DNA from: Anaerolineaceae bacterium
Lineage (GTDB): Bacteria; Chloroflexota; Anaerolineae; Aggregatilineales; Phototrophicaceae
Reading direction: 5' to 3'
DNA: 64,000 bases
Assembly (NCBI GenBank): GCA_016124855.1
Contig: WGMX01000019.1
Location: 1 to 64,000, forward strand
Below the pieces are notes generated by a model that did not search any database, was not told where the DNA came from, and saw only the letters and a program-made list of their open reading frames with translations. The position numbers and the translations under genes were made by a program. Below are positions 1 through 64,000 of this stretch, one piece after another; positions within the stretch are counted from its first letter, which is position 1; the number at the start of each line of letters is the position of its first letter.

Positions 1-238
1 CCCCTAATATCGTTATCATCCATTTAGGCAGTTTAAGCATTTTCAACCTTGCTTGGCAGTTAGGTCAATTTGCTTATTCTGCCTCCTTTTTCTTCCTTAT
101 TCATGTACAAAGTCCAGCTAATGGTTATTTACGATTTAATTGGGTAAATAATCACTGAAAATTCTGTTTCGACCAATGGTATTTTCGTAGGGACGGCATA
201 ATGACATTTAACTTTTTAATACGGAGTACCCGGCGTAG

Positions 239-260
239 GGGAGCACCTATGTGTGCTCCC
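239..260. repeat. GTAGGG-type intergenic hairpin
   Basis: Arms GGGAGCAC and GTGCTCCC enclose a 6-base loop, preceded by GCGTAGG. Hairpins of the same design but different arm sequence occur at 1270, 32309, 36159, 50978 and 59275. Confidence 0.6.
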
Positions 261-263
261 GTA

Positions 264-310
264 TTTCTCCCTTGCCCTGTTACTACGGGAAAAGGGCTGG
301 GGTTAGGGAT
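264..310 (+). repeat. G-rich dispersed intergenic repeat, copy 1
   Basis: A divergent member of a family reading roughly TTCTCCC-TCCCTG, a short loop, then GGGAGGGGTTGGGGTGGGG. Related copies lie at 1314-1358, 6213-6252 and 7655-7702, all in the same orientation. Confidence 0.55.
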
Positions 311-441
311 ATGATTATTTCTCCGTTCCAATTTGTTAAACATCATCATGCCGTCCGTCACCTTTTACCATGCCAATTTGTAAATCGCCATAAATACCGT
401 CCGTGACACAAAATAAAAACATGCCGACTGGCTAGACAGAT

Positions 442-849
442 TTACACCCCGAAGGCTTTGACACGGGGCCACAGAACCGAAGCCAGTACAGAGGCGGCGA
501 TTACCTCTAGGAAATGTCCAAGCGGTTGAAGCTGGATGAAGGCCGCTATTAATAGGCTCATAACCACCAAGATGATGCCTGTGTTTAAGAGGATGTAACC
601 CAACCAGCCGCGCCGCACATTGCCGTAGCGCGGCTCTTGGGTGAAGCGCGGTAAAATCCAGAAGGCTACACCTAAAGCAAACTGAATCAACCAGCCGACG
701 ATTAAAAGTTCCAAGTGGGTGCTGACCAGCAGCCAGATACGCAAATCAAAGAGACTGCCTTTATTCCACAGCATCAGTGCGCCAATGGTGACACCTACGC
801 CCAAGTGAAGTAACGCCGTGCGTACCATCCATACCGATAGGCGAGGCAT
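442..849 (-). CDS. four-helix membrane protein, heme-copper oxidase-like fragment
   Basis: A protein of about 135 residues with four predicted membrane helices. The second helix carries THLELLIVGW followed by a PRF turn, resembling the His-bearing helix of subunit I in NorB/cbb3-type heme-copper oxidases. It is far too short to be an oxidase. The start at 849 (MPRLSVW) is chosen because it sits one base after the stop of the upstream paralogue (TGATATG); a longer frame to 984 would overlap that gene. It is the last gene of the nirK-side group and may pass electrons or bind heme, which is inference. It could be a plain structural membrane protein. Confidence 0.7.
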   Translation of the reverse strand: MPRLSVWMVRTALLHLGVGVTIGALMLWNKGSLFDLRIWLLVSTHLELLIVGWLIQFALGVAFWILPRFTQEPRYGNVRRGWLGYILLNTGIILVVMSLLIAAFIQLQPLGHFLEVIAASVLASVLWPRVKAFGV

Positions 850-850
850 A

Positions 851-1261
851 TCAGCGCTCCTTGACGCGCGGCCATATGACGATGATAAACATCCAGACGG
901 CGAACAATTGCAGCACAGCCGAAATGGGCAGCATCCAGCCGATATTGAACGGTTCGCCAATGATACGCAGAATAAGCCCGACATTGAGCAGAATCAGAAC
1001 CGCCCAGCCTACCCGTTCATCACCACGCGGGGCTTCTTTGGAAAATTTGGGGAACATCCAATAAGCGATGCCGATGATGAGCTGTGTAATCCAGCCGACG
1101 ACCAGCATATGCAGATAGGTCGGCATCATGGCATCCAGAAACGCGGGTAAATTGAGCAGCTTGCGGGCGCTGACGAGGAAACTGGTCAATAATCCGGCAG
1201 CAAAATAGAGCATGGCAGCTTTGATGAAGGTGCGGGTGATGGTGGGCATACATCTATCCAA
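851..1261 (-). CDS. four-helix membrane protein, heme-copper oxidase-like fragment (paralogue)
   Basis: 136 residues with four membrane helices. It is paralogous to the next gene: helix two reads TYLHMLVVGWITQ and then YWMFPKF, where the neighbour has THLELLIVGW and FWILPRF. Each twin keeps one histidine of the two that neighbour each other in the corresponding helix of NorB-like proteins. The stop is one base before the neighbour's start, so the pair is probably co-translated. It lies downstream of nirK on the same strand, about 110 bases away. A role as heme or quinol partner of the nitrite reductase is possible but not shown. Confidence 0.72.
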   Translation of the reverse strand: MDRCMPTITRTFIKAAMLYFAAGLLTSFLVSARKLLNLPAFLDAMMPTYLHMLVVGWITQLIIGIAYWMFPKFSKEAPRGDERVGWAVLILLNVGLILRIIGEPFNIGWMLPISAVLQLFAVWMFIIVIWPRVKER

Positions 1262-1269
1262 ATCCAGAA

Positions 1270-1289
1270 GGGCGACACATGGTCGCCCC
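1270..1289. repeat. GTAGGG-type intergenic hairpin
   Basis: Arms GGGCGAC and GTCGCCC with a short loop, between nirK and the membrane-protein pair. It has the same design as the hairpins at 239 and 50978 but different arms. Confidence 0.5.
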
Positions 1290-1313
1290 TTGTGGTGAGT
1301 GAACGAATTTGCG

Positions 1314-1358
1314 TTTTCTCCCCTCCCTGACGCTTCGGAGAGGGTTGGGGATGGGTTG
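1314..1358 (+). repeat. G-rich dispersed intergenic repeat, copy 2
   Basis: Reads TTTTCTCCCCTCCCTGA, a short loop, then GGAGAGGGTTGGGGATGGG. It sits just beyond the nirK stop codon. Confidence 0.6.
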
Positions 1359-1373
1359 CTTTAACCTCCCCAG

Positions 1374-2882
1374 TTAGTGACCTGAACCCGCCGTCAGTGT
1401 GCCGTTGAAGATTGTTGGCTGCGGGTCGCCTTCTGCGTATAAGTAGCCCGCTAAACCGCGTTCCAACCGTGCCAGCGCATGATCGACCAGAATGTAGCGT
1501 CCCGGCACTTGCAGTTTGAACTCGACCATGGTCGCGCCACCGGGAGCAACCGTCGTGGTCTGGACATCCGTTTCCGGCTGGGAGGTCAACGAGGCTTGAT
1601 TGTAAACCCGGTCAAAAATTTCGCCAATGACGTGGAAAGAACTGGTGGCGTTCGGACCACCGACACCGAAGAAGATGCGAACCGTATCACCAACTTTGGC
1701 ACGGAGGGCATTTTCATCGTTGGTCAGTGCCATTGACGCACCGTTGAAGACATAATATTCAGGATGTTCGTCCAGCATCTTCTGATGATCGAAGTCCACG
1801 TTACCGGTTGTGCCGAAAGGCTGCGCGGTATAAATCTCGCCCTGCATGACGTAAAACTCTTTATCGACTTTCGGAAGGCCGCCGGCAGGCTCGACCAAGA
1901 TCAGACCATACATGCCGCTGGCGATGTGGTGGGCGACGCTCGGTGTTGCGCAGTGGTACACAAATAGGCCGGGGCTAAGCGCTTGGAACGTAAATGATGT
2001 TTCCTCACCGGGTTTGGTCTGGGTAAAGACTGCACCGCCGCCGGGGCCAGTGACCGCATGGAGATCAATCGAATGCAGGAAGCCGCTGCTGAGTTCATTC
2101 TTCAGGTGCAGTTCGACGGTATCACCAACACGAACGCGCAGCATCGGGCCGGGAACGGTTCCGTTAAAAGTGAAGTAGGTGTAGGTCGTGCCATCTGCCA
2201 GTAAGCCGGAGACTTCTTTAGCCACCAAATCGATACGAACGTTGGTCGGGCCGCGATCACCAATCGGCGCGGGCAAATCAGCCGGATTGTGAACGATAGA
2301 TACCGCGTTAGGATTGGCTGGGCCAGCGGTCGGAACAGCCGCCGCTTGCATCATGTCCATGCCGCCCATGTTCATACCCGTACTGGAACTCGAGGCTGTT
2401 TGGCTGCCAGCCGCCGCTTCACCCTTGATGGTCAGTGTCCCTTCCATGCCCACCTGCCGATGACCGGGTGTGGCACAGTAGTATTTGAAACTGCCGGGTT
2501 TATCCGCGACAAAGGTGATGACTGCTGTTTGATCTTTAGCGCTCATCGTGCCAGTTGAAACTTTAAATTCATCAATCGTCAAATCATGTTGAATCGCGTC
2601 ACCATTGATGACCGTGATTTTGACCGTGTCCCCCACATTGGCTGTCAATTCGGGGTTCATCACGCCGTCAATCGCGCCACCGACACCCAGAAAACCCATC
2701 GGCGGTGTGCTTGATCCCAAGACCATCTTGAGCGTGTATTCAACCGTCGTGCCGGATGATTGTGCGCTGCTGGCATTGGGGACGATACGAATAGAAAACG
2801 GGAAAATAAGAAATGCGGTGACCGCGCCGACCAAAATGAGTATGGCCGCCCAAGTATTGGGATTGAACGTCTTACGAGTCAT
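1374..2882 (-). CDS. nirK: copper-containing nitrite reductase with N-terminal cupredoxin
   Basis: Reduces nitrite to nitric oxide outside the membrane. From the chosen start the protein has 502 residues: a membrane anchor (about 11-33), a cupredoxin domain with type-1 copper ligands H99, C136, H141 and M146, a Met-rich linker (about 163-180), then the two NirK cupredoxin domains. NirK ligands are visible: type-1 copper H310... C311, H318/H319 and M324; type-2 copper H275, H310 and H417; catalytic D273 in HSIDLH. H270 also belongs to this motif. The start at 2882 has AAGGAAAGG upstream and overlaps the ferredoxin stop as ATGA; a longer frame to 2918 lies inside the ferredoxin gene. The extra cupredoxin probably delivers electrons intramolecularly. 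Regulation follows from the FNR-type box at 3176. Confidence 0.93.
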   Translation of the reverse strand: MTRKTFNPNTWAAILILVGAVTAFLIFPFSIRIVPNASSAQSSGTTVEYTLKMVLGSSTPPMGFLGVGGAIDGVMNPELTANVGDTVKITVINGDAIQHDLTIDEFKVSTGTMSAKDQTAVITFVADKPGSFKYYCATPGHRQVGMEGTLTIKGEAAAGSQTASSSSTGMNMGGMDMMQAAAVPTAGPANPNAVSIVHNPADLPAPIGDRGPTNVRIDLVAKEVSGLLADGTTYTYFTFNGTVPGPMLRVRVGDTVELHLKNELSSGFLHSIDLHAVTGPGGGAVFTQTKPGEETSFTFQALSPGLFVYHCATPSVAHHIASGMYGLILVEPAGGLPKVDKEFYVMQGEIYTAQPFGTTGNVDFDHQKMLDEHPEYYVFNGASMALTNDENALRAKVGDTVRIFFGVGGPNATSSFHVIGEIFDRVYNQASLTSQPETDVQTTTVAPGGATMVEFKLQVPGRYILVDHALARLERGLAGYLYAEGDPQPTIFNGTLTAGSGH

Positions 2883-3115
2883 GAGTTTACCTTTCCTTGT
2901 GCATGAGGGTCTATACAAATGAGATAGGGAAGTTCGATGGCGTTATGTGGACACAAGGATTCGCAGTTGGCACAGTAGATGCAGAGGTCGGGGCGAACGA
3001 GTGCCGCTTTACCACCACGTTTGGAGAGAGCATTGGTCGGGCAGTTAGAAATACATGCCCCACAGCCGACACATTGATTGAGGTTAATGAGTGGGAGCCA
3101 CTGACTGTCGTCCAT
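2879..3115 (-). CDS. 2[4Fe-4S] ferredoxin
   Basis: A small electron carrier with two complete cluster motifs, CVGCGACISNCP and CIYCANCESLCP. Its stop overlaps the nirK start (ATGA), so the two are translationally coupled. The frame extends to 3136, but a start at 3115 (MDDSQWLP, 78 residues) is preferred: with the FNR box centred near 3182, activation at the usual -41.5 position puts the transcript start near 3141, leaving almost no leader for the longer form. It may feed electrons to NirK or to its maturation; the true partner is unknown. Confidence 0.85.
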   Translation of the reverse strand: MDDSQWLPLINLNQCVGCGACISNCPTNALSKRGGKAALVRPDLCIYCANCESLCPHNAIELPYLICIDPHAQGKVNS

Positions 3116-3147
3116 ATTTACGCCTATCGTCACCATCTATTGACTAC

Positions 3148-3153
3148 AGCGTA
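3148..3153 (-). promoter_or_regulatory. candidate -10 element of ferredoxin-nirK
   Basis: On the minus strand this reads TACGCT, matching the minimal TAnnnT form. It lies at the distance from the FNR box expected for class II activation. Confidence 0.4.
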
Positions 3154-3175
3154 AGACTCGTCAATCAGCCTGTCC

Positions 3176-3189
3176 TTGATCTAGATCAA
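3176..3189 (-). promoter_or_regulatory. FNR/DNR-type operator
   Basis: TTGATCTAGATCAA is an exact match to the FNR/DNR consensus TTGAT-N4-ATCAA. It lies between the regulator gene and the ferredoxin-nirK pair, upstream of the latter. The regulator encoded next door has the E-x-x-S-R recognition helix expected for this half-site. Confidence 0.85.
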
Positions 3190-3214
3190 GTTCATCAATA
3201 ATGAGAGTTTGTTT

Positions 3215-3895
3215 TTAGAGGGCGGCGAGGGTGCGCAGTAATTTTTCGTCAGTAATGAGGATTCGGTGACGGTCAAATCGGATGGCCTGTGCTTGTTCGA
3301 GCGACCGTAAAGCGCGGCTGATGGTTTCCGGCTGGGTGGCGAGGTGCGACGCGATGTTGGCACGGGTGACACCGGGGCCGCTGAGTGCGGGATCATCAAG
3401 CTGCTTGAGCAAAAAGCGTGCCAGTCGAATAGTTACGGAATAAAGTGCCAAATCTTCGACCTGAGCAACGAGGGCGCGGACATTCGTTGCCAGCAGTTTG
3501 ATCACCTTACGGGCAAGCGATGGGTCGATAGTTAGCAAATGACTGAGTGCGTCCGACGGCAAAACCCAGATGATTGCCTCGGTCAGCGTTCCCGAATGGG
3601 CGGGATTTCCACCGTGGTCAAAAGCAGCAATGTCATTGAAGGTGTTGCCGGGGCCGAGCAGCCGCATAATGTGTTCTTCGCCTTCGGGATTCACCTTGTA
3701 TATTTTGACGCGTCCCTCTTCGATGAGCCACATGCCGCTGGCAGGATTCCCTTCAAGGAATATCATTTCATCCGCTGCATACGTATGTCGCACACATTGA
3801 TCCGCCAACCAGTGTAAATCCACGTCTTCAAGCGAGTCGAAATAAGGCTGCAACCGGAGCAAATGGACGAGTCTCTCGCGCGTCAGTTCTGTCAT
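3215..3895 (-). CDS. Crp/Fnr-family transcription regulator (DNR/FNR-like)
   Basis: 226 residues: an N-terminal cyclic-nucleotide-binding-type beta barrel (about 20-120), a dimer helix, and a C-terminal winged HTH. The recognition helix contains QPETISRAL, the E-x-x-S-R pattern that reads TTGAT half-sites. It lacks the N-terminal cysteine cluster of oxygen-sensing FNR; only one Cys remains. It is therefore more like DNR/NNR regulators, which sense nitric oxide through heme, though no sensing residue can be assigned by eye. The start at 3895 follows the upstream stop by one base (TGATATG). It most likely controls the ferredoxin-nirK operon through the adjacent box. Confidence 0.88.
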   Translation of the reverse strand: MTELTRERLVHLLRLQPYFDSLEDVDLHWLADQCVRHTYAADEMIFLEGNPASGMWLIEEGRVKIYKVNPEGEEHIMRLLGPGNTFNDIAAFDHGGNPAHSGTLTEAIIWVLPSDALSHLLTIDPSLARKVIKLLATNVRALVAQVEDLALYSVTIRLARFLLKQLDDPALSGPGVTRANIASHLATQPETISRALRSLEQAQAIRFDRHRILITDEKLLRTLAAL

Positions 3896-3896
3896 A

Positions 3897-4271
3897 TCAG
3901 CCTTGCAAAGCGCCAATCGCTAAACAAACCCAGCCTGCGAGGAATGCCAACCCGCCCAGAGGTGTAACCGCGCCCAACCAGCGTTTGCCTGTCAAACTAA
4001 GGACGTACAGACTGCCCGAAAAAAGGATGATGCCTAACAGGAACAACCAGCCTGATAATGAAATCAGGGGCGAAGTGAACTGGCTACTGGCAAATGCCGT
4101 CCCTAACAGCGCCGCTGTGTGATAAAACTGGTACTGGACACCGGTTTTGAAGTTGGCTTCCAGCCGCGGCTTGTCACTGAAATAAGCGGCCAGCCCGTGC
4201 GCGGCAAAAGCCCCGAGTGCCACGCCTAAAAAGCCGTTGATCGCTGCGATGACGATGAATGTTGAAGTCAT
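3897..4271 (-). CDS. DUF423 family membrane protein
   Basis: 124 residues with four membrane helices. The N-terminal sequence NGFLGVALGAFAAHGL is typical of the DUF423 (YgdD-like) family of small inner-membrane proteins of unknown function. It precedes the Crp/Fnr gene with one base between stop and start, so the two are probably co-transcribed. No link to nitrite reduction is evident. Confidence 0.85.
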   Translation of the reverse strand: MTSTFIVIAAINGFLGVALGAFAAHGLAAYFSDKPRLEANFKTGVQYQFYHTAALLGTAFASSQFTSPLISLSGWLFLLGIILFSGSLYVLSLTGKRWLGAVTPLGGLAFLAGWVCLAIGALQG

Positions 4272-4373
4272 GTCAGTATTTGTCCCGTGTTGTAAGCGTC
4301 AGATTGGCGTTGAGTATATCGGAAAATGCTATGATAAGGTGAGGGTACTTCATCCACTGAAAGGAAGTCAGTC

Positions 4374-5777
4374 ATGTTCAAGCGGTTGCTATTAGTCCTA
4401 ATCTTAGGATTGGTTTTAGCGGTGCCTGTTGCGAATGCGCAGGACAGCTTGCCGCCCATCATCGCCGTTGCACAAGGCGATATTTACGCGATTAATCCTG
4501 TTGACGGCAGCGTCAAACAGCTTACAAATCATAATTTTCAAAGTTATGTCGATGAACCCGGTTCTCAGTCTGACTTGGCTCTTTCGCCGGATGGACGTTA
4601 TCTAGCTTACTTGCTATCACCGCATTTTTTTGTCGAGGCTGTGCGAAAGAATGAAGTGGGCAATTACGGTTCTTCACCCTCAAACGTGATGCTGCTTGAT
4701 CTGACAACCGGTGAGGAAAAAGTAATTGTACAGAATGATCCCCGGCTCACCGTCAAGAACCAGTCGGACTGGCGGTTTCACAGCGGGTTAGCATGGTCGC
4801 CCGATGGCACGCGGCTGATTTTTGTTCAAAGTCAAAATGTTTTTGATGATGCGAGTCGTAGCAGACAGCTTCTCAGTTTTAATCTGGATACCAAGCAGGT
4901 CACCACCTTATTGGATTCAGTCGAGCCTTTTTGGCGGCTGAGATGGTCGGGTGACAAGATTCTGGCAGATACGCGCGTTTATACGGACACAGGAACGCTT
5001 GTCGCCACCCATTATCTGAATGATGGCATGACGACCGACTACACCTTCCCCTATCATGGGACTGACTACCTGATGGTCGACAGCGCCGATGTTATTCCAC
5101 ATGATGGACGTGTATACGTCATGAACGTACTGACGGGTGAATATGGTGTCGTCAATGGCTACCAATCGAGTATCAGCGCCGTATCGCCGGAAAATTCCTT
5201 TGTGTTCATCGAAGATGACAACGATACCCGTCCGGCATATGTCATCAATCCGAAGAACGGTGACACATTCAATCCTCCGAGGCAGGCGCCTTATGCATTC
5301 AATTTTACCTTTGCGCCGGATGGACAGCACTTTGCTTATGTACTCATCAATACCAGCGTGAATATTTCGGATTTGAGCGGTAAAGAAGTGGTGGCTGACT
5401 TCAAAGCAACGACCATTATCTGGGGGCCGAAGCAGTATACCGTCGCTGACAAAAATGGCGATCAATCCGCTCCGGTCATGCCCACCAACGATTTTGATAA
5501 TACGAAGCGATGTGGCACACTACCCCCTGTCTCATTGGTCGCGGGTGGTCAGGGTAAGGTCATCGTAGGCGGTGGTCCGAACCGGCTCCGCAGCGCGCCC
5601 GACCCCAAAGCGGATACGGTTGGGCGAATTCCAGAAGGTGAGGTCTTCAACGTGATTGTTGGGGGACAAGGAGTCTGCGCCGGTGGCATTCGTTGGGCGC
5701 AGGTTGAATACCAAGGTCTCACAGGATGGACTGCCGAGGGTGCGGATGGTACAGCATTTTTAGAAGGGGTGCCATGA
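4374..5777 (+). CDS. secreted PD40/TolB-like beta-propeller with C-terminal SH3 domain
   Basis: 467 residues. A signal peptide ends near VANAQD. PD40-type strands follow (LSPDGRYLAYL, WSPDGTRLIFV, FAPDGQHFAYV), then a bacterial SH3-like domain at about 395-465 with NRLRSAPDPKADTVGRIP and a conserved Cys. It is exported and probably sits at the cell surface or in the wall. The start has AAGGAAG eight bases upstream. Its stop overlaps the following ACT-domain gene as ATGA, so the two are coupled, though no functional tie is obvious. Substrate and partner are unknown. Confidence 0.85.
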   Translation: MFKRLLLVLILGLVLAVPVANAQDSLPPIIAVAQGDIYAINPVDGSVKQLTNHNFQSYVDEPGSQSDLALSPDGRYLAYLLSPHFFVEAVRKNEVGNYGSSPSNVMLLDLTTGEEKVIVQNDPRLTVKNQSDWRFHSGLAWSPDGTRLIFVQSQNVFDDASRSRQLLSFNLDTKQVTTLLDSVEPFWRLRWSGDKILADTRVYTDTGTLVATHYLNDGMTTDYTFPYHGTDYLMVDSADVIPHDGRVYVMNVLTGEYGVVNGYQSSISAVSPENSFVFIEDDNDTRPAYVINPKNGDTFNPPRQAPYAFNFTFAPDGQHFAYVLINTSVNISDLSGKEVVADFKATTIIWGPKQYTVADKNGDQSAPVMPTNDFDNTKRCGTLPPVSLVAGGQGKVIVGGGPNRLRSAPDPKADTVGRIPEGEVFNVIVGGQGVCAGGIRWAQVEYQGLTGWTAEGADGTAFLEGVP

Positions 5778-6187
5778 GTCAAAAATCACCACTGAGATTA
5801 AAACTGCTGATGGATGTGTTCGGCATCCTCAAACTGCCGTCCACACATCCCTTTCCCGATTGGCTAAAAAGTGTGCCGGTCTTTTTTGTGGCACGCACAG
5901 AAGATGAATTTTCGATCATGTGCCCGCAGCGCGCGATCCCATCGGGACTGGCCTACAGCGCCGGTTGGTCATGTTTACGGGTCGATGGCAATCTGGCCTT
6001 TGATGAAGTCGGGGTTGCCGCGCGCGTCTCCCGACCGCTGGCCGATGCCGGATTGAGTATTTTTCTAGTCTCGACCCATGACCGTGATTATGTGCTCATT
6101 GCCGAAAAAGACTTGCAAGCCGCGCTCTCGGTTTATGAAAGCGCGGGTATCCGAATCGCTAATCATGGTAATGTCGCTGGTGTATAA
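5774..6187 (+). CDS. ACT-domain protein
   Basis: 137 residues. The sequence resembles the COG3603/CASTOR-like ACT proteins: a short N-terminal half around FFVARTEDEFSIMCP and a C-terminal ACT fold with VAARVSRPLADAGLSIF and VSTHDRDYVLIAE. Family members are cytoplasmic and are thought to bind amino acids. The start at 5774 is chosen because its ATG overlaps the preceding stop (ATGA); the open frame reaches 5726 inside the upstream gene. The ligand cannot be read from the sequence. Confidence 0.82.
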   Translation: MSQKSPLRLKLLMDVFGILKLPSTHPFPDWLKSVPVFFVARTEDEFSIMCPQRAIPSGLAYSAGWSCLRVDGNLAFDEVGVAARVSRPLADAGLSIFLVSTHDRDYVLIAEKDLQAALSVYESAGIRIANHGNVAGV

Positions 6188-6212
6188 AGACGGTTTACAA
6201 AAGCTCTTTAAA

Positions 6213-6252
6213 GCCCCTCCCTGTGTTTTGGGGAGGGGTTGGGGTGGGGTAT
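6213..6252 (+). repeat. G-rich dispersed intergenic repeat, copy 3
   Basis: Reads CCCCTCCCTGTGTTTTGGGG and then GAGGGGTTGGGGTGGGG. It is the closest match to the copy at 7655-7702. Confidence 0.7.
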
Positions 6253-6258
6253 GTATGA

Positions 6259-6285
6259 TCTCCCACCACTTAACGTAATCCTACC
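6259..6285 (+). repeat. short dispersed motif ending CCTACC
   Basis: TCTCCCACCACTTAACG followed by TAATCCTACC closely matches 32421-32446. It is probably part of the same intergenic repeat fauna. Confidence 0.45.
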
Positions 6286-6390
6286 TTGTAGGAGCCGGAT
6301 TTTTCCCGTCCGTTTTGAAGATTGATCGGTGTTCATTTTGATAGAGCAAACCTGTAACCTGACATTGACAAGTAACAAAGTAGAGACCTC

Positions 6391-7332
6391 ATGCATCGCA
6401 ATCTGTATGCCTTCCTGATCGTCGCCCTTTGTAGTTTGATGAGCTTCGATCTAGTCAGCGCCCAGCCGACTCCCATACCCGCTTGCCCGACCCTCGGTGA
6501 TCTGCCCACGCGCCTTAAATCCGGCATGTGGGCCAAAACCGTCGCTGGATTCACCATCAACCGTCGCGTTGAGCCGGATTTGCAGAGCAGCCGCAGCGGA
6601 CAAATCCCGAACGGCGACATTGTGCGTGTGGCCGACGGGCCGCGCTGTGCCGATGGTTATGTCTGGTGGCTGCTGAACTACGACAGTATGATGGGTTGGT
6701 CAGCCGAAGGCGATGTCAAAAGCAACAGTTATTGGCTGGAAAGCGTTGGCAAAATCGCTGAACCAGCCGCCGACAGTACCGAACCCGATGGCTGCCTGCA
6801 ACCGCCGGAAGTCTATGACCGCATTCAGGTAGGCGACGTAACTCTCAACCTGCGTACCTTAGCCATGCTCGATCATGCACAGGAACTCTACAGCGCTGAA
6901 GGCGGCATCATCCATTTGCGCAATGTGATTATGCAGGGCAGTTATAACCCCGGTGGAGTGTCTGCCAGCTTCGGCACGCATGATGGCGGCGGAGCATTGG
7001 ATATTTCGGTGCGCCAAATTGGAACGGGTAAAGTCCTAACTGACGAGATTAAGCCGCTGCTTCATGCCCTGCGCTTAGCTGGATTCGCGGCCTATCTCCG
7101 CGACTTCGACGAACTCTACAAAGGCTCACCGATTCATATTCATGCCATCGCCATCGGTGATGCCGAACTCTCCGAAGCCGCCCGCGCTCAAATCGACGGC
7201 ACATTCGGCTACTTCCGTGGCTATAATGCCTTGCCGCAAGACAATGGCGTTCCCTTACCCGATACCTCCGGTGCAATGGTCATCTGCGACTGGATGAAAG
7301 CACTGGGCTATAACGATTTGCGCGGGAAGTAA
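6391..7332 (+). CDS. secreted SH3 plus M15-like (VanY-type) peptidase
   Basis: 313 residues with a signal peptide ending near VSAQPT. An SH3-like domain (about 45-115) carries INRRVEPDLQSSRSGQIP. The C-terminal domain contains SFGTHDGGGALDISV and later SPIHIHAIAIG, which fit the zinc-binding SxHxxGxAxD and HxH patterns of D-Ala-D-Ala carboxypeptidase-type M15 enzymes. A role in trimming peptidoglycan peptides in the wall is the natural reading. The fold assignment rests on these motifs alone. It stands alone, between two copies of the G-rich dispersed repeat. Confidence 0.72.
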   Translation: MHRNLYAFLIVALCSLMSFDLVSAQPTPIPACPTLGDLPTRLKSGMWAKTVAGFTINRRVEPDLQSSRSGQIPNGDIVRVADGPRCADGYVWWLLNYDSMMGWSAEGDVKSNSYWLESVGKIAEPAADSTEPDGCLQPPEVYDRIQVGDVTLNLRTLAMLDHAQELYSAEGGIIHLRNVIMQGSYNPGGVSASFGTHDGGGALDISVRQIGTGKVLTDEIKPLLHALRLAGFAAYLRDFDELYKGSPIHIHAIAIGDAELSEAARAQIDGTFGYFRGYNALPQDNGVPLPDTSGAMVICDWMKALGYNDLRGK

Positions 7333-7375
7333 ATTCATCTTCCCCCAAAAGTTTGTAAACTCGAACCGAATCCTG

Positions 7376-7405
7376 TTGACGTGAGATGAACTTTTGTTCT
7401 ATAAT
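7376..7405 (+). promoter_or_regulatory. orphan sigma70-like promoter
   Basis: TTGACG and TATAAT separated by 18 bases. No gene is recognised directly downstream on this strand. The same TTTTGTTCTA(T/A)AATGAA context appears at 32209-32226. Confidence 0.5.
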
Positions 7406-7654
7406 GAAGTGGGTTTTTCTCTCAAAATCTCTGTGTCTCTGTGGTAAAAATTGTATTGCATTTACAGCAGCGGCATACCCAAATCTGCACGCGGTGGCAC
7501 TAGCCGAGACATCCGCCGCAAAAGTGACGTTTCAGCGCCGTTGAAGGAGCGTACCGCCGACACAAAATGTCAATTCAGCGCCTTGCTCCCCTGTTCCCGC
7601 CAGACAATTCGGCGGAAGTATTGCGAAATCTGCGAAAATTGCGAATCATTTGCA

Positions 7655-7702
7655 TTTTCTCCCCTCCCTGTGTTTTGGCGAGGGGCTGGGGGTGGGGTAT
7701 AT
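7655..7702 (+). repeat. G-rich dispersed intergenic repeat, copy 4
   Basis: Reads TTTTCTCCCCTCCCTGTG, then GAGGGGCTGGGGGTGGGG. It lies just beyond the stop of the convergent DUF4203-like gene. Confidence 0.7.
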
Positions 7703-7761
7703 AAATAAAACAGGCAGACCGATTGGCCTGCCCATTGAGAAAGATTGAGCCGTCTTGATGC

Positions 7762-8520
7762 TTAAATTTCGGATGTGCGACGGCGGTAAACAGTCCGACG
7801 CGAACGCCGGAAATCGTAGTGATAAGCCCGTGTCAGACCGAATTGCAGCAGGATACCGATCAGGGCAATCACAAATATCCAAATGGTAGGCAGTCCCAGC
7901 GCCACCACCAGTAGTTGTGCGCCAACCAGTGACGATAGAACGATCAAGAATTGGAAGGATAAGCCCAATAAAATCACACCGCCAATAACCCCACCAATTA
8001 GCAGTGCCAGCGGTGAAACAGGCTGTAACGTCAGCGTCGTCGCGAGGCCGTTGGTCAGTAAAATACCGAAGTGCATTCCGATGAGGAACACCGCTACATA
8101 GTATAGGAAGAAACTGAGTACCGCGCCGATGACTCCACCGATTAACAGTACCATTAGGTTCACCGCCGCGTCGGGCGACACGACCAGCGAACTCGCAATC
8201 GCCGCGCCGACCATCGCGCCAGCAATCACAATCACGAATTCGTACACGCGCCATCCAACAACCAGCAAAACCATGCCAACCACCAGCATCACCACCCGCA
8301 TAACCGTCGAGTCCGGCGTCTGCGTCAGGCGATTGAAAAAGTTAAGCACAATATCAGTCGTTGCTTCCGCCGCGTTGATGGTTCCGCTCACAATGGGAAC
8401 GGTTGTCGGTGCGGGGTCTTGTGCCACCGCCTGACTAAAACCGACGAAATTAAAGGCCACGAATAAAAGAGTGACAATAGCCAGCCAATAGGTACGAATT
8501 AGATTTCGGATAGTCGTCAT
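7762..8520 (-). CDS. multi-pass membrane protein, DUF4203-like
   Basis: 252 residues. An N-terminal signal-like helix is followed by a short extracytoplasmic stretch and about seven Gly/Val-rich helices (for example VVMLVVGMVLLVVGWRVYEFV and repeated LIGGVIGAVLSF/LIGGVIGGVILL). The repeating GGVIGxVL pattern resembles DUF4203/TMEM198-type proteins. The C-terminus is basic. A good GAAGGTG site precedes the start. Function unknown; it stands alone, next to the propeller operon and in the same orientation, with a 99-base gap. Confidence 0.65.
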   Translation of the reverse strand: MTTIRNLIRTYWLAIVTLLFVAFNFVGFSQAVAQDPAPTTVPIVSGTINAAEATTDIVLNFFNRLTQTPDSTVMRVVMLVVGMVLLVVGWRVYEFVIVIAGAMVGAAIASSLVVSPDAAVNLMVLLIGGVIGAVLSFFLYYVAVFLIGMHFGILLTNGLATTLTLQPVSPLALLIGGVIGGVILLGLSFQFLIVLSSLVGAQLLVVALGLPTIWIFVIALIGILLQFGLTRAYHYDFRRSRRTVYRRRTSEI

Positions 8521-8619
8521 GAGATATCACCTTCACTATAATTCATCAATCCCATTTCATCTGAGTATAGTAAAAGGTCAGCTTGGTAACATGCGTTATA
8601 TATCCTATTAGTAACCGTT

Positions 8620-9561
8620 CTACTGGCTGGAATTTGATTGGGTGGGTTTCCAGCGTGGATTGCGGTAAAAGGCCGGGATATCAGTCAATTCCTGCGGAAT
8701 ACATTCAGGTGATCGGGCGAGGCAGGCATCGACAGGTATTTGAAAAATGCCTGAATTACCGTTGGTCGTGAAGGCCGAGAACACAATCGTTCGCCCGTCG
8801 GCTGACCACGCGGGTGTATCGCTGTTAATGAAATCACCATCATACAGTAAGGTGGATTGACCGAGGCCGTTATCCCACAAAAACAGGTTGGATTTTTCAT
8901 AACCGGAGATGTAAAGCAGATAACGACCATCCGGTGACCAAACCGGATTGGTCGCGCTGCCCACCAGAATCGGGCTAATGATGCGGGTTTCGATGTTGAT
9001 GCTGTAAATCTTGGTGTTCCAGCGTTCATCCAAATCCGAAACAAAAGTGATATTTTGACCATCTGGCGACCAAACCGGACTCACATGGGTGCGGTAGCTG
9101 TCGGTCAGTTGTTGGGTAGTGTGGGTCGTCAGGTCATACAACATAATCTGACCATAACCTTTTTGCTCGTCGATATAAGCGATGTAACGTCCGTCAGGTG
9201 ACCATACTGGATTGTACTGGTTTACATCCTCCGCCGTCTGGATTAAGCGCTGGCTGTGTAACCCCTGTGCATTAGCGGTATAGATACTGTAGTGGCCGTC
9301 GCGGTCACTGACGAAGGCCACCTGCTCCCCATCTGGTGACCAATCCGGCATAAAGTCGTTAGCCGGATGATGTGTAACCGCCATTGACATGTGGCGCGAC
9401 AGACTCAGACGGTAAATGTTGAGGTCACTCAAGTTGTAGGACACGGTAAACATCAGCTCAGGCTCGGCAGGCAGCATCCGCCCAATGGTCAGCGCAATCA
9501 CGATCAGTAAACCGCAGCCCGGCCCGATGCGGTTAACAAGTTGAAGTAGAAGTCGGGTCAT
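8620..9561 (-). CDS. membrane-anchored PD40 beta-propeller, array member 7 (last)
   Basis: 313 residues. One N-terminal membrane helix (about 14-30) ends in IGRMLPAEPELMF. Five PD40 blades have their tryptophans at 74, 120, 164, 208 and 252 (WSPDG or WSADG), and RWKP closes the fold near 304. A cysteine pair C280-x6-C287 follows the last blade. The helix topology places the propeller outside the membrane. The start overlaps the stop of the preceding gene (ATGA). It resembles TolB-type protein-binding propellers without the TolB N-terminal domain. Partner unknown. Confidence 0.85.
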   Translation of the reverse strand: MTRLLLQLVNRIGPGCGLLIVIALTIGRMLPAEPELMFTVSYNLSDLNIYRLSLSRHMSMAVTHHPANDFMPDWSPDGEQVAFVSDRDGHYSIYTANAQGLHSQRLIQTAEDVNQYNPVWSPDGRYIAYIDEQKGYGQIMLYDLTTHTTQQLTDSYRTHVSPVWSPDGQNITFVSDLDERWNTKIYSINIETRIISPILVGSATNPVWSPDGRYLLYISGYEKSNLFLWDNGLGQSTLLYDGDFINSDTPAWSADGRTIVFSAFTTNGNSGIFQIPVDACLARSPECIPQELTDIPAFYRNPRWKPTQSNSSQ

Positions 9562-10493
9562 GAAGTGTGAGGCCGGTAACGTGGATTAGTGAATAATCCA
9601 TTGGTGGATGTTATAAGCTGCGGGTAACAAAGCTGGTTACTGTCGAGGCACTGGGCAGTATCCAACCGAAAAATGCCCGAATGATTATAGCTGATGAAAT
9701 CGGCATAAATGATATAACGTCCGTCCGGCGACCAATCGAGAGCCCCTTTTTGGGCGAGGTTGTTGTAAAGCATAAAAGGTTTGGACTGCTGCACATCCCA
9801 AACATAGATGCCCACGTTGTATCCCTGACTGATGTAAGCGATATAGCGACCGTCCGGCGACCACCTCGGGAAATATTGATTTTCCTCGGTGCGGAACATC
9901 GGGTGAACACGTCCAGTTTGGAGCTCAAGAATATCAATATCCGATTTTCCAAAGGTGTCGGTGTTGGTCACAAAAGCAATGTACCGGTTATCCGGTGACC
10001 ATGTTGGATGGCTGTCGTTTTGATAAAGGGTATCGGTAATCTGGCGGGTCGTTCCCGATTGTAAATCCGTTAGCATCACTTTTGAAAGACGACCAGAACC
10101 TATTGTAACGTAGCTCATCAACTGACCATCCGGCGACCACGTCGGGCTGTATACGCCGCCCGGATTGTTGATTAACTCATGCGTAATACTGCTGCCCAAG
10201 TCGCGGTTGTAAATCGTAAAGCCTTTTGCGCCCGCACCGACGAAGGCGATTTGCTGCCCGTCGGGTGACCACGCCGGTTCATAGCCTAAAATGCCCTCAT
10301 CGTTCATATCATAAATAATCCGCCTCGCAATATCCATCAGATAGATATGCATATCGGGTGTGTTGATGGTCGCCGTAAATACGATTTGGTTATTGGGCAT
10401 AACCAGCATTTTGCTCGCGCCTAACACCAGCCATATCAAGCACAGGCAAAAGACAGTGATCAAAGTGATAAGCCGTAAGAAAAGCTGAATCAT
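9558..10493 (-). CDS. membrane-anchored PD40 beta-propeller, array member 6
   Basis: 311 residues with the array's shared plan. The N-terminal helix is richer in Cys and Leu than its paralogues. Blade tryptophans fall at 75, 119, 165, 211 and 254; the third blade reads WSPDN. The cysteine pair is C282-x6-C289, and the closing strand is RYRP rather than RWRP. Both ends overlap neighbours by ATGA. It differs from member 7 through most of its length, so the duplication is not recent. Confidence 0.85.
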   Translation of the reverse strand: MIQLFLRLITLITVFCLCLIWLVLGASKMLVMPNNQIVFTATINTPDMHIYLMDIARRIIYDMNDEGILGYEPAWSPDGQQIAFVGAGAKGFTIYNRDLGSSITHELINNPGGVYSPTWSPDGQLMSYVTIGSGRLSKVMLTDLQSGTTRQITDTLYQNDSHPTWSPDNRYIAFVTNTDTFGKSDIDILELQTGRVHPMFRTEENQYFPRWSPDGRYIAYISQGYNVGIYVWDVQQSKPFMLYNNLAQKGALDWSPDGRYIIYADFISYNHSGIFRLDTAQCLDSNQLCYPQLITSTNGLFTNPRYRPHTS

Positions 10494-11404
10494 GGTGGGT
10501 GCGGCTTCCGGCGGGCATCGCCGCCATCTTTGATGAGCAGTTCCGGTGTGCAGCTTCCGGGATTTTGTCTACAGGTGGCGACATCCAGCCTATAAATATT
10601 GAAGGCTGAACTCAAGTAAAGAAAACGGCTGTCTTGCGTCCAATCTGACGGATACAAGACTCCCGACACATTATAGAGCAGGGTTGTTCGCTGCGTGTCT
10701 GTATCCAGCACATAAACTCCGCGTTGAATGCCGCCGCTCATAAATGCAAGCTGTGTTCCATCCGGCGACCATACCGGATATTCGTCATTGTTCGGTGTCG
10801 AAACTAAGGTGTGTATAGCCCCCGTGTTGACATCAATGCTGTAAATATCGGAGTTTGCCCGTTCTTGGGAGTACAGCACAAACGCGATTTGGCTTGCGTC
10901 CGGTGACCAATCCAGCATATGCTCCCGAAATATATTGGTTGTGATTAAGGGCTGTCTGGTTTGGTTCCGAATATCAAACAGCGTCAGCATGATGACCGGT
11001 GCTTGTCTGGCGCGGGTCGTGCTGGTGCTGTACACAATAAAACGACCATCCGGTGACCATTTGGGATCGTAGTCACTGCTGGAGGGCAGTTTTGTTAACT
11101 GTTGCGTGTTTTGACCATCCCGATCCGCAAGGTAAAGAATCATCTGGCTCGCTGAATTATCCACATAGGCAATATGCTCCCCGTCCGGTGACCAGTCCGG
11201 CTGGCTCACGCTGCTCTTTGTAACAATCATTGGCGCAGTCAGCCCGCGTGTTAAGGCCATGCGATGAATGCCATATCCATGATGTGAAGAAAATACGATT
11301 TCATCTTCTTCAGCTAAACCTATCCCTATAATAACCATGACCGCCATAAGCAGCCCCAAACCACAGAACGTAATCGTCATCGTGCGCAGCCAAAAATGGG
11401 TCAT
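10490..11404 (-). CDS. membrane-anchored PD40 beta-propeller, array member 5
   Basis: 304 residues. The start at 11404 (MTHFWLRT) is chosen because it gives the same ATGA overlap seen elsewhere in the array; the open frame reaches 11422 inside the upstream gene. The helix spans about 11-30 and ends IGIGLAEEDEIVFSS, a variant of the GRxLPxExEI motif of its siblings. Blade tryptophans are at 71, 116, 166, 212 and 255, the last degraded to WTQDS. The cysteine pair is C278-x6-C285. The usual RWRP end is reduced to RRKP. Confidence 0.85.
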   Translation of the reverse strand: MTHFWLRTMTITFCGLGLLMAVMVIIGIGLAEEDEIVFSSHHGYGIHRMALTRGLTAPMIVTKSSVSQPDWSPDGEHIAYVDNSASQMILYLADRDGQNTQQLTKLPSSSDYDPKWSPDGRFIVYSTSTTRARQAPVIMLTLFDIRNQTRQPLITTNIFREHMLDWSPDASQIAFVLYSQERANSDIYSIDVNTGAIHTLVSTPNNDEYPVWSPDGTQLAFMSGGIQRGVYVLDTDTQRTTLLYNVSGVLYPSDWTQDSRFLYLSSAFNIYRLDVATCRQNPGSCTPELLIKDGGDARRKPHPP

Positions 11405-12387
11405 GGGGTTTGCGGTCGCCATCGAGCGCTGTCTACTGAAATGGTGCTGGACTGCGGCACAGTCATCAGCAGGTCAGGATTACACTGCTGCGGTTGTTGC
11501 AGGCAATCCGCGATATTAAGCTGGAAAATGCCGAGTTTGCGCCTATTCCTTAGGGTTGTTTCCGGCGCTAAAAAGATGAGCGAGTCTTCTCCATCTCCCC
11601 AACCCAACATCATCTTACTGGCTCGCGTGTCGGGATTAGGGATTTGGTACAGCAAATAGGTATCATCCTGTGTTCGGTCCCACAAATAAATGGCAGGGTC
11701 GGGGTTGTCGGCTACATAAAGTAGATAGCGGCTGTCGGGCGACCACGCGATATCTCTAATGAAAAGCAAATGCGGCAGCTTCACCAGTGACGTGATTTGA
11801 CCCGAAGCAATATCCAGACTGTTGATGCTGCTGTTGTCGGCGGATGTCATCACGAACGCCAGTTGGCGCGAGTCAGATGACCATGTTTGATTATAAACAT
11901 ACCCGCGAAGATTGGCCGTTAGCGGCTGAATGATGCCTGAATCCAGATTGTAAAGCATCAAATCGGTTTTGGAATTGTCGCCGCTGATGCGCGAGAAGGC
12001 GATGGTTTTTCCGTCAGGCGACCATGCCGGCTCAACATCCAGTGAAAAAGATTTGGTAATCTGACGAATATGCGCGCCGGAGATACTCATCAGGAAGATG
12101 TTACGCACAATCTGGTACTGGCTTTGATATTGACCGACGAATGCCACATTTTGCCCATCGGGTGACCATGAAGGTGAAAAGCTAATCGTGTTGTTTGCCG
12201 TAATGGGCACACTCATTTGTCGCGCCAATGCGGTGCGGTAAATCTGGGAGTTGTGGCTGATCGATGTAGCCGAGAAAATTAGTTCGGCCTCGGCTGGAAG
12301 AATCCTTCCTGCGGCATAGGCCATGATCACCAGAACAACGCAGGCCAATAATATTGAGCCAGCCCAGCGTATGCCGACTTTCATCAT
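11401..12387 (-). CDS. membrane-anchored PD40 beta-propeller, array member 4
   Basis: 328 residues. The membrane helix (about 10-27) is followed by GRILPAEAELIFSA. Blade tryptophans lie near 74, 122, 169, 215 and 263; the third reads WSSDS and the fifth WGDGE, so only part of the set keeps the full WSPDG turn. The cysteine pair is C295-x6-C302 and the fold ends RWRP. Both ends overlap neighbours by ATGA. Longer loops before the fifth blade account for the extra length. Confidence 0.85.
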   Translation of the reverse strand: MMKVGIRWAGSILLACVVLVIMAYAAGRILPAEAELIFSATSISHNSQIYRTALARQMSVPITANNTISFSPSWSPDGQNVAFVGQYQSQYQIVRNIFLMSISGAHIRQITKSFSLDVEPAWSPDGKTIAFSRISGDNSKTDLMLYNLDSGIIQPLTANLRGYVYNQTWSSDSRQLAFVMTSADNSSINSLDIASGQITSLVKLPHLLFIRDIAWSPDSRYLLYVADNPDPAIYLWDRTQDDTYLLYQIPNPDTRASKMMLGWGDGEDSLIFLAPETTLRNRRKLGIFQLNIADCLQQPQQCNPDLLMTVPQSSTISVDSARWRPQTP

Positions 12388-13325
12388 GGTCTGCGAGGGC
12401 GCCAGCGAGGGCTGTCATAGATACCGGCACGATGAGTTATGGGCTGAGGCGTACAGTTGTCATGCTGTTGCAGGCAGGCAGCAACATCCAGACGTAAGAT
12501 GCTGTTGTTACTGAAGTTGCTCAATGGTGCGTAGATGATGTAGCGATTGTCTTGTGACCAGCTCAGGCTGCGCATGTTGAGTACATCGGGGGCGAACAAC
12601 AGCACCGACTGCTTGAGTGTCGAATCCCACAGATACATGCCCGGATTGGAGTCGTAAGCGACATACAGCAAGTAACGTCCGTCAGGCGACCACGTTGGGT
12701 TAAGCTGAATGATGTGGTTCGCGATTAAAGGATTGGTATCGCCTGTTTGAATATTCACATCGTAGATAATGCGGTTTGGGCTGCCGGTTGCGCCAGAGGT
12801 AAAGGCGAGGTGTTGGCTGTCCGGTGTCCACGTCGGGCTGATGGCATTCGGATATTGGATGGTCATACGGCGCGTCAAACCCGACTGCAAATCGGTCAGC
12901 AGGACCTCGGTGATTTGCTGCGCGAATTCTTGCCGCGCGGTCACGTAAGCAATCGAGCGGTCGTCCGGTGACCATGTAGGGCTAAAGTTGTTGCGTGGAC
13001 TGTCGGTAAGCGGGTGAATACCGCGACCGGACGCGTCCATCACGAAGATGGTATATTGCCCTTGATGGTTGCTCACAAATGCGATTTGCTGCCCATCGGA
13101 TGACCAAGCCGGTTGGTTGTCTTCAGTTGAGTTGCGGGTTAATGAGACCGAGAGCTGGCGGTCAAGCGCCATCCGGTAAATTTCAGAATCAGCATTATCT
13201 AAACTGGCTGAATAGATGATTTCATCTTCTTGCGGCAGCGTTCGACCTACCGCCAGCGCCAGCAGTGTTAAACATCCGCACACGAGGATAACGGTACTCC
13301 ATAACCGGAGCAAATCGCGTATCAC
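12384..13325 (-). CDS. membrane-anchored PD40 beta-propeller, array member 3
   Basis: 313 residues, closest in layout to member 7. The helix (about 11-27) leads into GRTLPQEDEIIYSA. Blade tryptophans are at 74, 118, 166, 212 and 256, with variants WSSDG, WSPDD, WTPDS and WSQDN around one canonical WSPDG. The cysteine pair is C284-x6-C291. The end reads RWRPRRP. Both ends overlap neighbours by ATGA. Confidence 0.85.
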   Translation of the reverse strand: MIRDLLRLWSTVILVCGCLTLLALAVGRTLPQEDEIIYSASLDNADSEIYRMALDRQLSVSLTRNSTEDNQPAWSSDGQQIAFVSNHQGQYTIFVMDASGRGIHPLTDSPRNNFSPTWSPDDRSIAYVTARQEFAQQITEVLLTDLQSGLTRRMTIQYPNAISPTWTPDSQHLAFTSGATGSPNRIIYDVNIQTGDTNPLIANHIIQLNPTWSPDGRYLLYVAYDSNPGMYLWDSTLKQSVLLFAPDVLNMRSLSWSQDNRYIIYAPLSNFSNNSILRLDVAACLQQHDNCTPQPITHRAGIYDSPRWRPRRP

Positions 13326-14416
13326 GGTGCCGTCGGCCTCCAGCGTGCAGACGAGATTTGCCCGCCCATGTGGGTGATCTGCCGTACCGTACCCTCCGTG
13401 ACTGATAGCAGGAAAAGTTCTTGGCTGTTGGAGTCATTTGAAAGCAGCATGATCTGATGACCATCCGGCGAAAACGATGGGTATAGACTATAGGATAGCG
13501 CATTTTTTAATGGCTTGGCACAGTCCTTCAACGCACTCTCACATTGGACATCAGCCGTGTAGATTTGCGGTTGGCTGCTGCGATTCGATTGGAACAAGAG
13601 GCGTTGATTGTCGGGCGACCAAACCGGATACCAATCGGTGAACGGGCTGCGCGTCAGATTATAGGCGCTGTCAGCACAAGTATCGGATCGGGCAAGGCAC
13701 TCGCTTGGAACCAGCAGCAAATCCCCGTTTGCAAAATAAGCCAACTGCTTGCTATCCGGCGACCATGCTGGAAGGCTGTTAAATCCCCCGCCTAACCGGT
13801 GTATCGCGGATGGACAAGTTGCGATTTGCCGTAAACAGTCCATATTCATCACATACACTTCAAGGAATCCGCTGCGGTCGGAATAAAATGCCAGCATACG
13901 CCCGTCTGGTGACCAAACTGGAAAACTGTCGGAGGCTGAATCGTGTGTCAGATTATAAGCTGCGCCGCCCGTAGTCGGCATCCAGTAAAGTTCGGGTGCG
14001 CCGTTTCGTTCGCTGACGAAGACGATGCTGCGTCCATCCGGTGACCAGACCGGTTCGCCATCACTGGCACTGTTTTGGGTGAGGTTTACAGATTTGCCGC
14101 ACACCGAGAACAGTGAAGTGCATTCAACATCCAGCCGAAAGACATCCGAATGGCCGTTGACCGTCGCTACATAAGCCAGTTGTTTGCCATCTGGTGACCA
14201 ACTCATGCTCGGATATGGGTTTGCGCCGCGCGCCAGTTGGAAACTGAGATGGTGGTCAATGTCGAGCAGAAATAGGCTGCGAGTTGTGCCTTGCCCGAAT
14301 TGAAAACTGATCTCAGGGGAAGCGGGTAATATTCGTCCCAGTGTCAAGACCAATGCTATGCCCACGCTGTTTACCATTAGTAGAACAAAAAAGACGGCGC
14401 GCCATAGACGGGTCAT
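13322..14416 (-). CDS. membrane-anchored PD40 beta-propeller, array member 2, Cys-rich
   Basis: 364 residues, the longest of the array. After the helix and GRILPASPEISF come six blades, most with intact WSPDG. Unlike its siblings it has four separate C-x6-C pairs, one after each of several blades (CTSLFSVC, CLRQIATC, CLARSDTC, CESALKDC), each following a strand ending in LDV, MNMD or similar. This suggests that the pair is a unit of the blade and has been lost elsewhere. It starts ten bases after the stop of member 1 and ends in an ATGA overlap with member 3. Confidence 0.85.
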   Translation of the reverse strand: MTRLWRAVFFVLLMVNSVGIALVLTLGRILPASPEISFQFGQGTTRSLFLLDIDHHLSFQLARGANPYPSMSWSPDGKQLAYVATVNGHSDVFRLDVECTSLFSVCGKSVNLTQNSASDGEPVWSPDGRSIVFVSERNGAPELYWMPTTGGAAYNLTHDSASDSFPVWSPDGRMLAFYSDRSGFLEVYVMNMDCLRQIATCPSAIHRLGGGFNSLPAWSPDSKQLAYFANGDLLLVPSECLARSDTCADSAYNLTRSPFTDWYPVWSPDNQRLLFQSNRSSQPQIYTADVQCESALKDCAKPLKNALSYSLYPSFSPDGHQIMLLSNDSNSQELFLLSVTEGTVRQITHMGGQISSARWRPTAP

Positions 14417-14426
14417 CGTTTTGGGT

Positions 14427-15389
14427 TTAATTGGTGATGTCGCGCAGTGGACTCATGAGGTTGTAGATCATGCGTGGTTGGCAGCCTTCGGACAGCGAAA
14501 AGCAGTCAGCCTGTACCGCATAAATACCCTGTTGATTACGAACAAGGTCCCATGCTCGAAAGTACACCTCATGGGTATCGAGCGACCAGAGGATAAAAAA
14601 GGGCACAATCGGATTATTAAGGTGAAGGCGCTGCGGTGTCTGTGAACTGCATTGAGGCCGGGCCGTTTGCAGACACTCCCCGTCTAAAGTATAGATTTCG
14701 TATGCACCTAAGCGATCCGATAGAAAAGCGATTTTCGACATGTCGGGTGACCAAATAGGGCTGGTATCATCGACCAGTTCATCCGTGATTTGGAGCATTT
14801 CGCGGTCACAGCGCATCCGGCAGTTGGCCTCCACGACAAATAAATTCTGGAGATCATCACGGTAGCGGCTGGCGGCAAATATCAATTGCTGTCCATCCGA
14901 TGACCACGATGGGTTGTTATAAACGCCTGCCTTGACGATAGTTTGCACTGTCGAATCACCATCGGCGGAAATCGTATAGATGCCGCGTTTGTTATCCCGT
15001 TCGAATCCGACGAACACGATTTGACGACCATCCGGTGACCATGCCGGACTATTGCCACCCATTGTCTCGGGTGTAAGCTGTTGATAATCACCAGCATAGA
15101 GATTACCGATAAAAATATGAATTTGGCGGTTGCTAGACATGCTAAATGCAATGTGCTGCTGATCCGGTGACACCGCCGCATCGAAGATTACGCCGGGGTA
15201 AGCCCGTAGGCTGGCGCCGATATGACGGCTGCTGTCAATTAACAAAATGGCCGAACTGTTATAGGTGACAACCGGAATGATCTGCTCCAATGGTATGAGC
15301 TTGCCCACGACCTGCATCAGCAAGACGAGCAAAATAATAATGATGGTTAGCAGCGCGCTCAGGCGTGGCAGCAGGCTGAACATGGGCAA
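14427..15389 (-). CDS. membrane-anchored PD40 beta-propeller, array member 1 (first)
   Basis: 320 residues. The N-terminal helix (about 11-32) is followed by a more divergent lead strand. The first blade is reduced to VSPDQQHIAF; later blades read WSPDGRQIVFV, WSSDGQQLIFA and WSPDMSKIAFL. Three cysteine pairs are present with spacings x3, x7 and x6. The RWRP end is missing. No ribosome binding site is visible. It opens the operon, divergent from the sortase gene, so its promoter should lie in the 81 bases between them. Confidence 0.83.
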   Translation of the reverse strand: MPMFSLLPRLSALLTIIIILLVLLMQVVGKLIPLEQIIPVVTYNSSAILLIDSSRHIGASLRAYPGVIFDAAVSPDQQHIAFSMSSNRQIHIFIGNLYAGDYQQLTPETMGGNSPAWSPDGRQIVFVGFERDNKRGIYTISADGDSTVQTIVKAGVYNNPSWSSDGQQLIFAASRYRDDLQNLFVVEANCRMRCDREMLQITDELVDDTSPIWSPDMSKIAFLSDRLGAYEIYTLDGECLQTARPQCSSQTPQRLHLNNPIVPFFILWSLDTHEVYFRAWDLVRNQQGIYAVQADCFSLSEGCQPRMIYNLMSPLRDITN

Positions 15390-15420
15390 ATTTTCTTAAG
15401 CATAGATTTGGTGTACCCGT

Positions 15421-15426
15421 TATAAT
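15421..15426 (+). promoter_or_regulatory. candidate -10 element of sortase gene
   Basis: TATAAT lies 45 bases upstream of the sortase start, without a clear -35. The same bases read GTTATAATG, and the complement offers TATAAC with TTGTAG 18 bases away for the divergent propeller operon, so this may be a shared two-way promoter. Confidence 0.35.
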
Positions 15427-15470
15427 GAAAGATATTCGTCCACTACAAACGAAATATAGCACTAACCATT

Positions 15471-16130
15471 ATGTCACGCAGTCGATTGCCTTCAAGTCGT
15501 GGTAAGTCTAATTCTCTCATCTTTCGCCTGATTCTCTTGGGCATCGTTTTAGGTGCAGGATTTTTGGTGATTCAACGTTTTCGTCACCCACCTGAAGCCG
15601 CTGCCCCTGAATTTGCGGCTTTGCCGACGCTGACACCCAGCCTCATTCCCACCGAATCGCCGACCGCTGTGCCCATTCCAACCAATACCGCTTATCCGCG
15701 TGCCAATATCAATGCCCCAACTGTTGGAATCAACGCCGACATTGTCGATGTCTATTTAGATGGTCAAAGTTGGGACGTGACCCAGCTTGGAAATAACGTG
15801 GGTCATTTGCAGGGAACGGGCTGGTTTGGCAAGACAGGCAACATCGGCCTTGCCGGACATGTCGAACTAGCCGATGGACGGGTAGGTATTTTCCGCAATA
15901 TCGAGAAAATGGCAAAAGGTGATCCTATTACCTTAACGCTCGGCGATTTGAAACAGGACTATCGAGTTACCGAGGTGAAGCGTACGAACCCCACCGATTT
16001 GACCATTCTTGAGCCATCCACGGTGGATACCATTACCCTCATCACCTGTGATATTGGCGCGTATAACCTGCTGCAAAACACCTATCAGGATCGGATAGTG
16101 GTGGTCGCACAACGGGTGCAGTCCTCATAA
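15471..16130 (+). CDS. sortase
   Basis: A transpeptidase that attaches or cross-links surface proteins outside the membrane. 219 residues: an N-terminal membrane helix (about 16-34), a Pro/Thr-rich stalk, and a catalytic domain with H130 (GLAGHVE), C193 (TLITCD) and R208 (YQDRIVVVA), the complete sortase triad. The stop overlaps the next start (TAATG). No protein with a plain LPxTG sorting signal was found in this window, so its substrates are elsewhere or carry a different motif. Class cannot be fixed by eye; class E or F-like is most likely. Confidence 0.9.
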   Translation: MSRSRLPSSRGKSNSLIFRLILLGIVLGAGFLVIQRFRHPPEAAAPEFAALPTLTPSLIPTESPTAVPIPTNTAYPRANINAPTVGINADIVDVYLDGQSWDVTQLGNNVGHLQGTGWFGKTGNIGLAGHVELADGRVGIFRNIEKMAKGDPITLTLGDLKQDYRVTEVKRTNPTDLTILEPSTVDTITLITCDIGAYNLLQNTYQDRIVVVAQRVQSS

Positions 16131-16765
16131 TGACCGGACTGCGCGGCTGGTTGCTCGACCGTTTGTGGTATGTCCAGCCCATGACGGCGCTGACTGTCAA
16201 AGCGCTGCCCAACGACTGTTCGCGTACTTTGGCGCTGGCAACCCGCCCGAATCTGGATCGTTTGCATTTACGAAACTTGTTCATTGACGGTCGTCGTTAT
16301 TATGTGAGTGTTCTCAACGATGGCTTCGAAATGACGACTCATTCCAGCCTGCCGTGGCGACCCAAAACGCGGGGTTCAATTGCGGCGGTTCTGCGCGGGA
16401 CATTTAGCGCGGCGGGTAATGACAGCACCGTTATTCGGATGCAAGCACGTATGCGGCTTCTTTATCTACTGAATATTTTCCCTATCCCCTTGTTTATGAC
16501 AGCCTTGCTCATCGCCTCGCCGTGGTCAAAAACTTTAGTCATCGGTTTGATAATCGGCCTGTTCTTTCTCTCTTGGGCGGGGCATCGCTTAACTGCCTCA
16601 TTGCAAGCGGCTGATATGGTTTATTTCGTCGAGAAAGTATTGGAAGAAGTCATCACAACCGATACCCCGCTGCTCAGCTCCAACAACGAGTCAGTCGTCA
16701 CCCCTGAGCAGGACTTCCCCAAACAGTGGCAAAAATTTTACGAAGAACATAAAGGCGAATCGTAA
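16130..16765 (+). CDS. two-helix membrane protein of unknown function
   Basis: 211 residues. The N-terminal 110 residues are soluble and mixed alpha/beta (RYYVSVLNDGFEMTTHS). Two adjacent helices (about 113-150) follow, then a soluble tail ending in FPKQWQKFYEEHKGES. It overlaps the sortase by one base and is probably co-translated with it, so a role in the same surface process is plausible. Its last 62 bases recur almost exactly at 18664-18725, beyond the inserted hydrolase gene. Confidence 0.75.
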   Translation: MTGLRGWLLDRLWYVQPMTALTVKALPNDCSRTLALATRPNLDRLHLRNLFIDGRRYYVSVLNDGFEMTTHSSLPWRPKTRGSIAAVLRGTFSAAGNDSTVIRMQARMRLLYLLNIFPIPLFMTALLIASPWSKTLVIGLIIGLFFLSWAGHRLTASLQAADMVYFVEKVLEEVITTDTPLLSSNNESVVTPEQDFPKQWQKFYEEHKGES

Positions 16766-16766
16766 A
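16705..16766 (+). repeat. 62-base direct repeat, copy 1 (3' end of upstream gene)
   Basis: Covers the last codons and stop of the preceding gene. It matches 18664-18725 with four substitutions and no gaps. The two copies flank the hydrolase gene. Confidence 0.9.
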
Positions 16767-16934
16767 CTCCGTCGCAAGCACAATTTAGGCTATTCAAACG
16801 TCATATGGGAAACATGATATTCGTCGCTTGGATTTTTTATCGCGCCACTCTAGGATGAAAGTGGCGTAATAGCGCCTTTAAAAGATTTGATGACTCGCTG
16901 CTCTTAACATTCTATCCACTCAATACTGTAAAGC

Positions 16935-16978
16935 AGAGGCATATCCATTGTGGCGGGTTATGCCTCTTTTTATTTTTT
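16935..16978 (+). terminator. rho-independent terminator
   Basis: Perfect 9-base stem AGAGGCATA / TATGCCTCT, followed by TTTTTATTTTTT. It lies upstream of the hydrolase start and would end transcription from the sortase operon. Confidence 0.8.
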
Positions 16979-16997
16979 AGTGAAAGGGATGACACTA

Positions 16998-18545
16998 ATG
17001 AAGCGCAAGTTAAGATTACTTATTGTCGTTTTAGTCTTCCTATTTATGATTTCGCTGATACCACCAATGGTTGCGCGAGATTCTACCGCCATCCCTTGGC
17101 CCACCGAAGGTTGGGAGACCTCAACCCCGGAAGAGCAAGGGGTTAACTCGGAAGCGTTGACCACATTGTTGCAATCCAACACCGAAGTTCACACCATCAT
17201 GGCAATCCGACACGGTAAAGTGATTTTAGATGTTTCGCGCTATCCCTTTACAAGCAGTCAACCTCATGCCTTGTTTTCGGTGACCAAGAGTTTTGTTTCC
17301 ACGCTTGTAGGTATTGCCATCGACAAGGGTTATATCAAGAGTATCGATCAGTCTATTTGGGATTTCTTTCCCAAAGACAAGACGGCTAACATGGATGCTC
17401 GCAAAGAGGCCATCACTCTTGAAGATTTGTTGACACAGCGATCAGGAATCTCGTTTGACGATCTTAGTATCTATAAAATCGCAGATAAGAATGTAACTTG
17501 GGCGCAATTTATACTCGATCAACCTATGGTGAGTGAGCCGGGTATAAACTCTTTGCTTCTAGATGCAAATACTCATTTAGCTTCCGCCATCCTTCAGATT
17601 TCGACCAAGATGAGCACAGCCGACTTTGCCATGAAGTTCTTGTTTGCGCCACTGGGTATTACTGATGCCACATGGATAGCTGATCCACAAGGGGTTAGCC
17701 AAGGAGGCGACCACTTGTATATGAGTCCTGCGAGTATGGCTAAGCTGGGCTATCTGTACTTGCATGGTGGCGAGTGGGATGGACAACAAATCGTGTCATC
17801 TGATTGGATTACCCTTGTTACCAGTACGGTAACCAAAGGTAACACACAAGACTACGGTTACTCATGGTGGACAAGCTCGATTTCCGGGACCAATCATCAG
17901 GTTTATGCAGCGCTTGGTTTACATGGGCAGGCGATTTGGGTCGTGCCAGATTCAGATCTCGTTGTAGTAACCACTAACGACTCCGCTGCGGAAGGTCAGA
18001 CGATTATTAATGCAATTGCTAATGCATCCACATCTGATCAACCATTAGCACCTAATCCTGTAGCACTGAAGGCGCTGCAAACGAGACTTGGCGAGCTAGC
18101 TCATCCAAAGGCCATTGCGGTTAAACCCATTCCAGATGCAATGAAGGCTGTTTCTGGCAAGGTCTATCAGTTCCAACCCAACGATTTCGGTTGGAAATCT
18201 ATTGCTATTGACTTCACAAAAACTGATGAGGTCATGATAACGTTAGGTCTATCAGACAAAGAGATCAAACTGCCAGTAGGCATGGATAGTGTCTATCGAG
18301 TATCGACTGATGGTTTACCCGCTGAACCCATGTGGCGGCCTATCGCTAATGTGCCACTGATGTTGAGGGCTGGTTTTCTGGGTAAACGTTTTATTGTTTA
18401 CATGAGTGATTGTATGGGCATGGAGTTCTGGACACTGAATTTTGACTTTAGCAAGGATGTATCCAAGTTGTGGATAGTCGCTCAGTCGTTGAATGAGAGT
18501 TATGACGTAAGCTTTATAACCCACGATTTGGTAGGTTCATCCTAA
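16998..18545 (+). CDS. secreted class C beta-lactamase-like serine hydrolase
   Basis: 515 residues. A signal peptide or anchor (about 5-25) precedes a beta-lactamase/PBP4-type domain: SVTK at 94-97 provides the S-x-x-K nucleophile motif, YGYSWW fits the Y-x-N-like second motif, and LHGQAIWV the H-x-G third motif. A second domain of about 130 residues follows. The start at 16998 has GAAAGGG nine bases upstream; the open frame reaches 16950. The gene sits in a segment bounded by direct repeats of the upstream gene's 3' end and looks more AT-rich in third positions than its neighbours, suggesting acquisition. Esterase, peptidase or penicillin-binding activity cannot be told apart. Confidence 0.82.
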   Translation: MKRKLRLLIVVLVFLFMISLIPPMVARDSTAIPWPTEGWETSTPEEQGVNSEALTTLLQSNTEVHTIMAIRHGKVILDVSRYPFTSSQPHALFSVTKSFVSTLVGIAIDKGYIKSIDQSIWDFFPKDKTANMDARKEAITLEDLLTQRSGISFDDLSIYKIADKNVTWAQFILDQPMVSEPGINSLLLDANTHLASAILQISTKMSTADFAMKFLFAPLGITDATWIADPQGVSQGGDHLYMSPASMAKLGYLYLHGGEWDGQQIVSSDWITLVTSTVTKGNTQDYGYSWWTSSISGTNHQVYAALGLHGQAIWVVPDSDLVVVTTNDSAAEGQTIINAIANASTSDQPLAPNPVALKALQTRLGELAHPKAIAVKPIPDAMKAVSGKVYQFQPNDFGWKSIAIDFTKTDEVMITLGLSDKEIKLPVGMDSVYRVSTDGLPAEPMWRPIANVPLMLRAGFLGKRFIVYMSDCMGMEFWTLNFDFSKDVSKLWIVAQSLNESYDVSFITHDLVGSS

Positions 18546-18582
18546 GTTTGTGCGATATGCTTTCTGTACCTATAACCCAGAA

Positions 18583-18610
18583 CCCAGCGTCGAGTTCCCT
18601 TGACGCTGGG
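18583..18610. repeat. hairpin downstream of serine hydrolase
   Basis: Perfect arms CCCAGCGTC and GACGCTGGG with a 10-base loop. No T-run follows, so termination activity is uncertain. Confidence 0.5.
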
Positions 18611-18663
18611 CTGGAAAATCATTAACCTTTGGTACTCGGCTCCCGTGTGTTAAGTACCTCACA

Positions 18664-18725
18664 TGAGCGAGACTTCCCCAAACAGTGGCAAAAATTTTAC
18701 GAAGAACATAAAGGTGAGTCGTAAA
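18664..18725 (+). repeat. 62-base direct repeat, copy 2
   Basis: Second copy of the 3' end of the 16130-16765 gene. It still reads RDFPKQWQKFYEEHKGES and stop in frame; three of the four substitutions are silent (GGC/GGT, GAA/GAG and a change at the boundary codon), one gives Q to R. No start codon is attached, so it is an orphan gene end. Confidence 0.88.
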
Positions 18726-18728
18726 TTG

Positions 18729-20573
18729 CTAGGGCGCACTAATCGTCACCGTTCCTAGCGTTTGAGTATCGGCGCTTGAGCCATCCGCTGCGCTGCTCAT
18801 CAACCGCTCGCCCGTTTGCCAATTATAAACAGCCGCCTGTATGTGATAATCACCAGCAGGTAAATTCGCGGCGTTCAAATCAATCGCTTGGCAGGATAGT
18901 CCCCCAGCCGGTAAACCAGCATCATATTGAGCATGAACTTGATTGCTCGAATCCATCAGATATAAACCCACCGAGTACGTATTCGCGGGAACTTGTGGGT
19001 CAATATGATACCCCAACCACACCTCTACTAAACCGTCTTTGATGTGAGGTCTACCCGACATCGAGAGATGAACACCATCCCCAAATTGCCATGCTTGCCC
19101 ATTTGGATCGACACGCCCGAATCCCCAAATTCGCATGTCTAGTGTGTTGGCGAGTGTGGCGCAGTGGTACATGTGCTGTTCGTTCATGACATATTCAAAT
19201 AAACTCCATTCGTCGGTCGTCCAACGCGGATCATGCAGCAGCCAAACCCGCTCAGCAGTACCAACAATCTGCCGTAGTCGATCAGCAAAAATTTGTACAC
19301 CGGGGTGAAACGTGTTTTCCAGCACTTCGATTCGTGCGCCGAAGTCGCCCATGTAATACACCAGCGAATGTGCCGCTAAAGTTGAACGGTCTTCATCCCC
19401 AATCAGGTTGATGATGACATCATCCTTCGCGACTTCCGGCTTAAGCACCTGCGCCATCTCACGGATAGGTTGTGGAGGCCAGTGTTGGATGATGCGATCC
19501 ATCTGAAAGCTGCCTTCTAGCGGGATAATGCCTGCTGCCCATACCGTGACAATCAACAGCGGTGGGATACGCCGTTTCGCCAGTTCATCCAGCCCGAAAC
19601 CCGCTAGCAGCGCTAAGAAAGGCAGCAGCGCCATGTTGTACCGCAGTTCCGGCAGTCCAAAGACGTAATAAGCTGCAAGGTTTAGCACGAACAGAACTAC
19701 CCCTAACACCCAGACCCATCGTACCGGACGTGCCAGCCAACTGAAGGCCAACAGTACAATCAGAACAGCGACACTTGTATTGCTAAAAGCGGTAAATGTA
19801 TCACTGCTGATTCGCACCAGCAGCGCCAAATCCGACGCGACACGCTGCTGATTATGGGTTAAGGTCGCCGCCTTTTGGATATTGATGAGTGACGGAATCA
19901 AGGCAAGTGCAGCAATAACCCATGTGCCGATTACGCCCCACCAACGCCGATCTAACCGCTTTCTCGGGAACTGTACTACATGCCACAAGCCAACCACAGC
20001 CAGCGGCAGCACCGCGAAATAATGGCTGTTGACCAGCAGCCCGCTAATCAATGTCAAAGCGACATAACTCCACCAACGCGGTTCGTGTTTGCCGTACATA
20101 ATGCGTCTATAGAGTAACAGCATTAGTGCCGTAAACATCACCAGAATCATGTACACCCGCATCTCGTGTAGGAAGTAGATATACCACACACTTGTACCGA
20201 GAAGTGTCGCCGCTCCTAATCCCACCAGCGGACGTTTCGAGATGCTCCAACCCAAACGGAAAACACCCGCGATGCCGATCAATCCAGCTAAAAGGGATAA
20301 AGCGCGGGTAGCAAATTCCGTCCACCCGACGAGGCTTCCCCATCCAGCAAGGCTAAAGGCATACAGCGGCGCTTGCCACATATCCTCGGTTGAAATGCGC
20401 TGCCAGATGTCACCGACCGAGCGCGAGATATGAAAGGTGTCCGCGCCCGCGATGTACAGCGAAAACCACTCGTCGTACCAGATGCCGTCGGCATTCAATT
20501 TGCGTGCGCCCAACCACATCACCAGCAGCAGCACGGCGATGATGCCCAGCCAATATTTTGCGGATAACTTCAT
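18729..20573 (-). CDS. GT39-like membrane glycosyltransferase
   Basis: 614 residues. Multi-pass membrane protein of the ArnT/PMT (GT-C) kind: after the first helix comes DGIWYDEWFS, with the acidic DE in the first extracytoplasmic loop that is characteristic of the fold. About ten further helices follow to roughly residue 370, then a soluble C-terminal domain of about 240 residues. Such enzymes transfer sugars from lipid-linked donors to proteins or lipids on the outer face. The start has AAGG eight bases upstream. It is convergent with the two-helix membrane-protein gene, whose orphan 3' end lies four bases away. Confidence 0.82.
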   Translation of the reverse strand: MKLSAKYWLGIIAVLLLVMWLGARKLNADGIWYDEWFSLYIAGADTFHISRSVGDIWQRISTEDMWQAPLYAFSLAGWGSLVGWTEFATRALSLLAGLIGIAGVFRLGWSISKRPLVGLGAATLLGTSVWYIYFLHEMRVYMILVMFTALMLLLYRRIMYGKHEPRWWSYVALTLISGLLVNSHYFAVLPLAVVGLWHVVQFPRKRLDRRWWGVIGTWVIAALALIPSLINIQKAATLTHNQQRVASDLALLVRISSDTFTAFSNTSVAVLIVLLAFSWLARPVRWVWVLGVVLFVLNLAAYYVFGLPELRYNMALLPFLALLAGFGLDELAKRRIPPLLIVTVWAAGIIPLEGSFQMDRIIQHWPPQPIREMAQVLKPEVAKDDVIINLIGDEDRSTLAAHSLVYYMGDFGARIEVLENTFHPGVQIFADRLRQIVGTAERVWLLHDPRWTTDEWSLFEYVMNEQHMYHCATLANTLDMRIWGFGRVDPNGQAWQFGDGVHLSMSGRPHIKDGLVEVWLGYHIDPQVPANTYSVGLYLMDSSNQVHAQYDAGLPAGGLSCQAIDLNAANLPAGDYHIQAAVYNWQTGERLMSSAADGSSADTQTLGTVTISAP

Positions 20574-20713
20574 TCGATGAACCTTATGAATCCATAATGC
20601 CGGCTATTCTAAGCGCTGCGGTTCATCAAGTGAAGTGGATGAAATATGAGAGGTTTGCCCGGTGGTTGATCTCGATTAGTACCATGCGCATGTTGAACAG
20701 GGCTTTATTCGTC

Positions 20714-20738
20714 TGCCGGAGGGGGTTATCCTCCGGCA
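20714..20738. terminator. intergenic hairpin between two minus-strand genes
   Basis: Perfect 9-base stem TGCCGGAGG / CCTCCGGCA with a 7-base loop, downstream of the acyl-CoA synthetase gene. There is no strong T-run on either strand. Confidence 0.5.
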
Positions 20739-20769
20739 AATCTTGAATGAGGGTTAGGGTGTGGGAAAT

Positions 20770-22395
20770 TTATGCCCGTTCCGGCAGCGCGTAATCCTTA
20801 TACTGTTCGCGAATGACTTTCTTATCAAATTTGCCCACGCTGGTTTTAGGAATCGACTCGACGAACAAAATATCGTTCGGAAGTTGCCACTTGGCGAAGT
20901 GCGGAGCGATATGCGCGTAAATGCTTTCTTTGCTCGGCGGCTCAGCGTTCGGACGCGGCACAACCAGCGCTAATGGGCGCTCCTGCCACTTGGGATGAGG
21001 CACAGCGATCACAGTCGCCTCCAATACGCCGGGATGCCCCATAATGGCGCTTTCCAATTCAACGGTCGAAATCCACTCGCCGCCGCTTTTCACAAGGTCT
21101 TTGGTACGGTCAACAATTTGGATGTAACCTTCCTCGTCAATCGTCACCACATCGCCAGTACGGAACCAACCGCCTTCGAATCGCCCGACTGAACGGTCAT
21201 CGTTGTAATAGTTAGAGGCCACCCACGGCCCGCGTACTTGCAGTTCGCCCATGGCTTTGCCATCCCACTGCACTTCCTTGCCCGCTTCGTCCACTGCCCT
21301 TAATTCGACGCAAGGTGAGGGGATTCCCTGCTTGGCGCGGATATGATATTGCTCTTCTTCTGGCAGATCAAACATTTCCCGTTTGAGATTGCAGACTGTG
21401 CCGAGTGGGCTGGTTTCCGTCATACCCCACGCATGAACAACCCGTACATTATGTTTCTTCTGGAAACCTTCAATCAGGGATTGCGGCGCGGCTGACCCGC
21501 CGACCACCATTGAACGCAAGCTGGAAAGATCATAGCGTTCGCTTTCCAATAGATTCAGGATGCCCAACCACAGTGTCGGTACGCCGCCGGTAATCGTTAT
21601 TTTTTCGGCTTGAATCAGTTCCACCAGATCGCGCGGAGTCATATGCGGGCCGGGGAACACTTGGACTGCGCCAAGCATGGTCGCGGCGTAAGGCAGTCCC
21701 CATGCCAGCACATGGAACATGGGCACGACCGGCATCATAATGTCGCTGGAGGTTAAGCCTAAGCCATCGCCAAAACAGACGCTCATGGCGTGCAGATAAC
21801 AGGAGCGGTGCGAATAAAGCACACCTTTGGGGTCGCCGGTTGTGCCGGAGGTATAACACATCGCGGCAGCCGTGTTTTCCGGCAGATCAGGCCAGTTGTA
21901 TTCTGTTGGTTCGGCGGCAAGCAGTTCTTCATAACTCAATGCATTAGGCAGTGATGTTTGCAGCGGCGTATTCGTCATCACCACAAAGTGTTCAACCGTT
22001 TTCAGATGCGCAGCGATTTTTTCGAGCAAAGGCAGCAGTGTTTGATCGACAAAAATCACTTTATCGGCGGCGTGATTAATAATATAAATCAGTTGATCAG
22101 GCGGAAGGCGCAGGTTCAGTGTATGACATACCGCTCCCATACAGGGTATGCCAAAATATAGTTCAAGATGACGGTAAGTGTTCCATGCCAGTGTACCCAC
22201 CCTGTCACCAGCTTTTACGCCCAGTTTTTCCAGCGCGTGTGCCAACTGTCCTGTGCGTTGATACAAATCGGCGTAAGTGTAGCGGTGCATCGCTGGCCCT
22301 ACTTTGGTGACGATCTCCCGCTTAGGAAATAACTTATAAGCACGCTCCAAAATCGGGCGGAGCGTCAGTTGGTAATCCATCATAAGACCTTGCAT
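20770..22395 (-). CDS. medium/long-chain fatty acyl-CoA synthetase
   Basis: Activates fatty acids to acyl-CoA through an acyl-adenylate. 541 residues, the normal length for AlkK/FadD-like enzymes. Visible motifs: the ATP-binding P-loop YTSGTTGDPKGVLYSHRS, the AWGMTETSPLG motif, and the GWFRTGDVVTIDEEGYIQIVDRTKDLVKSGGEW hinge in the C-terminal third (quoted in parts: FRTGDV, DRTKDLVKSGGEW). The catalytic Lys lies near the C-terminus in KTSVGKFDKK. The start at 22395 has AGGAGA seven bases upstream, better than the internal Met pair. It is divergent from the MOSC gene. Confidence 0.92.
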   Translation of the reverse strand: MQGLMMDYQLTLRPILERAYKLFPKREIVTKVGPAMHRYTYADLYQRTGQLAHALEKLGVKAGDRVGTLAWNTYRHLELYFGIPCMGAVCHTLNLRLPPDQLIYIINHAADKVIFVDQTLLPLLEKIAAHLKTVEHFVVMTNTPLQTSLPNALSYEELLAAEPTEYNWPDLPENTAAAMCYTSGTTGDPKGVLYSHRSCYLHAMSVCFGDGLGLTSSDIMMPVVPMFHVLAWGLPYAATMLGAVQVFPGPHMTPRDLVELIQAEKITITGGVPTLWLGILNLLESERYDLSSLRSMVVGGSAAPQSLIEGFQKKHNVRVVHAWGMTETSPLGTVCNLKREMFDLPEEEQYHIRAKQGIPSPCVELRAVDEAGKEVQWDGKAMGELQVRGPWVASNYYNDDRSVGRFEGGWFRTGDVVTIDEEGYIQIVDRTKDLVKSGGEWISTVELESAIMGHPGVLEATVIAVPHPKWQERPLALVVPRPNAEPPSKESIYAHIAPHFAKWQLPNDILFVESIPKTSVGKFDKKVIREQYKDYALPERA

Positions 22396-22568
22396 TATTT
22401 TTCTCCTGAAATCTATTTAAATGAGTGAGACTATTTTTAAGAAGGGGTGTTCCGTTGTGGGCTTGCCTCCAATGCTTTGCCAAGCGCATGTTGCTTCCGA
22501 ATTGTACCACTTTAAGCCGTTACGCTAGAAAAGCATTTCGTAGGTGTTTATAATCTGTAGGAAATAGT

Positions 22569-23057
22569 ATGGAGCATAACCCCATGACCCAAATTGCCAG
22601 CATTGTTTATACGCCTATTGGACAGCAGGAACCGGAAAACGATTATCTGCGTGTTGATTTGGACGACGCGAATTTGATCGCGGGGCATGGCCTCGAAGGG
22701 GACTCTCATGCAGGCCATAACCCTGACCGTCAGTTGAATATCATGTCCTATGAAACCTTGACCAACTTACGTGTGCAGGGCTTTTACACCGAACCGGGGC
22801 AGATGGGCGAACAAATCGTTATCCACCAGTTAGATGTTGATAATTTACCTGCCGGAGCGCGGGTGCAGCTTGGCAAAGATGCCATTATCGAAGTCGTCAA
22901 GCCGCGTACGGGCTGCGAAAAATTCGAGCGGATTCAGAAAAAATCGCGGCAGCTTGTGCAGGGGCAAATGGGTGTAATGGCGCGCGTGATTACCAGCGGC
23001 AAAATCAGTGTGGGTGATCCCGTACGTGTCCTCAAAGATACACCGGTTAGCCAGTAA
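22569..23057 (+). CDS. MOSC-domain protein
   Basis: 162 residues, a single MOSC domain. IAGHGLEGDSHAGH, PGQMGEQIVI and VVKPRTGCEKF match the family pattern, including the conserved Cys that can carry sulfur or bind a metal-sulfur cofactor. MOSC proteins act in molybdenum-cofactor sulfuration or in detoxification of N-hydroxylated compounds. There is no YiiM-type fusion. AGGA precedes the start. It begins a short operon with the dehydrogenase five bases downstream. Confidence 0.87.
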   Translation: MEHNPMTQIASIVYTPIGQQEPENDYLRVDLDDANLIAGHGLEGDSHAGHNPDRQLNIMSYETLTNLRVQGFYTEPGQMGEQIVIHQLDVDNLPAGARVQLGKDAIIEVVKPRTGCEKFERIQKKSRQLVQGQMGVMARVITSGKISVGDPVRVLKDTPVSQ

Positions 23058-23062
23058 ACATC

Positions 23063-23920
23063 ATGAGCCAAACCATCGGCATCTTACATCCCGGCGCGAT
23101 GGGAGCTTCAATTGCGGCTTCCGCCCAAAACAGCGGTAACACCGTTTATTGGGCATCGCAGGGTCGCAGCCCACAAACGGCTGAACGTGCGGTACGTTCA
23201 AATCTCCGTGATGCGGGTTCGCTCGCGGCATTGTGCCAAACCTGTTCGGTTATATTGAGTGTATGTCCGCCTGCCGCTGCCGAAGCTCAAGCTGATGATG
23301 TTCTTGCTTTGGGTTTCAAAGGCTTATATGTCGATATGAATGCCATCGCCCCGCAGCGTGTGATGCGAATTGCTGAGAAGATGCGCTTACATGGGACTCG
23401 CTTTGTCAGCGGCTCGATTATCGGTGGGCCAGCGTGGCAGCCCAACGTCACTTGGCTTTATCTTTCCGGTGAAGAAGCCCAAGCCGCCGCCGATTTGTTT
23501 AGTGCCGGTCCGCTCGAAACCGCCGTGCTAGGCGATGACATCACTAAAGCCTCTGCCCTCAAAATGTGTTTCGCCGCGTATACCAAAGGCACAACCGCTT
23601 TACTGGGCGCGGTGATGGCGGCTGCCGAAGCCCTGAACGTCCGCGACGATTTGGAACGCCAGTGGTCGCGTAACGGCTCGAAATTTGCCGAAGAATCGGC
23701 GCGCAATGTCCAGCAGGTGACAGCCAAAGCGTGGCGCTTCTCCGGTGAGATGGAAGAAATCGCCGCCACCTTGAGCAGTGCTGGCTTGCCTGATGGCTTC
23801 CACCTCGCAGCGGCGGATATTTACGAACGTATGGCAGCCTTTAAAGGGGCTGATCCACTGCCATCACTTGACGATATTCTTACGGCCTTAACCAAGAAGG
23901 CCACTTCTAATGACAAATAG
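23063..23920 (+). CDS. NAD(P)-binding dehydrogenase with DUF1932 domain
   Basis: 285 residues. An N-terminal Rossmann fold of the 6-phosphogluconate/3-hydroxyisobutyrate dehydrogenase type begins ILHPGAMGASIAASAQ. The C-terminal helical domain (about 185-260) corresponds to DUF1932, with the KMCFAAYTKGTTALLGAV helix at the junction. A reductase acting on a small hydroxy acid is likely; the substrate is unknown. It follows the MOSC gene by five bases. Confidence 0.83.
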   Translation: MSQTIGILHPGAMGASIAASAQNSGNTVYWASQGRSPQTAERAVRSNLRDAGSLAALCQTCSVILSVCPPAAAEAQADDVLALGFKGLYVDMNAIAPQRVMRIAEKMRLHGTRFVSGSIIGGPAWQPNVTWLYLSGEEAQAAADLFSAGPLETAVLGDDITKASALKMCFAAYTKGTTALLGAVMAAAEALNVRDDLERQWSRNGSKFAEESARNVQQVTAKAWRFSGEMEEIAATLSSAGLPDGFHLAAADIYERMAAFKGADPLPSLDDILTALTKKATSNDK

Positions 23921-23940
23921 CCAACGACTACCGACTAATC

Positions 23941-24222
23941 ATGTCTGAATACGTAACTGTTGAAACCCAAACCACCGATAACCCCGATGTATTAGAGTTC
24001 ATCACCAACCAAAAAATCGCTTTGGAAGGGGATGAAGTTTACGAGAACTTTGAGCAGGGCGATGTGGGTTCGCCCATCGCCCAGATGTTATTCAATGGTG
24101 TTCGTGGTATCCAAGCCTTGACCATTAGCGGCGGTGATTTGCTCATCACCCGTGACCCCGTTGTGCCGTGGGAAGAAATCATCGACGAAGTCCGTGATGC
24201 CCTCCGCGATTTCTTCCTGTAA
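23941..24222 (+). CDS. Nfu N-terminal-domain protein
   Basis: 93 residues, matching the Nfu_N (scaffold N-terminal) domain: ETQTTDNPDVLEFITNQ, DVGSPIAQMLF and GGDLLITRD. The C-terminal CxxC domain that carries the Fe-S cluster in full Nfu proteins is absent, as in many stand-alone members. It may help Fe-S protein assembly. The last 15 codons are partly repeated at 25846-25875, beyond the AT-rich island. Confidence 0.87.
   Translation: MSEYVTVETQTTDNPDVLEFITNQKIALEGDEVYENFEQGDVGSPIAQMLFNGVRGIQALTISGGDLLITRDPVVPWEEIIDEVRDALRDFFL
24176..24222 (+). repeat. direct repeat at nfu 3' end, copy 1
   Basis: Covers the last codons and stop of the Nfu_N gene. Bases 24176-24194 and 24207-24217 match 25846-25875; the 12 bases between are absent from the second copy. 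Confidence 0.85.
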
Positions 24223-24272
24223 TCTTGATATAATAATTTTATATTTTTAGCTGACGTGTGAAGGCCATTTGA

Positions 24273-24779
24273 GTGGTATTGTTATCCGACCCTTCAAGAA
24301 AAAATGTTATTCGTACTAGGTCGGGAACTGAAATTCCGTGTGCAAGCTATTTATCATTTGAATTAGCAAAGATGCAATTAAACGCTCAAGAAATTTTGCG
24401 GTGGCGACCTAGAGCTAAGCTACGTTCAATTGATATGTATCCTTATAATTGCGTTGGAATGATTTTTGCCGCTCGTAGAGCATGGATAGAAATAGACTAT
24501 ATTTATGACTTGCTCAACGGAGACGGTTTTAGACAAATTAAAGAAGATGAGGTCATTTCTGGAGATTTAATTTTATATATCGACGCTAATAATGAGCCAG
24601 CACATATAGGACTTATAATTGCTGTAGATTCCATTGGTAAAACAAAAAATATACTTGTCATGAGCAAATGGGGTAAAGACGCGGAGTTTATACATTTCGT
24701 AGACGATGTTCCGCAACAAATGGGTAAACCGACGAAATTTTATACAGATAGAAAAGAACATGATTACATCTCTGCATGA
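24273..24779 (+). CDS. island gene A: NlpC/P60-like putative cysteine hydrolase
   Basis: 168 residues from a GTG start with AAGG eight bases upstream; an ATG at 24372 is an alternative. The pattern NCVGMIFAARRAW (C60), GDLILYIDANNEPAHIGLI (H111) and a following SKWG resembles the Cys-His layout of NlpC/P60-type papain-like hydrolases, with D98 in the usual GDL turn. No signal peptide is seen, so it would act in the cytoplasm or be delivered by another route. Codon use is strikingly AT-rich compared with neighbours. It overlaps gene B by 20 bases. The family assignment is tentative. Confidence 0.6.
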   Translation: MVLLSDPSRKNVIRTRSGTEIPCASYLSFELAKMQLNAQEILRWRPRAKLRSIDMYPYNCVGMIFAARRAWIEIDYIYDLLNGDGFRQIKEDEVISGDLILYIDANNEPAHIGLIIAVDSIGKTKNILVMSKWGKDAEFIHFVDDVPQQMGKPTKFYTDRKEHDYISA

Positions 24780-25335
24780 GCTTATAAACATCATCGAAAG
24801 TGTCAATTTTGATGCCAATATGAGCGTATTTAGTGGTTTTAATAGTTTTCACAGAGCGTTAGTGGGAAATCAAACGATCCAAGAGCTTAGAGAAGTATTA
24901 ACTGATTTTCCAAATGCGGCTGAAGAGTTGTACGACCATTTTATAAGTTTGATACAACAGGATACTCAATCACAGTATGAGCATCCTCATGATATAGCTA
25001 TATCAAGCTACTTATTCGCGTTATCAACTTCATCAAATAATGGCATGGCTCTTGAGGCCGCAAAAGAGATTACGTTGATTCCGAACTTGATTTGGGCGAA
25101 ACGACTTGCTGAAATAATTTTAGCAAATCAAACCGCTACTGCTGAAACTGAAGTGAAAGTGCCCGAAGCTAGTAAATACAGTTTTACGAAATCGAACTAT
25201 TTTGTCATTGTCGGTGGGTTACAAATAAGTATTAATTCTAGGGTGTCAGAATCTAGCACTACGTTGACGAAAACGACAAATTTATACAAATTAAATCCGC
25301 GTTCTAAGTCCATTCGCCTTATTATGAGTGCTTAA
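24760..25335 (+). CDS. island gene B: unknown helical protein with beta C-terminus
   Basis: 191 residues from the ATG at 24760, which overlaps the end of gene A; the open frame reaches 24706. The N-terminal two thirds look all-helical (SLHELINIIESVNF, EHPHDIAISSYLFAL, LIWAKRLAEIIL). The C-terminal 50 residues look beta-rich (KSNYFVIVGGLQISINS). No family is recognised. The overlap with A suggests paired function, for example effector and inhibitor, which is inference only. AT-rich like A and C. Confidence 0.6.
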   Translation: MITSLHELINIIESVNFDANMSVFSGFNSFHRALVGNQTIQELREVLTDFPNAAEELYDHFISLIQQDTQSQYEHPHDIAISSYLFALSTSSNNGMALEAAKEITLIPNLIWAKRLAEIILANQTATAETEVKVPEASKYSFTKSNYFVIVGGLQISINSRVSESSTTLTKTTNLYKLNPRSKSIRLIMSA

Positions 25336-25352
25336 ATAAAGGATATTTTCGA

Positions 25353-25796
25353 ATGGAACACGTATGGTCAGTTCTTTGTCGACTGCAAATAACGGATAAA
25401 GATCGAAATAGTATAAGCCTTATAGAAACCACTGATCAAATTAATTTTTTTGCTGAGGAAAACGTAAATGTAGAAGGTATACCTGCTCAGTTAGTAATCG
25501 TATCGATGTGGTGGCGATCACACAGTAATGAGCCTGAAATGGGTTATCAACGTATGCTAATTTCTTCGCCGAAAGGTGAGGTAATGGTAACCTCATCTGA
25601 ATTGGAAATTGATTTGATAACAAGTGGGCGAGCACGAATCATAATCAACGTTGATGGATTGCCATTCACAGGCGATGGAATTTACAGATTTATTATTCAA
25701 TATTCTATCGCTAATAGTGGCAATTGGGTTGATGCTGCCTCAGTACCATTAATGATAGTTCGAGATGCTGTATCACGTTTTACTAATGAAGGTTAA
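25353..25796 (+). CDS. island gene C: small beta-sandwich-like protein
   Basis: 147 residues, starting 17 bases after gene B. The opening WSVLCRLQITDKDRNSISLI, a middle LVIVSMWWRS and a late DGIYRFIIQY resemble DUF6941-type proteins, which are small and of unknown role; this is a weak recollection, not a search result. No signal peptide. It has the same AT-rich codon use as A and B, and is followed within 50 bases by the second copy of the nfu 3' end. Confidence 0.58.
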   Translation: MEHVWSVLCRLQITDKDRNSISLIETTDQINFFAEENVNVEGIPAQLVIVSMWWRSHSNEPEMGYQRMLISSPKGEVMVTSSELEIDLITSGRARIIINVDGLPFTGDGIYRFIIQYSIANSGNWVDAASVPLMIVRDAVSRFTNEG

Positions 25797-25845
25797 CTAC
25801 TTTCGAGCCTAGTTCTGCCCCATAAGATTTTAATATTCTTCAATA

Positions 25846-25875
25846 AAATCATCGACGAAGTCCGCGATTTCTTCT
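25846..25875 (+). repeat. direct repeat of nfu 3' end, copy 2
   Basis: Reads AAATCATCGACGAAGTCCG then CGATTTCTTCT. In frame it gives IIDEVRDFFL, the end of the Nfu_N protein minus four residues, with a silent Leu change and no stop codon. It lies 27 bases before the sulfatase start. Confidence 0.82.
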
Positions 25876-25901
25876 TATCACCATTCTGGAAAGTTCACCC
25901 A

Positions 25902-27320
25902 ATGTCTAATCAGCCCAATCTCATCTTTGTATTTGCTGATCAATTACGCTATCAATCCGTTGGCTTTGCTGGCGATACAAAAGCCCGCACACCGCGGCTG
26001 GATCAACTGGCAGCCGAGTCGACCAACTGTATCAATACAACCGCTGTATCGCCCGTTTGTGCGGCTTATCGAGCTTCACTGGTGACGGGCAAATACTCCA
26101 GCAGCACCGGCATGGTCATTAACGAACTCCGCATCAATCCCAACCATGACGCGATTGCCAAAGTGCTGCACCGCAGCAGCTACGACACTTACTACATCGG
26201 CAAATGGCATTTGTGGGCCAATCAACTCGGTAATCATACCGATCCCAATAACTCCTTCACCCCACCCGGCCCTTATCGTTTGGGCTTCGATGGTTATTGG
26301 GCGGCTTATAATTTCCATCACATGAACTATGAAGGCTACTATCACCTCAATAGTCCTGAGAAAGTTGTCATCGACGGTTATGAGCCGGACGCGCAAACCG
26401 CCCTTGCTATAGAGAAGCTGCGTATCGCCAAATCCAATAATCAACCATTCGCCATGTTCTTATCCTATGGCATTCCGCATGACCCTTGGGATACCAGCAA
26501 CGTACCGCAAGAATATTGGCAGCGATTTGAAGGTGTTGACTTCCCGTTGCCGCCCAATTACAAACCCGAAAACGATCCTCATGCCGATGATTGGGCGAAA
26601 CTCGATGATTCCGAACGCGCCCAGCTTTCCAGTTGGATGCGCGGCTATTACGCAATGGTCGCCAGCTTGGATGATAATGTCGGTCGGTTGCTGGACGCGA
26701 TAACCGATCTGGGTCTTAAGGACGATACCATTTTCGTGTTTACATCCGATCACGGCGAAATGTTTGGTTCACAAGGCAGACGTGCCAAGAACATTTTTTA
26801 TGACGAGGCCGCCCACGTTCCATTTCTGATTCGCTATCCTGATCATATTCCCGCTGGTGCGAAATCTGATATATGCCTGAACACGCCCGACATCGCGCCA
26901 ACCCTCTTATCGCTGTTGAATCTTCCCGTTCCCCCAGAAATGGAAGGTTCGGATTTAAGCGCACATTTGCTTGGAAAAAAGTGGGCTGAACCGGAAGCGG
27001 CTTATTTGCAAGGCATGGGCTGCACCGCCCAATGGATCGACGGCTACGAATGGCGGGCGCTTCGCAGCAAGCAGTTCACCTATGCCATCTATCTCGCCGA
27101 TCATCAAGAACTGCTATTCGATAATCTAGCCGATCCCTATCAAATGCGAAACCTCGTCAATGAACCTGAATATGCCGGTACCTTGCAGCACTTCCGTAAC
27201 TTGTTGAAAGACAAAATGACGGAACTTAACGACACCTTCGAGACATGTACATGGTATCGTGACCACTGGACAGAAGATCGTATTATTCTCCGTACTGCGA
27301 CCCTCAATCCAACCATCTAG
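25902..27320 (+). CDS. sulfatase
   Basis: 472 residues, cytoplasmic by the lack of a signal peptide. Metal-binding D13 lies in FVFADQLR. The formylglycine motif is C53-A-A-Y-R57-ASLVTG: the proline of the common C-x-P-x-R form is replaced by alanine. The C-x-A-x-R form is known to be handled by radical-SAM anaerobic sulfatase-maturating enzymes. FTSDHGEMFG provides further metal ligands. The family hydrolyses sulfate (or sometimes phosphonate) esters; substrate unknown. No maturase is in the window. It directly follows the AT-rich island. Confidence 0.9.
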   Translation: MSNQPNLIFVFADQLRYQSVGFAGDTKARTPRLDQLAAESTNCINTTAVSPVCAAYRASLVTGKYSSSTGMVINELRINPNHDAIAKVLHRSSYDTYYIGKWHLWANQLGNHTDPNNSFTPPGPYRLGFDGYWAAYNFHHMNYEGYYHLNSPEKVVIDGYEPDAQTALAIEKLRIAKSNNQPFAMFLSYGIPHDPWDTSNVPQEYWQRFEGVDFPLPPNYKPENDPHADDWAKLDDSERAQLSSWMRGYYAMVASLDDNVGRLLDAITDLGLKDDTIFVFTSDHGEMFGSQGRRAKNIFYDEAAHVPFLIRYPDHIPAGAKSDICLNTPDIAPTLLSLLNLPVPPEMEGSDLSAHLLGKKWAEPEAAYLQGMGCTAQWIDGYEWRALRSKQFTYAIYLADHQELLFDNLADPYQMRNLVNEPEYAGTLQHFRNLLKDKMTELNDTFETCTWYRDHWTEDRIILRTATLNPTI

Positions 27321-27473
27321 CTAAACGTGCATACCGTCTCATTGCCCCAAAGACGGGGTAATGGAATGTTGCCTTTATCCCCCTCAATTCTGTGGCAGAT
27401 GCTTCGATTTGCTGCAACACTTTTTAAAAAAAGACGTATTATAGACAACAAAAGAGTTCCAAAGGCAAAAATT

Positions 27474-27743
27474 ATGACTTTCTTTTCAAAACCCAAACGC
27501 AAAAATGATGATCGACCACCTTTTCCCGCATGGATAATAGTTCTCATGGCCATAGGTTTGGTCATTATCATCGTGCTGCTTTTCCAGCCCGGCAGCCGTA
27601 ATATCACCACACCATCTGTTATATCGGGGGGATCGACTTATGCCCTTGATCCTATTCAGTTAACCGCAACCCGAATAATCGAACAGGCCACCGCTTTAGC
27701 GCAGGGAACGCCGCAGCCCGGCGTGGAAGTCAACAAACCGTAA
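27474..27743 (+). CDS. small single-helix membrane protein
   Basis: 89 residues from the ATG at 27474, with AAAGG upstream; the frame extends to 27327 but the extra part has no site. A basic N-terminus (FFSKPKRKNDD) precedes one helix (about 23-41), placing the Thr/Gln-rich C-terminal 45 residues outside. No family recognised. Confidence 0.6.
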   Translation: MTFFSKPKRKNDDRPPFPAWIIVLMAIGLVIIIVLLFQPGSRNITTPSVISGGSTYALDPIQLTATRIIEQATALAQGTPQPGVEVNKP

Positions 27744-27876
27744 TTCCATATCCGCCTTTATGAGGAGTTTTGATCGGTCTTAGGTGCGCCGAAAATTGTC
27801 GCTTACGCTGGATTTCAGCCCATCGAAAATGTCATAACCTAATAGTCATCATCTCATCATGAAAGGTTATCCGACA

Positions 27877-27996
27877 ATGAAGAAGTTACGTACCGCCGCT
27901 GTGCTCGCCTTACTGGTAATCGCCATTCTTGTGGTCACTGTTGCTCCGGCGGCAGCCAAGCATGTTAACGAATACGAAGGCCAGCACATTCACTAA
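27877..27996 (+). CDS. 39-residue secreted peptide
   Basis: A complete short gene: ATG with AAAGG about ten bases upstream, 39 codons, and its own terminator 19 bases downstream. MKKLRTAAVLALLVIAIL opens a clear signal peptide ending in PAAA, which would release KHVNEYEGQHIH, a 12-residue product with three histidines. It could be a metal-binding or signalling peptide, or a small lipid-independent surface peptide. No homologue is recalled. Confidence 0.6.
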   Translation: MKKLRTAAVLALLVIAILVVTVAPAAAKHVNEYEGQHIH

Positions 27997-28014
27997 ATAG
28001 ATGGTCTAGGTAAC

Positions 28015-28047
28015 AAAAAGGCGTACCGTGAAAAGTACGCCTTTTTG
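28015..28047 (+). terminator. rho-independent terminator
   Basis: Perfect 12-base stem AAAAAGGCGTAC / GTACGCCTTTTT with an 8-base loop. The symmetric A/T ends let it work in both directions, serving the small peptide gene and the convergent LysM gene. Confidence 0.85.
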
Positions 28048-28068
28048 ATATAGTACACACAAAAAGGT

Positions 28069-28845
28069 CTACGAGGCGCGCGGATGCAGCACAATATCAA
28101 AGCCGTCGTAACGGGGGCAGCTTGTTTTAACCGTTAAGACCTGACCGGGGTAAATTTTGGTGCGGTCTTCGATCTTATTGTCACTCACAAGGCAGTCAAC
28201 CTTTACGTCATATTGTGCGCCAATCGAATCTAGCGTGTCTTGGTACTGCACCACATAGGTCGCGTCGCCTTTGCTCAGGTCTTCTGCGCTGGTTGTTACT
28301 GAGGGCGTGCCGCCACCACCGCCTTGACCCGATTCGTCAACTGAAGCCGCAGCCAATCCGTAAGCTGGCGCACCTGCCGGAATGGTGATTTCTTGTCCCG
28401 GTTGCAAGACCGTGTTGCCTTCCAAACCGTTCGCTTTAATCAGCGCGTCCACCGACACATTCAACGTTTGTCCGATGCTGTCTAAAGAATCACCACGCTG
28501 CACTTGATACGGTGTGGATGTCGCGCCACCGCCGCCACCTTGCCCGAGATTTTCAGTCACATTCTTGTTGACCTCGCGCGGTGTGGTCACATTATCAACA
28601 CCGTCATACAGCGGGCAGTCAAAACTAATCGTAAGTATTTGTCCCGGCTTGAGGATGTCGCCAACGCCGATGTTGTTGGTTTTGGCTAAACAAGCAGCCT
28701 GCACATCGTAAATCGCCCCGATTTTATCCAGCGAGTCACCGGTAACAACCGTGTAACTGCCATCCTGTGCGAAAGCCACCAAGGTGCCGCTCAACAATAC
28801 AACACTGCCGATAAGGGCGGGGATGAAGCGGTTTAAGCGAAGCAT
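28069..28845 (-). CDS. secreted triple-LysM protein
   Basis: 258 residues: a signal peptide ending near VAFAQD and three LysM domains joined by Gly-rich linkers (GQGGGGGA and similar). Each begins with a YxVxxGDSLDxIG-type strand; the third is less typical (YQDTLDSIG). LysM domains bind N-acetylglucosamine polymers, so it should hold to peptidoglycan. The start at 28845 has GGAGAAG six bases upstream; the open frame reaches 28938. No catalytic domain is present. The first and third LysM contain extra cysteines. Confidence 0.87.
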   Translation of the reverse strand: MLRLNRFIPALIGSVVLLSGTLVAFAQDGSYTVVTGDSLDKIGAIYDVQAACLAKTNNIGVGDILKPGQILTISFDCPLYDGVDNVTTPREVNKNVTENLGQGGGGGATSTPYQVQRGDSLDSIGQTLNVSVDALIKANGLEGNTVLQPGQEITIPAGAPAYGLAAASVDESGQGGGGGTPSVTTSAEDLSKGDATYVVQYQDTLDSIGAQYDVKVDCLVSDNKIEDRTKIYPGQVLTVKTSCPRYDGFDIVLHPRAS

Positions 28846-29080
28846 AAGCACTTCTCCATTGGGGAATATATAAAGACCTAATTTGATTTTAGGCCAATTC
28901 TCACTCAGCACAAATAGGAGTTTGGTTTGAAAACCCAAATGATGTGCTATTCTTAAAGAAACACTTGGTTTTTAGGGGATTTTGCAACCCGTTCCTATAC
29001 TAGACTCGTAATAATAGGTAATGGGTAAAACCAGTTTTTGTCAGCGGCCAATACGCCTTATCAAAGCAGGATACGCCAGT

Positions 29081-30193
29081 ATGCGCCTACGCGGAACCAT
29101 TTTTATTGTCCTGTTTATCATCATTGCAGTTGCCATTATCGGTGTCAGTCGTTACCTCGGCACACAGCCACCAACCGAATATACCGTCGCCGTAGACCCC
29201 TTGGCTCAGGGATGGGTCGAAGCCGCAGTGACGGCTTTTAACGCCAGTCAACCCACTGTAAGCGGACATCGTATCCAATTTAGAGTAGTCGTTGCTGATG
29301 ACTTGTCCGTTTGGCAGGGACAAAGTACATGGACGCCGAACAATCATCAAGATGCTTGGTTAGCAGCTTCATCGGCCTCGGTGGAATATGCTCGTGCCAA
29401 TAATATAACCCTCGTGAACGTGTCCGATTCGTTAGCCCGCACGCCGATGGTATGGGGTGGTTACATCAGCCGTGCTGATCTGCTGACAACCAGTGGCACC
29501 ATCCCCTTGGATTGGGGACAGGTTCAAGGTGCAGCCGTCAAAATGCAAACCAGCGATTGGTCGGCGCTCGGTGGAGATAAAAGCTGGGGATTTCTGAGGC
29601 TCGGTTTTGGTCAAGCCAACACCAAAATAGCCGGCTTAGCCGCGCTCTTTACTGCTGCCGCCGACTTTAATCGAAATGCGGATTTAAGCCAAATCGCCCT
29701 CAGTGCCCAACCGTTCCGCTCTTGGCTCTTACCCGTTGTTAAGAGTAAGCCGAGCTTCTTCAATAATGGTGATCCTGTTCTCGCCATGACGCGTGGCCCT
29801 TCAACTATCGAATTAGCCATGTTTCCCGAAGCCCAATGGCTGTTGAATATCAAAGGGATGATTAATCAGGAACAAGTGCGGGTAAATTATCCCGATTATC
29901 AGTTCGTGCTGGATTTCCCGTTAGTGCGCTGGCAGGACGACACGCCCGCCGACGCAGATCGACAAGTTGCGGTCAAACTGCTTGGCGATTGGCTCTCGAC
30001 TGTACAGCAGCAAGCAGCCCTGCCGGATTATGGCCTGCGTCCTGCCACGACTGAACCCACACAGGCTAATAACTTGTTCCGTGTAGCCATTCAATATGGC
30101 ATCTCGTTCACGCCCAGTTATGGACAAGCAGTTAAACCACCGTCAGCAAATGAGGCACGTGGTCTAGTTCAATGGGTGGTGGCGAATAAATAA
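29081..30193 (+). CDS. membrane-anchored solute-binding-like protein
   Basis: 370 residues from the ATG at 29081 (AGGA ten bases upstream). One N-terminal helix (about 5-25), then an extracellular solute-binding-like fold opening with EYTVAVDPLAQGWVEAAVTAFNA. The arrangement, including a C-terminal PALPDYGLRPAT-like region (AALPDYGLRPATT), is that of the N-terminal part of SBP_bac_11-vWA proteins. The next gene encodes exactly such a fusion six codons downstream, so they form a pair. Ligand unknown; no ABC permease is adjacent. Confidence 0.75.
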   Translation: MRLRGTIFIVLFIIIAVAIIGVSRYLGTQPPTEYTVAVDPLAQGWVEAAVTAFNASQPTVSGHRIQFRVVVADDLSVWQGQSTWTPNNHQDAWLAASSASVEYARANNITLVNVSDSLARTPMVWGGYISRADLLTTSGTIPLDWGQVQGAAVKMQTSDWSALGGDKSWGFLRLGFGQANTKIAGLAALFTAAADFNRNADLSQIALSAQPFRSWLLPVVKSKPSFFNNGDPVLAMTRGPSTIELAMFPEAQWLLNIKGMINQEQVRVNYPDYQFVLDFPLVRWQDDTPADADRQVAVKLLGDWLSTVQQQAALPDYGLRPATTEPTQANNLFRVAIQYGISFTPSYGQAVKPPSANEARGLVQWVVANK

Positions 30194-30235
30194 GGTATCG
30201 TGATGTTTAGATCGGTTTTAATGAAGGATAGATTT

Positions 30236-32014
30236 ATGCATAGTAAAAAACGGTTGATTGCGCTCCTGCTGGTGATGATTACCGGCTTGTTGGCGGCTTG
30301 TGATCTTGGAGGAAGTGGTTCAAGTACGCCCGGTGCCCAAACCGGCAGCAAACCCGCGAATGCCGTCGAAGTCAGCATCATCTATGCACCCGAATCCGCG
30401 CTTTATATGCCGCGCATCATCCAAAGTTTTAATGACATTTCGGCGCAGGGCAAAAACCCCGTGACAGGCGAGGCTTATGCTAACGGCGCAAAGCCCATCT
30501 GGATTATCGATCCCACCAATGGCGCGGGTGGTTCATCGGGCACCGTCATGCAGGGCATCATCAATGCCATCATCGCCCCCAATAACCAGAACGTCGCCAA
30601 ACCCGTGATCTTCGAACCCTCGGTCAGCCATTGGTTAGCGCTTGCCAATGAACGCAGCGGTCGCCAATTGTTTGATCTTGCCAACAGCCAACCAACAGCC
30701 AATGCCGCTGTCGTCATGGCGATTTGGGAAAGCCGTTTGCAGGCCATACGTGCCAAAGTGGGGCATGAAGATGTCGGTTGGGAAGAACTCTTGCAGGTCT
30801 TGAACAGCCCTAACGGCTGGTGTGACTATAATCTACCCAACTGCCGCCGCACTGTTTACTACGGGCATACCGACCCGCGCATTAGTTCAACCGGACTCTC
30901 GACCCTCATTGCCGAATTCTATGCCTCGGCGCGTGTGAATGGCTTTACCGGACGTGCCTTAACAGCCGCTCAGGTGAAAGATTCGAACGTGCAAGATGGC
31001 GTACATAACATCGAAAACCTCATTCGTCACTATTCCAGCCGCACCACTGAATTTAAAGAATATATCGCGCAGGGGCCGCAGTTCTTGGACTTCGTCGCGC
31101 TCGAAGAAAACGATCTGATCTATATCAACGAAGGCAAAACCCAATACAAACCGCCGGAAAAACTGGTCGCGCTCTATCCCAAGGAAGGTACATTCTGGCA
31201 CGAGCATCCCTTTGGCATAGTGAATGCCGATTGGGTCACACAGGAACAGAAAGATGCGGCGGCTGTTTTCACGCAGTATGTCTTGGCGGTGCCACAGCAA
31301 GAAATCATCATGGCGGAAGGTTTCCGTCCGGTCAACCAGAATGTCAAGTTGGCCTTCCCCTTCGTCGCTGAAAATGGTGTCACGGTAGAAGGCCCCAAGA
31401 CCGTTCTTGATGTTCCCACAGCCGATGTCATTATTGGCATTCAGGAAAGTTGGGCGGTCGTCAAGAAGCAGGCCGATATTACCCTCGTCATTGATACCTC
31501 TGGTTCCATGAATGACGAAGACAAAATTGGTCAAGCCAAAACCGCCGCTGCCAAATTCATCAGCGAAATGGATCCCAATAATCGCGTTTCATTAGTGACC
31601 TTCAGCGATTCGATTGTTCCACGAGTCAAGTTAGGCACGTTGGAAACGGTCAAGAGTCAGCTCACCAGCAACATCAATTCGCTGCGGGCTGATGGTGGAA
31701 CCGCTTTGTATGATGCCTTAACCAGCGTATTGACCGACATGAACGCGCAAACGGATGCCGACCGCATTCGCGCCGTCGTCGTCTTGAGCGATGGAGCGGA
31801 TACCGCCAGCAATGGACAGTTGAATCAAGTCTTGCGCGAAATTGAAGCCAGTCGTACCGACTTGAATCCAGTCATCGTGATTGTGGTTGCGTATGGCTCA
31901 AATGCCGATATCGATACGCTCAGTAGCATTGCCCGTGCCAGCTCAACCACTGTTCAATCCGGCGATCCGAAAAACATCACCCGCGTGTTGGACATCATCA
32001 GCAGTTACTTCTAA
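30236..32014 (+). CDS. lipoprotein with solute-binding and von Willebrand A domains
   Basis: 592 residues. The lipobox LLAAC near residue 22 marks a lipoprotein. Residues about 45-410 form a solute-binding-like domain. A vWA domain follows from about 425: the MIDAS motif DTSGSMN, the supporting T in DGGTALYDAL and the D in VVLSDGADT are all present. The start at 30236 has AAGGA eight bases upstream. vWA domains bind protein partners through a metal ion, so it may tether or present something captured by the other domain. Paired with the preceding gene. Confidence 0.85.
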   Translation: MHSKKRLIALLLVMITGLLAACDLGGSGSSTPGAQTGSKPANAVEVSIIYAPESALYMPRIIQSFNDISAQGKNPVTGEAYANGAKPIWIIDPTNGAGGSSGTVMQGIINAIIAPNNQNVAKPVIFEPSVSHWLALANERSGRQLFDLANSQPTANAAVVMAIWESRLQAIRAKVGHEDVGWEELLQVLNSPNGWCDYNLPNCRRTVYYGHTDPRISSTGLSTLIAEFYASARVNGFTGRALTAAQVKDSNVQDGVHNIENLIRHYSSRTTEFKEYIAQGPQFLDFVALEENDLIYINEGKTQYKPPEKLVALYPKEGTFWHEHPFGIVNADWVTQEQKDAAAVFTQYVLAVPQQEIIMAEGFRPVNQNVKLAFPFVAENGVTVEGPKTVLDVPTADVIIGIQESWAVVKKQADITLVIDTSGSMNDEDKIGQAKTAAAKFISEMDPNNRVSLVTFSDSIVPRVKLGTLETVKSQLTSNINSLRADGGTALYDALTSVLTDMNAQTDADRIRAVVVLSDGADTASNGQLNQVLREIEASRTDLNPVIVIVVAYGSNADIDTLSSIARASSTTVQSGDPKNITRVLDIISSYF

Positions 32015-32038
32015 ATTGTGGTCATCCCATTTTTGGGT

Positions 32039-32066
32039 GAGGGTTTGCCGCCGGCAAACCCTCTTT
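32039..32066 (+). terminator. rho-independent terminator
   Basis: Perfect 11-base stem GAGGGTTTGCC / GGCAAACCCTC with a 3-base loop, then TTT. It ends the SBP/vWA transcript. Confidence 0.75.
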
Positions 32067-32193
32067 CGGCAAATTTCTGTCTCATCAATCTCCCTCAAAA
32101 TTCCAACGTATATCCGATATAACCTGTGGCAAAATGGATTTTATTCTCGCCCGTAAACCGCCTTCCAACTGACTTTTCAAACCGGATTCAAAC

Positions 32194-32222
32194 TTGCTAT
32201 TTTAGATTTTTTGTTCTAAAAT
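32194..32222 (+). promoter_or_regulatory. orphan sigma70-like promoter
   Basis: TTGCTA and TAAAAT separated by 17 bases, within a TTTTGTTCTAAAATGAAA context nearly identical to that of the orphan promoter at 7376-7405. No gene follows for over 450 bases. Confidence 0.4.
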
Positions 32223-32308
32223 GAAACAACATCAATAACGTGGTAACACACGAAACGGTGGCGAGCAATTTGGATGATGTTGTATTTCTTGACCAATGAT
32301 TTTCGTAG

Positions 32309-32329
32309 GGACAGGTCGCAGATCTGTCC
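32309..32329. repeat. GTAGGG-type intergenic hairpin
   Basis: TTTTCGTAGGGACAG opens it and CTGTCC closes it. The TTTTCGTAGGGAC lead is shared with the window start near 183. Confidence 0.45.
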
Positions 32330-32689
32330 GGCATGGAAGTCCCTCTCTCTCTGCGAAGCGGCTATCGGCAGAGTGAGCCTGCGAACGTTGCTGATGTGGG
32401 ATTTAGGGAGGGGATGCGAATCTCCACCACTTAGCCTAGTCCTACCAATGACGCATTTGAAGTCACCAACAGAATAGCAAATCTGGCATAGAGAATTGTT
32501 TTGGTATTGCCAAAATTGCCACAAAATTTGCCATTAGATAATGACTGTTTTTAGTATTTTTTCTCTGAGAAATAAACTTTATTGGCAATCTTGGCGGCAG
32601 ACATGACCGTTAAAATAATTGCCAACATTGTCATTAAAACTGTGTTCTTCTTGTCTCTTGGAACCTGCCACTTGTAGCTATTTATAGGT

Positions 32690-32839
32690 GTGAAATTGCT
32701 GAATCTGACGAAATTGCAGAAATTTGCGAATCCTTACACACTCAACCCTAAAACTCGTCGCGTGCTCACCGCCGCCATCGCCGCCGCCGTTTTGGTGGCC
32801 GCCACTGCCGTCGTTGGCAGAATCGTCACGGGGATATAG
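32690..32839 (+). CDS. possible 49-residue membrane peptide
   Basis: A GTG-started frame that reads RRVLTAAIAAAVLVAATAVV, a good membrane helix, before stopping eight bases ahead of the DinB gene. No ribosome binding site is evident, and its first codons overlap the dispersed element at 32707-32735 that is also found in the 7.6 kb gene-less stretch. It may be real, a remnant, or chance. Confidence 0.3.
   Translation: MKLLNLTKLQKFANPYTLNPKTRRVLTAAIAAAVLVAATAVVGRIVTGI
32707..32735 (+). repeat. GAAATTTGCGAA-type dispersed element
   Basis: ACGAAATTGCAGAAATTTGC followed by GAATCC matches the element at 7625-7650 in another gene-less stretch. Confidence 0.45.
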
Positions 32840-32846
32840 TTTATAA

Positions 32847-33335
32847 ATGGACGCGGATATGTTTCGCGAGTTATACACTTATCACGCTGCCCTCAATCAC
32901 AAGATTTGGGATGAGTGTATAGTCCCATTGACGGATGAACAGTTCACCCACAAAGTAGAGTATTCAGTCGGTTCGGCTCGCAATCATGTGGTGCATATGC
33001 TCAATATCGATGATCGCTGGTTTAGCGGTCTGCGGGGTGAACCCGTTCCCGATTTTGCCAACTTTGAAATGTTTTTTGACCGCATAAGAATTCGCCAAAA
33101 GTGGGACGGTGTCGAGGCTCGAATGCAGGCTTATCTAAAAGATTTACAGGACACGGACTTAAGAACTCAACCCTTTAGGGCATCGGATAAAGACCCGACG
33201 GCGCTCTGGCAAATTCTGTTGCATGTCGCCAATCACGGTACAGATCATCGTGCCCAACTGCTCAGAATAATATCCGAACTGGGTATCGAGACGTTCCCTC
33301 AGGATTACATTATTTATGTTTGGCAGCATCGTTAA
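32847..33335 (+). CDS. DinB-family putative metalloenzyme
   Basis: 162 residues, the size of a single four-helix DinB/YfiT bundle. The metal-binding histidines are visible: one in NHVVHMLNIDDRW and the typical HVANHGTDHRAQL pair near 130. Members include bacillithiol- or mycothiol-dependent transferases; many remain of unknown function. No membrane segment. The gene stands alone. Confidence 0.85.
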   Translation: MDADMFRELYTYHAALNHKIWDECIVPLTDEQFTHKVEYSVGSARNHVVHMLNIDDRWFSGLRGEPVPDFANFEMFFDRIRIRQKWDGVEARMQAYLKDLQDTDLRTQPFRASDKDPTALWQILLHVANHGTDHRAQLLRIISELGIETFPQDYIIYVWQHR

Positions 33336-33468
33336 TCCGTAAGTTGTAATAGCTTCGCACAGTGAGTCATTGAGGAAGTTACAACTCAGTTTTTACGCAA
33401 TATGTTTCGCAACGAAAACCCTATCTGACCCGTACAATTCAATCTAGACGTTCAAACATGGAGTATTC

Positions 33469-34194
33469 ATGTCTGTTAAAACTCGCGACCGAAAAGGGTC
33501 GCGTTCCACTAACGCGCGTAAAAAGCAAACTAAAAAAGTAGCTTTGCCCGCGCCCATCAAGCGTCATCTTCCAGCATGGTTAGTGCTGGCTGCCGTGCTG
33601 GCGATTCTAACCCCTCGTATGGCTATCGTCACGTTAGATGCCGGCGGTCGTATCATTAGTACTATTCCCGGTGCAATTGATCGGTGGCTGCACGGCTCAA
33701 GTGAGATTGCGCCCTTATTTAGCCCTGAAGTCCAGCATTGGGGAAATGATATTGATCGTTGGGCAGCAGCCAATGATCTTGATCCCAACCTGCTGGCAAC
33801 CGTTATGCAAATCGAATCCTGTGGTCATCCAACCATCAACAGCTATGCTGGAGCGCAGGGTCTGTTTCAGGTCATGCCTTTTAACTTTCAAGCCGGGGAT
33901 AATTTTCTCGACCCCGAAACCAATGCAGAACGGGGAGCAAATGTCCTCAAACAATGCACAGGCTTTGCCAATGGGGATGCCGGTCTAGCCATGGCCTGTT
34001 ATAACGGTGGCCCATCCGTCCTTTCAAAAACCATGGCGCAGTGGAGTGACCAAACACGCCGTTACTATTACTGGGGAACTGGCATCTACCAAGCCGCGAC
34101 ACTTAATCAATCCTACAGTCCTCGTTTGGACGAATGGTTAGCTGCGGGCGGCGCCAAACTCTGCCAGATGGCAGGCACAGCCCTCGGTATCTAA
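33469..34194 (+). CDS. membrane-anchored lytic transglycosylase (SLT family)
   Basis: 241 residues. A very basic N-terminus precedes one helix (about 37-60). The catalytic domain reads LLATVMQIESCGHPTINSYA, with the Glu of QIES as acid catalyst, then GAQGLFQVMPF and ACYNGGP, the diagnostic GLxQxMP and AYNxG motifs. It cleaves peptidoglycan between MurNAc and GlcNAc. GGAG precedes the start. A terminator follows. Confidence 0.9.
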   Translation: MSVKTRDRKGSRSTNARKKQTKKVALPAPIKRHLPAWLVLAAVLAILTPRMAIVTLDAGGRIISTIPGAIDRWLHGSSEIAPLFSPEVQHWGNDIDRWAAANDLDPNLLATVMQIESCGHPTINSYAGAQGLFQVMPFNFQAGDNFLDPETNAERGANVLKQCTGFANGDAGLAMACYNGGPSVLSKTMAQWSDQTRRYYYWGTGIYQAATLNQSYSPRLDEWLAAGGAKLCQMAGTALGI

Positions 34195-34217
34195 CACTCG
34201 TTCCACAACGAAAACAA

Positions 34218-34250
34218 AAGAGGCAGACACATGTTTGCCTCTTAACTTTT
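34218..34250 (+). terminator. rho-independent terminator
   Basis: Perfect 8-base stem AAGAGGCA / TGCCTCTT, then AACTTTT. It ends the transglycosylase transcript. Confidence 0.7.
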
Positions 34251-34286
34251 CACCCACCGCCTACCCACCGTACACCTCTAGTACGG

Positions 34287-34314
34287 TTGACTCACTTTTC
34301 CCGCATGTTATAAT
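34287..34314 (+). promoter_or_regulatory. sigma70-type promoter of LysM/SdrD-like gene
   Basis: TTGACT and TATAAT separated by 16 bases, about 115 bases before the start at 34428. This is one of the two best promoters in the window. Confidence 0.7.
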
Positions 34315-34427
34315 GCCGCCCGTAGGTAGGCAGTTGAGATAAAAATTGCTGCCTGCCCTTTTGACTTTAAACAGATGATCCATATCCGGCCTCTGAGTTG
34401 GTTTGGGTTAGGGATAAGGTGTGGTAT

Positions 34428-36143
34428 ATGAAGATGCGTTTTCGATTACTGGCGCTGTTGATCTTGGTAGTACTTGGCGGAACGGTAGTGACCAGTGCTC
34501 AAGGTGATAACAAGCTGGTGAATGGCGGTTTGGAAGAAGGGGATTTTGGCCCTTATCTCGGGCGGCGTGGTGGCACATTCCCTATTTATTTGCCCGCAAG
34601 TTGGAATTACTGGTTTGCTGCCCCGACCAGTGACCGTACCAACATGGGTGAACGCGCCAGCATTCAACCTCATCCCGGCCCCGGTCCTTCACCGCATGGG
34701 GGTAGTCGTGCGCTCAACATTAGCTGCGGCTATTTCACCTGTACGGCAGCTATTTTCCAAACAGTGGGTAATATCGAAGCAGGTTCCAATGTTCAGGCCA
34801 GTGCTTGGTCACAGGTCAAAGCCTGTAATCTTGGTGGAGGAACGAGCTGCGGCTCGGCGGTCGAGTCCGGTTCACAAACCCGCATTGGCATTGACCCAAC
34901 CGGAGGGAGCGACCCTAATAATCCCGCAATCGTCTGGTCGGCCTATGTAGCCCCCCATGATCAATGGCTTTCACAGAGTACGAGCGCCACTGCGACCGGA
35001 ACCAGTGTCACCGTATTCTTGTACTCAACTCAAGCCAATATCTCTGACTTGAACAAAACCTATTGGGATGATGTATCGCTCACTGGTGGCGGCTCAGGTG
35101 GTTCTGCACCCGGTCTCACTCCGGCAGTACCCCCGACTGCGACCCCTCCACCTTATGTCGCCTTTGTTGTCCCACAGGGCGAACAACCGGATGGTTCCAT
35201 CATCCACACGGTACAAAACGGCGATACGATGGACAGCATCGCTTACGCTTATGGCACAACCCGCAGCGAAATCCTGAAGCTCAATAATTTGCAATCGGCG
35301 AATTTTATATTTCCCGGTCAAAAACTGATTGTGAAGCCGCCAACCAAGACGGTCGAGCCAACTGCTGAGGCCACAACTGAAACTGCTGCCCAACAAACAG
35401 GTGGCGAAAACGTAATTGCGCCTGCTTCGGCAACCACCATTTCAGAACCGACAACCGATACAGCCTCACTTGCGAAACCCACCGAAGCCGCCAGTACCAG
35501 TGTCGCGGCAGTGGCAACCGAGGTTCCTCCCACCAGTGAACCCGCAACCGCCCAGCCAACGGTTGATGATGGTAAGCCGACGAATACGCCAGAACCCACT
35601 AAACCCTTAGCGACTGCTCCGGTCGTGGTGGCGAACGCAGGTGCTTTGGATCCTTCTGCTGTAACCGCTCAGGTTTGCGTCCTGCTTTTTGAAGACATTA
35701 ATCAAAATCGTATTCAAGAAGCCGGCGAAAACCTCTTAGCAGGTGGCGCGATTTCCCTCCTCAAAGATGGCGCGTCAGTCGATACCTATACGACTCATGG
35801 CAATGCTGAACCGCACTGCTTCGACAACTTAGCGGCAGGTGATTATATCGTCTCGGCGAGCGCGCCCGATGGCTATGGCTTGACTACACCCGACCAACTT
35901 CGTGTGCAATTGCAACCGGGAACGGTCATTAATCTGGTTTTCGGTGCGGCTCAGGGTGTTCAACCAGTACAACCACCAACCGCAGATGCTAATGAAGTGG
36001 CAATGGCTGTTACACCTGAATCCAGTACACCGCAGCCCATCGCAAATCAACTGTTATCCATCAGTGGTCTAGTCGTGTTCGGCTTGGCAGCGGTAGTGCT
36101 TGTCGGCGGTATCGGGCTGGCAATCGTTCTACGCCGTCGTTAA
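34428..36143 (+). CDS. surface LysM protein with SdrD-like domain and C-terminal anchor
   Basis: 571 residues. Signal peptide ending near TSAQGD; an N-terminal domain of about 200 residues that looks like a carbohydrate-binding jelly roll (LVNGGLEEGDF, TYWDDVSLTGG); a LysM (HTVQNGDTMDSIAYAYG); a long Thr/Pro/Ala stalk; an SdrD/CnaB-like module (FEDINQNRIQEAGENLLAGG); and a final helix with RRR tail. The tail resembles a sortase substrate but lacks LPxTG. The start at 34428 has AAGGTG eight bases upstream. The SdrD-like module recurs in the next gene. Confidence 0.8.
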   Translation: MKMRFRLLALLILVVLGGTVVTSAQGDNKLVNGGLEEGDFGPYLGRRGGTFPIYLPASWNYWFAAPTSDRTNMGERASIQPHPGPGPSPHGGSRALNISCGYFTCTAAIFQTVGNIEAGSNVQASAWSQVKACNLGGGTSCGSAVESGSQTRIGIDPTGGSDPNNPAIVWSAYVAPHDQWLSQSTSATATGTSVTVFLYSTQANISDLNKTYWDDVSLTGGGSGGSAPGLTPAVPPTATPPPYVAFVVPQGEQPDGSIIHTVQNGDTMDSIAYAYGTTRSEILKLNNLQSANFIFPGQKLIVKPPTKTVEPTAEATTETAAQQTGGENVIAPASATTISEPTTDTASLAKPTEAASTSVAAVATEVPPTSEPATAQPTVDDGKPTNTPEPTKPLATAPVVVANAGALDPSAVTAQVCVLLFEDINQNRIQEAGENLLAGGAISLLKDGASVDTYTTHGNAEPHCFDNLAAGDYIVSASAPDGYGLTTPDQLRVQLQPGTVINLVFGAAQGVQPVQPPTADANEVAMAVTPESSTPQPIANQLLSISGLVVFGLAAVVLVGGIGLAIVLRRR

Positions 36144-36158
36144 TTGACAATGAATGTT

Positions 36159-36180
36159 GGGGTGTACAGCTGTATGCCCC
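36159..36180. repeat. imperfect GTAGGG-type hairpin
   Basis: GGGGTGTACAGC then TGTATGCCCC, paired except for two bases. It lies between two related surface-protein genes. Confidence 0.35.
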
Positions 36181-36251
36181 ACAGGATATTTCCGTATTTT
36201 CTTGCAACTTGTAACTTGCATCTTCTGACTAATGACTTAAGGACTAATACT

Positions 36252-36917
36252 ATGCGACGGATGAGCTGGGGAATCATCGCGCTCTTGCTTCTGATGAGCA
36301 GCACCGTTCATGCACAGACCGGTGGACAATTCTGTGTCAGGGCATTCGAGGATACCAATACCAACGGCAAATTGGATGCAGGCGAGGCACTCCTAACTCA
36401 CGGCATCAATGTCAACTTGCTGAACGCCGAAAATGTGACCGTTGCCAGCGCCTTGCTCGATCAATCGCCGACAGCCGCGCAAGGTGTAGTCTGCTTCCAG
36501 TTTTTAGCTGCTGGGCAATATACGATCGACATCAGCAGTGCCGAATATAAAGCGACGACACCGTCTTCCATCACCACCACCATTACTGATAGTGGCGTAC
36601 CCACAGTTGTCGAGTTTGGCGGGCAGGCGCTTCTTGCCCCTGCGAGTAATAGCGATGCCAGTGTAACTGTCCCTGCTGTTTCCAGTGACACCGATCAGTT
36701 AGTCCGTATTCTCATTGCATTAGCAGGTGCGTTATTGGTCATCATCGGCATGGGCATTTTGGGTGTCATCATCTATCTGTTAGCGTTCAGCAGACGACAG
36801 CCGCTTCCTGATCCACGCCGTACTACCGGTTCAATGCGCACTGTTGACATGCGTGAAACAGGGAGTATGCGGGCAGTTGACGTGACCACCGATACAGGCA
36901 AAATCAAGAAGGTATAA
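36252..36917 (+). CDS. secreted SdrD-like single-domain membrane protein
   Basis: 221 residues from the ATG at 36252 (AAGGA nine bases upstream); the longer frame to 36144 starts inside the spacer. Signal peptide ending VHAQTG, one SdrD/CnaB-like module (FEDTNTNGKLDAGEALL), then a membrane helix (about 150-176) and a basic cytoplasmic tail with two near-repeats, TGSMRTVDMRE and TGSMRAVDVTT. The module matches the one in the preceding protein, including a Cys at each end. The tail repeats could be phosphorylation or docking sites; unproven. Confidence 0.75.
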   Translation: MRRMSWGIIALLLLMSSTVHAQTGGQFCVRAFEDTNTNGKLDAGEALLTHGINVNLLNAENVTVASALLDQSPTAAQGVVCFQFLAAGQYTIDISSAEYKATTPSSITTTITDSGVPTVVEFGGQALLAPASNSDASVTVPAVSSDTDQLVRILIALAGALLVIIGMGILGVIIYLLAFSRRQPLPDPRRTTGSMRTVDMRETGSMRAVDVTTDTGKIKKV

Positions 36918-37295
36918 TTGGAACGTCAGACGGAAGGGTTAACCCGTTTACGAGCCATTTGTCTTGCTCTGCCTGAAGCCAGTGAACAGGGCGGGGTAGG
37001 GGATCCAACCTTTAAAGTGCGTGACAAAATTTTCGCGATGCGTCATCCAGCGGGCGAAAACCGCGAGTCGCTGTGGTGTAAAGCCCAACCCGGCCTACAG
37101 GGAACGCTCGTCACATCGGAACCAGAGCGTTTTTTCGTCCCGCCTTATGTGGGTCATCATGGTTGGATTGGCGTGTGGCTGGATGTTGAACAGGATTGGA
37201 ACTTTATCGAATCCCTCATCATTGATAGTTACTGCATCACAGCACCCAAACGCCTCATCAAACTGCTGAAACAAGCTCCAAAATCGGGTGAATAA
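36918..37295 (+). CDS. MmcQ/YjbR family protein
   Basis: 125 residues from a TTG start directly after the preceding stop, with AAGAAGG upstream. LPEASEQGGVGDPTFKVRDK and PPYVGHHGWIGVWLD are typical of the family, a small cytoplasmic DNA-binding-like fold (YjbR) of unknown role. The stop is one base from that of the convergent peptidase. Confidence 0.85.
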   Translation: MERQTEGLTRLRAICLALPEASEQGGVGDPTFKVRDKIFAMRHPAGENRESLWCKAQPGLQGTLVTSEPERFFVPPYVGHHGWIGVWLDVEQDWNFIESLIIDSYCITAPKRLIKLLKQAPKSGE

Positions 37296-37296
37296 C

Positions 37297-38466
37297 TTAT
37301 CTTACCCAGTCAGCAGTCGCTTGAGCGATAATCGCAGCGCAGTCAAACACATCCTGTAAATGCACATACTCGACTGCCGAATGCATCCCCGCTCCACCGG
37401 GGCCAAGAATGACTGTTGGAATTCCTGCTCGTCCCAAAATAGCGGAGTCTAACCACGCGAACATACCCATATAATCTGGTTCGGTTTGCATAACCTCATT
37501 AAAAGCCTGATGCAAGGTTTGCACAATCGGTGCATCGCGTTCAATCTCATAACCGGGGCGCTCAAAATCCAATTTTACGCTCGCCTTGAAGCCCGGTACG
37601 TTCTTTGCCAAATCATCAATCTCATCTTGCCACAATTGGATGATTTCAGAAGCCTGTAAATCAGGTAAATAGCGATGTTCCACCTGCAAGCTGCATTGGT
37701 CGGGATACGTGCTGAGTCCTAAGCCACCCTGAATGAAGCTGGCATGAACCGAGTTGCGCTCCAACAGCGGATGCAAATCATCCACGAATACCTTCTCTTC
37801 GAGCGTTGTAATCATCTTCAGCAAATGCTGCATATGGGTGATCGCATCCACACCATCCATATACCGGCTGCCGTGAGCTGCTTTGCCATAAGTGGTCAGT
37901 GTCAGCCATGCGAAACCTTTATGGGCGATACATAAACGCCCATCAGTCGGTTCGGTCAGGATCGCTGCATCCGGTTTGATCGCTGTGACCAGTGCATCCG
38001 TACCGATGCTCAAATATTCCTCATCCGTCACAAAGCCCAACCAGATATCACCCGCCGGTTGGAAGTTTGCTGCCTTAAGCGCGCTTACTGCGCCGAGGAT
38101 TGAAGCCAATCCTCCCTTCATATCATATGAGCCGCGCCCATAAAGTTTGCCCTCTTCAATCCGCCCATCAAACGGATCGCCCGGCATATTCTCTACACTC
38201 ACCACATCCGTATGCCCCGTCAAAAGCAAACTTTTACCAGCTCCACTGCCAGCCCAACGTGCGATCACATTCGGGCGGTTGAGCGCCGTTTCTTGGAACT
38301 CAACTTCTAAGCCCATTTCCATACAGACTTGATATAACCACTCAGCCATTGCGCGTTCGCCCGCAGCACCTGTGACAAGCCCGGGATTCACCGAGTCAAT
38401 TCGAACCATCTGCTGAAGGTACTGCGTAACAGTGGCTGTATCAATCGCATACGAAATAGGCATCAT
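37297..38466 (-). CDS. M20-family metallopeptidase (ArgE/DapE/CPG2-like)
   Basis: 389 residues. Metal ligands appear in order: GHTDVV (His and the Asp that follows), GRGSYDMKGG (bridging Asp), DEE near 152 (general base and ligand) and a C-terminal GMHSAVEYV His. The lid domain lies between about 180 and 295. It removes an N-acyl group or a C-terminal residue from an amino acid derivative in the cytoplasm; the exact substrate cannot be told. Probably transcribed with the upstream small gene at 38849. Confidence 0.9.
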   Translation of the reverse strand: MMPISYAIDTATVTQYLQQMVRIDSVNPGLVTGAAGERAMAEWLYQVCMEMGLEVEFQETALNRPNVIARWAGSGAGKSLLLTGHTDVVSVENMPGDPFDGRIEEGKLYGRGSYDMKGGLASILGAVSALKAANFQPAGDIWLGFVTDEEYLSIGTDALVTAIKPDAAILTEPTDGRLCIAHKGFAWLTLTTYGKAAHGSRYMDGVDAITHMQHLLKMITTLEEKVFVDDLHPLLERNSVHASFIQGGLGLSTYPDQCSLQVEHRYLPDLQASEIIQLWQDEIDDLAKNVPGFKASVKLDFERPGYEIERDAPIVQTLHQAFNEVMQTEPDYMGMFAWLDSAILGRAGIPTVILGPGGAGMHSAVEYVHLQDVFDCAAIIAQATADWVR

Positions 38467-38495
38467 AATCTCGGCTCATCAACTGAAATGGATTT

Positions 38496-38849
38496 TTACC
38501 AAAAACGCCAGCGCGGTTTTTTGGCAGGTTTTTCGAGTTTTGGCGGACGATAATCCGGATTTGGATTCTGAATGGTGATTGCTAAGTTAGCAGGTTGATC
38601 CGGGTGCCAACCGTTTGCAAGGCAGTCATATAAATACCCGATTACGGTTTGACCCTGATAATACTCATCGGCTTTAGCTTGCGGCGTAATATCACTACTT
38701 AAATATGTCCGAACCATCACCGTATAGGTTTTCTCGCCATGTTTGAGTCCAACTGACCAATCTGTACCCGGTCTGCTGCTGCCGTCGGCCTGAATAAAAT
38801 GTGCCGATAATGCGCCCTCGATTCGCATTAACCACTCTGAATCACTCAT
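38496..38849 (-). CDS. hypothetical cytoplasmic protein
   Basis: 117 residues, not recognised. It has a mixed alpha/beta look with a Lys/Pro/Trp-rich end (EKPAKKPRWRFW). GAGGTAAC precedes the start, supporting a real gene. It lies 29 bases upstream of the M20 peptidase on the same strand. Confidence 0.65.
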   Translation of the reverse strand: MSDSEWLMRIEGALSAHFIQADGSSRPGTDWSVGLKHGEKTYTVMVRTYLSSDITPQAKADEYYQGQTVIGYLYDCLANGWHPDQPANLAITIQNPNPDYRPPKLEKPAKKPRWRFW

Positions 38850-39065
38850 GAAGTTACCTCGTTTTGGATATGAAAACCATTAGTATCTGTCCACAAAAAA
38901 ACGTATCTATTTTATGGATCAGACAATTTTTTGAAAGTGTAACCCACATGCGAATTGTGGCAATTACTTCCCCTCTGTAAAGCCATCGCTAAAAAGAGTT
39001 CTGCAAGATAGCTAATACTGTGTATAATTCAGGAGTGTTCCGCAGCGTTCATGGAGATTTCTATT

Positions 39066-42008
39066 ATGATTAAAAGGTTTACTATCATTCTCCTTGCGGC
39101 CTGCTTCCTACTGTTAGGATGGGGCAGCGCATTAGCGAATGCTGCCGCACAAAGCAGCACCGTTCCCAGTATCACGAGTTTTACCAGCAGTGTAACCAGT
39201 ATTGATGCCACTGCTTTATCAGGACGCAATGTTCGCGTACCTGTGGCGTGGGCAACTGCTAACCGTCCCGAAACAGCCAATTTGGTGTTTGAACAACCAC
39301 TGCCCGATGGTCGCGTGATGAATGTCGAACTCCCGCGCGATGTCTCGTTTGTTCCCTCGTCCGGTGTAGGTGTGGTTGTGCCATTTCCTCCCGGTGAAGA
39401 CATCAAAGAAGTTCGTCTGCGCGTAACCTTAGCCGATTTTGTATCCGGTAAAGTATTTGACCAGCGAGAATTGGTTATTCCGATAGGCGCAGCGACCGCC
39501 GTTACGCCCTCCATCACTAATTTTTCGACCAGTTCAACCAACGTTAGTCGTAATTCTTTGACCGATAAATCAGCCCGCATTCCTGTTTCATTTGCGGTAG
39601 AAAATCGGCCTGATAACAGCAATCTAGTCTTCGAACAAGTTTTATCGGAAAGCAGCAGCGTCAACGTCGAACTGCCGCGCCAAAACCCGATCATTCCCTC
39701 GGCAGGCAACGGTGTTGTTGCTCCTGTCGCTCCGGATGCCTCGTCCAGCAATATTTTGCTGCGGTTGAAGTTAGTTAATCTGGGTGATAACAGCGTTATT
39801 ACCCAGCGTGATCTCTCGCTGCCGATTGTTGATGTTGCGGTCATTAAACCCACGATTAAGACTTTTACGACGACTGCTACCAGTGTCACATTGGCAGCCC
39901 TGAATGATAAATCCGCCCGTTTGCCCGTGACTTGGGTAGCCGACAACCGCCCCAATAATAGTAATTTGTTTTTTGAGCAAGTGTTGGATAACGGCTCGGT
40001 CGTCAATGTTGAACTACCGCGTTCCAACCCGTTCGTTTCATCCTCTGGTGTAGGCGTGGTCGCGCCGATTGCACCGAGCAATGCCAACGCGACCAGCATT
40101 ACTTTACGGCTTCGTTTATCAGACCTTGGATCGCAAACAACCTTAGCCGAGCAGACCATCACAGTGCCGATTGCGGCAGCAGCGCCCGCACCTGTGCCTA
40201 CTATAAAAACCTTCTCGACCTCAGCAACTACGGTGAGTTCGGCTGTTTTGGCGGATAAGACGGCTCGTTTGCCGGTGGCCTTCGCTGTTGAAAATCGTCC
40301 CGCGAATAGCAATCTGGTATTTGAACAGGTTGACGGATCAACAGTTACCAACGTCGAACTGCCGCGCCAAAACCCGATTATTCCATCATCCGGTAACGGT
40401 GTGGTCGCGCCCGTCGCTCCGGCGGATGCCAATGCGACCAGCATTACTTTGCAACTGCGCGTCATTGATTTGTCATCCAAGACGACCTTGGCACAGGCGC
40501 AAATCACTGTTGGAATCACCAAAGTCGTACCGGGTGCACCGGTTATCAAGTCCTTCACCACGAGCGCTCAAGGTGTTACGAGTACCGCTTTGCTCAACAA
40601 GACCGCGCGAGTGGGGGTAGCGTGGGCAGTCGATAACCGTCCTGCGACCGCTAATCTGGTGTTTGAGCAGGTATTCGAGGACAACACAGTCGCTAATATT
40701 GAACTGCCGCGTCAGAACCCGACAGTTCCATCGTCTGGCAGCGGCATCGTTGCCCCCAACGCGCCCAAGATCAATACCACGACCACCATTACCATTCGTG
40801 TTCGCTTGGTCGAAACCGCGACCAATAAGGAACTTGCGCAGCAGTCAATCACGCTGCCTGTGATTAAGGATCCAAACGCACCGGCGATTAGCAGCTTTAA
40901 CGCACTGACGGACTCGGATGGTATTGATCCTGTGACATTGTATGCTGGAACTTATCAGGCCGGTGTCACATGGGCGACTATTAACCGTCCCGCCAATAGC
41001 AATTTGGCGTTCGAACAAGTATTGGAAGATGGCACGGTCGTGAATATCGAACTGCCGCGTCAGAATCCGATTATCCCCTCTACCGGAACCGGAACCGTCA
41101 AACTGCATGCCCCCCAAAAGGTGGGAGCCACATCGGTGACTCTGCGCCTACGCTTGGTCAATCTCGCTACCAACACCACCATCACACAGGTGGACATCAC
41201 CAAACACGTCAAAGGTGGTGATGGCCCTGCGCTGACGGCGACTGCTACCACCTCGGCTCCCGCGCCAGCACCCACACAGGATACGACGACCACTGGCAGC
41301 GGCGCACCAATCTCCATCACCAGTTTTACTGTGTCGCCCAATCCCGTAGCACGGGGCGGTGGTGTGACGTTATCATGGAGTGTGACCGGTGCGACTCGCA
41401 TCAAGATCGACCGCTTGGCCGAGTTTACAGGCGCCAACGCCGAAACGATTCTGGATCAGCAGCCCGCCAGCGGCAGCGCACCTTATACCTTGCCTGCGGA
41501 GTACATCAACTCGGCTACCTTCCAATTGAGCGCCAGCACAGCCGATGGTCAAGAGACCATTCAGTCGGCAGTGGTCAACCTGACTTGCCCCTTCTCGGAT
41601 AAACTTACGGCTGACCAATGCCCTGCAACACAGGCCAAGAATGTCGATACGGCCTTCCAACCTTTTGAAAAGGGTATGATGCTGTGGCGTGGTGATACCC
41701 GCAAGATTTATGTGCTGTTCAATGATGGAACATGGCAAGCCTTAGATGATACCTATCAAGAAGGGGATAATCTGGGTACGGATCAACCTCCACAGGGCTT
41801 AATTAAACCGATTAATGGCTTCGGCAAAGTCTGGTTCCAGATCGCGGGTATCAGCGTACTCGGTTGGGCAACGGCTCCTGAAACCAGCTATAAAGCCACA
41901 TGGGAAATGTATCCGTTAGTCGATGCAAATCAGATGGTACTCGTCCCGCATTTCACACTGCCTGACGGACGCATCGTTCGCATTGGTAACGTCTGGCAAG
42001 TACAGTAG
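39066..42008 (+). CDS. large secreted protein with six tandem repeats and C-terminal GFG-VW domain
   Basis: 980 residues. A signal peptide ends near LANAAAQ. Six repeats of about 115 residues follow, each with ARxPVxWAxxNRP, NLVFEQ, NxELPRQNPxxPSSG and a closing LRLRL strand; these are predicted beta sandwiches. Next comes an Ig-like domain (FTVSPNPVARGGGVTLSW) and a C-terminal domain with FEKGMMLWRGDTRKIYV and GFGKVW, GWATAPE, shared with the gene at 45824. The start at 46 bases after the first possible ATG has GGAG nine bases upstream. Probably a cell-surface or stalk protein. Confidence 0.8.
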   Translation: MIKRFTIILLAACFLLLGWGSALANAAAQSSTVPSITSFTSSVTSIDATALSGRNVRVPVAWATANRPETANLVFEQPLPDGRVMNVELPRDVSFVPSSGVGVVVPFPPGEDIKEVRLRVTLADFVSGKVFDQRELVIPIGAATAVTPSITNFSTSSTNVSRNSLTDKSARIPVSFAVENRPDNSNLVFEQVLSESSSVNVELPRQNPIIPSAGNGVVAPVAPDASSSNILLRLKLVNLGDNSVITQRDLSLPIVDVAVIKPTIKTFTTTATSVTLAALNDKSARLPVTWVADNRPNNSNLFFEQVLDNGSVVNVELPRSNPFVSSSGVGVVAPIAPSNANATSITLRLRLSDLGSQTTLAEQTITVPIAAAAPAPVPTIKTFSTSATTVSSAVLADKTARLPVAFAVENRPANSNLVFEQVDGSTVTNVELPRQNPIIPSSGNGVVAPVAPADANATSITLQLRVIDLSSKTTLAQAQITVGITKVVPGAPVIKSFTTSAQGVTSTALLNKTARVGVAWAVDNRPATANLVFEQVFEDNTVANIELPRQNPTVPSSGSGIVAPNAPKINTTTTITIRVRLVETATNKELAQQSITLPVIKDPNAPAISSFNALTDSDGIDPVTLYAGTYQAGVTWATINRPANSNLAFEQVLEDGTVVNIELPRQNPIIPSTGTGTVKLHAPQKVGATSVTLRLRLVNLATNTTITQVDITKHVKGGDGPALTATATTSAPAPAPTQDTTTTGSGAPISITSFTVSPNPVARGGGVTLSWSVTGATRIKIDRLAEFTGANAETILDQQPASGSAPYTLPAEYINSATFQLSASTADGQETIQSAVVNLTCPFSDKLTADQCPATQAKNVDTAFQPFEKGMMLWRGDTRKIYVLFNDGTWQALDDTYQEGDNLGTDQPPQGLIKPINGFGKVWFQIAGISVLGWATAPETSYKATWEMYPLVDANQMVLVPHFTLPDGRIVRIGNVWQVQ

Positions 42009-42039
42009 TCTTACTGTTTTGTCCTAGTTCACCAACTAC

Positions 42040-42072
42040 AAAGGCGAGCCGGAAAGGTTCGCCTTTTGTTTT
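42040..42072 (+). terminator. rho-independent terminator
   Basis: Stem AAGGCGAGCC / GGTTCGCCTT with one G-T pair, then TTGTTTT. It follows the large repeat-protein gene. Confidence 0.75.
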
Positions 42073-42133
42073 CGAGTAACGCTTCAAAACTTAACTTTCA
42101 TGGGGAACGAACCAAATCGTGCTGAGATACGAT

Positions 42134-42853
42134 TTAGGCTGAGGTACCTTTCCTCAACGGACGAATGACACCGAACCAGACAGCTATGCCGAGCATGGTG
42201 ATGGCAATCAGTGACCACAACAGCGCCCAAAAAGCCGCAGGCAGAAAAAATACTTCCGCGGAAAAAGCGGCTGCGTCGTTGCGAACATTACCCAAAGATG
42301 CCCCGCTGTTTCCAACCAATTGGTAAACATCCAGCACAGCATTTAAGCTGGTTAAGATGGCGAGGATATTCAACACAAAACTGTTGACGTAATCGTTGGT
42401 TTTCCAGCCCAAGGCAATGAGTGCGATTCCAAATACGCTGCCGACGATAAGTGACAACAAGGCAATGTGTCCAAAAAGGATCGAGTAGATAATCAAGCCG
42501 ACACCCAGTATCACCGAGATGATTTTGCTGTAGTGAAAGCGGTTGTTCAGGTAGAACAAAATCGCCCCGAACAAAGCTGCTCCTAAATAACCCGCTGGCA
42601 GGATCAGAAGTCGGCTGCCACCGGCAGTGATGGCTTGGCCTGAGCCATTGGCGAAAATCTCGAAGCCTCTAAACTGTCCGCCTGTGAGTAGTGCTGCTGT
42701 CCCGTGACCTGATTCATGAACATAGGTGACAAACAAGCGGAAAGGATAGAGCAAGAAATCAAGCTGCGGAATATTCCAGAGGATGAAAACCACTACCGCT
42801 GCTAAGGCTGTTAGCAGCAAGCGGCGGTCAGAACGGTTAAATTGTGCAAACAT
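42134..42853 (-). CDS. M50B-type membrane metalloprotease
   Basis: 239 residues, about six membrane helices. The zinc motif HESGH lies in the YVHESGHGTAALLTGG segment of the second helix. Members of this group (site-2-protease relatives) cleave substrates within the membrane, often to release regulators. The second conserved Asp-containing motif of classic M50 enzymes is not obvious. GAGGG lies nine bases ahead of the start. It is divergent from endonuclease IV. Confidence 0.85.
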   Translation of the reverse strand: MFAQFNRSDRRLLLTALAAVVVFILWNIPQLDFLLYPFRLFVTYVHESGHGTAALLTGGQFRGFEIFANGSGQAITAGGSRLLILPAGYLGAALFGAILFYLNNRFHYSKIISVILGVGLIIYSILFGHIALLSLIVGSVFGIALIALGWKTNDYVNSFVLNILAILTSLNAVLDVYQLVGNSGASLGNVRNDAAAFSAEVFFLPAAFWALLWSLIAITMLGIAVWFGVIRPLRKGTSA

Positions 42854-42970
42854 TGGGTTTTCCCTCTTGATGTATCCCGTATAAAATAGAACGAATGTTG
42901 CCTATGCTGCGGCATGGAAAATAATGGAATGCCGCGCCAGATCGATAAATTTCTAGGAAGGATGCTTCTC

Positions 42971-43864
42971 TTGAACGAACATGATACCATCCGTTTTGGC
43001 ACAGTTGGTTCTCCGCAAACCACCAATGCTTCTGGCACACCTGCGGCGATTGCCCATATTCGTGCGCTTGGCCTCGACCATCTGGAAATTGCGTGGGTGC
43101 AAAGTGTCCGCGTCAGTGATGAAACCTGTGCTGAAATTAAAGCTGCGGGCGAAAAACATAAAGTTACCATCAGCATTCATGCGCCTTATTACATCAATCT
43201 CAACAGCCAAACCTCAGAATTGATGGCGAAAAGTGATGAACGGTTGCTTGCTGCCGCCCGCAAAGGTTATCTAGCAGGCGCGACCGACATCATTTTCCAC
43301 CCCGGCAGCTATCATACCCAGCCACCTGAACAAGTATACGAACGCGCCAAAGAGAAGTTGCTCGAAATTACGGCTATTCTCAAGAAGGAAAAGGTCAAGG
43401 TCAACCTGCGTCCAGAGACGATGGGCAAAGGGGCGATGTTCGGCACGTTAGAAGAGGTGGTACAGCTCAGTAAAGATGTCCCCGGTGTTCTGCCTTGCAT
43501 TGACTGGGCGCACTTACATGCCCGCACGGGTGACGGCACGTTTAATACCTACGAAGAATTTAGCGCCGCGCTGGATAAGGTGAAAGCGGTTCTTGGGAAG
43601 AAAGGCTTACAAACGCTGCACTTCCACATCAGCGGTATCGCTTATGGACCTAAGGGCGAGAAGAATCATGTTCCCCTCAATGAGGCCGATTTCCGCTACC
43701 GTGAACTGCTGCAAGCCTTTATTGATTACGAGGTTAAGGCGACCGCCGCGATTGAAGCACCGTTACCCTTCCACACAGCCGATGCTTTGACCTTCCAAGC
43801 CACCTACCGCCGTTTGCTTGACCTGAAATATGGCGACGGCAAAATGGAAGAAGAAGCCGACTAA
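42971..43864 (+). CDS. nfo: endonuclease IV (AP endonuclease family 2)
   Basis: Cuts DNA 5' of abasic sites in base excision repair. About 297 residues. Zinc ligands are recognisable along the TIM barrel: SIHAPYY, IFHPGSYH, RPETMG, CIDWAHLHAR, LHFHISG and IEAPLP. The open frame begins at 42914, but no ribosome site supports that ATG; AGGAAGG at 42955-42961 points to a TTG at 42971, nine bases on, just before the domain starts (TIRFGTVGSP). The ATG at 42962 touches the AGGAAGG and is unlikely. Overall form is like archaeal homologues. Confidence 0.88.
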   Translation: MNEHDTIRFGTVGSPQTTNASGTPAAIAHIRALGLDHLEIAWVQSVRVSDETCAEIKAAGEKHKVTISIHAPYYINLNSQTSELMAKSDERLLAAARKGYLAGATDIIFHPGSYHTQPPEQVYERAKEKLLEITAILKKEKVKVNLRPETMGKGAMFGTLEEVVQLSKDVPGVLPCIDWAHLHARTGDGTFNTYEEFSAALDKVKAVLGKKGLQTLHFHISGIAYGPKGEKNHVPLNEADFRYRELLQAFIDYEVKATAAIEAPLPFHTADALTFQATYRRLLDLKYGDGKMEEEAD

Positions 43865-43865
43865 G

Positions 43866-44483
43866 TTAGTCCATCAGATGTTGATAGTCATTGGAGCGTT
43901 CGAGAGTCCAACGCTCCTTTGCATCCAGATACCAGTGGGTGATGGACGTGCGGCGAATTTCAGGCACGGCACGGTCAAGTATCGCCTCGCCAAAGCCGAA
44001 AAAGTACATAAACGACATCTGAATGAACGCCCCGTGTGTGAGGATCACAACGGTTTTCCCCGCGTACTGCTGAACGATTCGGTTGAGTGCTTGATGTACC
44101 CGTAATGAGAATTCCATCCGGTTTTCATAGCCTTCGATCCACCGGTAATACGGTTTGTGCGCTTTCGGGACTTCATTCCAGCGGCGCATGAATTCTTCAG
44201 GTTCTATGCTGCCATCGTCACTTTTCCATTCGACCACGTTCTCATCCAATACCATCGGCTGACCGAGTGCAGGCTGGATAATATGCGCGGTTTCGTTGGC
44301 GCGGCGTTCAGGACTAACGATGAATACATCGGGCTGGATTTCGCTACTTTTCGCAAGCCGATCTCGTAAGTGTTGAGCTTGAGTGACTCCTTCAGGTGAA
44401 AGTCCAAGATCACCCATTTTGCCGTCAATCAAGCCATCAATATTTTCCGCGTGGCGAATGAGATAGATGTGCGTCAATTGCAT
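43866..44483 (-). CDS. histidine phosphatase family protein
   Basis: 205 residues of the phosphoglycerate mutase-like fold. The catalytic motif is LIRHAEN (A replacing the usual G), with a second active His in ILTHGAF and the phosphate-binding SPERRANETA. Such proteins dephosphorylate small metabolites or cofactor precursors; the substrate is not evident. AGGGGG precedes the start. Its stop is one base from that of endonuclease IV. Confidence 0.88.
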   Translation of the reverse strand: MQLTHIYLIRHAENIDGLIDGKMGDLGLSPEGVTQAQHLRDRLAKSSEIQPDVFIVSPERRANETAHIIQPALGQPMVLDENVVEWKSDDGSIEPEEFMRRWNEVPKAHKPYYRWIEGYENRMEFSLRVHQALNRIVQQYAGKTVVILTHGAFIQMSFMYFFGFGEAILDRAVPEIRRTSITHWYLDAKERWTLERSNDYQHLMD

Positions 44484-44524
44484 CCCCCTAGATGTGATCT
44501 CATATCAAACCAGTGTATGAGAGT

Positions 44525-45691
44525 TCATGAGGCGCTGTCAAAATTGTGGCTAATCAATTGGTCAAGTGGTAGACCATCCTCTGGAACAAACCGTCGCCAA
44601 TAAGCTGCCGACTCGCGGATGTTGGCGAGAATTTGCGCTGGATATTCGGCTGTGCCACTAAAAATTTCGAGCGTGAGATAGATGTCTGTGCAATGTGGTG
44701 GATAAGTACCATCGGCGGGCTGCTGGTAGGCTTCCCAAATGGCTTGCAGTACTTTGGCTGGATCAACAATTCCTGTACGATTATGGGCTTCGGTAAAAGG
44801 CTTATGCCCTGAGGTGGTGCCATCCGTTTGCTGAAGATGAATGATGGGCGAATAGCATCCCAATGTTCGCAGCCAATGATAAAGGTCGCCATCTTCTTGG
44901 GCCGCAAATAGATAAGGTCGCGCTTCGATGTAGGTTTGTAGACTATCAACTGTTGGTGGGTTATCGTTTTCAAGGGGCAGCGAACTCAGCCAATTAAGTG
45001 GGAGGGGTTTGCCTTGATTGACTGTCTGAATATGGGCTTCAATATCAGCTTGTTGTGGTCGTAGGAAATGGCGCTGCCCGATTTGATGACCGGTATCTAA
45101 AGTTAGATATAAGGGTGATCCACCCCAACTATAGACCTGTTTCAACAAATGCTGAGCGCCCCTGACCGTCCACGGAATTTGATGTGGACTGTACATTTGC
45201 TCGACCGAGATACCCGTTAAGTTTTCGGCGTTGGCGACGACTGCGAGTTCAGCCAAGCGCCTGAATAAATCCGCTTCGGCAGTGGCGTAGCGGGTGGGAT
45301 TGACCAGCACCGATTGTGGGAAGGCGTGGCAGAAAAAGCCTAAACCGGCTTCCAGTATAGCAGCGGTATGAATCATGGGTTCGAGCCAATGATGATGAAT
45401 ATGATCTCGAATTCTGACATCCGAATGGGCCAAACCCAAAGTGGCATACGTCCCGTGTCCTGAATAGAGATTGACGACTTTACCGCCCGTTCGGATTGAG
45501 GCCAATAAGACCTTATCTAACCAGCTTTGGATGGAGTCCGGCGTGTTGTAAAGCGGGTCAATTTCGTTGTCGGCGCTGGCCTCGACACAGAAGATTCCAC
45601 AATCACGGGCAATTGCCATCCACTCAATCGGTTCTGTCCAACGTTTGGAGGCGAAACAGTTATCAACAGCCAGATGAATCCTCGGAATCAT
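44525..45691 (-). CDS. TIM-barrel sugar isomerase-like protein
   Basis: 388 residues of xylose isomerase-like TIM barrel (AP2Ec group). Candidate metal ligands: VEQMYSPH, LTLDTGH and a C-terminal LTLEIFSG. The start near 45691 has GAGGAA upstream; a longer frame opens with TTG at 45742. Pathway unknown. It is separated from the histidine phosphatase by 41 bases on the same strand. Confidence 0.8.
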   Translation of the reverse strand: MIPRIHLAVDNCFASKRWTEPIEWMAIARDCGIFCVEASADNEIDPLYNTPDSIQSWLDKVLLASIRTGGKVVNLYSGHGTYATLGLAHSDVRIRDHIHHHWLEPMIHTAAILEAGLGFFCHAFPQSVLVNPTRYATAEADLFRRLAELAVVANAENLTGISVEQMYSPHQIPWTVRGAQHLLKQVYSWGGSPLYLTLDTGHQIGQRHFLRPQQADIEAHIQTVNQGKPLPLNWLSSLPLENDNPPTVDSLQTYIEARPYLFAAQEDGDLYHWLRTLGCYSPIIHLQQTDGTTSGHKPFTEAHNRTGIVDPAKVLQAIWEAYQQPADGTYPPHCTDIYLTLEIFSGTAEYPAQILANIRESAAYWRRFVPEDGLPLDQLISHNFDSAS

Positions 45692-45823
45692 AGTGTGTTC
45701 CTCAGGGATTGAGTTAAAACTAAAGCGTAGGTTAACCGTCAAGTGAATGGCCTGTCAACATGCTTAATATAATCTATAACAAATGGATATATGGAGTTCA
45801 ATATGATGAACGCGGGAGGACAT

Positions 45824-46612
45824 ATGTTCAAGCGTGTCTTACTGATTCTATTTTTCCTAATAATGCTTTTAACTGGTTTGAGTGTTCAGGCCGTTCAGAC
45901 GGATACCCAAACGGCAACTGTTACAGTACGTTACCTGAACGTACGGCAGGCTCCGAATACTAGCAGCAAGATTCTGGTTGTAGTACGTGCTAGTCAAACC
46001 TATCCGGTCATTGGTCAATCGGGAACATGGTGGCAGATTCAGGTGGGTGACATCAGCGGATATGTGAGTGGACGTTATGTGAAGGTGAACGGTGGTAGCT
46101 CGACAAGTGCTGCGCCTACACCTATCGTGGCTGCACCGGGTAGAACAGCCTGCCCGATGACTTTATTTTGGAGTAGTACACCGCTCGATATTTGTGCCGG
46201 GGCTGTGAATAAAACACAAGCTGCTTACCAAACTTATGAGCACGGTTTCATGATTTGGTTAGCGGACAGCGGTGATATTTGGGTGTTTATTGAGGCGGGT
46301 TCGCGGTCTCCGTGGCTGCATATCCGACAAGGGGATTATGCTGGTTTTTCGGATAACACCTTGCCTGCGCCGACTGGACGTGTGCAGCCGATTAATGGGT
46401 TCGGGCGGGTATGGGCGAATGTTCGGGGTGTTAACTTCCCCCAGTTGAATGATGAACTCGGTTGGGCGACATCGAACGAAGCATCATATACCGCAACATG
46501 GCAATTCTTTGGTCGCACATCTCATGTACACACCTATATGACAGTGCCAAATGGGCGAGTAGCGGATGCGTATAATGGGATGGCGGGCATCTATTGGTCA
46601 TTTGTCCAATGA
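45824..46612 (+). CDS. secreted SH3 protein with GFG-VW domain
   Basis: 262 residues. Signal peptide to about 24, an SH3-like domain (VRYLNVRQAPNTSSKILVVV, YVSGRYVKV), a short linker, and a C-terminal domain with FMIWLADSGDIWVF, PINGFGRVW and LGWATSNEASYTATW. The latter matches the end of the 39066-42008 protein, including two cysteines near its beginning. The start at 45824 has GGGAGG five bases upstream. Wall binding by the SH3 part is likely. Confidence 0.8.
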   Translation: MFKRVLLILFFLIMLLTGLSVQAVQTDTQTATVTVRYLNVRQAPNTSSKILVVVRASQTYPVIGQSGTWWQIQVGDISGYVSGRYVKVNGGSSTSAAPTPIVAAPGRTACPMTLFWSSTPLDICAGAVNKTQAAYQTYEHGFMIWLADSGDIWVFIEAGSRSPWLHIRQGDYAGFSDNTLPAPTGRVQPINGFGRVWANVRGVNFPQLNDELGWATSNEASYTATWQFFGRTSHVHTYMTVPNGRVADAYNGMAGIYWSFVQ

Positions 46613-46616
46613 TAAT

Positions 46617-46635
46617 GGGCGGGAAAAACCCGCCC
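46617..46635. terminator. two-way hairpin between convergent genes
   Basis: Perfect 7-base stem GGGCGGG / CCCGCCC with a loop of five A. It lies between two convergent genes 35 bases apart. There is no long T-run. Confidence 0.5.
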
Positions 46636-46647
46636 CACAATTACGTA

Positions 46648-47760
46648 TTAGGGATTTTGCGTGACTTCAGCCGTGGCCTCGGCTGTGGCTTCCGGTGCAG
46701 ATGCGCTAATGGTCACAGCTTTGGCAAATGTGCCACGTGTTTCACCGCCTTTTCCGTCAGGACGATAGGACTCGGCACTGATGATGCCCAAATCTCCGGC
46801 GGCAAAAGTGACGATCAGCGTGGCGAGGCCATCCGATAAATTGGTATCACTGCCCAACACATAAGGCTGTTTGGTACGGTCAGCGGGTGAGAATTTGAAA
46901 TCAACCCGCTGATCAGTACGCGGTGCATTTTTCCATGTCAGGACAATCGGTTGATTGGCTCGAACGAAATAGGTATCACCTTCGACCCGTAAATAGGTGT
47001 TGAGCACAATGGCGTTATCAGGGCTGCTAGGATCGTTCACGTAGACAGTCGGTGTAAAGTACGGTTCAACATGGCTTCCATCTGCGCGGATAGCTGAAGC
47101 GGTCAATGTACCCTGAAAGTTAGGCTGCGCGATCCATGTGGCGCTAAGGCCGTCGCTGGCGTTACCGTCTGATCCGATAAGAGTTATCGTACCATCAAAG
47201 GCACGCCTGAAAAAATCGACACGAACGGCATCCGCCGGGCCGCTTTCCCATTTGATAGTGATGGTGGTACCTCCGTTTAGCTGAAAGTTGCCAGCGTCCC
47301 CGGTAACGGTTGGCGAGACTGAGATTGTCCCAATATTTTGAACAGCAAGGGTAGGTGTAAGAGTCGGCGGAACGGTTGTTGGCGGCGTGGGTTGGCGCGG
47401 CACACGCAGCGATTGACCCACCGCAATCAGGTTTGCATTGGTCAGGCAGTTGGCTTGAATTAACTCAGTTGTGGATGAACCGGCACGAACGGCGATGCGT
47501 CCGAGGGTATCGCCTGCTACCACTTTGTAGAGCGGCCAATCGGTACGCGGGGTACAGGTTGGCGCGGCGGTGGCTGGTATTGCGGTCGGTACAGTTGGTA
47601 ACGGTGTTAAAGTCGGTGGTTTGTTGGTAGGCCGTTCCACTACAGCGCCGGGTTGAGTGGATGTTGGCGAAGGCGGTGGATTGTCAACGACATTAACTGT
47701 GAGGTTACAACCCGCATTGGCAACCAGCATGAGCATGAGTAAAACAAACGTCCCCTTCAT
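46648..47760 (-). CDS. LysM lipoprotein with two GSD-type beta domains
   Basis: 370 residues. The lipobox VANAGC gives a lipid anchor at about residue 18. A Pro/Thr stalk, one LysM (YKVVAGDTLGRIAVRAG), then two related beta domains: the first with VDFFRRAFDGTITLIGSDGN, the second with VDFKFSPADRTKQPYVLGSDTN. The start at 47760 has AGGAGG seven bases upstream. A decayed piece of a related domain lies upstream at 47898-48019, so the family has been duplicated here. Confidence 0.82.
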   Translation of the reverse strand: MKGTFVLLMLMLVANAGCNLTVNVVDNPPPSPTSTQPGAVVERPTNKPPTLTPLPTVPTAIPATAAPTCTPRTDWPLYKVVAGDTLGRIAVRAGSSTTELIQANCLTNANLIAVGQSLRVPRQPTPPTTVPPTLTPTLAVQNIGTISVSPTVTGDAGNFQLNGGTTITIKWESGPADAVRVDFFRRAFDGTITLIGSDGNASDGLSATWIAQPNFQGTLTASAIRADGSHVEPYFTPTVYVNDPSSPDNAIVLNTYLRVEGDTYFVRANQPIVLTWKNAPRTDQRVDFKFSPADRTKQPYVLGSDTNLSDGLATLIVTFAAGDLGIISAESYRPDGKGGETRGTFAKAVTISASAPEATAEATAEVTQNP

Positions 47761-47897
47761 TATCATTCCTCCTAAAGTTGTCGCTGCTGTATCTAACACT
47801 AATAACATCCAGTTTATGGGGGAAGTTCAACTGCGAACAGCATCAGCAGGTCAAGCGTCAGGCGAGAGTAGGGAAGTAGTTAGAGGTTATAGGCTGT

Positions 47898-48217
47898 TTA
47901 ATAGGTAGTTACATTGATAGTTATATCAGCGGTTGGGACAACACCTGTATCCGATACAGCGGTGATCTTGCCCTTATAACCAGCAGGCGCGTACCAATCG
48001 AAGCTGATGCCATCATATTCGTATCACTACCGAGCAAGATCACCCCACCCTGTAAGGCCAATTGATAAAAATCGGCAGATAATAAGTTGGGGTAAAGAGT
48101 GCCGAAAAAATCCATCAATGCTAGGTTGAACGGATGGCCGTGAACACACACGATAGGTATGCCAGCCCCGACGTCTTCATAGTTCAGTTCAACATAATTG
48201 ATGACTTTTCGCGGCAT
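47898..48217 (-). pseudogene. composite gene remnant: hydrolase start joined to GSD-type domain
   Basis: The first 30 or so codons (VINYVELNYEDVGAGIPIVC, then VHGHPFN) are the typical start of an alpha/beta hydrolase. They run directly into ADFYQLALQGGVILLGSDTN, which belongs to the beta domain of the neighbouring LysM lipoprotein. Near 48015 the frame shifts: the downstream reading DGISFDWYAPAGYKGKITAV continues the same domain in another frame and stops at 47898. Two unrelated fragments plus a frameshift make this a remnant, not a working gene. Confidence 0.65.
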
Positions 48218-48339
48218 CGAGCAGCTTTACTTATATGAATAAGAGGTTATTCGGAGAGCATACAAAATATTACTGGTGACTGTATAGTGCCCCAACAGAC
48301 CCATAAAAGTAAATTTTTGGGCGACAACGATACACATGC

Positions 48340-48367
48340 TTGACAGCCTTGAAATTCCAGTTATACT
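48340..48367 (+). promoter_or_regulatory. near-consensus sigma70 promoter of ROK gene
   Basis: TTGACA and TATACT with a 16-base spacer, about 32 bases before the ROK start codon. It is followed immediately by a palindrome, so it is probably autoregulated. Confidence 0.8.
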
Positions 48368-48370
48368 CCT

Positions 48371-48389
48371 ATTAGTTATTTCAACTAAT
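48371..48389 (+). promoter_or_regulatory. palindromic operator over the ROK transcript start
   Basis: ATTAGTTATTTCAACTAAT: perfect 7-base arms with a 5-base spacer, placed right after the -10 box. The TTAGTT arm is reminiscent of XylR-type ROK operators. Confidence 0.65.
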
Positions 48390-48398
48390 GAAAAAAGT

Positions 48399-49574
48399 AT
48401 GCATAAGCAAAAGTTATTAAAGGTACAGAATAGAGCTTTAGTCCTCAACAGCATTCGCCAGCACGGGCCGATTTCGCGCGTCGATGTGGCGCGACGGACA
48501 GGTTTAAGTGTCGGTGCAGTCACCGCCTTGACGCGTGAACTGGTTGAGAACGGCTTAATCTATGAAAAGCAGGAAGGCGACTCGCGCGGTGGTCGTCCGC
48601 CGATTTTGTTGGCGCTGCAACCGGAAGGTGCTTATGTCGTCGGGGCAAAGCTGACGGAGTATCATATTACGTTTGCCCTGACCAATTTAGACGCGGATGT
48701 TATCGGAAGGCTGACGCTGGAAAATCCCAGTGTTGAACCCGAAGCCGTCGCGCAGCGAGTAGCCGACGGCATTCACCGTTTGGTGGCGGATTCACACATT
48801 CAACGCAGCCGCTTGATGGGTGTGGGTATTGGCATGGCAGGTATCGTGGATGCTGACAGCGGCGTGTGTCTCGCCTCACCGATTTTGCATTGGGAAAACG
48901 TGCCGTTTGCTGATCTAGTTGAGCAGAGGACTATTCTTCCAGTCTACCTCGACAATGATGTAAATACGCTCACATTGGTTGAAAAACTTTATGGTGCAGG
49001 CGTTGGCAGCAATCATTTTCTCACCATTACGGTCGGTCGTGGTATCGGCTTAGGCATTGTTGTTAATGGTCAGTTGTATCGTGGTATGGGCGGCGCAGGC
49101 GAGTTCGGTCATACCGTGATTGATCCACAGGGTTATACCTGCGACTGTGGCAAACGTGGTTGTCTCGAAACATTTGTTGGTGATCCGTGGCTGCTGCGGC
49201 GGGCGGCTGAACACGCCTTGCATTTCAACACCATTGATGAACTGTGGCAGGCGGCGCAAAACGGCCAACCACAAATGATTCAACTCATTCAACAAGCAGG
49301 GGCAAGCCTTGGTTATGGGATTGCCATGTTAGTTAACATTCTCAATCCACAGCTGTTGATTTTTAGTGGTGAGGGGATGCGCTATGGCGAGATGCTGCTT
49401 CAGCCCATGCGTGAAGCACTTTATGCCAATGCGATGTCTGCCTTGAGTTCTGGATTGAAATTGCATACCGAGCCGTTAGGGGATGACGCGTGGGCGCGTG
49501 GTGCTGCCAGCCTCGTCTTACAGGAGCTTTTTCGCACATCGCAGCGTGACTTGGATACTGTCACGGGCATGTGA
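48399..49574 (+). CDS. ROK-family transcriptional repressor
   Basis: 391 residues. An N-terminal winged HTH (VLNSIRQHGPISRVDVARRT, then GLSVGAVTALTREL) and a C-terminal ROK sugar-kinase-like domain with the zinc motif GHTVIDPQGYTCDCGKRGC. Sugar binding to this domain releases DNA in the XylR/NagC type. The start at 48399 (MHKQKLLK) fits the HTH; the open frame to 48336 would overlap the promoter. It precedes the dextran-utilisation genes on the same strand and is the likely controller of both itself and them. Confidence 0.9.
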   Translation: MHKQKLLKVQNRALVLNSIRQHGPISRVDVARRTGLSVGAVTALTRELVENGLIYEKQEGDSRGGRPPILLALQPEGAYVVGAKLTEYHITFALTNLDADVIGRLTLENPSVEPEAVAQRVADGIHRLVADSHIQRSRLMGVGIGMAGIVDADSGVCLASPILHWENVPFADLVEQRTILPVYLDNDVNTLTLVEKLYGAGVGSNHFLTITVGRGIGLGIVVNGQLYRGMGGAGEFGHTVIDPQGYTCDCGKRGCLETFVGDPWLLRRAAEHALHFNTIDELWQAAQNGQPQMIQLIQQAGASLGYGIAMLVNILNPQLLIFSGEGMRYGEMLLQPMREALYANAMSALSSGLKLHTEPLGDDAWARGAASLVLQELFRTSQRDLDTVTGM

Positions 49575-49591
49575 AAATTTTTTGGTAAAAC

Positions 49592-49612
49592 TTTGTTCAA
49601 CTATTGAACAAA
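49592..49612 (+). promoter_or_regulatory. palindromic operator upstream of sugar ABC operon
   Basis: Arms TTTGTTCAA and TTGAACAAA, perfect over 9 bases with a 3-base spacer. It ends directly before TATAAA at 49614-49619, a candidate -10, so a bound repressor would block the promoter. Confidence 0.72.
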
Positions 49613-49613
49613 C

Positions 49614-49619
49614 TATAAA
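49614..49619 (+). promoter_or_regulatory. candidate -10 of sugar ABC operon
   Basis: TATAAA adjoining the operator, about 80 bases upstream of the binding-protein start. The -35 region (TTTGTT) is poor and lies inside the operator. Confidence 0.45.
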
Positions 49620-49696
49620 AGGAGTTCTTTATTGCAAGCGAAACCCATCCCTCAAATGTTATTTAATCGAAATGAATTCTGATTAAGGAGTAAACG

Positions 49697-50959
49697 ATGA
49701 AACGCAAATCATTATTGATACTTTCAGTGTTTGTTTTAGCCTTGGTGATGAGTGTAGTGGTTGTTCACGCGCAGGACGCCGTGACGATTAAGTTCTGGCA
49801 TACGTACAACGAAACCTCGCCCGAAAATGAAATGCTGACCAAAACACTGATCCCTGAATTTGAGAAAGATCATCCGGGCATCACTGTCGAGTCTGTACCC
49901 TATCCGTATGATCAATTTCGGCAAACGATGTTGACGGCGTTGGCAGGCGAAGAAGGTCCCGATTTAGCGCGTTTGGACATCATTTGGACACCAGAATTCG
50001 CCAAGCAGGGTGTACTTGCTCCTTTGAGTGATGTGATGCCAGACTTCCAGACCTATGCCGACAAAGTATTCCCCGGCCCGCTGTCAACCAACATGTATGA
50101 TGGCAAATATTATGGGTTGCCCTTGGACACCAATACCCGTGTTTACATGTGGAATGAAACCATATATAAGGACGCCGGCCTCGATGCGCCGCCCAAGACC
50201 GTTGATGAATTGGCTGCTCAATGTGATAAGGTCAAGGGGCTGGGTAAGGATGATTTTGTCTTCAGTGATGGCGGTACTTCCGGCTGGAATGTGCTGCCGT
50301 GGATTTGGAGCTTTGGTGGCGACATTGTTTCACCCGATCAAACCACCGCAACCGGCTATCTGAATGGTGACAAGACGATTGCTGCTTACCAATTTTTGGC
50401 AGACATGACCAAGAAGGGTTGCTTCTCCGATGGTATGACTGGCAGCGGCTTTGACAGCGGCGCGAACTACTTCACCAACAAAGTAAGTGCCATCCTCGAC
50501 GGCCCGTGGATGTTCCCGATTGCAGCAGGTCAATATCCTGACTTCAAGATTCAAACTGCACTGGTTCCGGCTGGTGACGGTGGGTCGATCTCGGTAGTGG
50601 GTGGTGAGGACATCGTGCTGTTCTCCAACACGTTGAAAGACGAAGCCCGCAAGAACGCCGCGCTAGAATTTCTAAAATTCACCCAATCCGATGAATATCA
50701 ATTGAAGATGTCGGAAACGGGTCAGTTGACGGTACTGCCCGCGCTGCTGGAAAATGATTACTTCAAGAATCATCCGTATTACGGCGTGTTTTTGGAACAG
50801 TTGAAGACGGCACGCGCCCGCCTGCCCAATCCCAATTGGACGGCCATTGAAGAAGTGCTGTCGAACGCCGGTCAACAAATCCTCCTCGGCGAGATGACTC
50901 CCAAGGAAGCATTGGACGCATCCGTTGACGAAATCAATCCGCTGCTGGCTGGCAAGTAA
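49697..50959 (+). CDS. ABC transporter sugar-binding protein
   Basis: 420 residues. A signal peptide ends near VVHAQDA, then a family-1 extracellular solute-binding fold (VTIKFWHTYNETSPENEML, PDLARLDIIWTPEFAKQGVL, GLPLDTNTRVYMWNE). It captures oligosaccharide at the cell surface. AAGGAG precedes the start. As first gene of the operon with GH66 and GH15, its ligand is probably an isomalto-oligosaccharide. No cysteine lipobox is seen, unusual for a monoderm-type binding protein, so it may be anchored by an uncleaved helix. Confidence 0.9.
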   Translation: MKRKSLLILSVFVLALVMSVVVVHAQDAVTIKFWHTYNETSPENEMLTKTLIPEFEKDHPGITVESVPYPYDQFRQTMLTALAGEEGPDLARLDIIWTPEFAKQGVLAPLSDVMPDFQTYADKVFPGPLSTNMYDGKYYGLPLDTNTRVYMWNETIYKDAGLDAPPKTVDELAAQCDKVKGLGKDDFVFSDGGTSGWNVLPWIWSFGGDIVSPDQTTATGYLNGDKTIAAYQFLADMTKKGCFSDGMTGSGFDSGANYFTNKVSAILDGPWMFPIAAGQYPDFKIQTALVPAGDGGSISVVGGEDIVLFSNTLKDEARKNAALEFLKFTQSDEYQLKMSETGQLTVLPALLENDYFKNHPYYGVFLEQLKTARARLPNPNWTAIEEVLSNAGQQILLGEMTPKEALDASVDEINPLLAGK

Positions 50960-50977
50960 GATCAGGTTTGAGCGTAG

Positions 50978-50997
50978 GGGTGCACGGCTGTGCACCC
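50978..50997. repeat. GTAGGG-type hairpin inside ABC operon
   Basis: GCGTAGG then arms GGGTGCAC and GTGCACCC. It lies between the binding-protein and permease genes, where a hairpin can lower readthrough or protect the upstream mRNA so that the binding protein is made in excess. Confidence 0.6.
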
Positions 50998-51021
50998 TTT
51001 TACAAGGTTAGGGGAAGGTTT

Positions 51022-51990
51022 ATGAGCGTCGATTCGAATTCGGTGACGGCTGGCAGGCGAACATCACCGCGCATCCAACTCCGCAGTGGACGTGGACGAT
51101 TACAATATTACTGGTATGTGCCGTACTTGTTCTTACTGCCGGGGTTGGCACTGTACTTAATATGGATGCTCTATCCGTTGATTTACGAGTTGTATATTAG
51201 CTTCTTTGACTGGAAAATTATTCCCGGACAGCAAAGCACCTTTATTGGGTTCGAAAATTATCAAAAAGCGCTGAACGACGCATCCTTTTGGTTATCGCTC
51301 CGCAATACGTTTCAATACACCGCAGTGACGACCATTGGACAGCTTATCCTCTCGCTAGCGGCAGCGCTGTTATTACATCGTGTGGTCGTCGGTAAAAAGA
51401 TTTTCCGCGCGATTTATTATCTGCCTGTCGTGACCTCATGGGTGGTGGTCAGCTTCTTGTTCGAGTTCATCTTTAGTTCCAGCCCTGCCGGACTCATCAA
51501 TTATCTGTTGATTAATATTTTGCATGTTGCCTCAGAACCGATTTCGTGGATTGGCCGTGCGGACACGGCATGGATCATCATTTATACGCTCGGTATCTGG
51601 AAAGGTGTCGGTTGGGGAATGGTGATCTTTTTGGCAGCACTGCAAGGCATTCCGAATGAGCTGTACGAAGCGGCGGCAATTGATGGCGCGGACGAGTGGA
51701 AGCAGTTCACTAAAATCACCCTACCACTCATCAGCCGGACGACCAGCTTTGTGGTCGTAGCGCTGATTATCGGCGGCTTCCAAGTGTTTATCTCGGTATT
51801 TTTGATTACCGGAGGCGGCCCACTGCACCGAACCGAAGTGCTCCTGAGTTATATGTATAACCAGTCGTTTAACAAGCTGTCGTTTGGTTACGGTGCGGCG
51901 CTCAGTTATATCCTCGCGGCGATTGTGGTGTTCATCAGCTTCGTGCAGATGCGCTTCTTCAACCGTGCTGAAGAAGGGATGGAATATTAA
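51022..51990 (+). CDS. ABC sugar permease (MalF type)
   Basis: 322 residues with six membrane helices. The cytoplasmic EAA loop reads YEAAAIDGADEWKQFTKITLP, which docks the ATPase (quoted length 20 plus one residue split as YEAAAIDGAD and EWKQFTKITLP). The start at 51022 has GGGGAAGG upstream; the open frame to 50968 would include the hairpin. Forms the channel with the next gene product. Confidence 0.9.
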   Translation: MSVDSNSVTAGRRTSPRIQLRSGRGRLQYYWYVPYLFLLPGLALYLIWMLYPLIYELYISFFDWKIIPGQQSTFIGFENYQKALNDASFWLSLRNTFQYTAVTTIGQLILSLAAALLLHRVVVGKKIFRAIYYLPVVTSWVVVSFLFEFIFSSSPAGLINYLLINILHVASEPISWIGRADTAWIIIYTLGIWKGVGWGMVIFLAALQGIPNELYEAAAIDGADEWKQFTKITLPLISRTTSFVVVALIIGGFQVFISVFLITGGGPLHRTEVLLSYMYNQSFNKLSFGYGAALSYILAAIVVFISFVQMRFFNRAEEGMEY

Positions 51991-51992
51991 TT

Positions 51993-52838
51993 ATGCTTTC
52001 CGTCAACAAAGGCCGTTCGCGCACCATCAACCTTATTATTCTGATCGTGGTGCTTATCGGCGCGGCTGTTTCGATTGCGCCGATGCTCTATATGACGGGC
52101 ACAGCCTTCAAAGCGAACGCTTATATTCAAGAGATTCCGCCACAATTCGTACCCAATAACCCAACCCTCGATAACTTCATCACAGCCTTTACCAGCCGCA
52201 ACTTCGGGCGGGCATTTTTGAACAGTGTTGCGGTTTCAGTAGCCTCGGCAATTTTATCAACCTTGCTGACAGCGATGATGGCTTATGCCTTTGCCCGATT
52301 TGATTTTGTCGGCAAAAACATTATTTATTACAGCATGTTGGCGATGATGATGGTTCCGGGAATGATTATGATTATCCCGCAGTTCATCATGGCGAAGAAT
52401 CTCAAGCTGCTGGATAACCTCATTGGACTGATCTTGATTTATACGGCGACACCCTTAGCCTTCAATACCTTTTTGCTAAGGGGCTTTTTTGAGAATTTAC
52501 CGCGCGAATTGGAAGAATCGGCGCTGATTGATGGGGCAAATCATTTCACGATTTTCAGCCGTATCCTCGCACCGTTGGCCGCACCAGCGATTAGTACCGT
52601 AGCGGTGTTCACCTTCCTCGGTGCATGGGGCGAGTACGTGCTCGCGCTCAATTTCCTCACCAGCGAGGAAAACCGTACCCTGCCAATCATGATCGCTAAC
52701 TTTCAGGGTGTTCATGCTACCGATTGGGGGCTGATTTTTGCAGCTTCACTTTCGCAGATTGTGCCGACCGTACTGCTGTTCATTTTCTTCCAGCGTTATT
52801 TTGTTCAAGGGCTGACCAGCGGAGCCGTGCGCGGATGA
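51993..52838 (+). CDS. ABC sugar permease (MalG type)
   Basis: 281 residues with six membrane helices. Its EAA loop is LEESALIDGANHFTIFSRI. It starts two bases after the MalF-type stop and its own stop overlaps the GH66 start as ATGA. No ATPase gene is present in the operon, so a shared MsmX-like ATPase encoded elsewhere is probably used. Confidence 0.9.
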   Translation: MLSVNKGRSRTINLIILIVVLIGAAVSIAPMLYMTGTAFKANAYIQEIPPQFVPNNPTLDNFITAFTSRNFGRAFLNSVAVSVASAILSTLLTAMMAYAFARFDFVGKNIIYYSMLAMMMVPGMIMIIPQFIMAKNLKLLDNLIGLILIYTATPLAFNTFLLRGFFENLPRELEESALIDGANHFTIFSRILAPLAAPAISTVAVFTFLGAWGEYVLALNFLTSEENRTLPIMIANFQGVHATDWGLIFAASLSQIVPTVLLFIFFQRYFVQGLTSGAVRG

Positions 52839-54517
52839 CCAAACTCGCCGCTTTGCTCGTCGCACTTATGATGCTCGTATCAAGGGAAAACATTGTGACT
52901 GTTACTGAACCCCAAATATTATTTGACCGCGCTTTTTATCATCCCGGCGAAACCATGCACGCCCAAATCCTTGTAACTGCCGGAACGAAAGTGAGCGCGA
53001 CTATCAGCGACAAAAGCGAAATTATTGCGACCTTCGAATCCGCCGTTAGGGATGGCAAGGCAGCTTTAGAATGGACTCCGCCCGCTGCCGCGCCGCGCGG
53101 CTACGGCTTGGATATACAGGTGACGAATGCCGATGGGAAAACCGTTGGGTCGCTTTCAACGGCGTTTGACGTGCTGGAACGCTGGATACAAGCGCCGCGT
53201 TATGGTTTCCTAACCCAGTTCCAAACCGGACGGGATGACATTGATGAAACGATGAAATGGTTGACGCGCTATCATGTGAATGGTCTGCAATATTATGATT
53301 GGCAGTATCGCCATGAAAACTTGATGCCGCCAACCGATGTTTATGCCGATGTGTTGAACAAGGAAATGTCGCTGACGGTGGTCAAGCAGTTAATCGACGC
53401 GGCACATGGATACAACATCGCTTCGATGCCTTATACCGCGATTTACGGCGCGTCGGAAGCCTTTTACGAGACACATAAGGATTGGGCGCTGTATCAATCA
53501 CCGGGAGAACCCCACCGCTTAGGCGAACATCTCTTTGTGATTATGGATCCCAGTCAGGGATCACCGTGGTCAATCCATTTGCTGAATGATTTCGCGAAAG
53601 TATTGGATAACACTAAATTCGATGGTATTCACATCGATCAGTATGGCGCACCTAAAGATGGTATTGATGCCAGCGGCAAAGAAGTTCAACTGGACAACGT
53701 ATTCCCCACTTTCGTAAATGATGCAGTTGACGTCGTTCATCAGAAGCGTGGCGCGGATGGCGTGACCATTTTTAACTTGGTGGGCAATTGGCCTGTTGAA
53801 ACGGTTGCGCCTTCCAAAGAAGATGCGGTTTACATCGAAGTCTGGCCGCCCGATAAAGAATTCATGGATTTGCACCGGATCGTGGCCAATGCCCAAAAAT
53901 TAGGTGGAGGCAAGCCGGTGATTATCGCAGCATATATCCCCCCTGAACGGGTGACGAATGTCCGTTTGGCGAACGCGCTCATCTTCGCCAGCGGCGGTTT
54001 TTATCTGGAATTGGGCGAACCCGGAAAGTTGTTGGCTGATCCTTATTTCCCCAAGTACGGTACCCTGAACGAAGATGAGAAACAGGTGTTGGCGCATTAT
54101 TTCGATTTCATGGTGCGCTACGAAAATGTATTATCGCTTGGCACAACTGATGTAACCGACAACCGTGCCAAAGCGCTGACCATTGCTGATATTCGGACTC
54201 AGTCGCTTCGATCGCGTGATCGCGTAGCAGTGATTGTGCGCGAGGGGCAGGGTTTTGAAACTTTTAATCTCGTCAATTTGCTCGGTTTGGATCATCCGAA
54301 TTGGGATGAACCACTAAATTCAAAACCAACTCCCGTAAGTGATCTCCATGTCAAAGTCGAGGTTTCACATCCGGTTTCGCACGTTTGGGCGGCCTCACCG
54401 GATGATAGCAATCTGGCTTTGCAAGCGATTGCATTTACGACCGACGACAATGCCATTCGTTTTACGCTGCCACGCCTTGATTACTGGTCTATGATTTTAG
54501 TGGAATATGCATCATGA
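52835..54517 (+). CDS. GH66 dextranase / cyclodextran glucanotransferase-like enzyme
   Basis: 560 residues. An N-terminal beta domain (about 25-115) is followed by a barrel with QYYDWQYRHE at 152-161 and FDGIHIDQYG at 262-271, both typical of GH66; D268 is the likely nucleophile. A C-terminal beta domain closes it. GH66 enzymes cut alpha-1,6-glucan inside the chain. The start at 52835 overlaps the permease stop (ATGA). The N-terminal hydrophobic run LAALLVALMMLV is short and could be a weak export signal; an intracellular enzyme acting on imported oligosaccharides is equally possible. Confidence 0.85.
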   Translation: MTKLAALLVALMMLVSRENIVTVTEPQILFDRAFYHPGETMHAQILVTAGTKVSATISDKSEIIATFESAVRDGKAALEWTPPAAAPRGYGLDIQVTNADGKTVGSLSTAFDVLERWIQAPRYGFLTQFQTGRDDIDETMKWLTRYHVNGLQYYDWQYRHENLMPPTDVYADVLNKEMSLTVVKQLIDAAHGYNIASMPYTAIYGASEAFYETHKDWALYQSPGEPHRLGEHLFVIMDPSQGSPWSIHLLNDFAKVLDNTKFDGIHIDQYGAPKDGIDASGKEVQLDNVFPTFVNDAVDVVHQKRGADGVTIFNLVGNWPVETVAPSKEDAVYIEVWPPDKEFMDLHRIVANAQKLGGGKPVIIAAYIPPERVTNVRLANALIFASGGFYLELGEPGKLLADPYFPKYGTLNEDEKQVLAHYFDFMVRYENVLSLGTTDVTDNRAKALTIADIRTQSLRSRDRVAVIVREGQGFETFNLVNLLGLDHPNWDEPLNSKPTPVSDLHVKVEVSHPVSHVWAASPDDSNLALQAIAFTTDDNAIRFTLPRLDYWSMILVEYAS

Positions 54518-55599
54518 ACGACAAACTGATCCGCTACAGCATTGATGTCATCCTGAAGTTTCAGCAGCCAAACGGCGCCTATCCAGCTTGTCCGACGATG
54601 CCCGATTATCAATTTTGCTGGTTTCGGGATAGCAGTTTCATTGCCCACGCCATGTTGATCTCTGGCGAAACAGCCAGCGCTCAAGCTTTTCATACATGGG
54701 CGGCCTTAACGATTCTGCGCTACGAATCTAACGCGCGTCGGGCGATGGGGGATTTCAGTGTAGGCAAAGCGCCGAATCCGCATGACATTTTGCGGGCGCG
54801 GTATACCTATGACGGGGGCAAAGGACCGGATGAGTGGCCAGAATTTCAGCTAGACGGCTTAGGAACGTGGTTGTGGGCGCTCAAAGCATTCAATGATGCC
54901 GATAATCCTCTGAATGTCGATGTGCAGCGCGCGGCTCATTTCGTTGCAGATTATCTGACCGTCCTGTGGCCGTCCCCTTGTCATGACTTATGGGAAGAAG
55001 CCGGTGATCGCGTGCATACCTATACACTAGCGGCGATTTATGGCGGTTTGCTGGCGGCGGCGGATTACCTCAAGCGGCCGGAACTTTGTACCGTTGCTGA
55101 CAACATCAAGACTTACGTCATGAATAACATGGTCAGCAGCGGGCGTTTTATGAAGTCAGTGGGCAATCCAATCGTGGATGCCTCGCTGTTGGGATTAGCC
55201 ACGCCTTATCGTTTGGTCGAACCTGATGATCCGCTAATGACCGCAACCGTCAAGCAAATCGAAGCCGATATTTATGCGGCGGGTTTCGGTGTGCATCGTT
55301 ATCGCGGTGATGTGTACTACGGCGGTGGTGCATGGCTGCTGCTGCTGGCGTGGCTTGGCTGGTATGATACCGAAACTGGGAACACCGAACGTGCCGAAAA
55401 AATCCTCTCGGATATTGAACGTCAGGCAGCATCAAACGGAGATTTGCCGGAACAAGTTGTTCCACCGATGCTGGCGGATGTGAGTCACTATGATTATTGG
55501 GTCAAGGTGCGTGGAACGATTGCCACGCCTTTGTTGTGGTCACATGCCATGCAGTTGATTACAGCAAATGCGGTTCAGCAATCAACCGTGAAATCATAA
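54514..55599 (+). CDS. GH15 glucosidase (isomaltose/glucodextranase-like)
   Basis: 361 residues, an (alpha/alpha)6 barrel without the starch-binding or beta domains of fungal and archaeal glucoamylases. Motifs: CWFRDSS (35-41), QLDGLGTWLWAL (112-123), catalytic acid in LWEEAGDR (E161/E162) and catalytic base E312 in GDLPEQV. No signal peptide, so it acts in the cytoplasm, releasing glucose from isomalto-oligosaccharides. The start overlaps the GH66 stop (ATGA). Confidence 0.88.
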   Translation: MNDKLIRYSIDVILKFQQPNGAYPACPTMPDYQFCWFRDSSFIAHAMLISGETASAQAFHTWAALTILRYESNARRAMGDFSVGKAPNPHDILRARYTYDGGKGPDEWPEFQLDGLGTWLWALKAFNDADNPLNVDVQRAAHFVADYLTVLWPSPCHDLWEEAGDRVHTYTLAAIYGGLLAAADYLKRPELCTVADNIKTYVMNNMVSSGRFMKSVGNPIVDASLLGLATPYRLVEPDDPLMTATVKQIEADIYAAGFGVHRYRGDVYYGGGAWLLLLAWLGWYDTETGNTERAEKILSDIERQAASNGDLPEQVVPPMLADVSHYDYWVKVRGTIATPLLWSHAMQLITANAVQQSTVKS

Positions 55600-55641
55600 T
55601 GTCTTGTGGACGCACGAACATGAGTCCACACAGATGATTCA

Positions 55642-56406
55642 TTATCCTACATTACATATATCAAATGCCTGTTTGAGCGAAGCAACCGCATCACCTTTGG
55701 GCAAGAACTCTTGACCCACATATCCCTCATAGCCGCTATCAACAATAGCTTGCATAATCGGCCTATAATTCAGTTCTTGGGTTTCGTCAATTTCATTGCG
55801 ACCGGGATTGCCTGCGGTGTGATAATGCCCGAAGTATTGATGATCCTCGCGGATAGTGCGGATGACATCGCCTTCCATAATCTGCATGTGGTAAATGTCA
55901 TACAGCAGTTTGACGCGCGGCGAATCCACCATCTGGCAAACCTTCACACCCCAAGCCGTTGAATCGCACTGGTAATCCGGATGGTCAACCTTGCTGTTGA
56001 GCAGTTCAATCACCAGATTGACTCCCGCATCTTCCGCCGTTTTGGCGACGCGCCGCAGATTTTCAGCGGTGATTTCCGCGCCGGTTATGTCATCGAGACC
56101 ATTCCGGTTGCCGCTGAAAACAATCACGTTGGGGATGCTCCACGTTTCTGCCTGTTGAATGCTGCTGCGAAGTTCGGCTTCAATACGGTCGCCATTTTCG
56201 CGACGGTTCAGTCCGTCAGGAATGGATTGGTGACCGGAGAACGACGCGATTGTTAAGCCGTGATCTTTGATGAGCTGCCAGTATTCGGGCGCGACTAACT
56301 CAATCGCCTCATAACCAATATCGGCAGCGGTACGAACCAGTGTTTGTGGTGTCATATGCTGGGGCACAAAACACCACCACGAAATCGACTGCTTAATGCG
56401 TGTCAT
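55642..56406 (-). CDS. hydroxypyruvate isomerase-like TIM barrel protein
   Basis: 254 residues. The opening KQSISWWCF is typical of hydroxypyruvate isomerase relatives. Metal ligands: VIELLNSK (Glu), LLYDIYHMQ (Asp, His), [10 protein letters not shown] (His) and QEFLP (Glu). Converts hydroxypyruvate to tartronate semialdehyde or acts on a related sugar acid. AAGGA precedes the start. It follows a second isomerase on the same strand. Confidence 0.85.
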
Positions 56407-56441
56407 TTTGAAAATATCCTTATTCGAGAAAATTTATTGTA

Positions 56442-56463
56442 CGGACAGCATTTTTGCTGTCCG
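56442..56463. terminator. hairpin between two isomerase genes
   Basis: Perfect 9-base stem CGGACAGCA / TGCTGTCCG with a TTTT loop, just beyond the stop of the upstream gene. It may limit co-transcription of the pair. Confidence 0.5.
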
Positions 56464-56469
56464 GTGCAA

Positions 56470-57258
56470 CTAGGCAAACTGCGTCCGTGCGCGCTTGGCT
56501 GCCCACAAACACACATCCCACAAATTGGCAACCGGCACATTCGTATGGGGCAGGGTATGGAGATAAGAGGGCGGCCCGTATTCCGGCGTGAAAGTAAACA
56601 CCGTTTCGCCGCTGGCTTCCTGAGCATCATGGATGGCTTTCCACTGGGTTTCGTGCCATGCCAGTTGATTCGCGTACTCCGGCGCGGAAGGATCAGGCAC
56701 TTGCGGACCTTCTTCGTAGCCGACCCGTCCGTGAATATGTCGGACGCGTGAATTTGCCAGCGCGATGGATTCTGCTTGATCAATGGGCAGCCGTTCGCAG
56801 ACGTTTACCCAATGGCTGTAATCGGCGGTGATGTGCAGTTCAGGAAATTCGCGTAGGTAAGCGACTGCGACCCACGGCGCATACAACAGCTTGCCTCGAT
56901 GCGTTTCTTGCATGACGGTAAAACCGATTTGGTTTTCGGCTTTGAGCATAGCTTCGACAAAGCGCTTACCCTCGTCAAAGGTCATCGAATCAACGCCGCT
57001 TTGGATGTTAATTTTCACCGGGTTGTATTCGGCAAAGGCTTGCAAAGTTGGCTGGATTTCGGTGATAGACGCAATCGCACCTGCGACGATCAGACGCAGG
57101 TGATTTTGTTCAGCTAATCTCAAAATTTGGTTGTGGTCAAAATCAGAACCAGACAGCCAAGCTTCCGCGCCATCATAGCCAGCCGCCGCGATACGCTCGA
57201 ACTGGCTTTCTAGCGAACCTTCCATGCCCCACAGCGCACGATAAATTTCGAGTTTCAT
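56470..57258 (-). CDS. sugar phosphate isomerase/epimerase-like TIM barrel protein
   Basis: 262 residues. Opens MKLEIYRALWG; metal-site candidates are VMQETHRG (Glu, His), ADYSHWVNV (Asp, His), HIHGRVGYEEGPQVP (His) and TPEYGPP (Glu). The long RVGYEEGPQVPDP loop is distinctive of a subgroup found in bacterial sugar catabolic clusters. Substrate unknown. Confidence 0.82.
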   Translation of the reverse strand: MKLEIYRALWGMEGSLESQFERIAAAGYDGAEAWLSGSDFDHNQILRLAEQNHLRLIVAGAIASITEIQPTLQAFAEYNPVKINIQSGVDSMTFDEGKRFVEAMLKAENQIGFTVMQETHRGKLLYAPWVAVAYLREFPELHITADYSHWVNVCERLPIDQAESIALANSRVRHIHGRVGYEEGPQVPDPSAPEYANQLAWHETQWKAIHDAQEASGETVFTFTPEYGPPSYLHTLPHTNVPVANLWDVCLWAAKRARTQFA

Positions 57259-57303
57259 ACAGGTTAAACCACTTTCTGAGGAATAATAAGTATCCTCGTG
57301 ATT

Positions 57304-59082
57304 TTACCCCGCTTTATCGACTTTGAGTTTCTTGGCCTTAGGCTTGTGTTCGTCTTTGTAGGAGTCAGCCTGCGCCAGAATGGCTTGCGCGCTGAGTTTG
57401 CCGCTTTCGCCTTCGGTGCCGAGCATGGCTGCCAGTTCAGTAATGCGTCGATCTTCGTCATCCAACGCTCTGATAATCGTCGAAGTCCGGTCGCCCTTGA
57501 CCTGCTTCGTAACATGGTAATGTTTGTCACCGTAACCGGCTAACTGCGCCAGATGGGTAACGACCATCACTTGATGCGTTGCGGCTAACGCCCACAATTT
57601 TTCACCGACCACGCTGCCCACGCGTCCACCGATACCAGTGTCAATTTCGTCGAAGATGAGCGTTGGGGTTTGGTCAGCGTCGGCTAACACACGCTTGAGT
57701 GCCAGCATGATACGCGCCGTTTCACCACCTGAGGCCACCTTCGCCAGCGGTCGCAGCGGTTCCCCGGGGTTTGCACTCATCAAAAATTCGACTTCATCCA
57801 CACCTGTGTGCGAGAACGCGTAGCGATTGCTACCTATGTAACAGCCATCCTCGGCTTCTGTGCGTTTGATTGACACTTCGAACTTGGCTTTTTCCATCCG
57901 CAAATCAGCCAGCTCAGCCACAATCCGCTCGCCCATCTTTTGACCGATCATGTTGCGCACTTTGCTCACCCGCTCGGCAACTTCACCGATCAGCTTGAGC
58001 AGTTTTTCCTCTTCAGCGCGCAGCTCTTTCAGGCGTTCGTCACTGTTACCAATGCTTTCTAACTCGTTACGCGCGCGTTCGGCATGTTCGAGTACCGCCT
58101 CAATCGTCGCACCATATCGGCGGCGCAGCTTGTTAACCAGTTCCAGCCGTTCTTCGACTTCTTCCATACGGACTGGATTGAATTCGACGCGGTCAGCATA
58201 TTTTCGTAGGGTCAGGGCTAATTCTTCTGCCGACTCGGCCAGCTCGTCTGCCAGTTCCGAGTCCTCTTTCATATCGGGATCAATGTGGCTGAGTTTGCTC
58301 AACAGCACCGAAACTTGACCAAGTTGGTCAACGGCGGACAACAATTCGCTGTTCGCGTCATCACCGTGCAGCAGCGCGTAGGCTTCGATTGTCAGGTTCG
58401 CCAGTTGCTCGCTGTTGCCCATGCGGGTACGTTCGGCACGCAGTTCGTCTTCTTCACCGGGACGCAGTTCAGCCGTATCAATTTCTTCGACTTCGCGGCG
58501 GAGCTGTTCTACACGACGTTTGAGCGCGGCTTCATCTTCAGTTAACCGTTTGATTTCGCGCCGGCTGATATTGATCTTATCGACCAGTGCGCCCAATGCT
58601 AAACGCATCTCGGTCAGTTCGGCGTAGCGATCAAGCAAATCAATATGCGACTTGGGGTTAAGCAGCGAAAGATGCTCACTTTGCCCGTGTACATCGACCA
58701 GCAGAATAGCGACTGATTTCAGCACATCAGCGTTAGCAGTCACACCATTAATGCGGATAGTCGAACGTCCGTTACTTTTAACCTCGCGCGCCAGTGTGAT
58801 GTAATCATCACTTTCGCCTTCCAGTTCCTCACGTTTGAGGATCGGCAACACCTGCGCTTTAACGGTTTTGTTGAGCGCGAATGTTCCTTCGACCATAGCC
58901 TTATCCGCGCCAGCCCGCACAAACGAACCATCGGCTTTGCCGCCCAACAGCAAATCGACAGCATCAATAATGATCGACTTGCCTGCACCGGTTTCGCCTG
59001 TTATGACATTAAAACCGTTGTCGAAGGTTAATTCGAGACGGTCAATAATCGCAAAATTTTGGATGCGTATTTCTTCAAGCAT
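57304..59082 (-). CDS. recN: DNA repair protein RecN
   Basis: 592 residues, slightly longer than usual. An SMC-like ATPase for double-strand break repair: Walker A GETGAGKS near residue 34, long coiled-coil arms (about 150-370), the signature SGGETARIM and Walker B TLIFDEIDTGIGG. The C-terminal 20 residues are Lys-rich (KPKAKKLKVDKAG). It stands alone; no LexA box was recognised upstream. Confidence 0.95.
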   Translation of the reverse strand: MLEEIRIQNFAIIDRLELTFDNGFNVITGETGAGKSIIIDAVDLLLGGKADGSFVRAGADKAMVEGTFALNKTVKAQVLPILKREELEGESDDYITLAREVKSNGRSTIRINGVTANADVLKSVAILLVDVHGQSEHLSLLNPKSHIDLLDRYAELTEMRLALGALVDKINISRREIKRLTEDEAALKRRVEQLRREVEEIDTAELRPGEEDELRAERTRMGNSEQLANLTIEAYALLHGDDANSELLSAVDQLGQVSVLLSKLSHIDPDMKEDSELADELAESAEELALTLRKYADRVEFNPVRMEEVEERLELVNKLRRRYGATIEAVLEHAERARNELESIGNSDERLKELRAEEEKLLKLIGEVAERVSKVRNMIGQKMGERIVAELADLRMEKAKFEVSIKRTEAEDGCYIGSNRYAFSHTGVDEVEFLMSANPGEPLRPLAKVASGGETARIMLALKRVLADADQTPTLIFDEIDTGIGGRVGSVVGEKLWALAATHQVMVVTHLAQLAGYGDKHYHVTKQVKGDRTSTIIRALDDEDRRITELAAMLGTEGESGKLSAQAILAQADSYKDEHKPKAKKLKVDKAG

Positions 59083-59274
59083 GTTAATCCGTTTTACTGA
59101 TCTGGCTTAGCAATAAACCACTCTTATTATCACAGCTTTCAAACAATAATTATATAGCACAAACGTTTGCCTCGCACGGGGCTAATTGGTTTGTTTTTTC
59201 CAACCTGCCGGTCTTGTCACTTGCCCAAAAAGTTGATCTAGCAAATTCTCGATTTAAAAAAGCATATTTACATA

Positions 59275-59301
59275 GGGAGCATTTCTAGATGCTCCCATTT
59301 T
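59275..59301 (+). repeat. GTAGGG-type hairpin with T-run
   Basis: CATAGGGAGCAT and ATGCTCCC with a loop of six, then ATTTTTAT on the plus strand. Same arms (GGGAGC / GCTCCC) as the copy at 239-260. It lies beyond the stop of the zinc-ribbon gene. Confidence 0.55.
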
Positions 59302-59323
59302 TATAGTTTATCAGATATGGATA

Positions 59324-59857
59324 TTATGCGCGTCCCTTGAACCGGCTGTAGGCGAAGAAGGCCATAATACCAATGAGGATGGGAATACTAAAATTCGACA
59401 TGAGGACACGAACCATCAGTTCAACTGAAGGCACACGTCCTACTTGCATAGTCATGTTGACAAATGCGCCGACCAACCCCCCGGCAACGATTGCGGCTGC
59501 CGCGATATTGGCTGACTGCCGTCCGCGCCGCCGTTGAGTTAACCGCAGTCCCAGTTCGGAAATACCACCTCCCAACGGTATAGCGATGAAAATCAAGAAC
59601 AGTGGCGGTATACCAATTTGGAGGACAATTGCCGCCGCGATAGCGCTCACGATAGCGCACACAGCAGCGATAATCACATAATCATTCTGACTCGCACTGA
59701 AAAATTTGTTATCGTGCTGCCGTACACACTGCTTGCAGCGGTAGCCAACCGGTGTTGAAACCGCGCAGTCCGGACACATCAAACGACCACACTTGTTGCA
59801 ACGGAGTGAAGTTTCACGGTCGGGATGAACCTCACAATACGTAAGCTGCTCTGCCAT
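59324..59857 (-). CDS. B-box-type zinc-ribbon membrane protein
   Basis: 177 residues. The N-terminal 45 residues hold a zinc-binding series, CEVHPDRETSLRCNKCGRLM and then CPDCAV and RCKQCV, as in B-box-like domains common in Actinobacteria and Chloroflexota membrane proteins. Four membrane helices follow. The family often carries rhomboid or unknown domains; no rhomboid Ser/His is seen here. AAGGAC precedes the start. Confidence 0.8.
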   Translation of the reverse strand: MAEQLTYCEVHPDRETSLRCNKCGRLMCPDCAVSTPVGYRCKQCVRQHDNKFFSASQNDYVIIAAVCAIVSAIAAAIVLQIGIPPLFLIFIAIPLGGGISELGLRLTQRRRGRQSANIAAAAIVAGGLVGAFVNMTMQVGRVPSVELMVRVLMSNFSIPILIGIMAFFAYSRFKGRA

Positions 59858-60037
59858 TCATGAGTCCTTATATTACTTTGTATCGTATTCTTAGCATAAC
59901 ACGGGCAGAATATATTTCCTGTTAAAGTTTGCTGATGACTTGCTTTAAATACAGGTACAATTGAGTCGGATATCCTGAAATGCACCATCAACAGCGAGTT
60001 GCTGCTGGTGATTATTGAGAGAGCAAATATCATTCAT

Positions 60038-61132
60038 ATGGGGCATCGTCGTTCATTCATCATGGCAAGCGTACTCATTACCATGCTTTTCTTGTTGTGG
60101 GGCGTTCCCCTAGTCGCACAAGATGCATCATCAACCGCCCATGTTTGGGAAGTGTTTTTGCGGCGCGGTGTCGCGGGCGCTCCCGATAACCTGACCTTTG
60201 TGGATGTCATTACCGGCGACCAAACACCCATCCCTATTACCGGCGAACGCTACACATTGGTGGGCAATGCCGTCATGTATATCGACCGTGTGGCGAACCG
60301 TGTCATGATGGTATATCCCGATGGCAAAATCGGTGAACATCCTTTTATTCAACCCGGTACTGAAACACGACGTGTCGATTGGCAGCTTTCCGCCGATGGC
60401 AAAAAAATCGCGTGGACATTGACCGAAGGTAGTCCAACTGCTTTAACCACCTTAACCAATGTCGCCAATGTGGATGGCACGGACGTACATGAAGTCCTTG
60501 CCGACGGTCCGCGTAATGCCATCCGTGCGCTGCCCGTTGCCTTTAGTCCGGATTACACCATCCTCTATATGGACTTTCAACCGGATGGCTTTGCCGATTT
60601 CACACCCATGCCCCAGTATGCAGGCTTAATTGGAGTGGACATCGCAACTGGAAAGTGGGATTATCTGCCCGATGAACCAAGCTGTTTTTGTGGTGCGGGT
60701 TTTGGGAATGGCGTTCTGTTACGGCTGCGCGTGTCGCAGGATTTGAGCGGTTTCGATGTACATGTCTATAATCTAGCCGGAAAAATCGAGCAAACAATTC
60801 CGGCTAAACCTCTTCGCGGCTATACTCAATCCGGCGATGTCGTCATATCGCCCGATGGGCAGCGCGCGGTCTATGCACTGGCACAGGTGCAAAACTTCGG
60901 GCGGGCGGATCAAAGTGTGCGAACAGTTTTTATGTTGATCGACATGCAGCTCAAAACCCAAATTGCCTTGACAGAACCCATTACCACCTTCGTTGAGCCA
61001 CATTCATGGACGGAAGATAACAGCGCTTTGCTGTTGACCAGTCGCCAGCAGGACGGCACATGGAAAATAAACCTCAGTGATGGCAAGTTGGCACGTGTGG
61101 CTGATGCTACTTATCTAGGTACAGTGCGCTAA
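60038..61132 (+). CDS. secreted PD40-like beta-propeller
   Basis: 364 residues. Signal peptide ending PLVAQDA, then propeller strands with weaker PD40 turns (LSADGKKIAWTL, FSPDYTILYMDF, ISPDGQRAVYAL). No SH3, Cys-pair or membrane anchor, so it is distinct from the array at 8.6-15.4 kb. The start at 60038 is one of several Met codons and is uncertain. Standalone; ligand unknown. Confidence 0.75.
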   Translation: MGHRRSFIMASVLITMLFLLWGVPLVAQDASSTAHVWEVFLRRGVAGAPDNLTFVDVITGDQTPIPITGERYTLVGNAVMYIDRVANRVMMVYPDGKIGEHPFIQPGTETRRVDWQLSADGKKIAWTLTEGSPTALTTLTNVANVDGTDVHEVLADGPRNAIRALPVAFSPDYTILYMDFQPDGFADFTPMPQYAGLIGVDIATGKWDYLPDEPSCFCGAGFGNGVLLRLRVSQDLSGFDVHVYNLAGKIEQTIPAKPLRGYTQSGDVVISPDGQRAVYALAQVQNFGRADQSVRTVFMLIDMQLKTQIALTEPITTFVEPHSWTEDNSALLLTSRQQDGTWKINLSDGKLARVADATYLGTVR

Positions 61133-61312
61133 ATGAAATTTGAGGCTAATATGATGTAATGGTCAAATGTCGGGTGGCTGTACCAAAAAGCGACTTCCTT
61201 ATAACCTCAACGCTTTCAGTTTGACCGCGCCGAGATAAACCCTTAAAATATAGTAAGTCTTTCACGCCAGTCATTATTATTTCATCTGTTATCGCAGTAG
61301 GGGAGGGGAGCC

Positions 61313-62593
61313 GTGGGTCGTTGGGCGAACAAATATGTAATTGGCCTCACGGGAAACATTGCCACCGGGAAAAGTGTTGTTCGCCAGATGTTACAACATC
61401 TGGAGGCATATACTATTGATGCGGATAGTCTTTCGCACCGGGCGATGGCTCCCGGAGCGCCTGCTTATAAGCCGATTATTGATACCTTTGGGCAATTTAT
61501 TCTGGATGCTGATAAGAATATCAATCGTGCTATGCTGGGTCAGATTGTCTTTAGCAATCCCGAAGCGCTGGCACGTCTTGAAGCCATCGTTCATCCCGTT
61601 GTAAATGGCGCGGTCACGGCGTTGGTAAGTCGCGCGCCGCAGAAAATCGTTGTCGTAGAAGCCATTAAGCTGTTAGAAGGCGATCTGGCACAGGCCGTTG
61701 ATGAAATTTGGGTTGTTGATGCCAATCCCGAAACTCAACTTAAGCGCTTGGTTGAACGGCGTAAAATGTCGGAAGCCGAAGCCCGCCAGCGGATTGCCGC
61801 TCAGAACGCACAGTCCGACAAATTGTCGAGCGCTACAGTTGTCATCAAAAACGACGGCAACATCGAAGAGACATGGAAGCAAGTCCAAGCAGCTTTCAAT
61901 AACATTCAAAAGAAGCTCAACTCAGCCGCGCCTGCGCCCGCACAAGCACCGGCCACTGCTCCAGCGCCATCTGCGCCCCCGCAGCGACCTGCTCAACCGG
62001 AAGCCGCGCCCTCAGCGCCTGCACCCGCTGCTGTTCAGCAGCCGGTTCTGAAGCAAACTCAGCGTCTTACGCCGCCAGATATGGCGCCAGCCGTCAGCAT
62101 CAATGTGACGGTCAAACGCGGTATGCCCACCAATGCGGAAGCCATTGCCAGCTTCATCAATTCCGCTACGAACCGTAACATCAATCGCATGGATATCATG
62201 ATGGCCTTTGGTCAAAAGAGCTATCTGTTGGCGCAAGACCAAACCGAGCGTGTGCTGGCCGTCATGGGTTGGCAGGTCGAAAATTTGATCACCCGCGTCG
62301 ATGAGTTTTATCTGGCGGCTAAAATTCCGGCCAAGCCCGTCGTCGAGAATTTAATTGTGGCGGTTGAAGCAGCTTCTAAAGATTTGCAAAGTGAAGTCGC
62401 TTTCTTCTTCCTGCCGCAAAATGTTGCTGCCGATCTCGTGGGTTCGTTCGAGCAAAAAGGCTACGAAATCATGAGTGTCGAGCAAATTAAAATCCCGGCA
62501 TGGCGCGAAGCGGTTCAGGAAATCGTGTCACAGCAAAAGGGTGCTGTAATTCTGTCCAAGAAATTGGGTGACCGCATTCTCAAGCCGATCTAA
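61313..62593 (+). CDS. coaE: dephospho-CoA kinase with C-terminal extension
   Basis: Last step of coenzyme A synthesis. 426 residues from a GTG start preceded by GGAGGGGAG. The kinase domain (1 to about 200) has P-loop GLTGNIATGKS, the DADSLSHR substrate motif and IVHPVV; ordinary CoaE ends here. An Ala/Pro linker (about 207-262) leads to a second domain of about 160 residues starting INVTVKRGMPTNAEAIASFI, which looks like a GNAT-type fold. A link between CoA synthesis and an acyl-CoA-using or sensing domain is attractive but unproven. Confidence 0.88.
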   Translation: MGRWANKYVIGLTGNIATGKSVVRQMLQHLEAYTIDADSLSHRAMAPGAPAYKPIIDTFGQFILDADKNINRAMLGQIVFSNPEALARLEAIVHPVVNGAVTALVSRAPQKIVVVEAIKLLEGDLAQAVDEIWVVDANPETQLKRLVERRKMSEAEARQRIAAQNAQSDKLSSATVVIKNDGNIEETWKQVQAAFNNIQKKLNSAAPAPAQAPATAPAPSAPPQRPAQPEAAPSAPAPAAVQQPVLKQTQRLTPPDMAPAVSINVTVKRGMPTNAEAIASFINSATNRNINRMDIMMAFGQKSYLLAQDQTERVLAVMGWQVENLITRVDEFYLAAKIPAKPVVENLIVAVEAASKDLQSEVAFFFLPQNVAADLVGSFEQKGYEIMSVEQIKIPAWREAVQEIVSQQKGAVILSKKLGDRILKPI

Positions 62594-62662
62594 CCCTGAT
62601 GCAATTCCTATGATTATCAGCGGCTAGCGGATTAGTTGCTGGAACGGTAGGATAAATGTTAT

Positions 62663-62688
62663 AAAAGGCGTTGATACGCCTTTTTTTG
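62663..62688 (+). terminator. rho-independent terminator
   Basis: Perfect 9-base stem AAAAGGCGT / ACGCCTTTT with a 4-base loop, then a T-run. It ends the coaE transcript. Confidence 0.9.
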
Positions 62689-62831
62689 TATCTATTCCAT
62701 TATTTGATTATAATTTTTACTCATCAATCTATCATACTGTAATGAATCTTATGGGAAAATTTGTGGCAATAACCTTACAATGTGTGTATATTCATTACGA
62801 CATATGACGAAATTTATGGAGCAGGCAAAAT

Positions 62832-63551
62832 ATGAATAAAACAAAAGTGCTTGTTGTCGAAGATGATGTGAACATTTGCAAGTTGATTAACGACTATATG
62901 TCCGGACACGGTTTTGATGTGTCTACCGTAATGGACGGTACGGATGCCTTAGATTATATTCGGGAACGCGGACTCCCTCATATAGCCCTCATTGATTTGT
63001 CTTTACCGACTATGCACGGCTTTGAATTAAGCAGCAAAATTAAGGCCATGGCGGACGTTCCGATTATTTTCGTGACCTCAACCAGCGACACCGACACCAT
63101 CGTTCAGGGCTTACGCCGTTACGCCGAAGATTTTATCGTCAAACCCTTCGAACTGCGTGAATTGGAAGCCCGCGTTCAGGCTGTGTTGGCTCGTATGCCC
63201 AGCTTGGACTATGCCAGCGAACCCATTGTTCAGATTGATGAACATCTACAAGTGGATTTTGCCCATAACCGCTTGGTGCTAAATAACAAAGTCTACAGCT
63301 TGACCCCTACCGAGTCGATCTTGTTACATGTACTCATGCGTAACGCCGGTCGCGTGGTCGAAAACCGGATGCTCATCGCCCGTGTTTGGCCTTCAGAAGA
63401 CGTTTATGAAGATACCCTGCGCGTCCATATGCACCGTCTGCGCCGTAAGCTGGAGTCCGACTCGCATCATCCTCATTATATTCGTACAGAACGCGGCATT
63501 GGTTATATGTTTACGGTTCGCCCGCCCGAAAGTAAATCCGATTCGAAGTAA
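62832..63551 (+). CDS. OmpR-family response regulator
   Basis: 239 residues. Receiver domain with acidic pocket EDD at 10-12, phospho-acceptor D55 (LIDLSLP), T/S83 region VTSTS and K104 (VKPFE); a C-terminal OmpR-type winged helix with RVWPSEDVYEDTLRVHMHRL and the terminal GIGYMF hairpin. GGAG precedes the start. The following gene, cut by the edge, begins with a GAF-like domain and could be its sensor kinase. Confidence 0.92.
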   Translation: MNKTKVLVVEDDVNICKLINDYMSGHGFDVSTVMDGTDALDYIRERGLPHIALIDLSLPTMHGFELSSKIKAMADVPIIFVTSTSDTDTIVQGLRRYAEDFIVKPFELRELEARVQAVLARMPSLDYASEPIVQIDEHLQVDFAHNRLVLNNKVYSLTPTESILLHVLMRNAGRVVENRMLIARVWPSEDVYEDTLRVHMHRLRRKLESDSHHPHYIRTERGIGYMFTVRPPESKSDSK

Positions 63552-63610
63552 TGTAGCGCATTTGACGCTCCTTTGTCTGACTAAATTGCATCATCAACGA
63601 ATACCTCACC

Positions 63611-64000
63611 ATGCCTGCTGATATTGAATCTTCAGAAATACCTATAACCACAGAGATCAGCTTGGCTGATCTTTTGCGTTCGGTGTTGACAAATTTTGCG
63701 CATGACATTCAGGCAGATATTGTAGCCATATATTCCTACAGCCATGATCTTAAAGAGGAAGCGCTTATCGTGGCTCTGCCAGAGCGACCACCTCAAATCG
63801 TGGATGAATTGGTGCGCGCCTTTTGCATAGATGGCCAGCACGCTTCAACACGGATTGTGAATCCCAATGTGCCTGATTTTGCTTTGGCGCAGTTCTTTTT
63901 ATTCAAATTAGCAGATGAGGCTATCGGCGCATTAGTCGTTTTATCGCATTCACAGCCTGCCGGTGATATCACTTCGCCGCAGTTAAAACCCTGCTTAAGC
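63611..64000 (+). CDS. partial GAF-like sensor protein (runs off the window)
   Basis: At least 130 codons are open from the ATG at 63611 to the window edge. The sequence (LLRSVLTNFAHDIQADIVAI, later LADEAIGALVVLS) fits a GAF-type sensory fold. It follows the response regulator by 59 bases on the same strand, so it is likely the N-terminus of a partner histidine kinase; the kinase part is not in view. Confidence 0.6.
   Translation, partial: MPADIESSEIPITTEISLADLLRSVLTNFAHDIQADIVAIYSYSHDLKEEALIVALPERPPQIVDELVRAFCIDGQHASTRIVNPNVPDFALAQFFLFKLADEAIGALVVLSHSQPAGDITSPQLKPCLS

Follow-up and report, generated by a model that had tools for sequence, protein, structure and literature searches.

Recombinase-less islands that lie between att sites (CIMEs) have gene-end repeats and grow by serial accretion, and Dehalococcoides belongs to the same phylum as the organism studied here. 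Its ssrA islands serve as our comparison system for islands between att sites (PMC3146451). Insertion with long target duplication was described from genome comparison as the entry of gene blocks flanked by long, variable, direct duplications of the target (Nobusato et al. 2000, as related in PMC3031569 and PMC1643837). For the T6SS immunity arrays of Vibrio, the model proposed in PMC5361080 has a module anchored in shared sequence, with the displaced 3′ end left downstream and the array growing by serial accretion. Small variable segments of E. coli, S. aureus and S. pyogenes have direct repeats at 10-18% of segments, 66-94% of these repeats being shorter than 30 bp (PMC2884548). The gene-end pattern described below was not found for Chloroflexota in the open-licence literature searched, which is not proof of its being unpublished.

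The window, a stretch of 64,000 nucleotides from the source genome (G000, 7.09 Mb), contains two cassettes with the following features.

16130-16765, + strand: host gene X, 211 aa, no Pfam match, intact, 3′ of a sortase gene
16705-16766, + strand: near copy, X 3′ end (repeat comparison)
16767-18663, no strand: cassette 1, about 1.9 kb, GC 45%
16950-18545, + strand: cargo of cassette 1, beta-lactamase-family serine hydrolase (PF00144)
18664-18725, + strand: far copy, X 3′ end, 62 nt, 94% identical to the near copy, stop codon kept
18729-20573, - strand: neighbour, membrane glycosyltransferase (PMT_2, by Pfam), convergent with X
23941-24222, + strand: host gene, Nfu_N domain protein (PF08712), intact
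24176-24222, + strand: near copy, last 47 nt of the Nfu_N gene (repeat comparison)
24223-25845, no strand: cassette 2, about 1.6 kb, GC 36.5%, not at this place in the relatives G015 and G009
24273-24779, + strand: cargo ORF of cassette 2, weak DUF7689 match under the curated cut-off
24706-25335, + strand: cargo ORF of cassette 2, no Pfam family
25353-25796, + strand: cargo ORF of cassette 2, DUF6941-like, E 5.9e-5, under the curated cut-off
25846-25880, + strand: far copy, Nfu_N 3′ end, 35 nt, 12 nt deleted in frame, stop codon lost
25902-27320, + strand: old neighbour, a sulfatase by appearance, directly following Nfu_N in G015 and G009

An earlier note on this DNA had described two unrelated cassettes, each behind a gene's stop codon with a slightly different copy of the 3′ end beyond, and our repeat comparison confirms this arrangement, the copies being direct. 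The Nfu_N repeat is weaker than was implied, aligning at 22 of 23 nt with the rest gapped. The claim that no recombinase is carried also stands, in that Pfam recognised no recombinase family in any of the window's four cargo ORFs. For the same four proteins PADLOC made no defence assignment; no second copy of the cargo lies nearby, and no donor arrangement was found for either cassette.

Cassette 2 is clearly an insertion, as genome comparison finds the empty site behind Nfu_N in two relatives, G015 and G009. The far copy lies 21 nt from the old neighbour, compared with 22 nt at the empty site in G009 and 155 nt in G015; only at Nfu_N, and only against G009, does a far copy show its native spacing. 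The GC content of this cassette is well below the 49% of its host gene, and that of cassette 1 is likewise below the 52% of X. No clean empty site between X and the glycosyltransferase was present in the relatives compared; in G003, the glycosyltransferase is the next gene after X, past a 1.3 kb insert. The far-copy stop codon of X is 4 nt from that of the convergent glycosyltransferase. Gene X itself has matches in 29 of the 61 genomes searched, its own included. The serine hydrolase is, we infer, not a true resistance gene. Its family is common (40 of 61 genomes), but the top-scoring other match is only 46% identical, and it was dropped as a candidate for a repeated mobile family; so was the 24706-25335 protein, which has, besides itself, a single distant match (32%) in the 61 genomes.

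The common mechanism that the earlier note had postulated is supported by a scan for gene-end recurrence. The scan took in 1105 testable genes in a 1.41 Mb sample of the source genome and found six, the window's two among them, whose 3′ end recurs as an orphan copy within 6 kb downstream; the cargo is varied. When the 1105 gene ends were paired at random, three times, with the downstream 6 kb of other genes, a single local match reached the score threshold, 17, without exceeding it, against 16 matches for the real pairs. These 16 comprise the six orphans, scoring 19.5 to 52, and 10 tandem or shared-domain gene pairs. The latter were removed either after alignment (C6:56532, C10:160566, C2:39943, C3:61663, C7:101677, C17:19682) or from reciprocal and extended matches (three C10 genes at 89.4-91.7 kb and C7:24192). 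When 1097 genes were searched separately with blastn for orphan copies within 8 kb, there were four for 3′ ends (all direct, downstream and single), three for 5′ ends and four for gene middles. On inspection, two of the 5′ orphans proved to be tandem genes and the third a contig-end repeat, while the inspected gene-middle orphans were inverted copies of dispersed repeats. As for other control matches, the middle match C10:84869 belongs to the C10 gene family of the 89.4-91.7 kb pairs, C7:56076 is a whole-gene relative, and the 5′-end matches C7:105428 and C17:4307 were set aside on the homology-extension test alone. The relative G015 had no case among 294 genes within 6 kb (and one repeat-family match within 8 kb), and a further 383 kb of G000 gave the AraC case only; the rate therefore varies. 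Density was 6 in 1.41 Mb, or 4 in 1.28 Mb when the contig of the window is set aside, and extrapolation from the sample suggests 20-30 such scars in the 7.09 Mb genome.

The six loci of G000 lie behind the genes X, Nfu_N, EamA, HerA, SDR and AraC. Their copies are direct and vary in length from 35 to about 118 nt, and five of the six blocks stop no more than 5 nt from the host stop codon. Two observations qualify the 3′-end rule: at AraC the alignment continues beyond the stop codon, and in the relative G007 uvrC presents a mirror-image 5′-end case, although no clean 5′-end case occurs in the G000 sample. All copies fall within about 120 nt of the gene end in host genes 282 to 1671 nt long, and a uniform landing place would give such clustering in seven cases with p about 1.5e-6. 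Like the short variable segments of PMC2884548, these cassettes have direct repeats at their borders, but the repeats here are longer than those reported there and are bounded by gene ends.

Insertion relative to an empty site is seen at two of the six loci, Nfu_N and EamA, the comparison with relatives covering every locus but AraC. In three relatives (G003, G009 and G010) the gene after EamA lies 67 to 252 nt past the stop codon, compared with 3.3 kb in G000, where the order EamA, two genes, EamA end, low-GC TIR gene displays serial accretion. G009, a related species, has its own insertion behind the same HerA gene, again accreted serially: HerA, cassette, HerA end, and then the gene that directly follows HerA in G000. 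The gene lying past the HerA far copy in G000 is present in G010 at 69 nt, and the gene adjoining that far copy was not found in the relatives. SDR has no empty site among the relatives read; the SDR-vapBC arrangement is also present in G003, with a relic of about 83 nt compared with 37 nt in G000. Its cargo, a VapBC-like (PIN-domain) pair adjoining an MmeI-type restriction enzyme gene, is the one restriction-modification or toxin-antitoxin cargo among the six, four others being of other families or none and the AraC cargo being left out. Cassette GC is below host-gene GC at four of the five loci measured, EamA being the exception.

We consider the best reading, with a probability of roughly 0.6, to be homology-anchored acquisition of donor DNA, leaving the recipient's own 3′ end as a relic. 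In its favour are the empty sites at Nfu_N and EamA, the direct gene-end copies and their recurrence, the third-position excess described below, the serial accretion, the uvrC case, the lack of a shared exact motif and the small number of integrases. The cassette would arrive within DNA of a related lineage that already carried the foreign genes downstream of its own allele of the host gene. Donor and chromosome would be joined by recombination within the coding sequence that the two gene ends share, through either a single crossover or homology-facilitated illegitimate recombination in which the join on the opposite side is non-homologous, and the recipient's 3′ end would be left before the old neighbour, later to be shortened and to decay. 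A Competence-family match is present in the genome but says little about DNA uptake, as it also occurs in 10 of 14 control genomes. The host gene would remain whole because the donor supplies its 3′ end, and homology would mostly run no further than the stop codon, since intergenic sequence is not the same from lineage to lineage. Gene ends would persist as sites because of selection, as neither neighbour is broken and the cassette is removable; recombination between the two copies could delete it without a scar. As in the Vibrio arrays and in homology-facilitated illegitimate recombination, there is an anchored module, a displaced 3′ end and accretion (PMC5361080). What is displaced in Vibrio, as described there, are effector and immunity modules with variable ends, whereas the host genes here are ordinary ones whose 3′ end stays intact and equivalent, and the host gene itself is the shared sequence. 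Several points count against our proposal. Given the clustering within 120 nt of the gene end, relics must have been trimmed or the homology used must have been short; cassettes 1 and 2 have no donor arrangement among the genomes searched, X has no clean empty site, the native spacing is matched at Nfu_N against G009 alone, and the third-position excess is modest under the stricter model given below.

Strict insertion with long target duplication, in which 40-120 bases of the recipient's gene end were duplicated by the insertion process and the far copy decayed afterwards, is an unlikely alternative that nonetheless has the same anatomy as the published H. pylori pattern (PMC3031569, PMC1643837). 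Inserted blocks with variable direct copies are common to both, the VapBC-like pair with its MmeI-type gene is classic cargo that fits the restriction-modification and toxin-antitoxin theme, and decay is visible in the Nfu_N and uvrC far copies. What differs here is that most copies stop at a gene end, that the majority of cargoes are not restriction-modification genes and that the copies resemble diverged alleles; random duplication gives no reason for five of six blocks to end within 5 nt of a stop codon. The divergence itself also speaks against it. Near and far copies are 73-95% identical, and 34 of their 55 differences in eight pairs (AraC, being gapped, left out, and Nfu_N counted over its first 20 nt only) are at third codon positions. 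This excess has p 1.4e-5 against one third, but is modest (p 0.027) against the 0.48 estimated for one free and one constrained copy, and the pairs are not all independent. The last seven codons of the G000 HerA pair differ synonymously only, while uvrC shows the opposite trend, three of four changed codons being non-synonymous. Over the same 92 nt of HerA, the two copies in G009 are 91% alike, compared with 65-75% between species, and the G009 far copy holds residues present in other species. Taken as sequences, the copies point, though not decisively, to diverged alleles more than to decayed duplicates.

Site-specific integration by a tyrosine recombinase supplied in trans, the mode of recombinase-less islands between attL and attR, would account for the gene-3′-end position, the reconstituted gene and the serial accretion behind HerA and EamA, yet we regard it as very improbable. 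No exact 7-mer is common to three or more repeat blocks (seven blocks, AraC left out, exact 7- to 10-mers), and the blocks vary in length from 35 to about 118 nt, with copies only 73-95% alike. The genome as a whole has only four Phage_integrase (tyrosine recombinase) matches; these lie on contigs 21, 22 and 75, with none on contigs 7, 13 and 60 and no integrase among the cargo proteins searched. The present loci differ from CIMEs and from the Dehalococcoides ssrA islands (PMC3146451) in having no shared exact core, no cognate integrase found and several unrelated target genes. A dedicated cassette system is not supported, and because of the missing 7-mer and the few integrase matches, the trans-mobilised system that the earlier note had offered fits less well than its other suggestion, recombination between homologous flanks.

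Tandem duplication of a gene and its neighbours, followed by deletions sparing only the end of the second copy, is scarcely probable: tandem or shared-domain pairs are common (10 of the 16 scoring pairs), but the cargo is missing in relatives at Nfu_N and EamA, the window cargo has no second copy nearby, and cassette GC is mostly below that of the host gene. Least probable is a metagenome assembly or binning artefact joining the alleles of two strains, which the draft state of G000, its 9% estimated contamination and the resemblance of the copies to strain alleles might suggest, but which is at odds with the pattern in several assemblies (G000, G003, G009, G007), the repeated SDR-vapBC arrangement, and the deletion and lost stop codon of the Nfu_N far copy.

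A stretch of 40-120 bases is the range used by phage single-strand annealing proteins. That a recombination process using gene-end homology of only about this length is regularly at work in the genus, gaining and losing small cassettes downstream of ordinary genes, about 20-30 per genome by extrapolation, with the conserved gene end as address, is a wider claim that we think quite doubtful. The homology-anchored acquisition that we favour is close to both insertion with long target duplication and homology-facilitated illegitimate recombination, and the loci show an already known type of event occurring repeatedly, with a notable restriction to gene ends. Bacteria gain small gene blocks constantly, and entry without a transposase or integrase has mostly been inferred. 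Relic gene ends can be counted, and each shows that an insertion took place, in which polarity, and how far the donor had diverged, so that the process can be surveyed by computer in any set of genomes.

Copies of gene 3′ ends standing downstream without the rest of the gene, termed orphan gene ends here, recur in the genome under study (G000, a draft assembly of 84 contigs totalling 7.09 Mb); the window is bases 1-64000 of its contig 13. We read 1.41 Mb of the genome in stretches, the window included, took the final 75 nt of every gene with 5 nt added and compared them with the 6 kb downstream, admitting genes at least 240 nt long with at least 3 kb of downstream DNA (n = 1105). The threshold score of 17 was reached by 16 genes, ten being tandem genes or shared domains and six orphan gene ends; when gene ends were instead matched at random with the downstream DNA of other genes, three times over, a score of 17 came up once and was never exceeded. 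The earlier note had proposed a genome-wide scan in which a clear excess of recurring gene ends with varied cargo would support a system; in the 1.41 Mb sampled such an excess is seen, and it supports a common mechanism. Homology stops at the stop codon, or at most 5 nt from it, in five of the six loci. Two of these, behind gene X and the Nfu_N gene, lie in the window; the other four, and a further block at one of them, are as follows.

Further loci with copied gene ends in the genome under study
C60:49635-50387 (contig 60), short-chain dehydrogenase (SDR) gene, 37 nt copied
C60:80570-82237, HerA-domain gene, 57 nt copied at ~75%
C60:120813-121712, EamA transporter gene, 74-112 nt copied
Contig 60 stretch L125, 17658-18725, minus strand, 36% GC TIR block directly behind the EamA-end relic
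C7:100230-100943 (contig 7), AraC-type regulator gene, 20-nt exact block inside a gapped 80-nt alignment

An earlier pass over 724 genes of this genome and 294 of G015, from which pairs with homology extending into the gene were removed, gave seven downstream copies of 3′ ends in G000 (five orphans and, by inspection, two tandem genes) and none in G015. It also gave four upstream copies of 3′ ends (two in G000), one upstream and one downstream copy of 5′ ends, and three downstream and five upstream copies of gene middles; the control matches of G000 lie in tandem gene families. With blastn (1097 genes), orphan copies within 8 kb were found for four 3′ ends, three 5′ ends and four middles. The four 3′ ends are those of X, SDR, EamA and AraC, every copy direct, downstream and single, while inspection reduced the 5′ cases to two tandem genes and a contig-end repeat, and the middles to inverted copies of dispersed repeats. 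With the 3′-end orphans holding up on inspection and the others failing, 3′ ends are truly preferred in this sample, small as the counts are.

The cleaner of the two window cases is Nfu_N, whose last 47 nt appear again 1.6 kb further downstream; that copy is 35 nt long, having a 12-nt deletion, and has lost the stop codon. The three small ORFs of the cassette are AT-rich, and two of them hint weakly at a family (DUF7689, DUF6941). In G015 and G009, which like G003, G007 and G010 belong to the same genus, the next gene lies directly behind the Nfu_N stop (155 and 22 nt, respectively), and that same gene sits 21 nt past the far copy in the window; this cassette was therefore inserted, and the simplest reading of the far copy is as the native 3′ end, its spacer resembling that of G009.

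Empty-site evidence is less clean for gene X, which encodes 211 aa without a Pfam family downstream of a sortase gene, and whose single named match (79%, protein) comes from a contig binned as an Anaerolineae bacterium (Chloroflexota). The 62 nt at its end (16705-16766) are found again, 94% identical, at 18664-18725, the far stop codon lying 4 nt from that of a convergent glycosyltransferase gene, and the cassette encodes a serine hydrolase of the beta-lactamase family (PF00144). In G003 a 1.3 kb insert parts gene X from the glycosyltransferase gene, and the X copy is absent there; this insert (L043 3660-4970) differs from the window's cassette and encodes, by eye, a TPR-like repeat protein. 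In G015 a glycosyltransferase tail is left beside gene X (protein match, ~130 nt; DNA match, 72 nt at 92%), with the complete gene ~85 kb off. This tail is a further gene-end relic, bordering a large rearrangement, so gene ends also stay behind where the genome was rearranged. Elsewhere in the window, 8620-15389 is a tandem array of seven related genes that may encode WD40-type beta-propeller proteins, with matching genes varying among relatives in number and similarity. Repeats of ~40 nt, mostly between genes, lie scattered over the genome, among them those at 6214-6252 and 7661-7700 of the window and others, e.g. on contigs 2, 9, 13 and 60.

Copied gene ends in related genomes
G015:C7:152408-152479 (stretch L112), glycosyltransferase 3′-end relic; full gene at G015:C7:237054-238889 (stretch L116)
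L048 (G007 contig 374), 9466-9540 and 10219-10293, copies of the uvrC 5′ end

Cargo at the other loci is varied. The SDR cassette (stretch L095, contig 60) adjoins an MmeI-type restriction enzyme gene and carries a VapBC-like pair, in which a PIN-domain protein accompanies an unknown protein of 101 aa; G003 (stretch L199, contig 443) has a related pair at this site and a longer far copy (~83 nt). The G003 copies are closer to each other (92.5% over 67 nt) than the near copies are between the two species (83.6%), which points either to homogenisation of the repeats or to two arrivals of the pair, and the 38 nt common to all four copies (84-92%) fit both. Behind HerA are two small genes, one of them DUF7716. 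The gene that in G000 is separated from HerA by the cassette, the far copy and a methyltransferase gene lies 69 nt behind HerA in G010. G009 has a 1.16 kb insert, behind which the HerA end is repeated over 92-118 nt, followed by a homologue (49% identical) of the gene directly following HerA in G000; an independent event at HerA is the simplest explanation. The EamA cassette carries an alpha/beta hydrolase and a methyltransferase; the next gene, a metallo-hydrolase by eye, begins 252, 107 and 67 nt behind the EamA stop in G003, G009 and G010 and 3.3 kb behind it in G000, where the second block, encoding a TIR-domain protein, follows the far copy. The AraC cassette holds one gene, hydrolase-like in appearance, and the alignment there extends beyond the stop codon. 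G007 uvrC is the mirror image of these cases: its first 75 nt, from the ATG, have a 93% identical copy 0.75 kb upstream. A DUF4926 gene separates the two copies, and a DUF2283 gene comes just before.

Differences between copies were counted by codon in eight pairs (five from G000, with G009 HerA, G003 SDR and G007 uvrC). The 55 differences fall 11/10/34 on codon positions 1/2/3, and 23 changed codons are synonymous and 20 not; the uvrC pair runs contrary, with three of four non-synonymous. Equal positions are rejected (p = 1.4e-5); p is 0.027 against a model that constrains the intact copy alone (its 48% third-position share being our own estimate), the pairs not all being independent in either case. 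From this third-position excess, both copies were probably still functional genes of separate lineages when much of the divergence built up.

We favour a mechanism in which donor DNA carrying the cassette together with an allele of the gene end would be joined to the chromosome through homology in that gene. The donor end would complete the gene, and the recipient's own end would remain ahead of its old neighbour as the relic. Such joining accounts for the intact genes, the native-like Nfu_N spacing, the stop at the coding sequence, the allele-like differences between copies, the serial accretion, the mirror-image uvrC case, and cargo that is varied and has no recombinase. Its weak point is copy length, all copies found lying within ~120 nt of the gene end (p ~1.5e-6 for a uniform landing place in the gene, seven cases). 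Trimming of the relic is suggested at the SDR site (37 nt in G000 vs ~83 nt in G003), and short homology is a possible working substrate. The main rival is long target duplication in its strict form. The earlier note had offered recombination between homologous flanks or a system acting in trans; we favour the former, while an integrase in trans is disfavoured, as no exact common core was found in the seven repeat blocks compared and integrase matches number just four genome-wide.

Restriction-modification genes of H. pylori are the described case of 'insertion with long target duplication' (PMC3031569, PMC1643837). For Vibrio T6SS arrays a model of homology-facilitated illegitimate recombination has been proposed, in which gene ends are displaced and modules accrete serially (PMC5361080), and 10-18% of small variable segments in three species are reported to have repeats (PMC2884548). 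Judged against these accounts, the pattern in G000 is a recurrent instance of an already known event type, differing from the published events in its marked restriction to gene ends.
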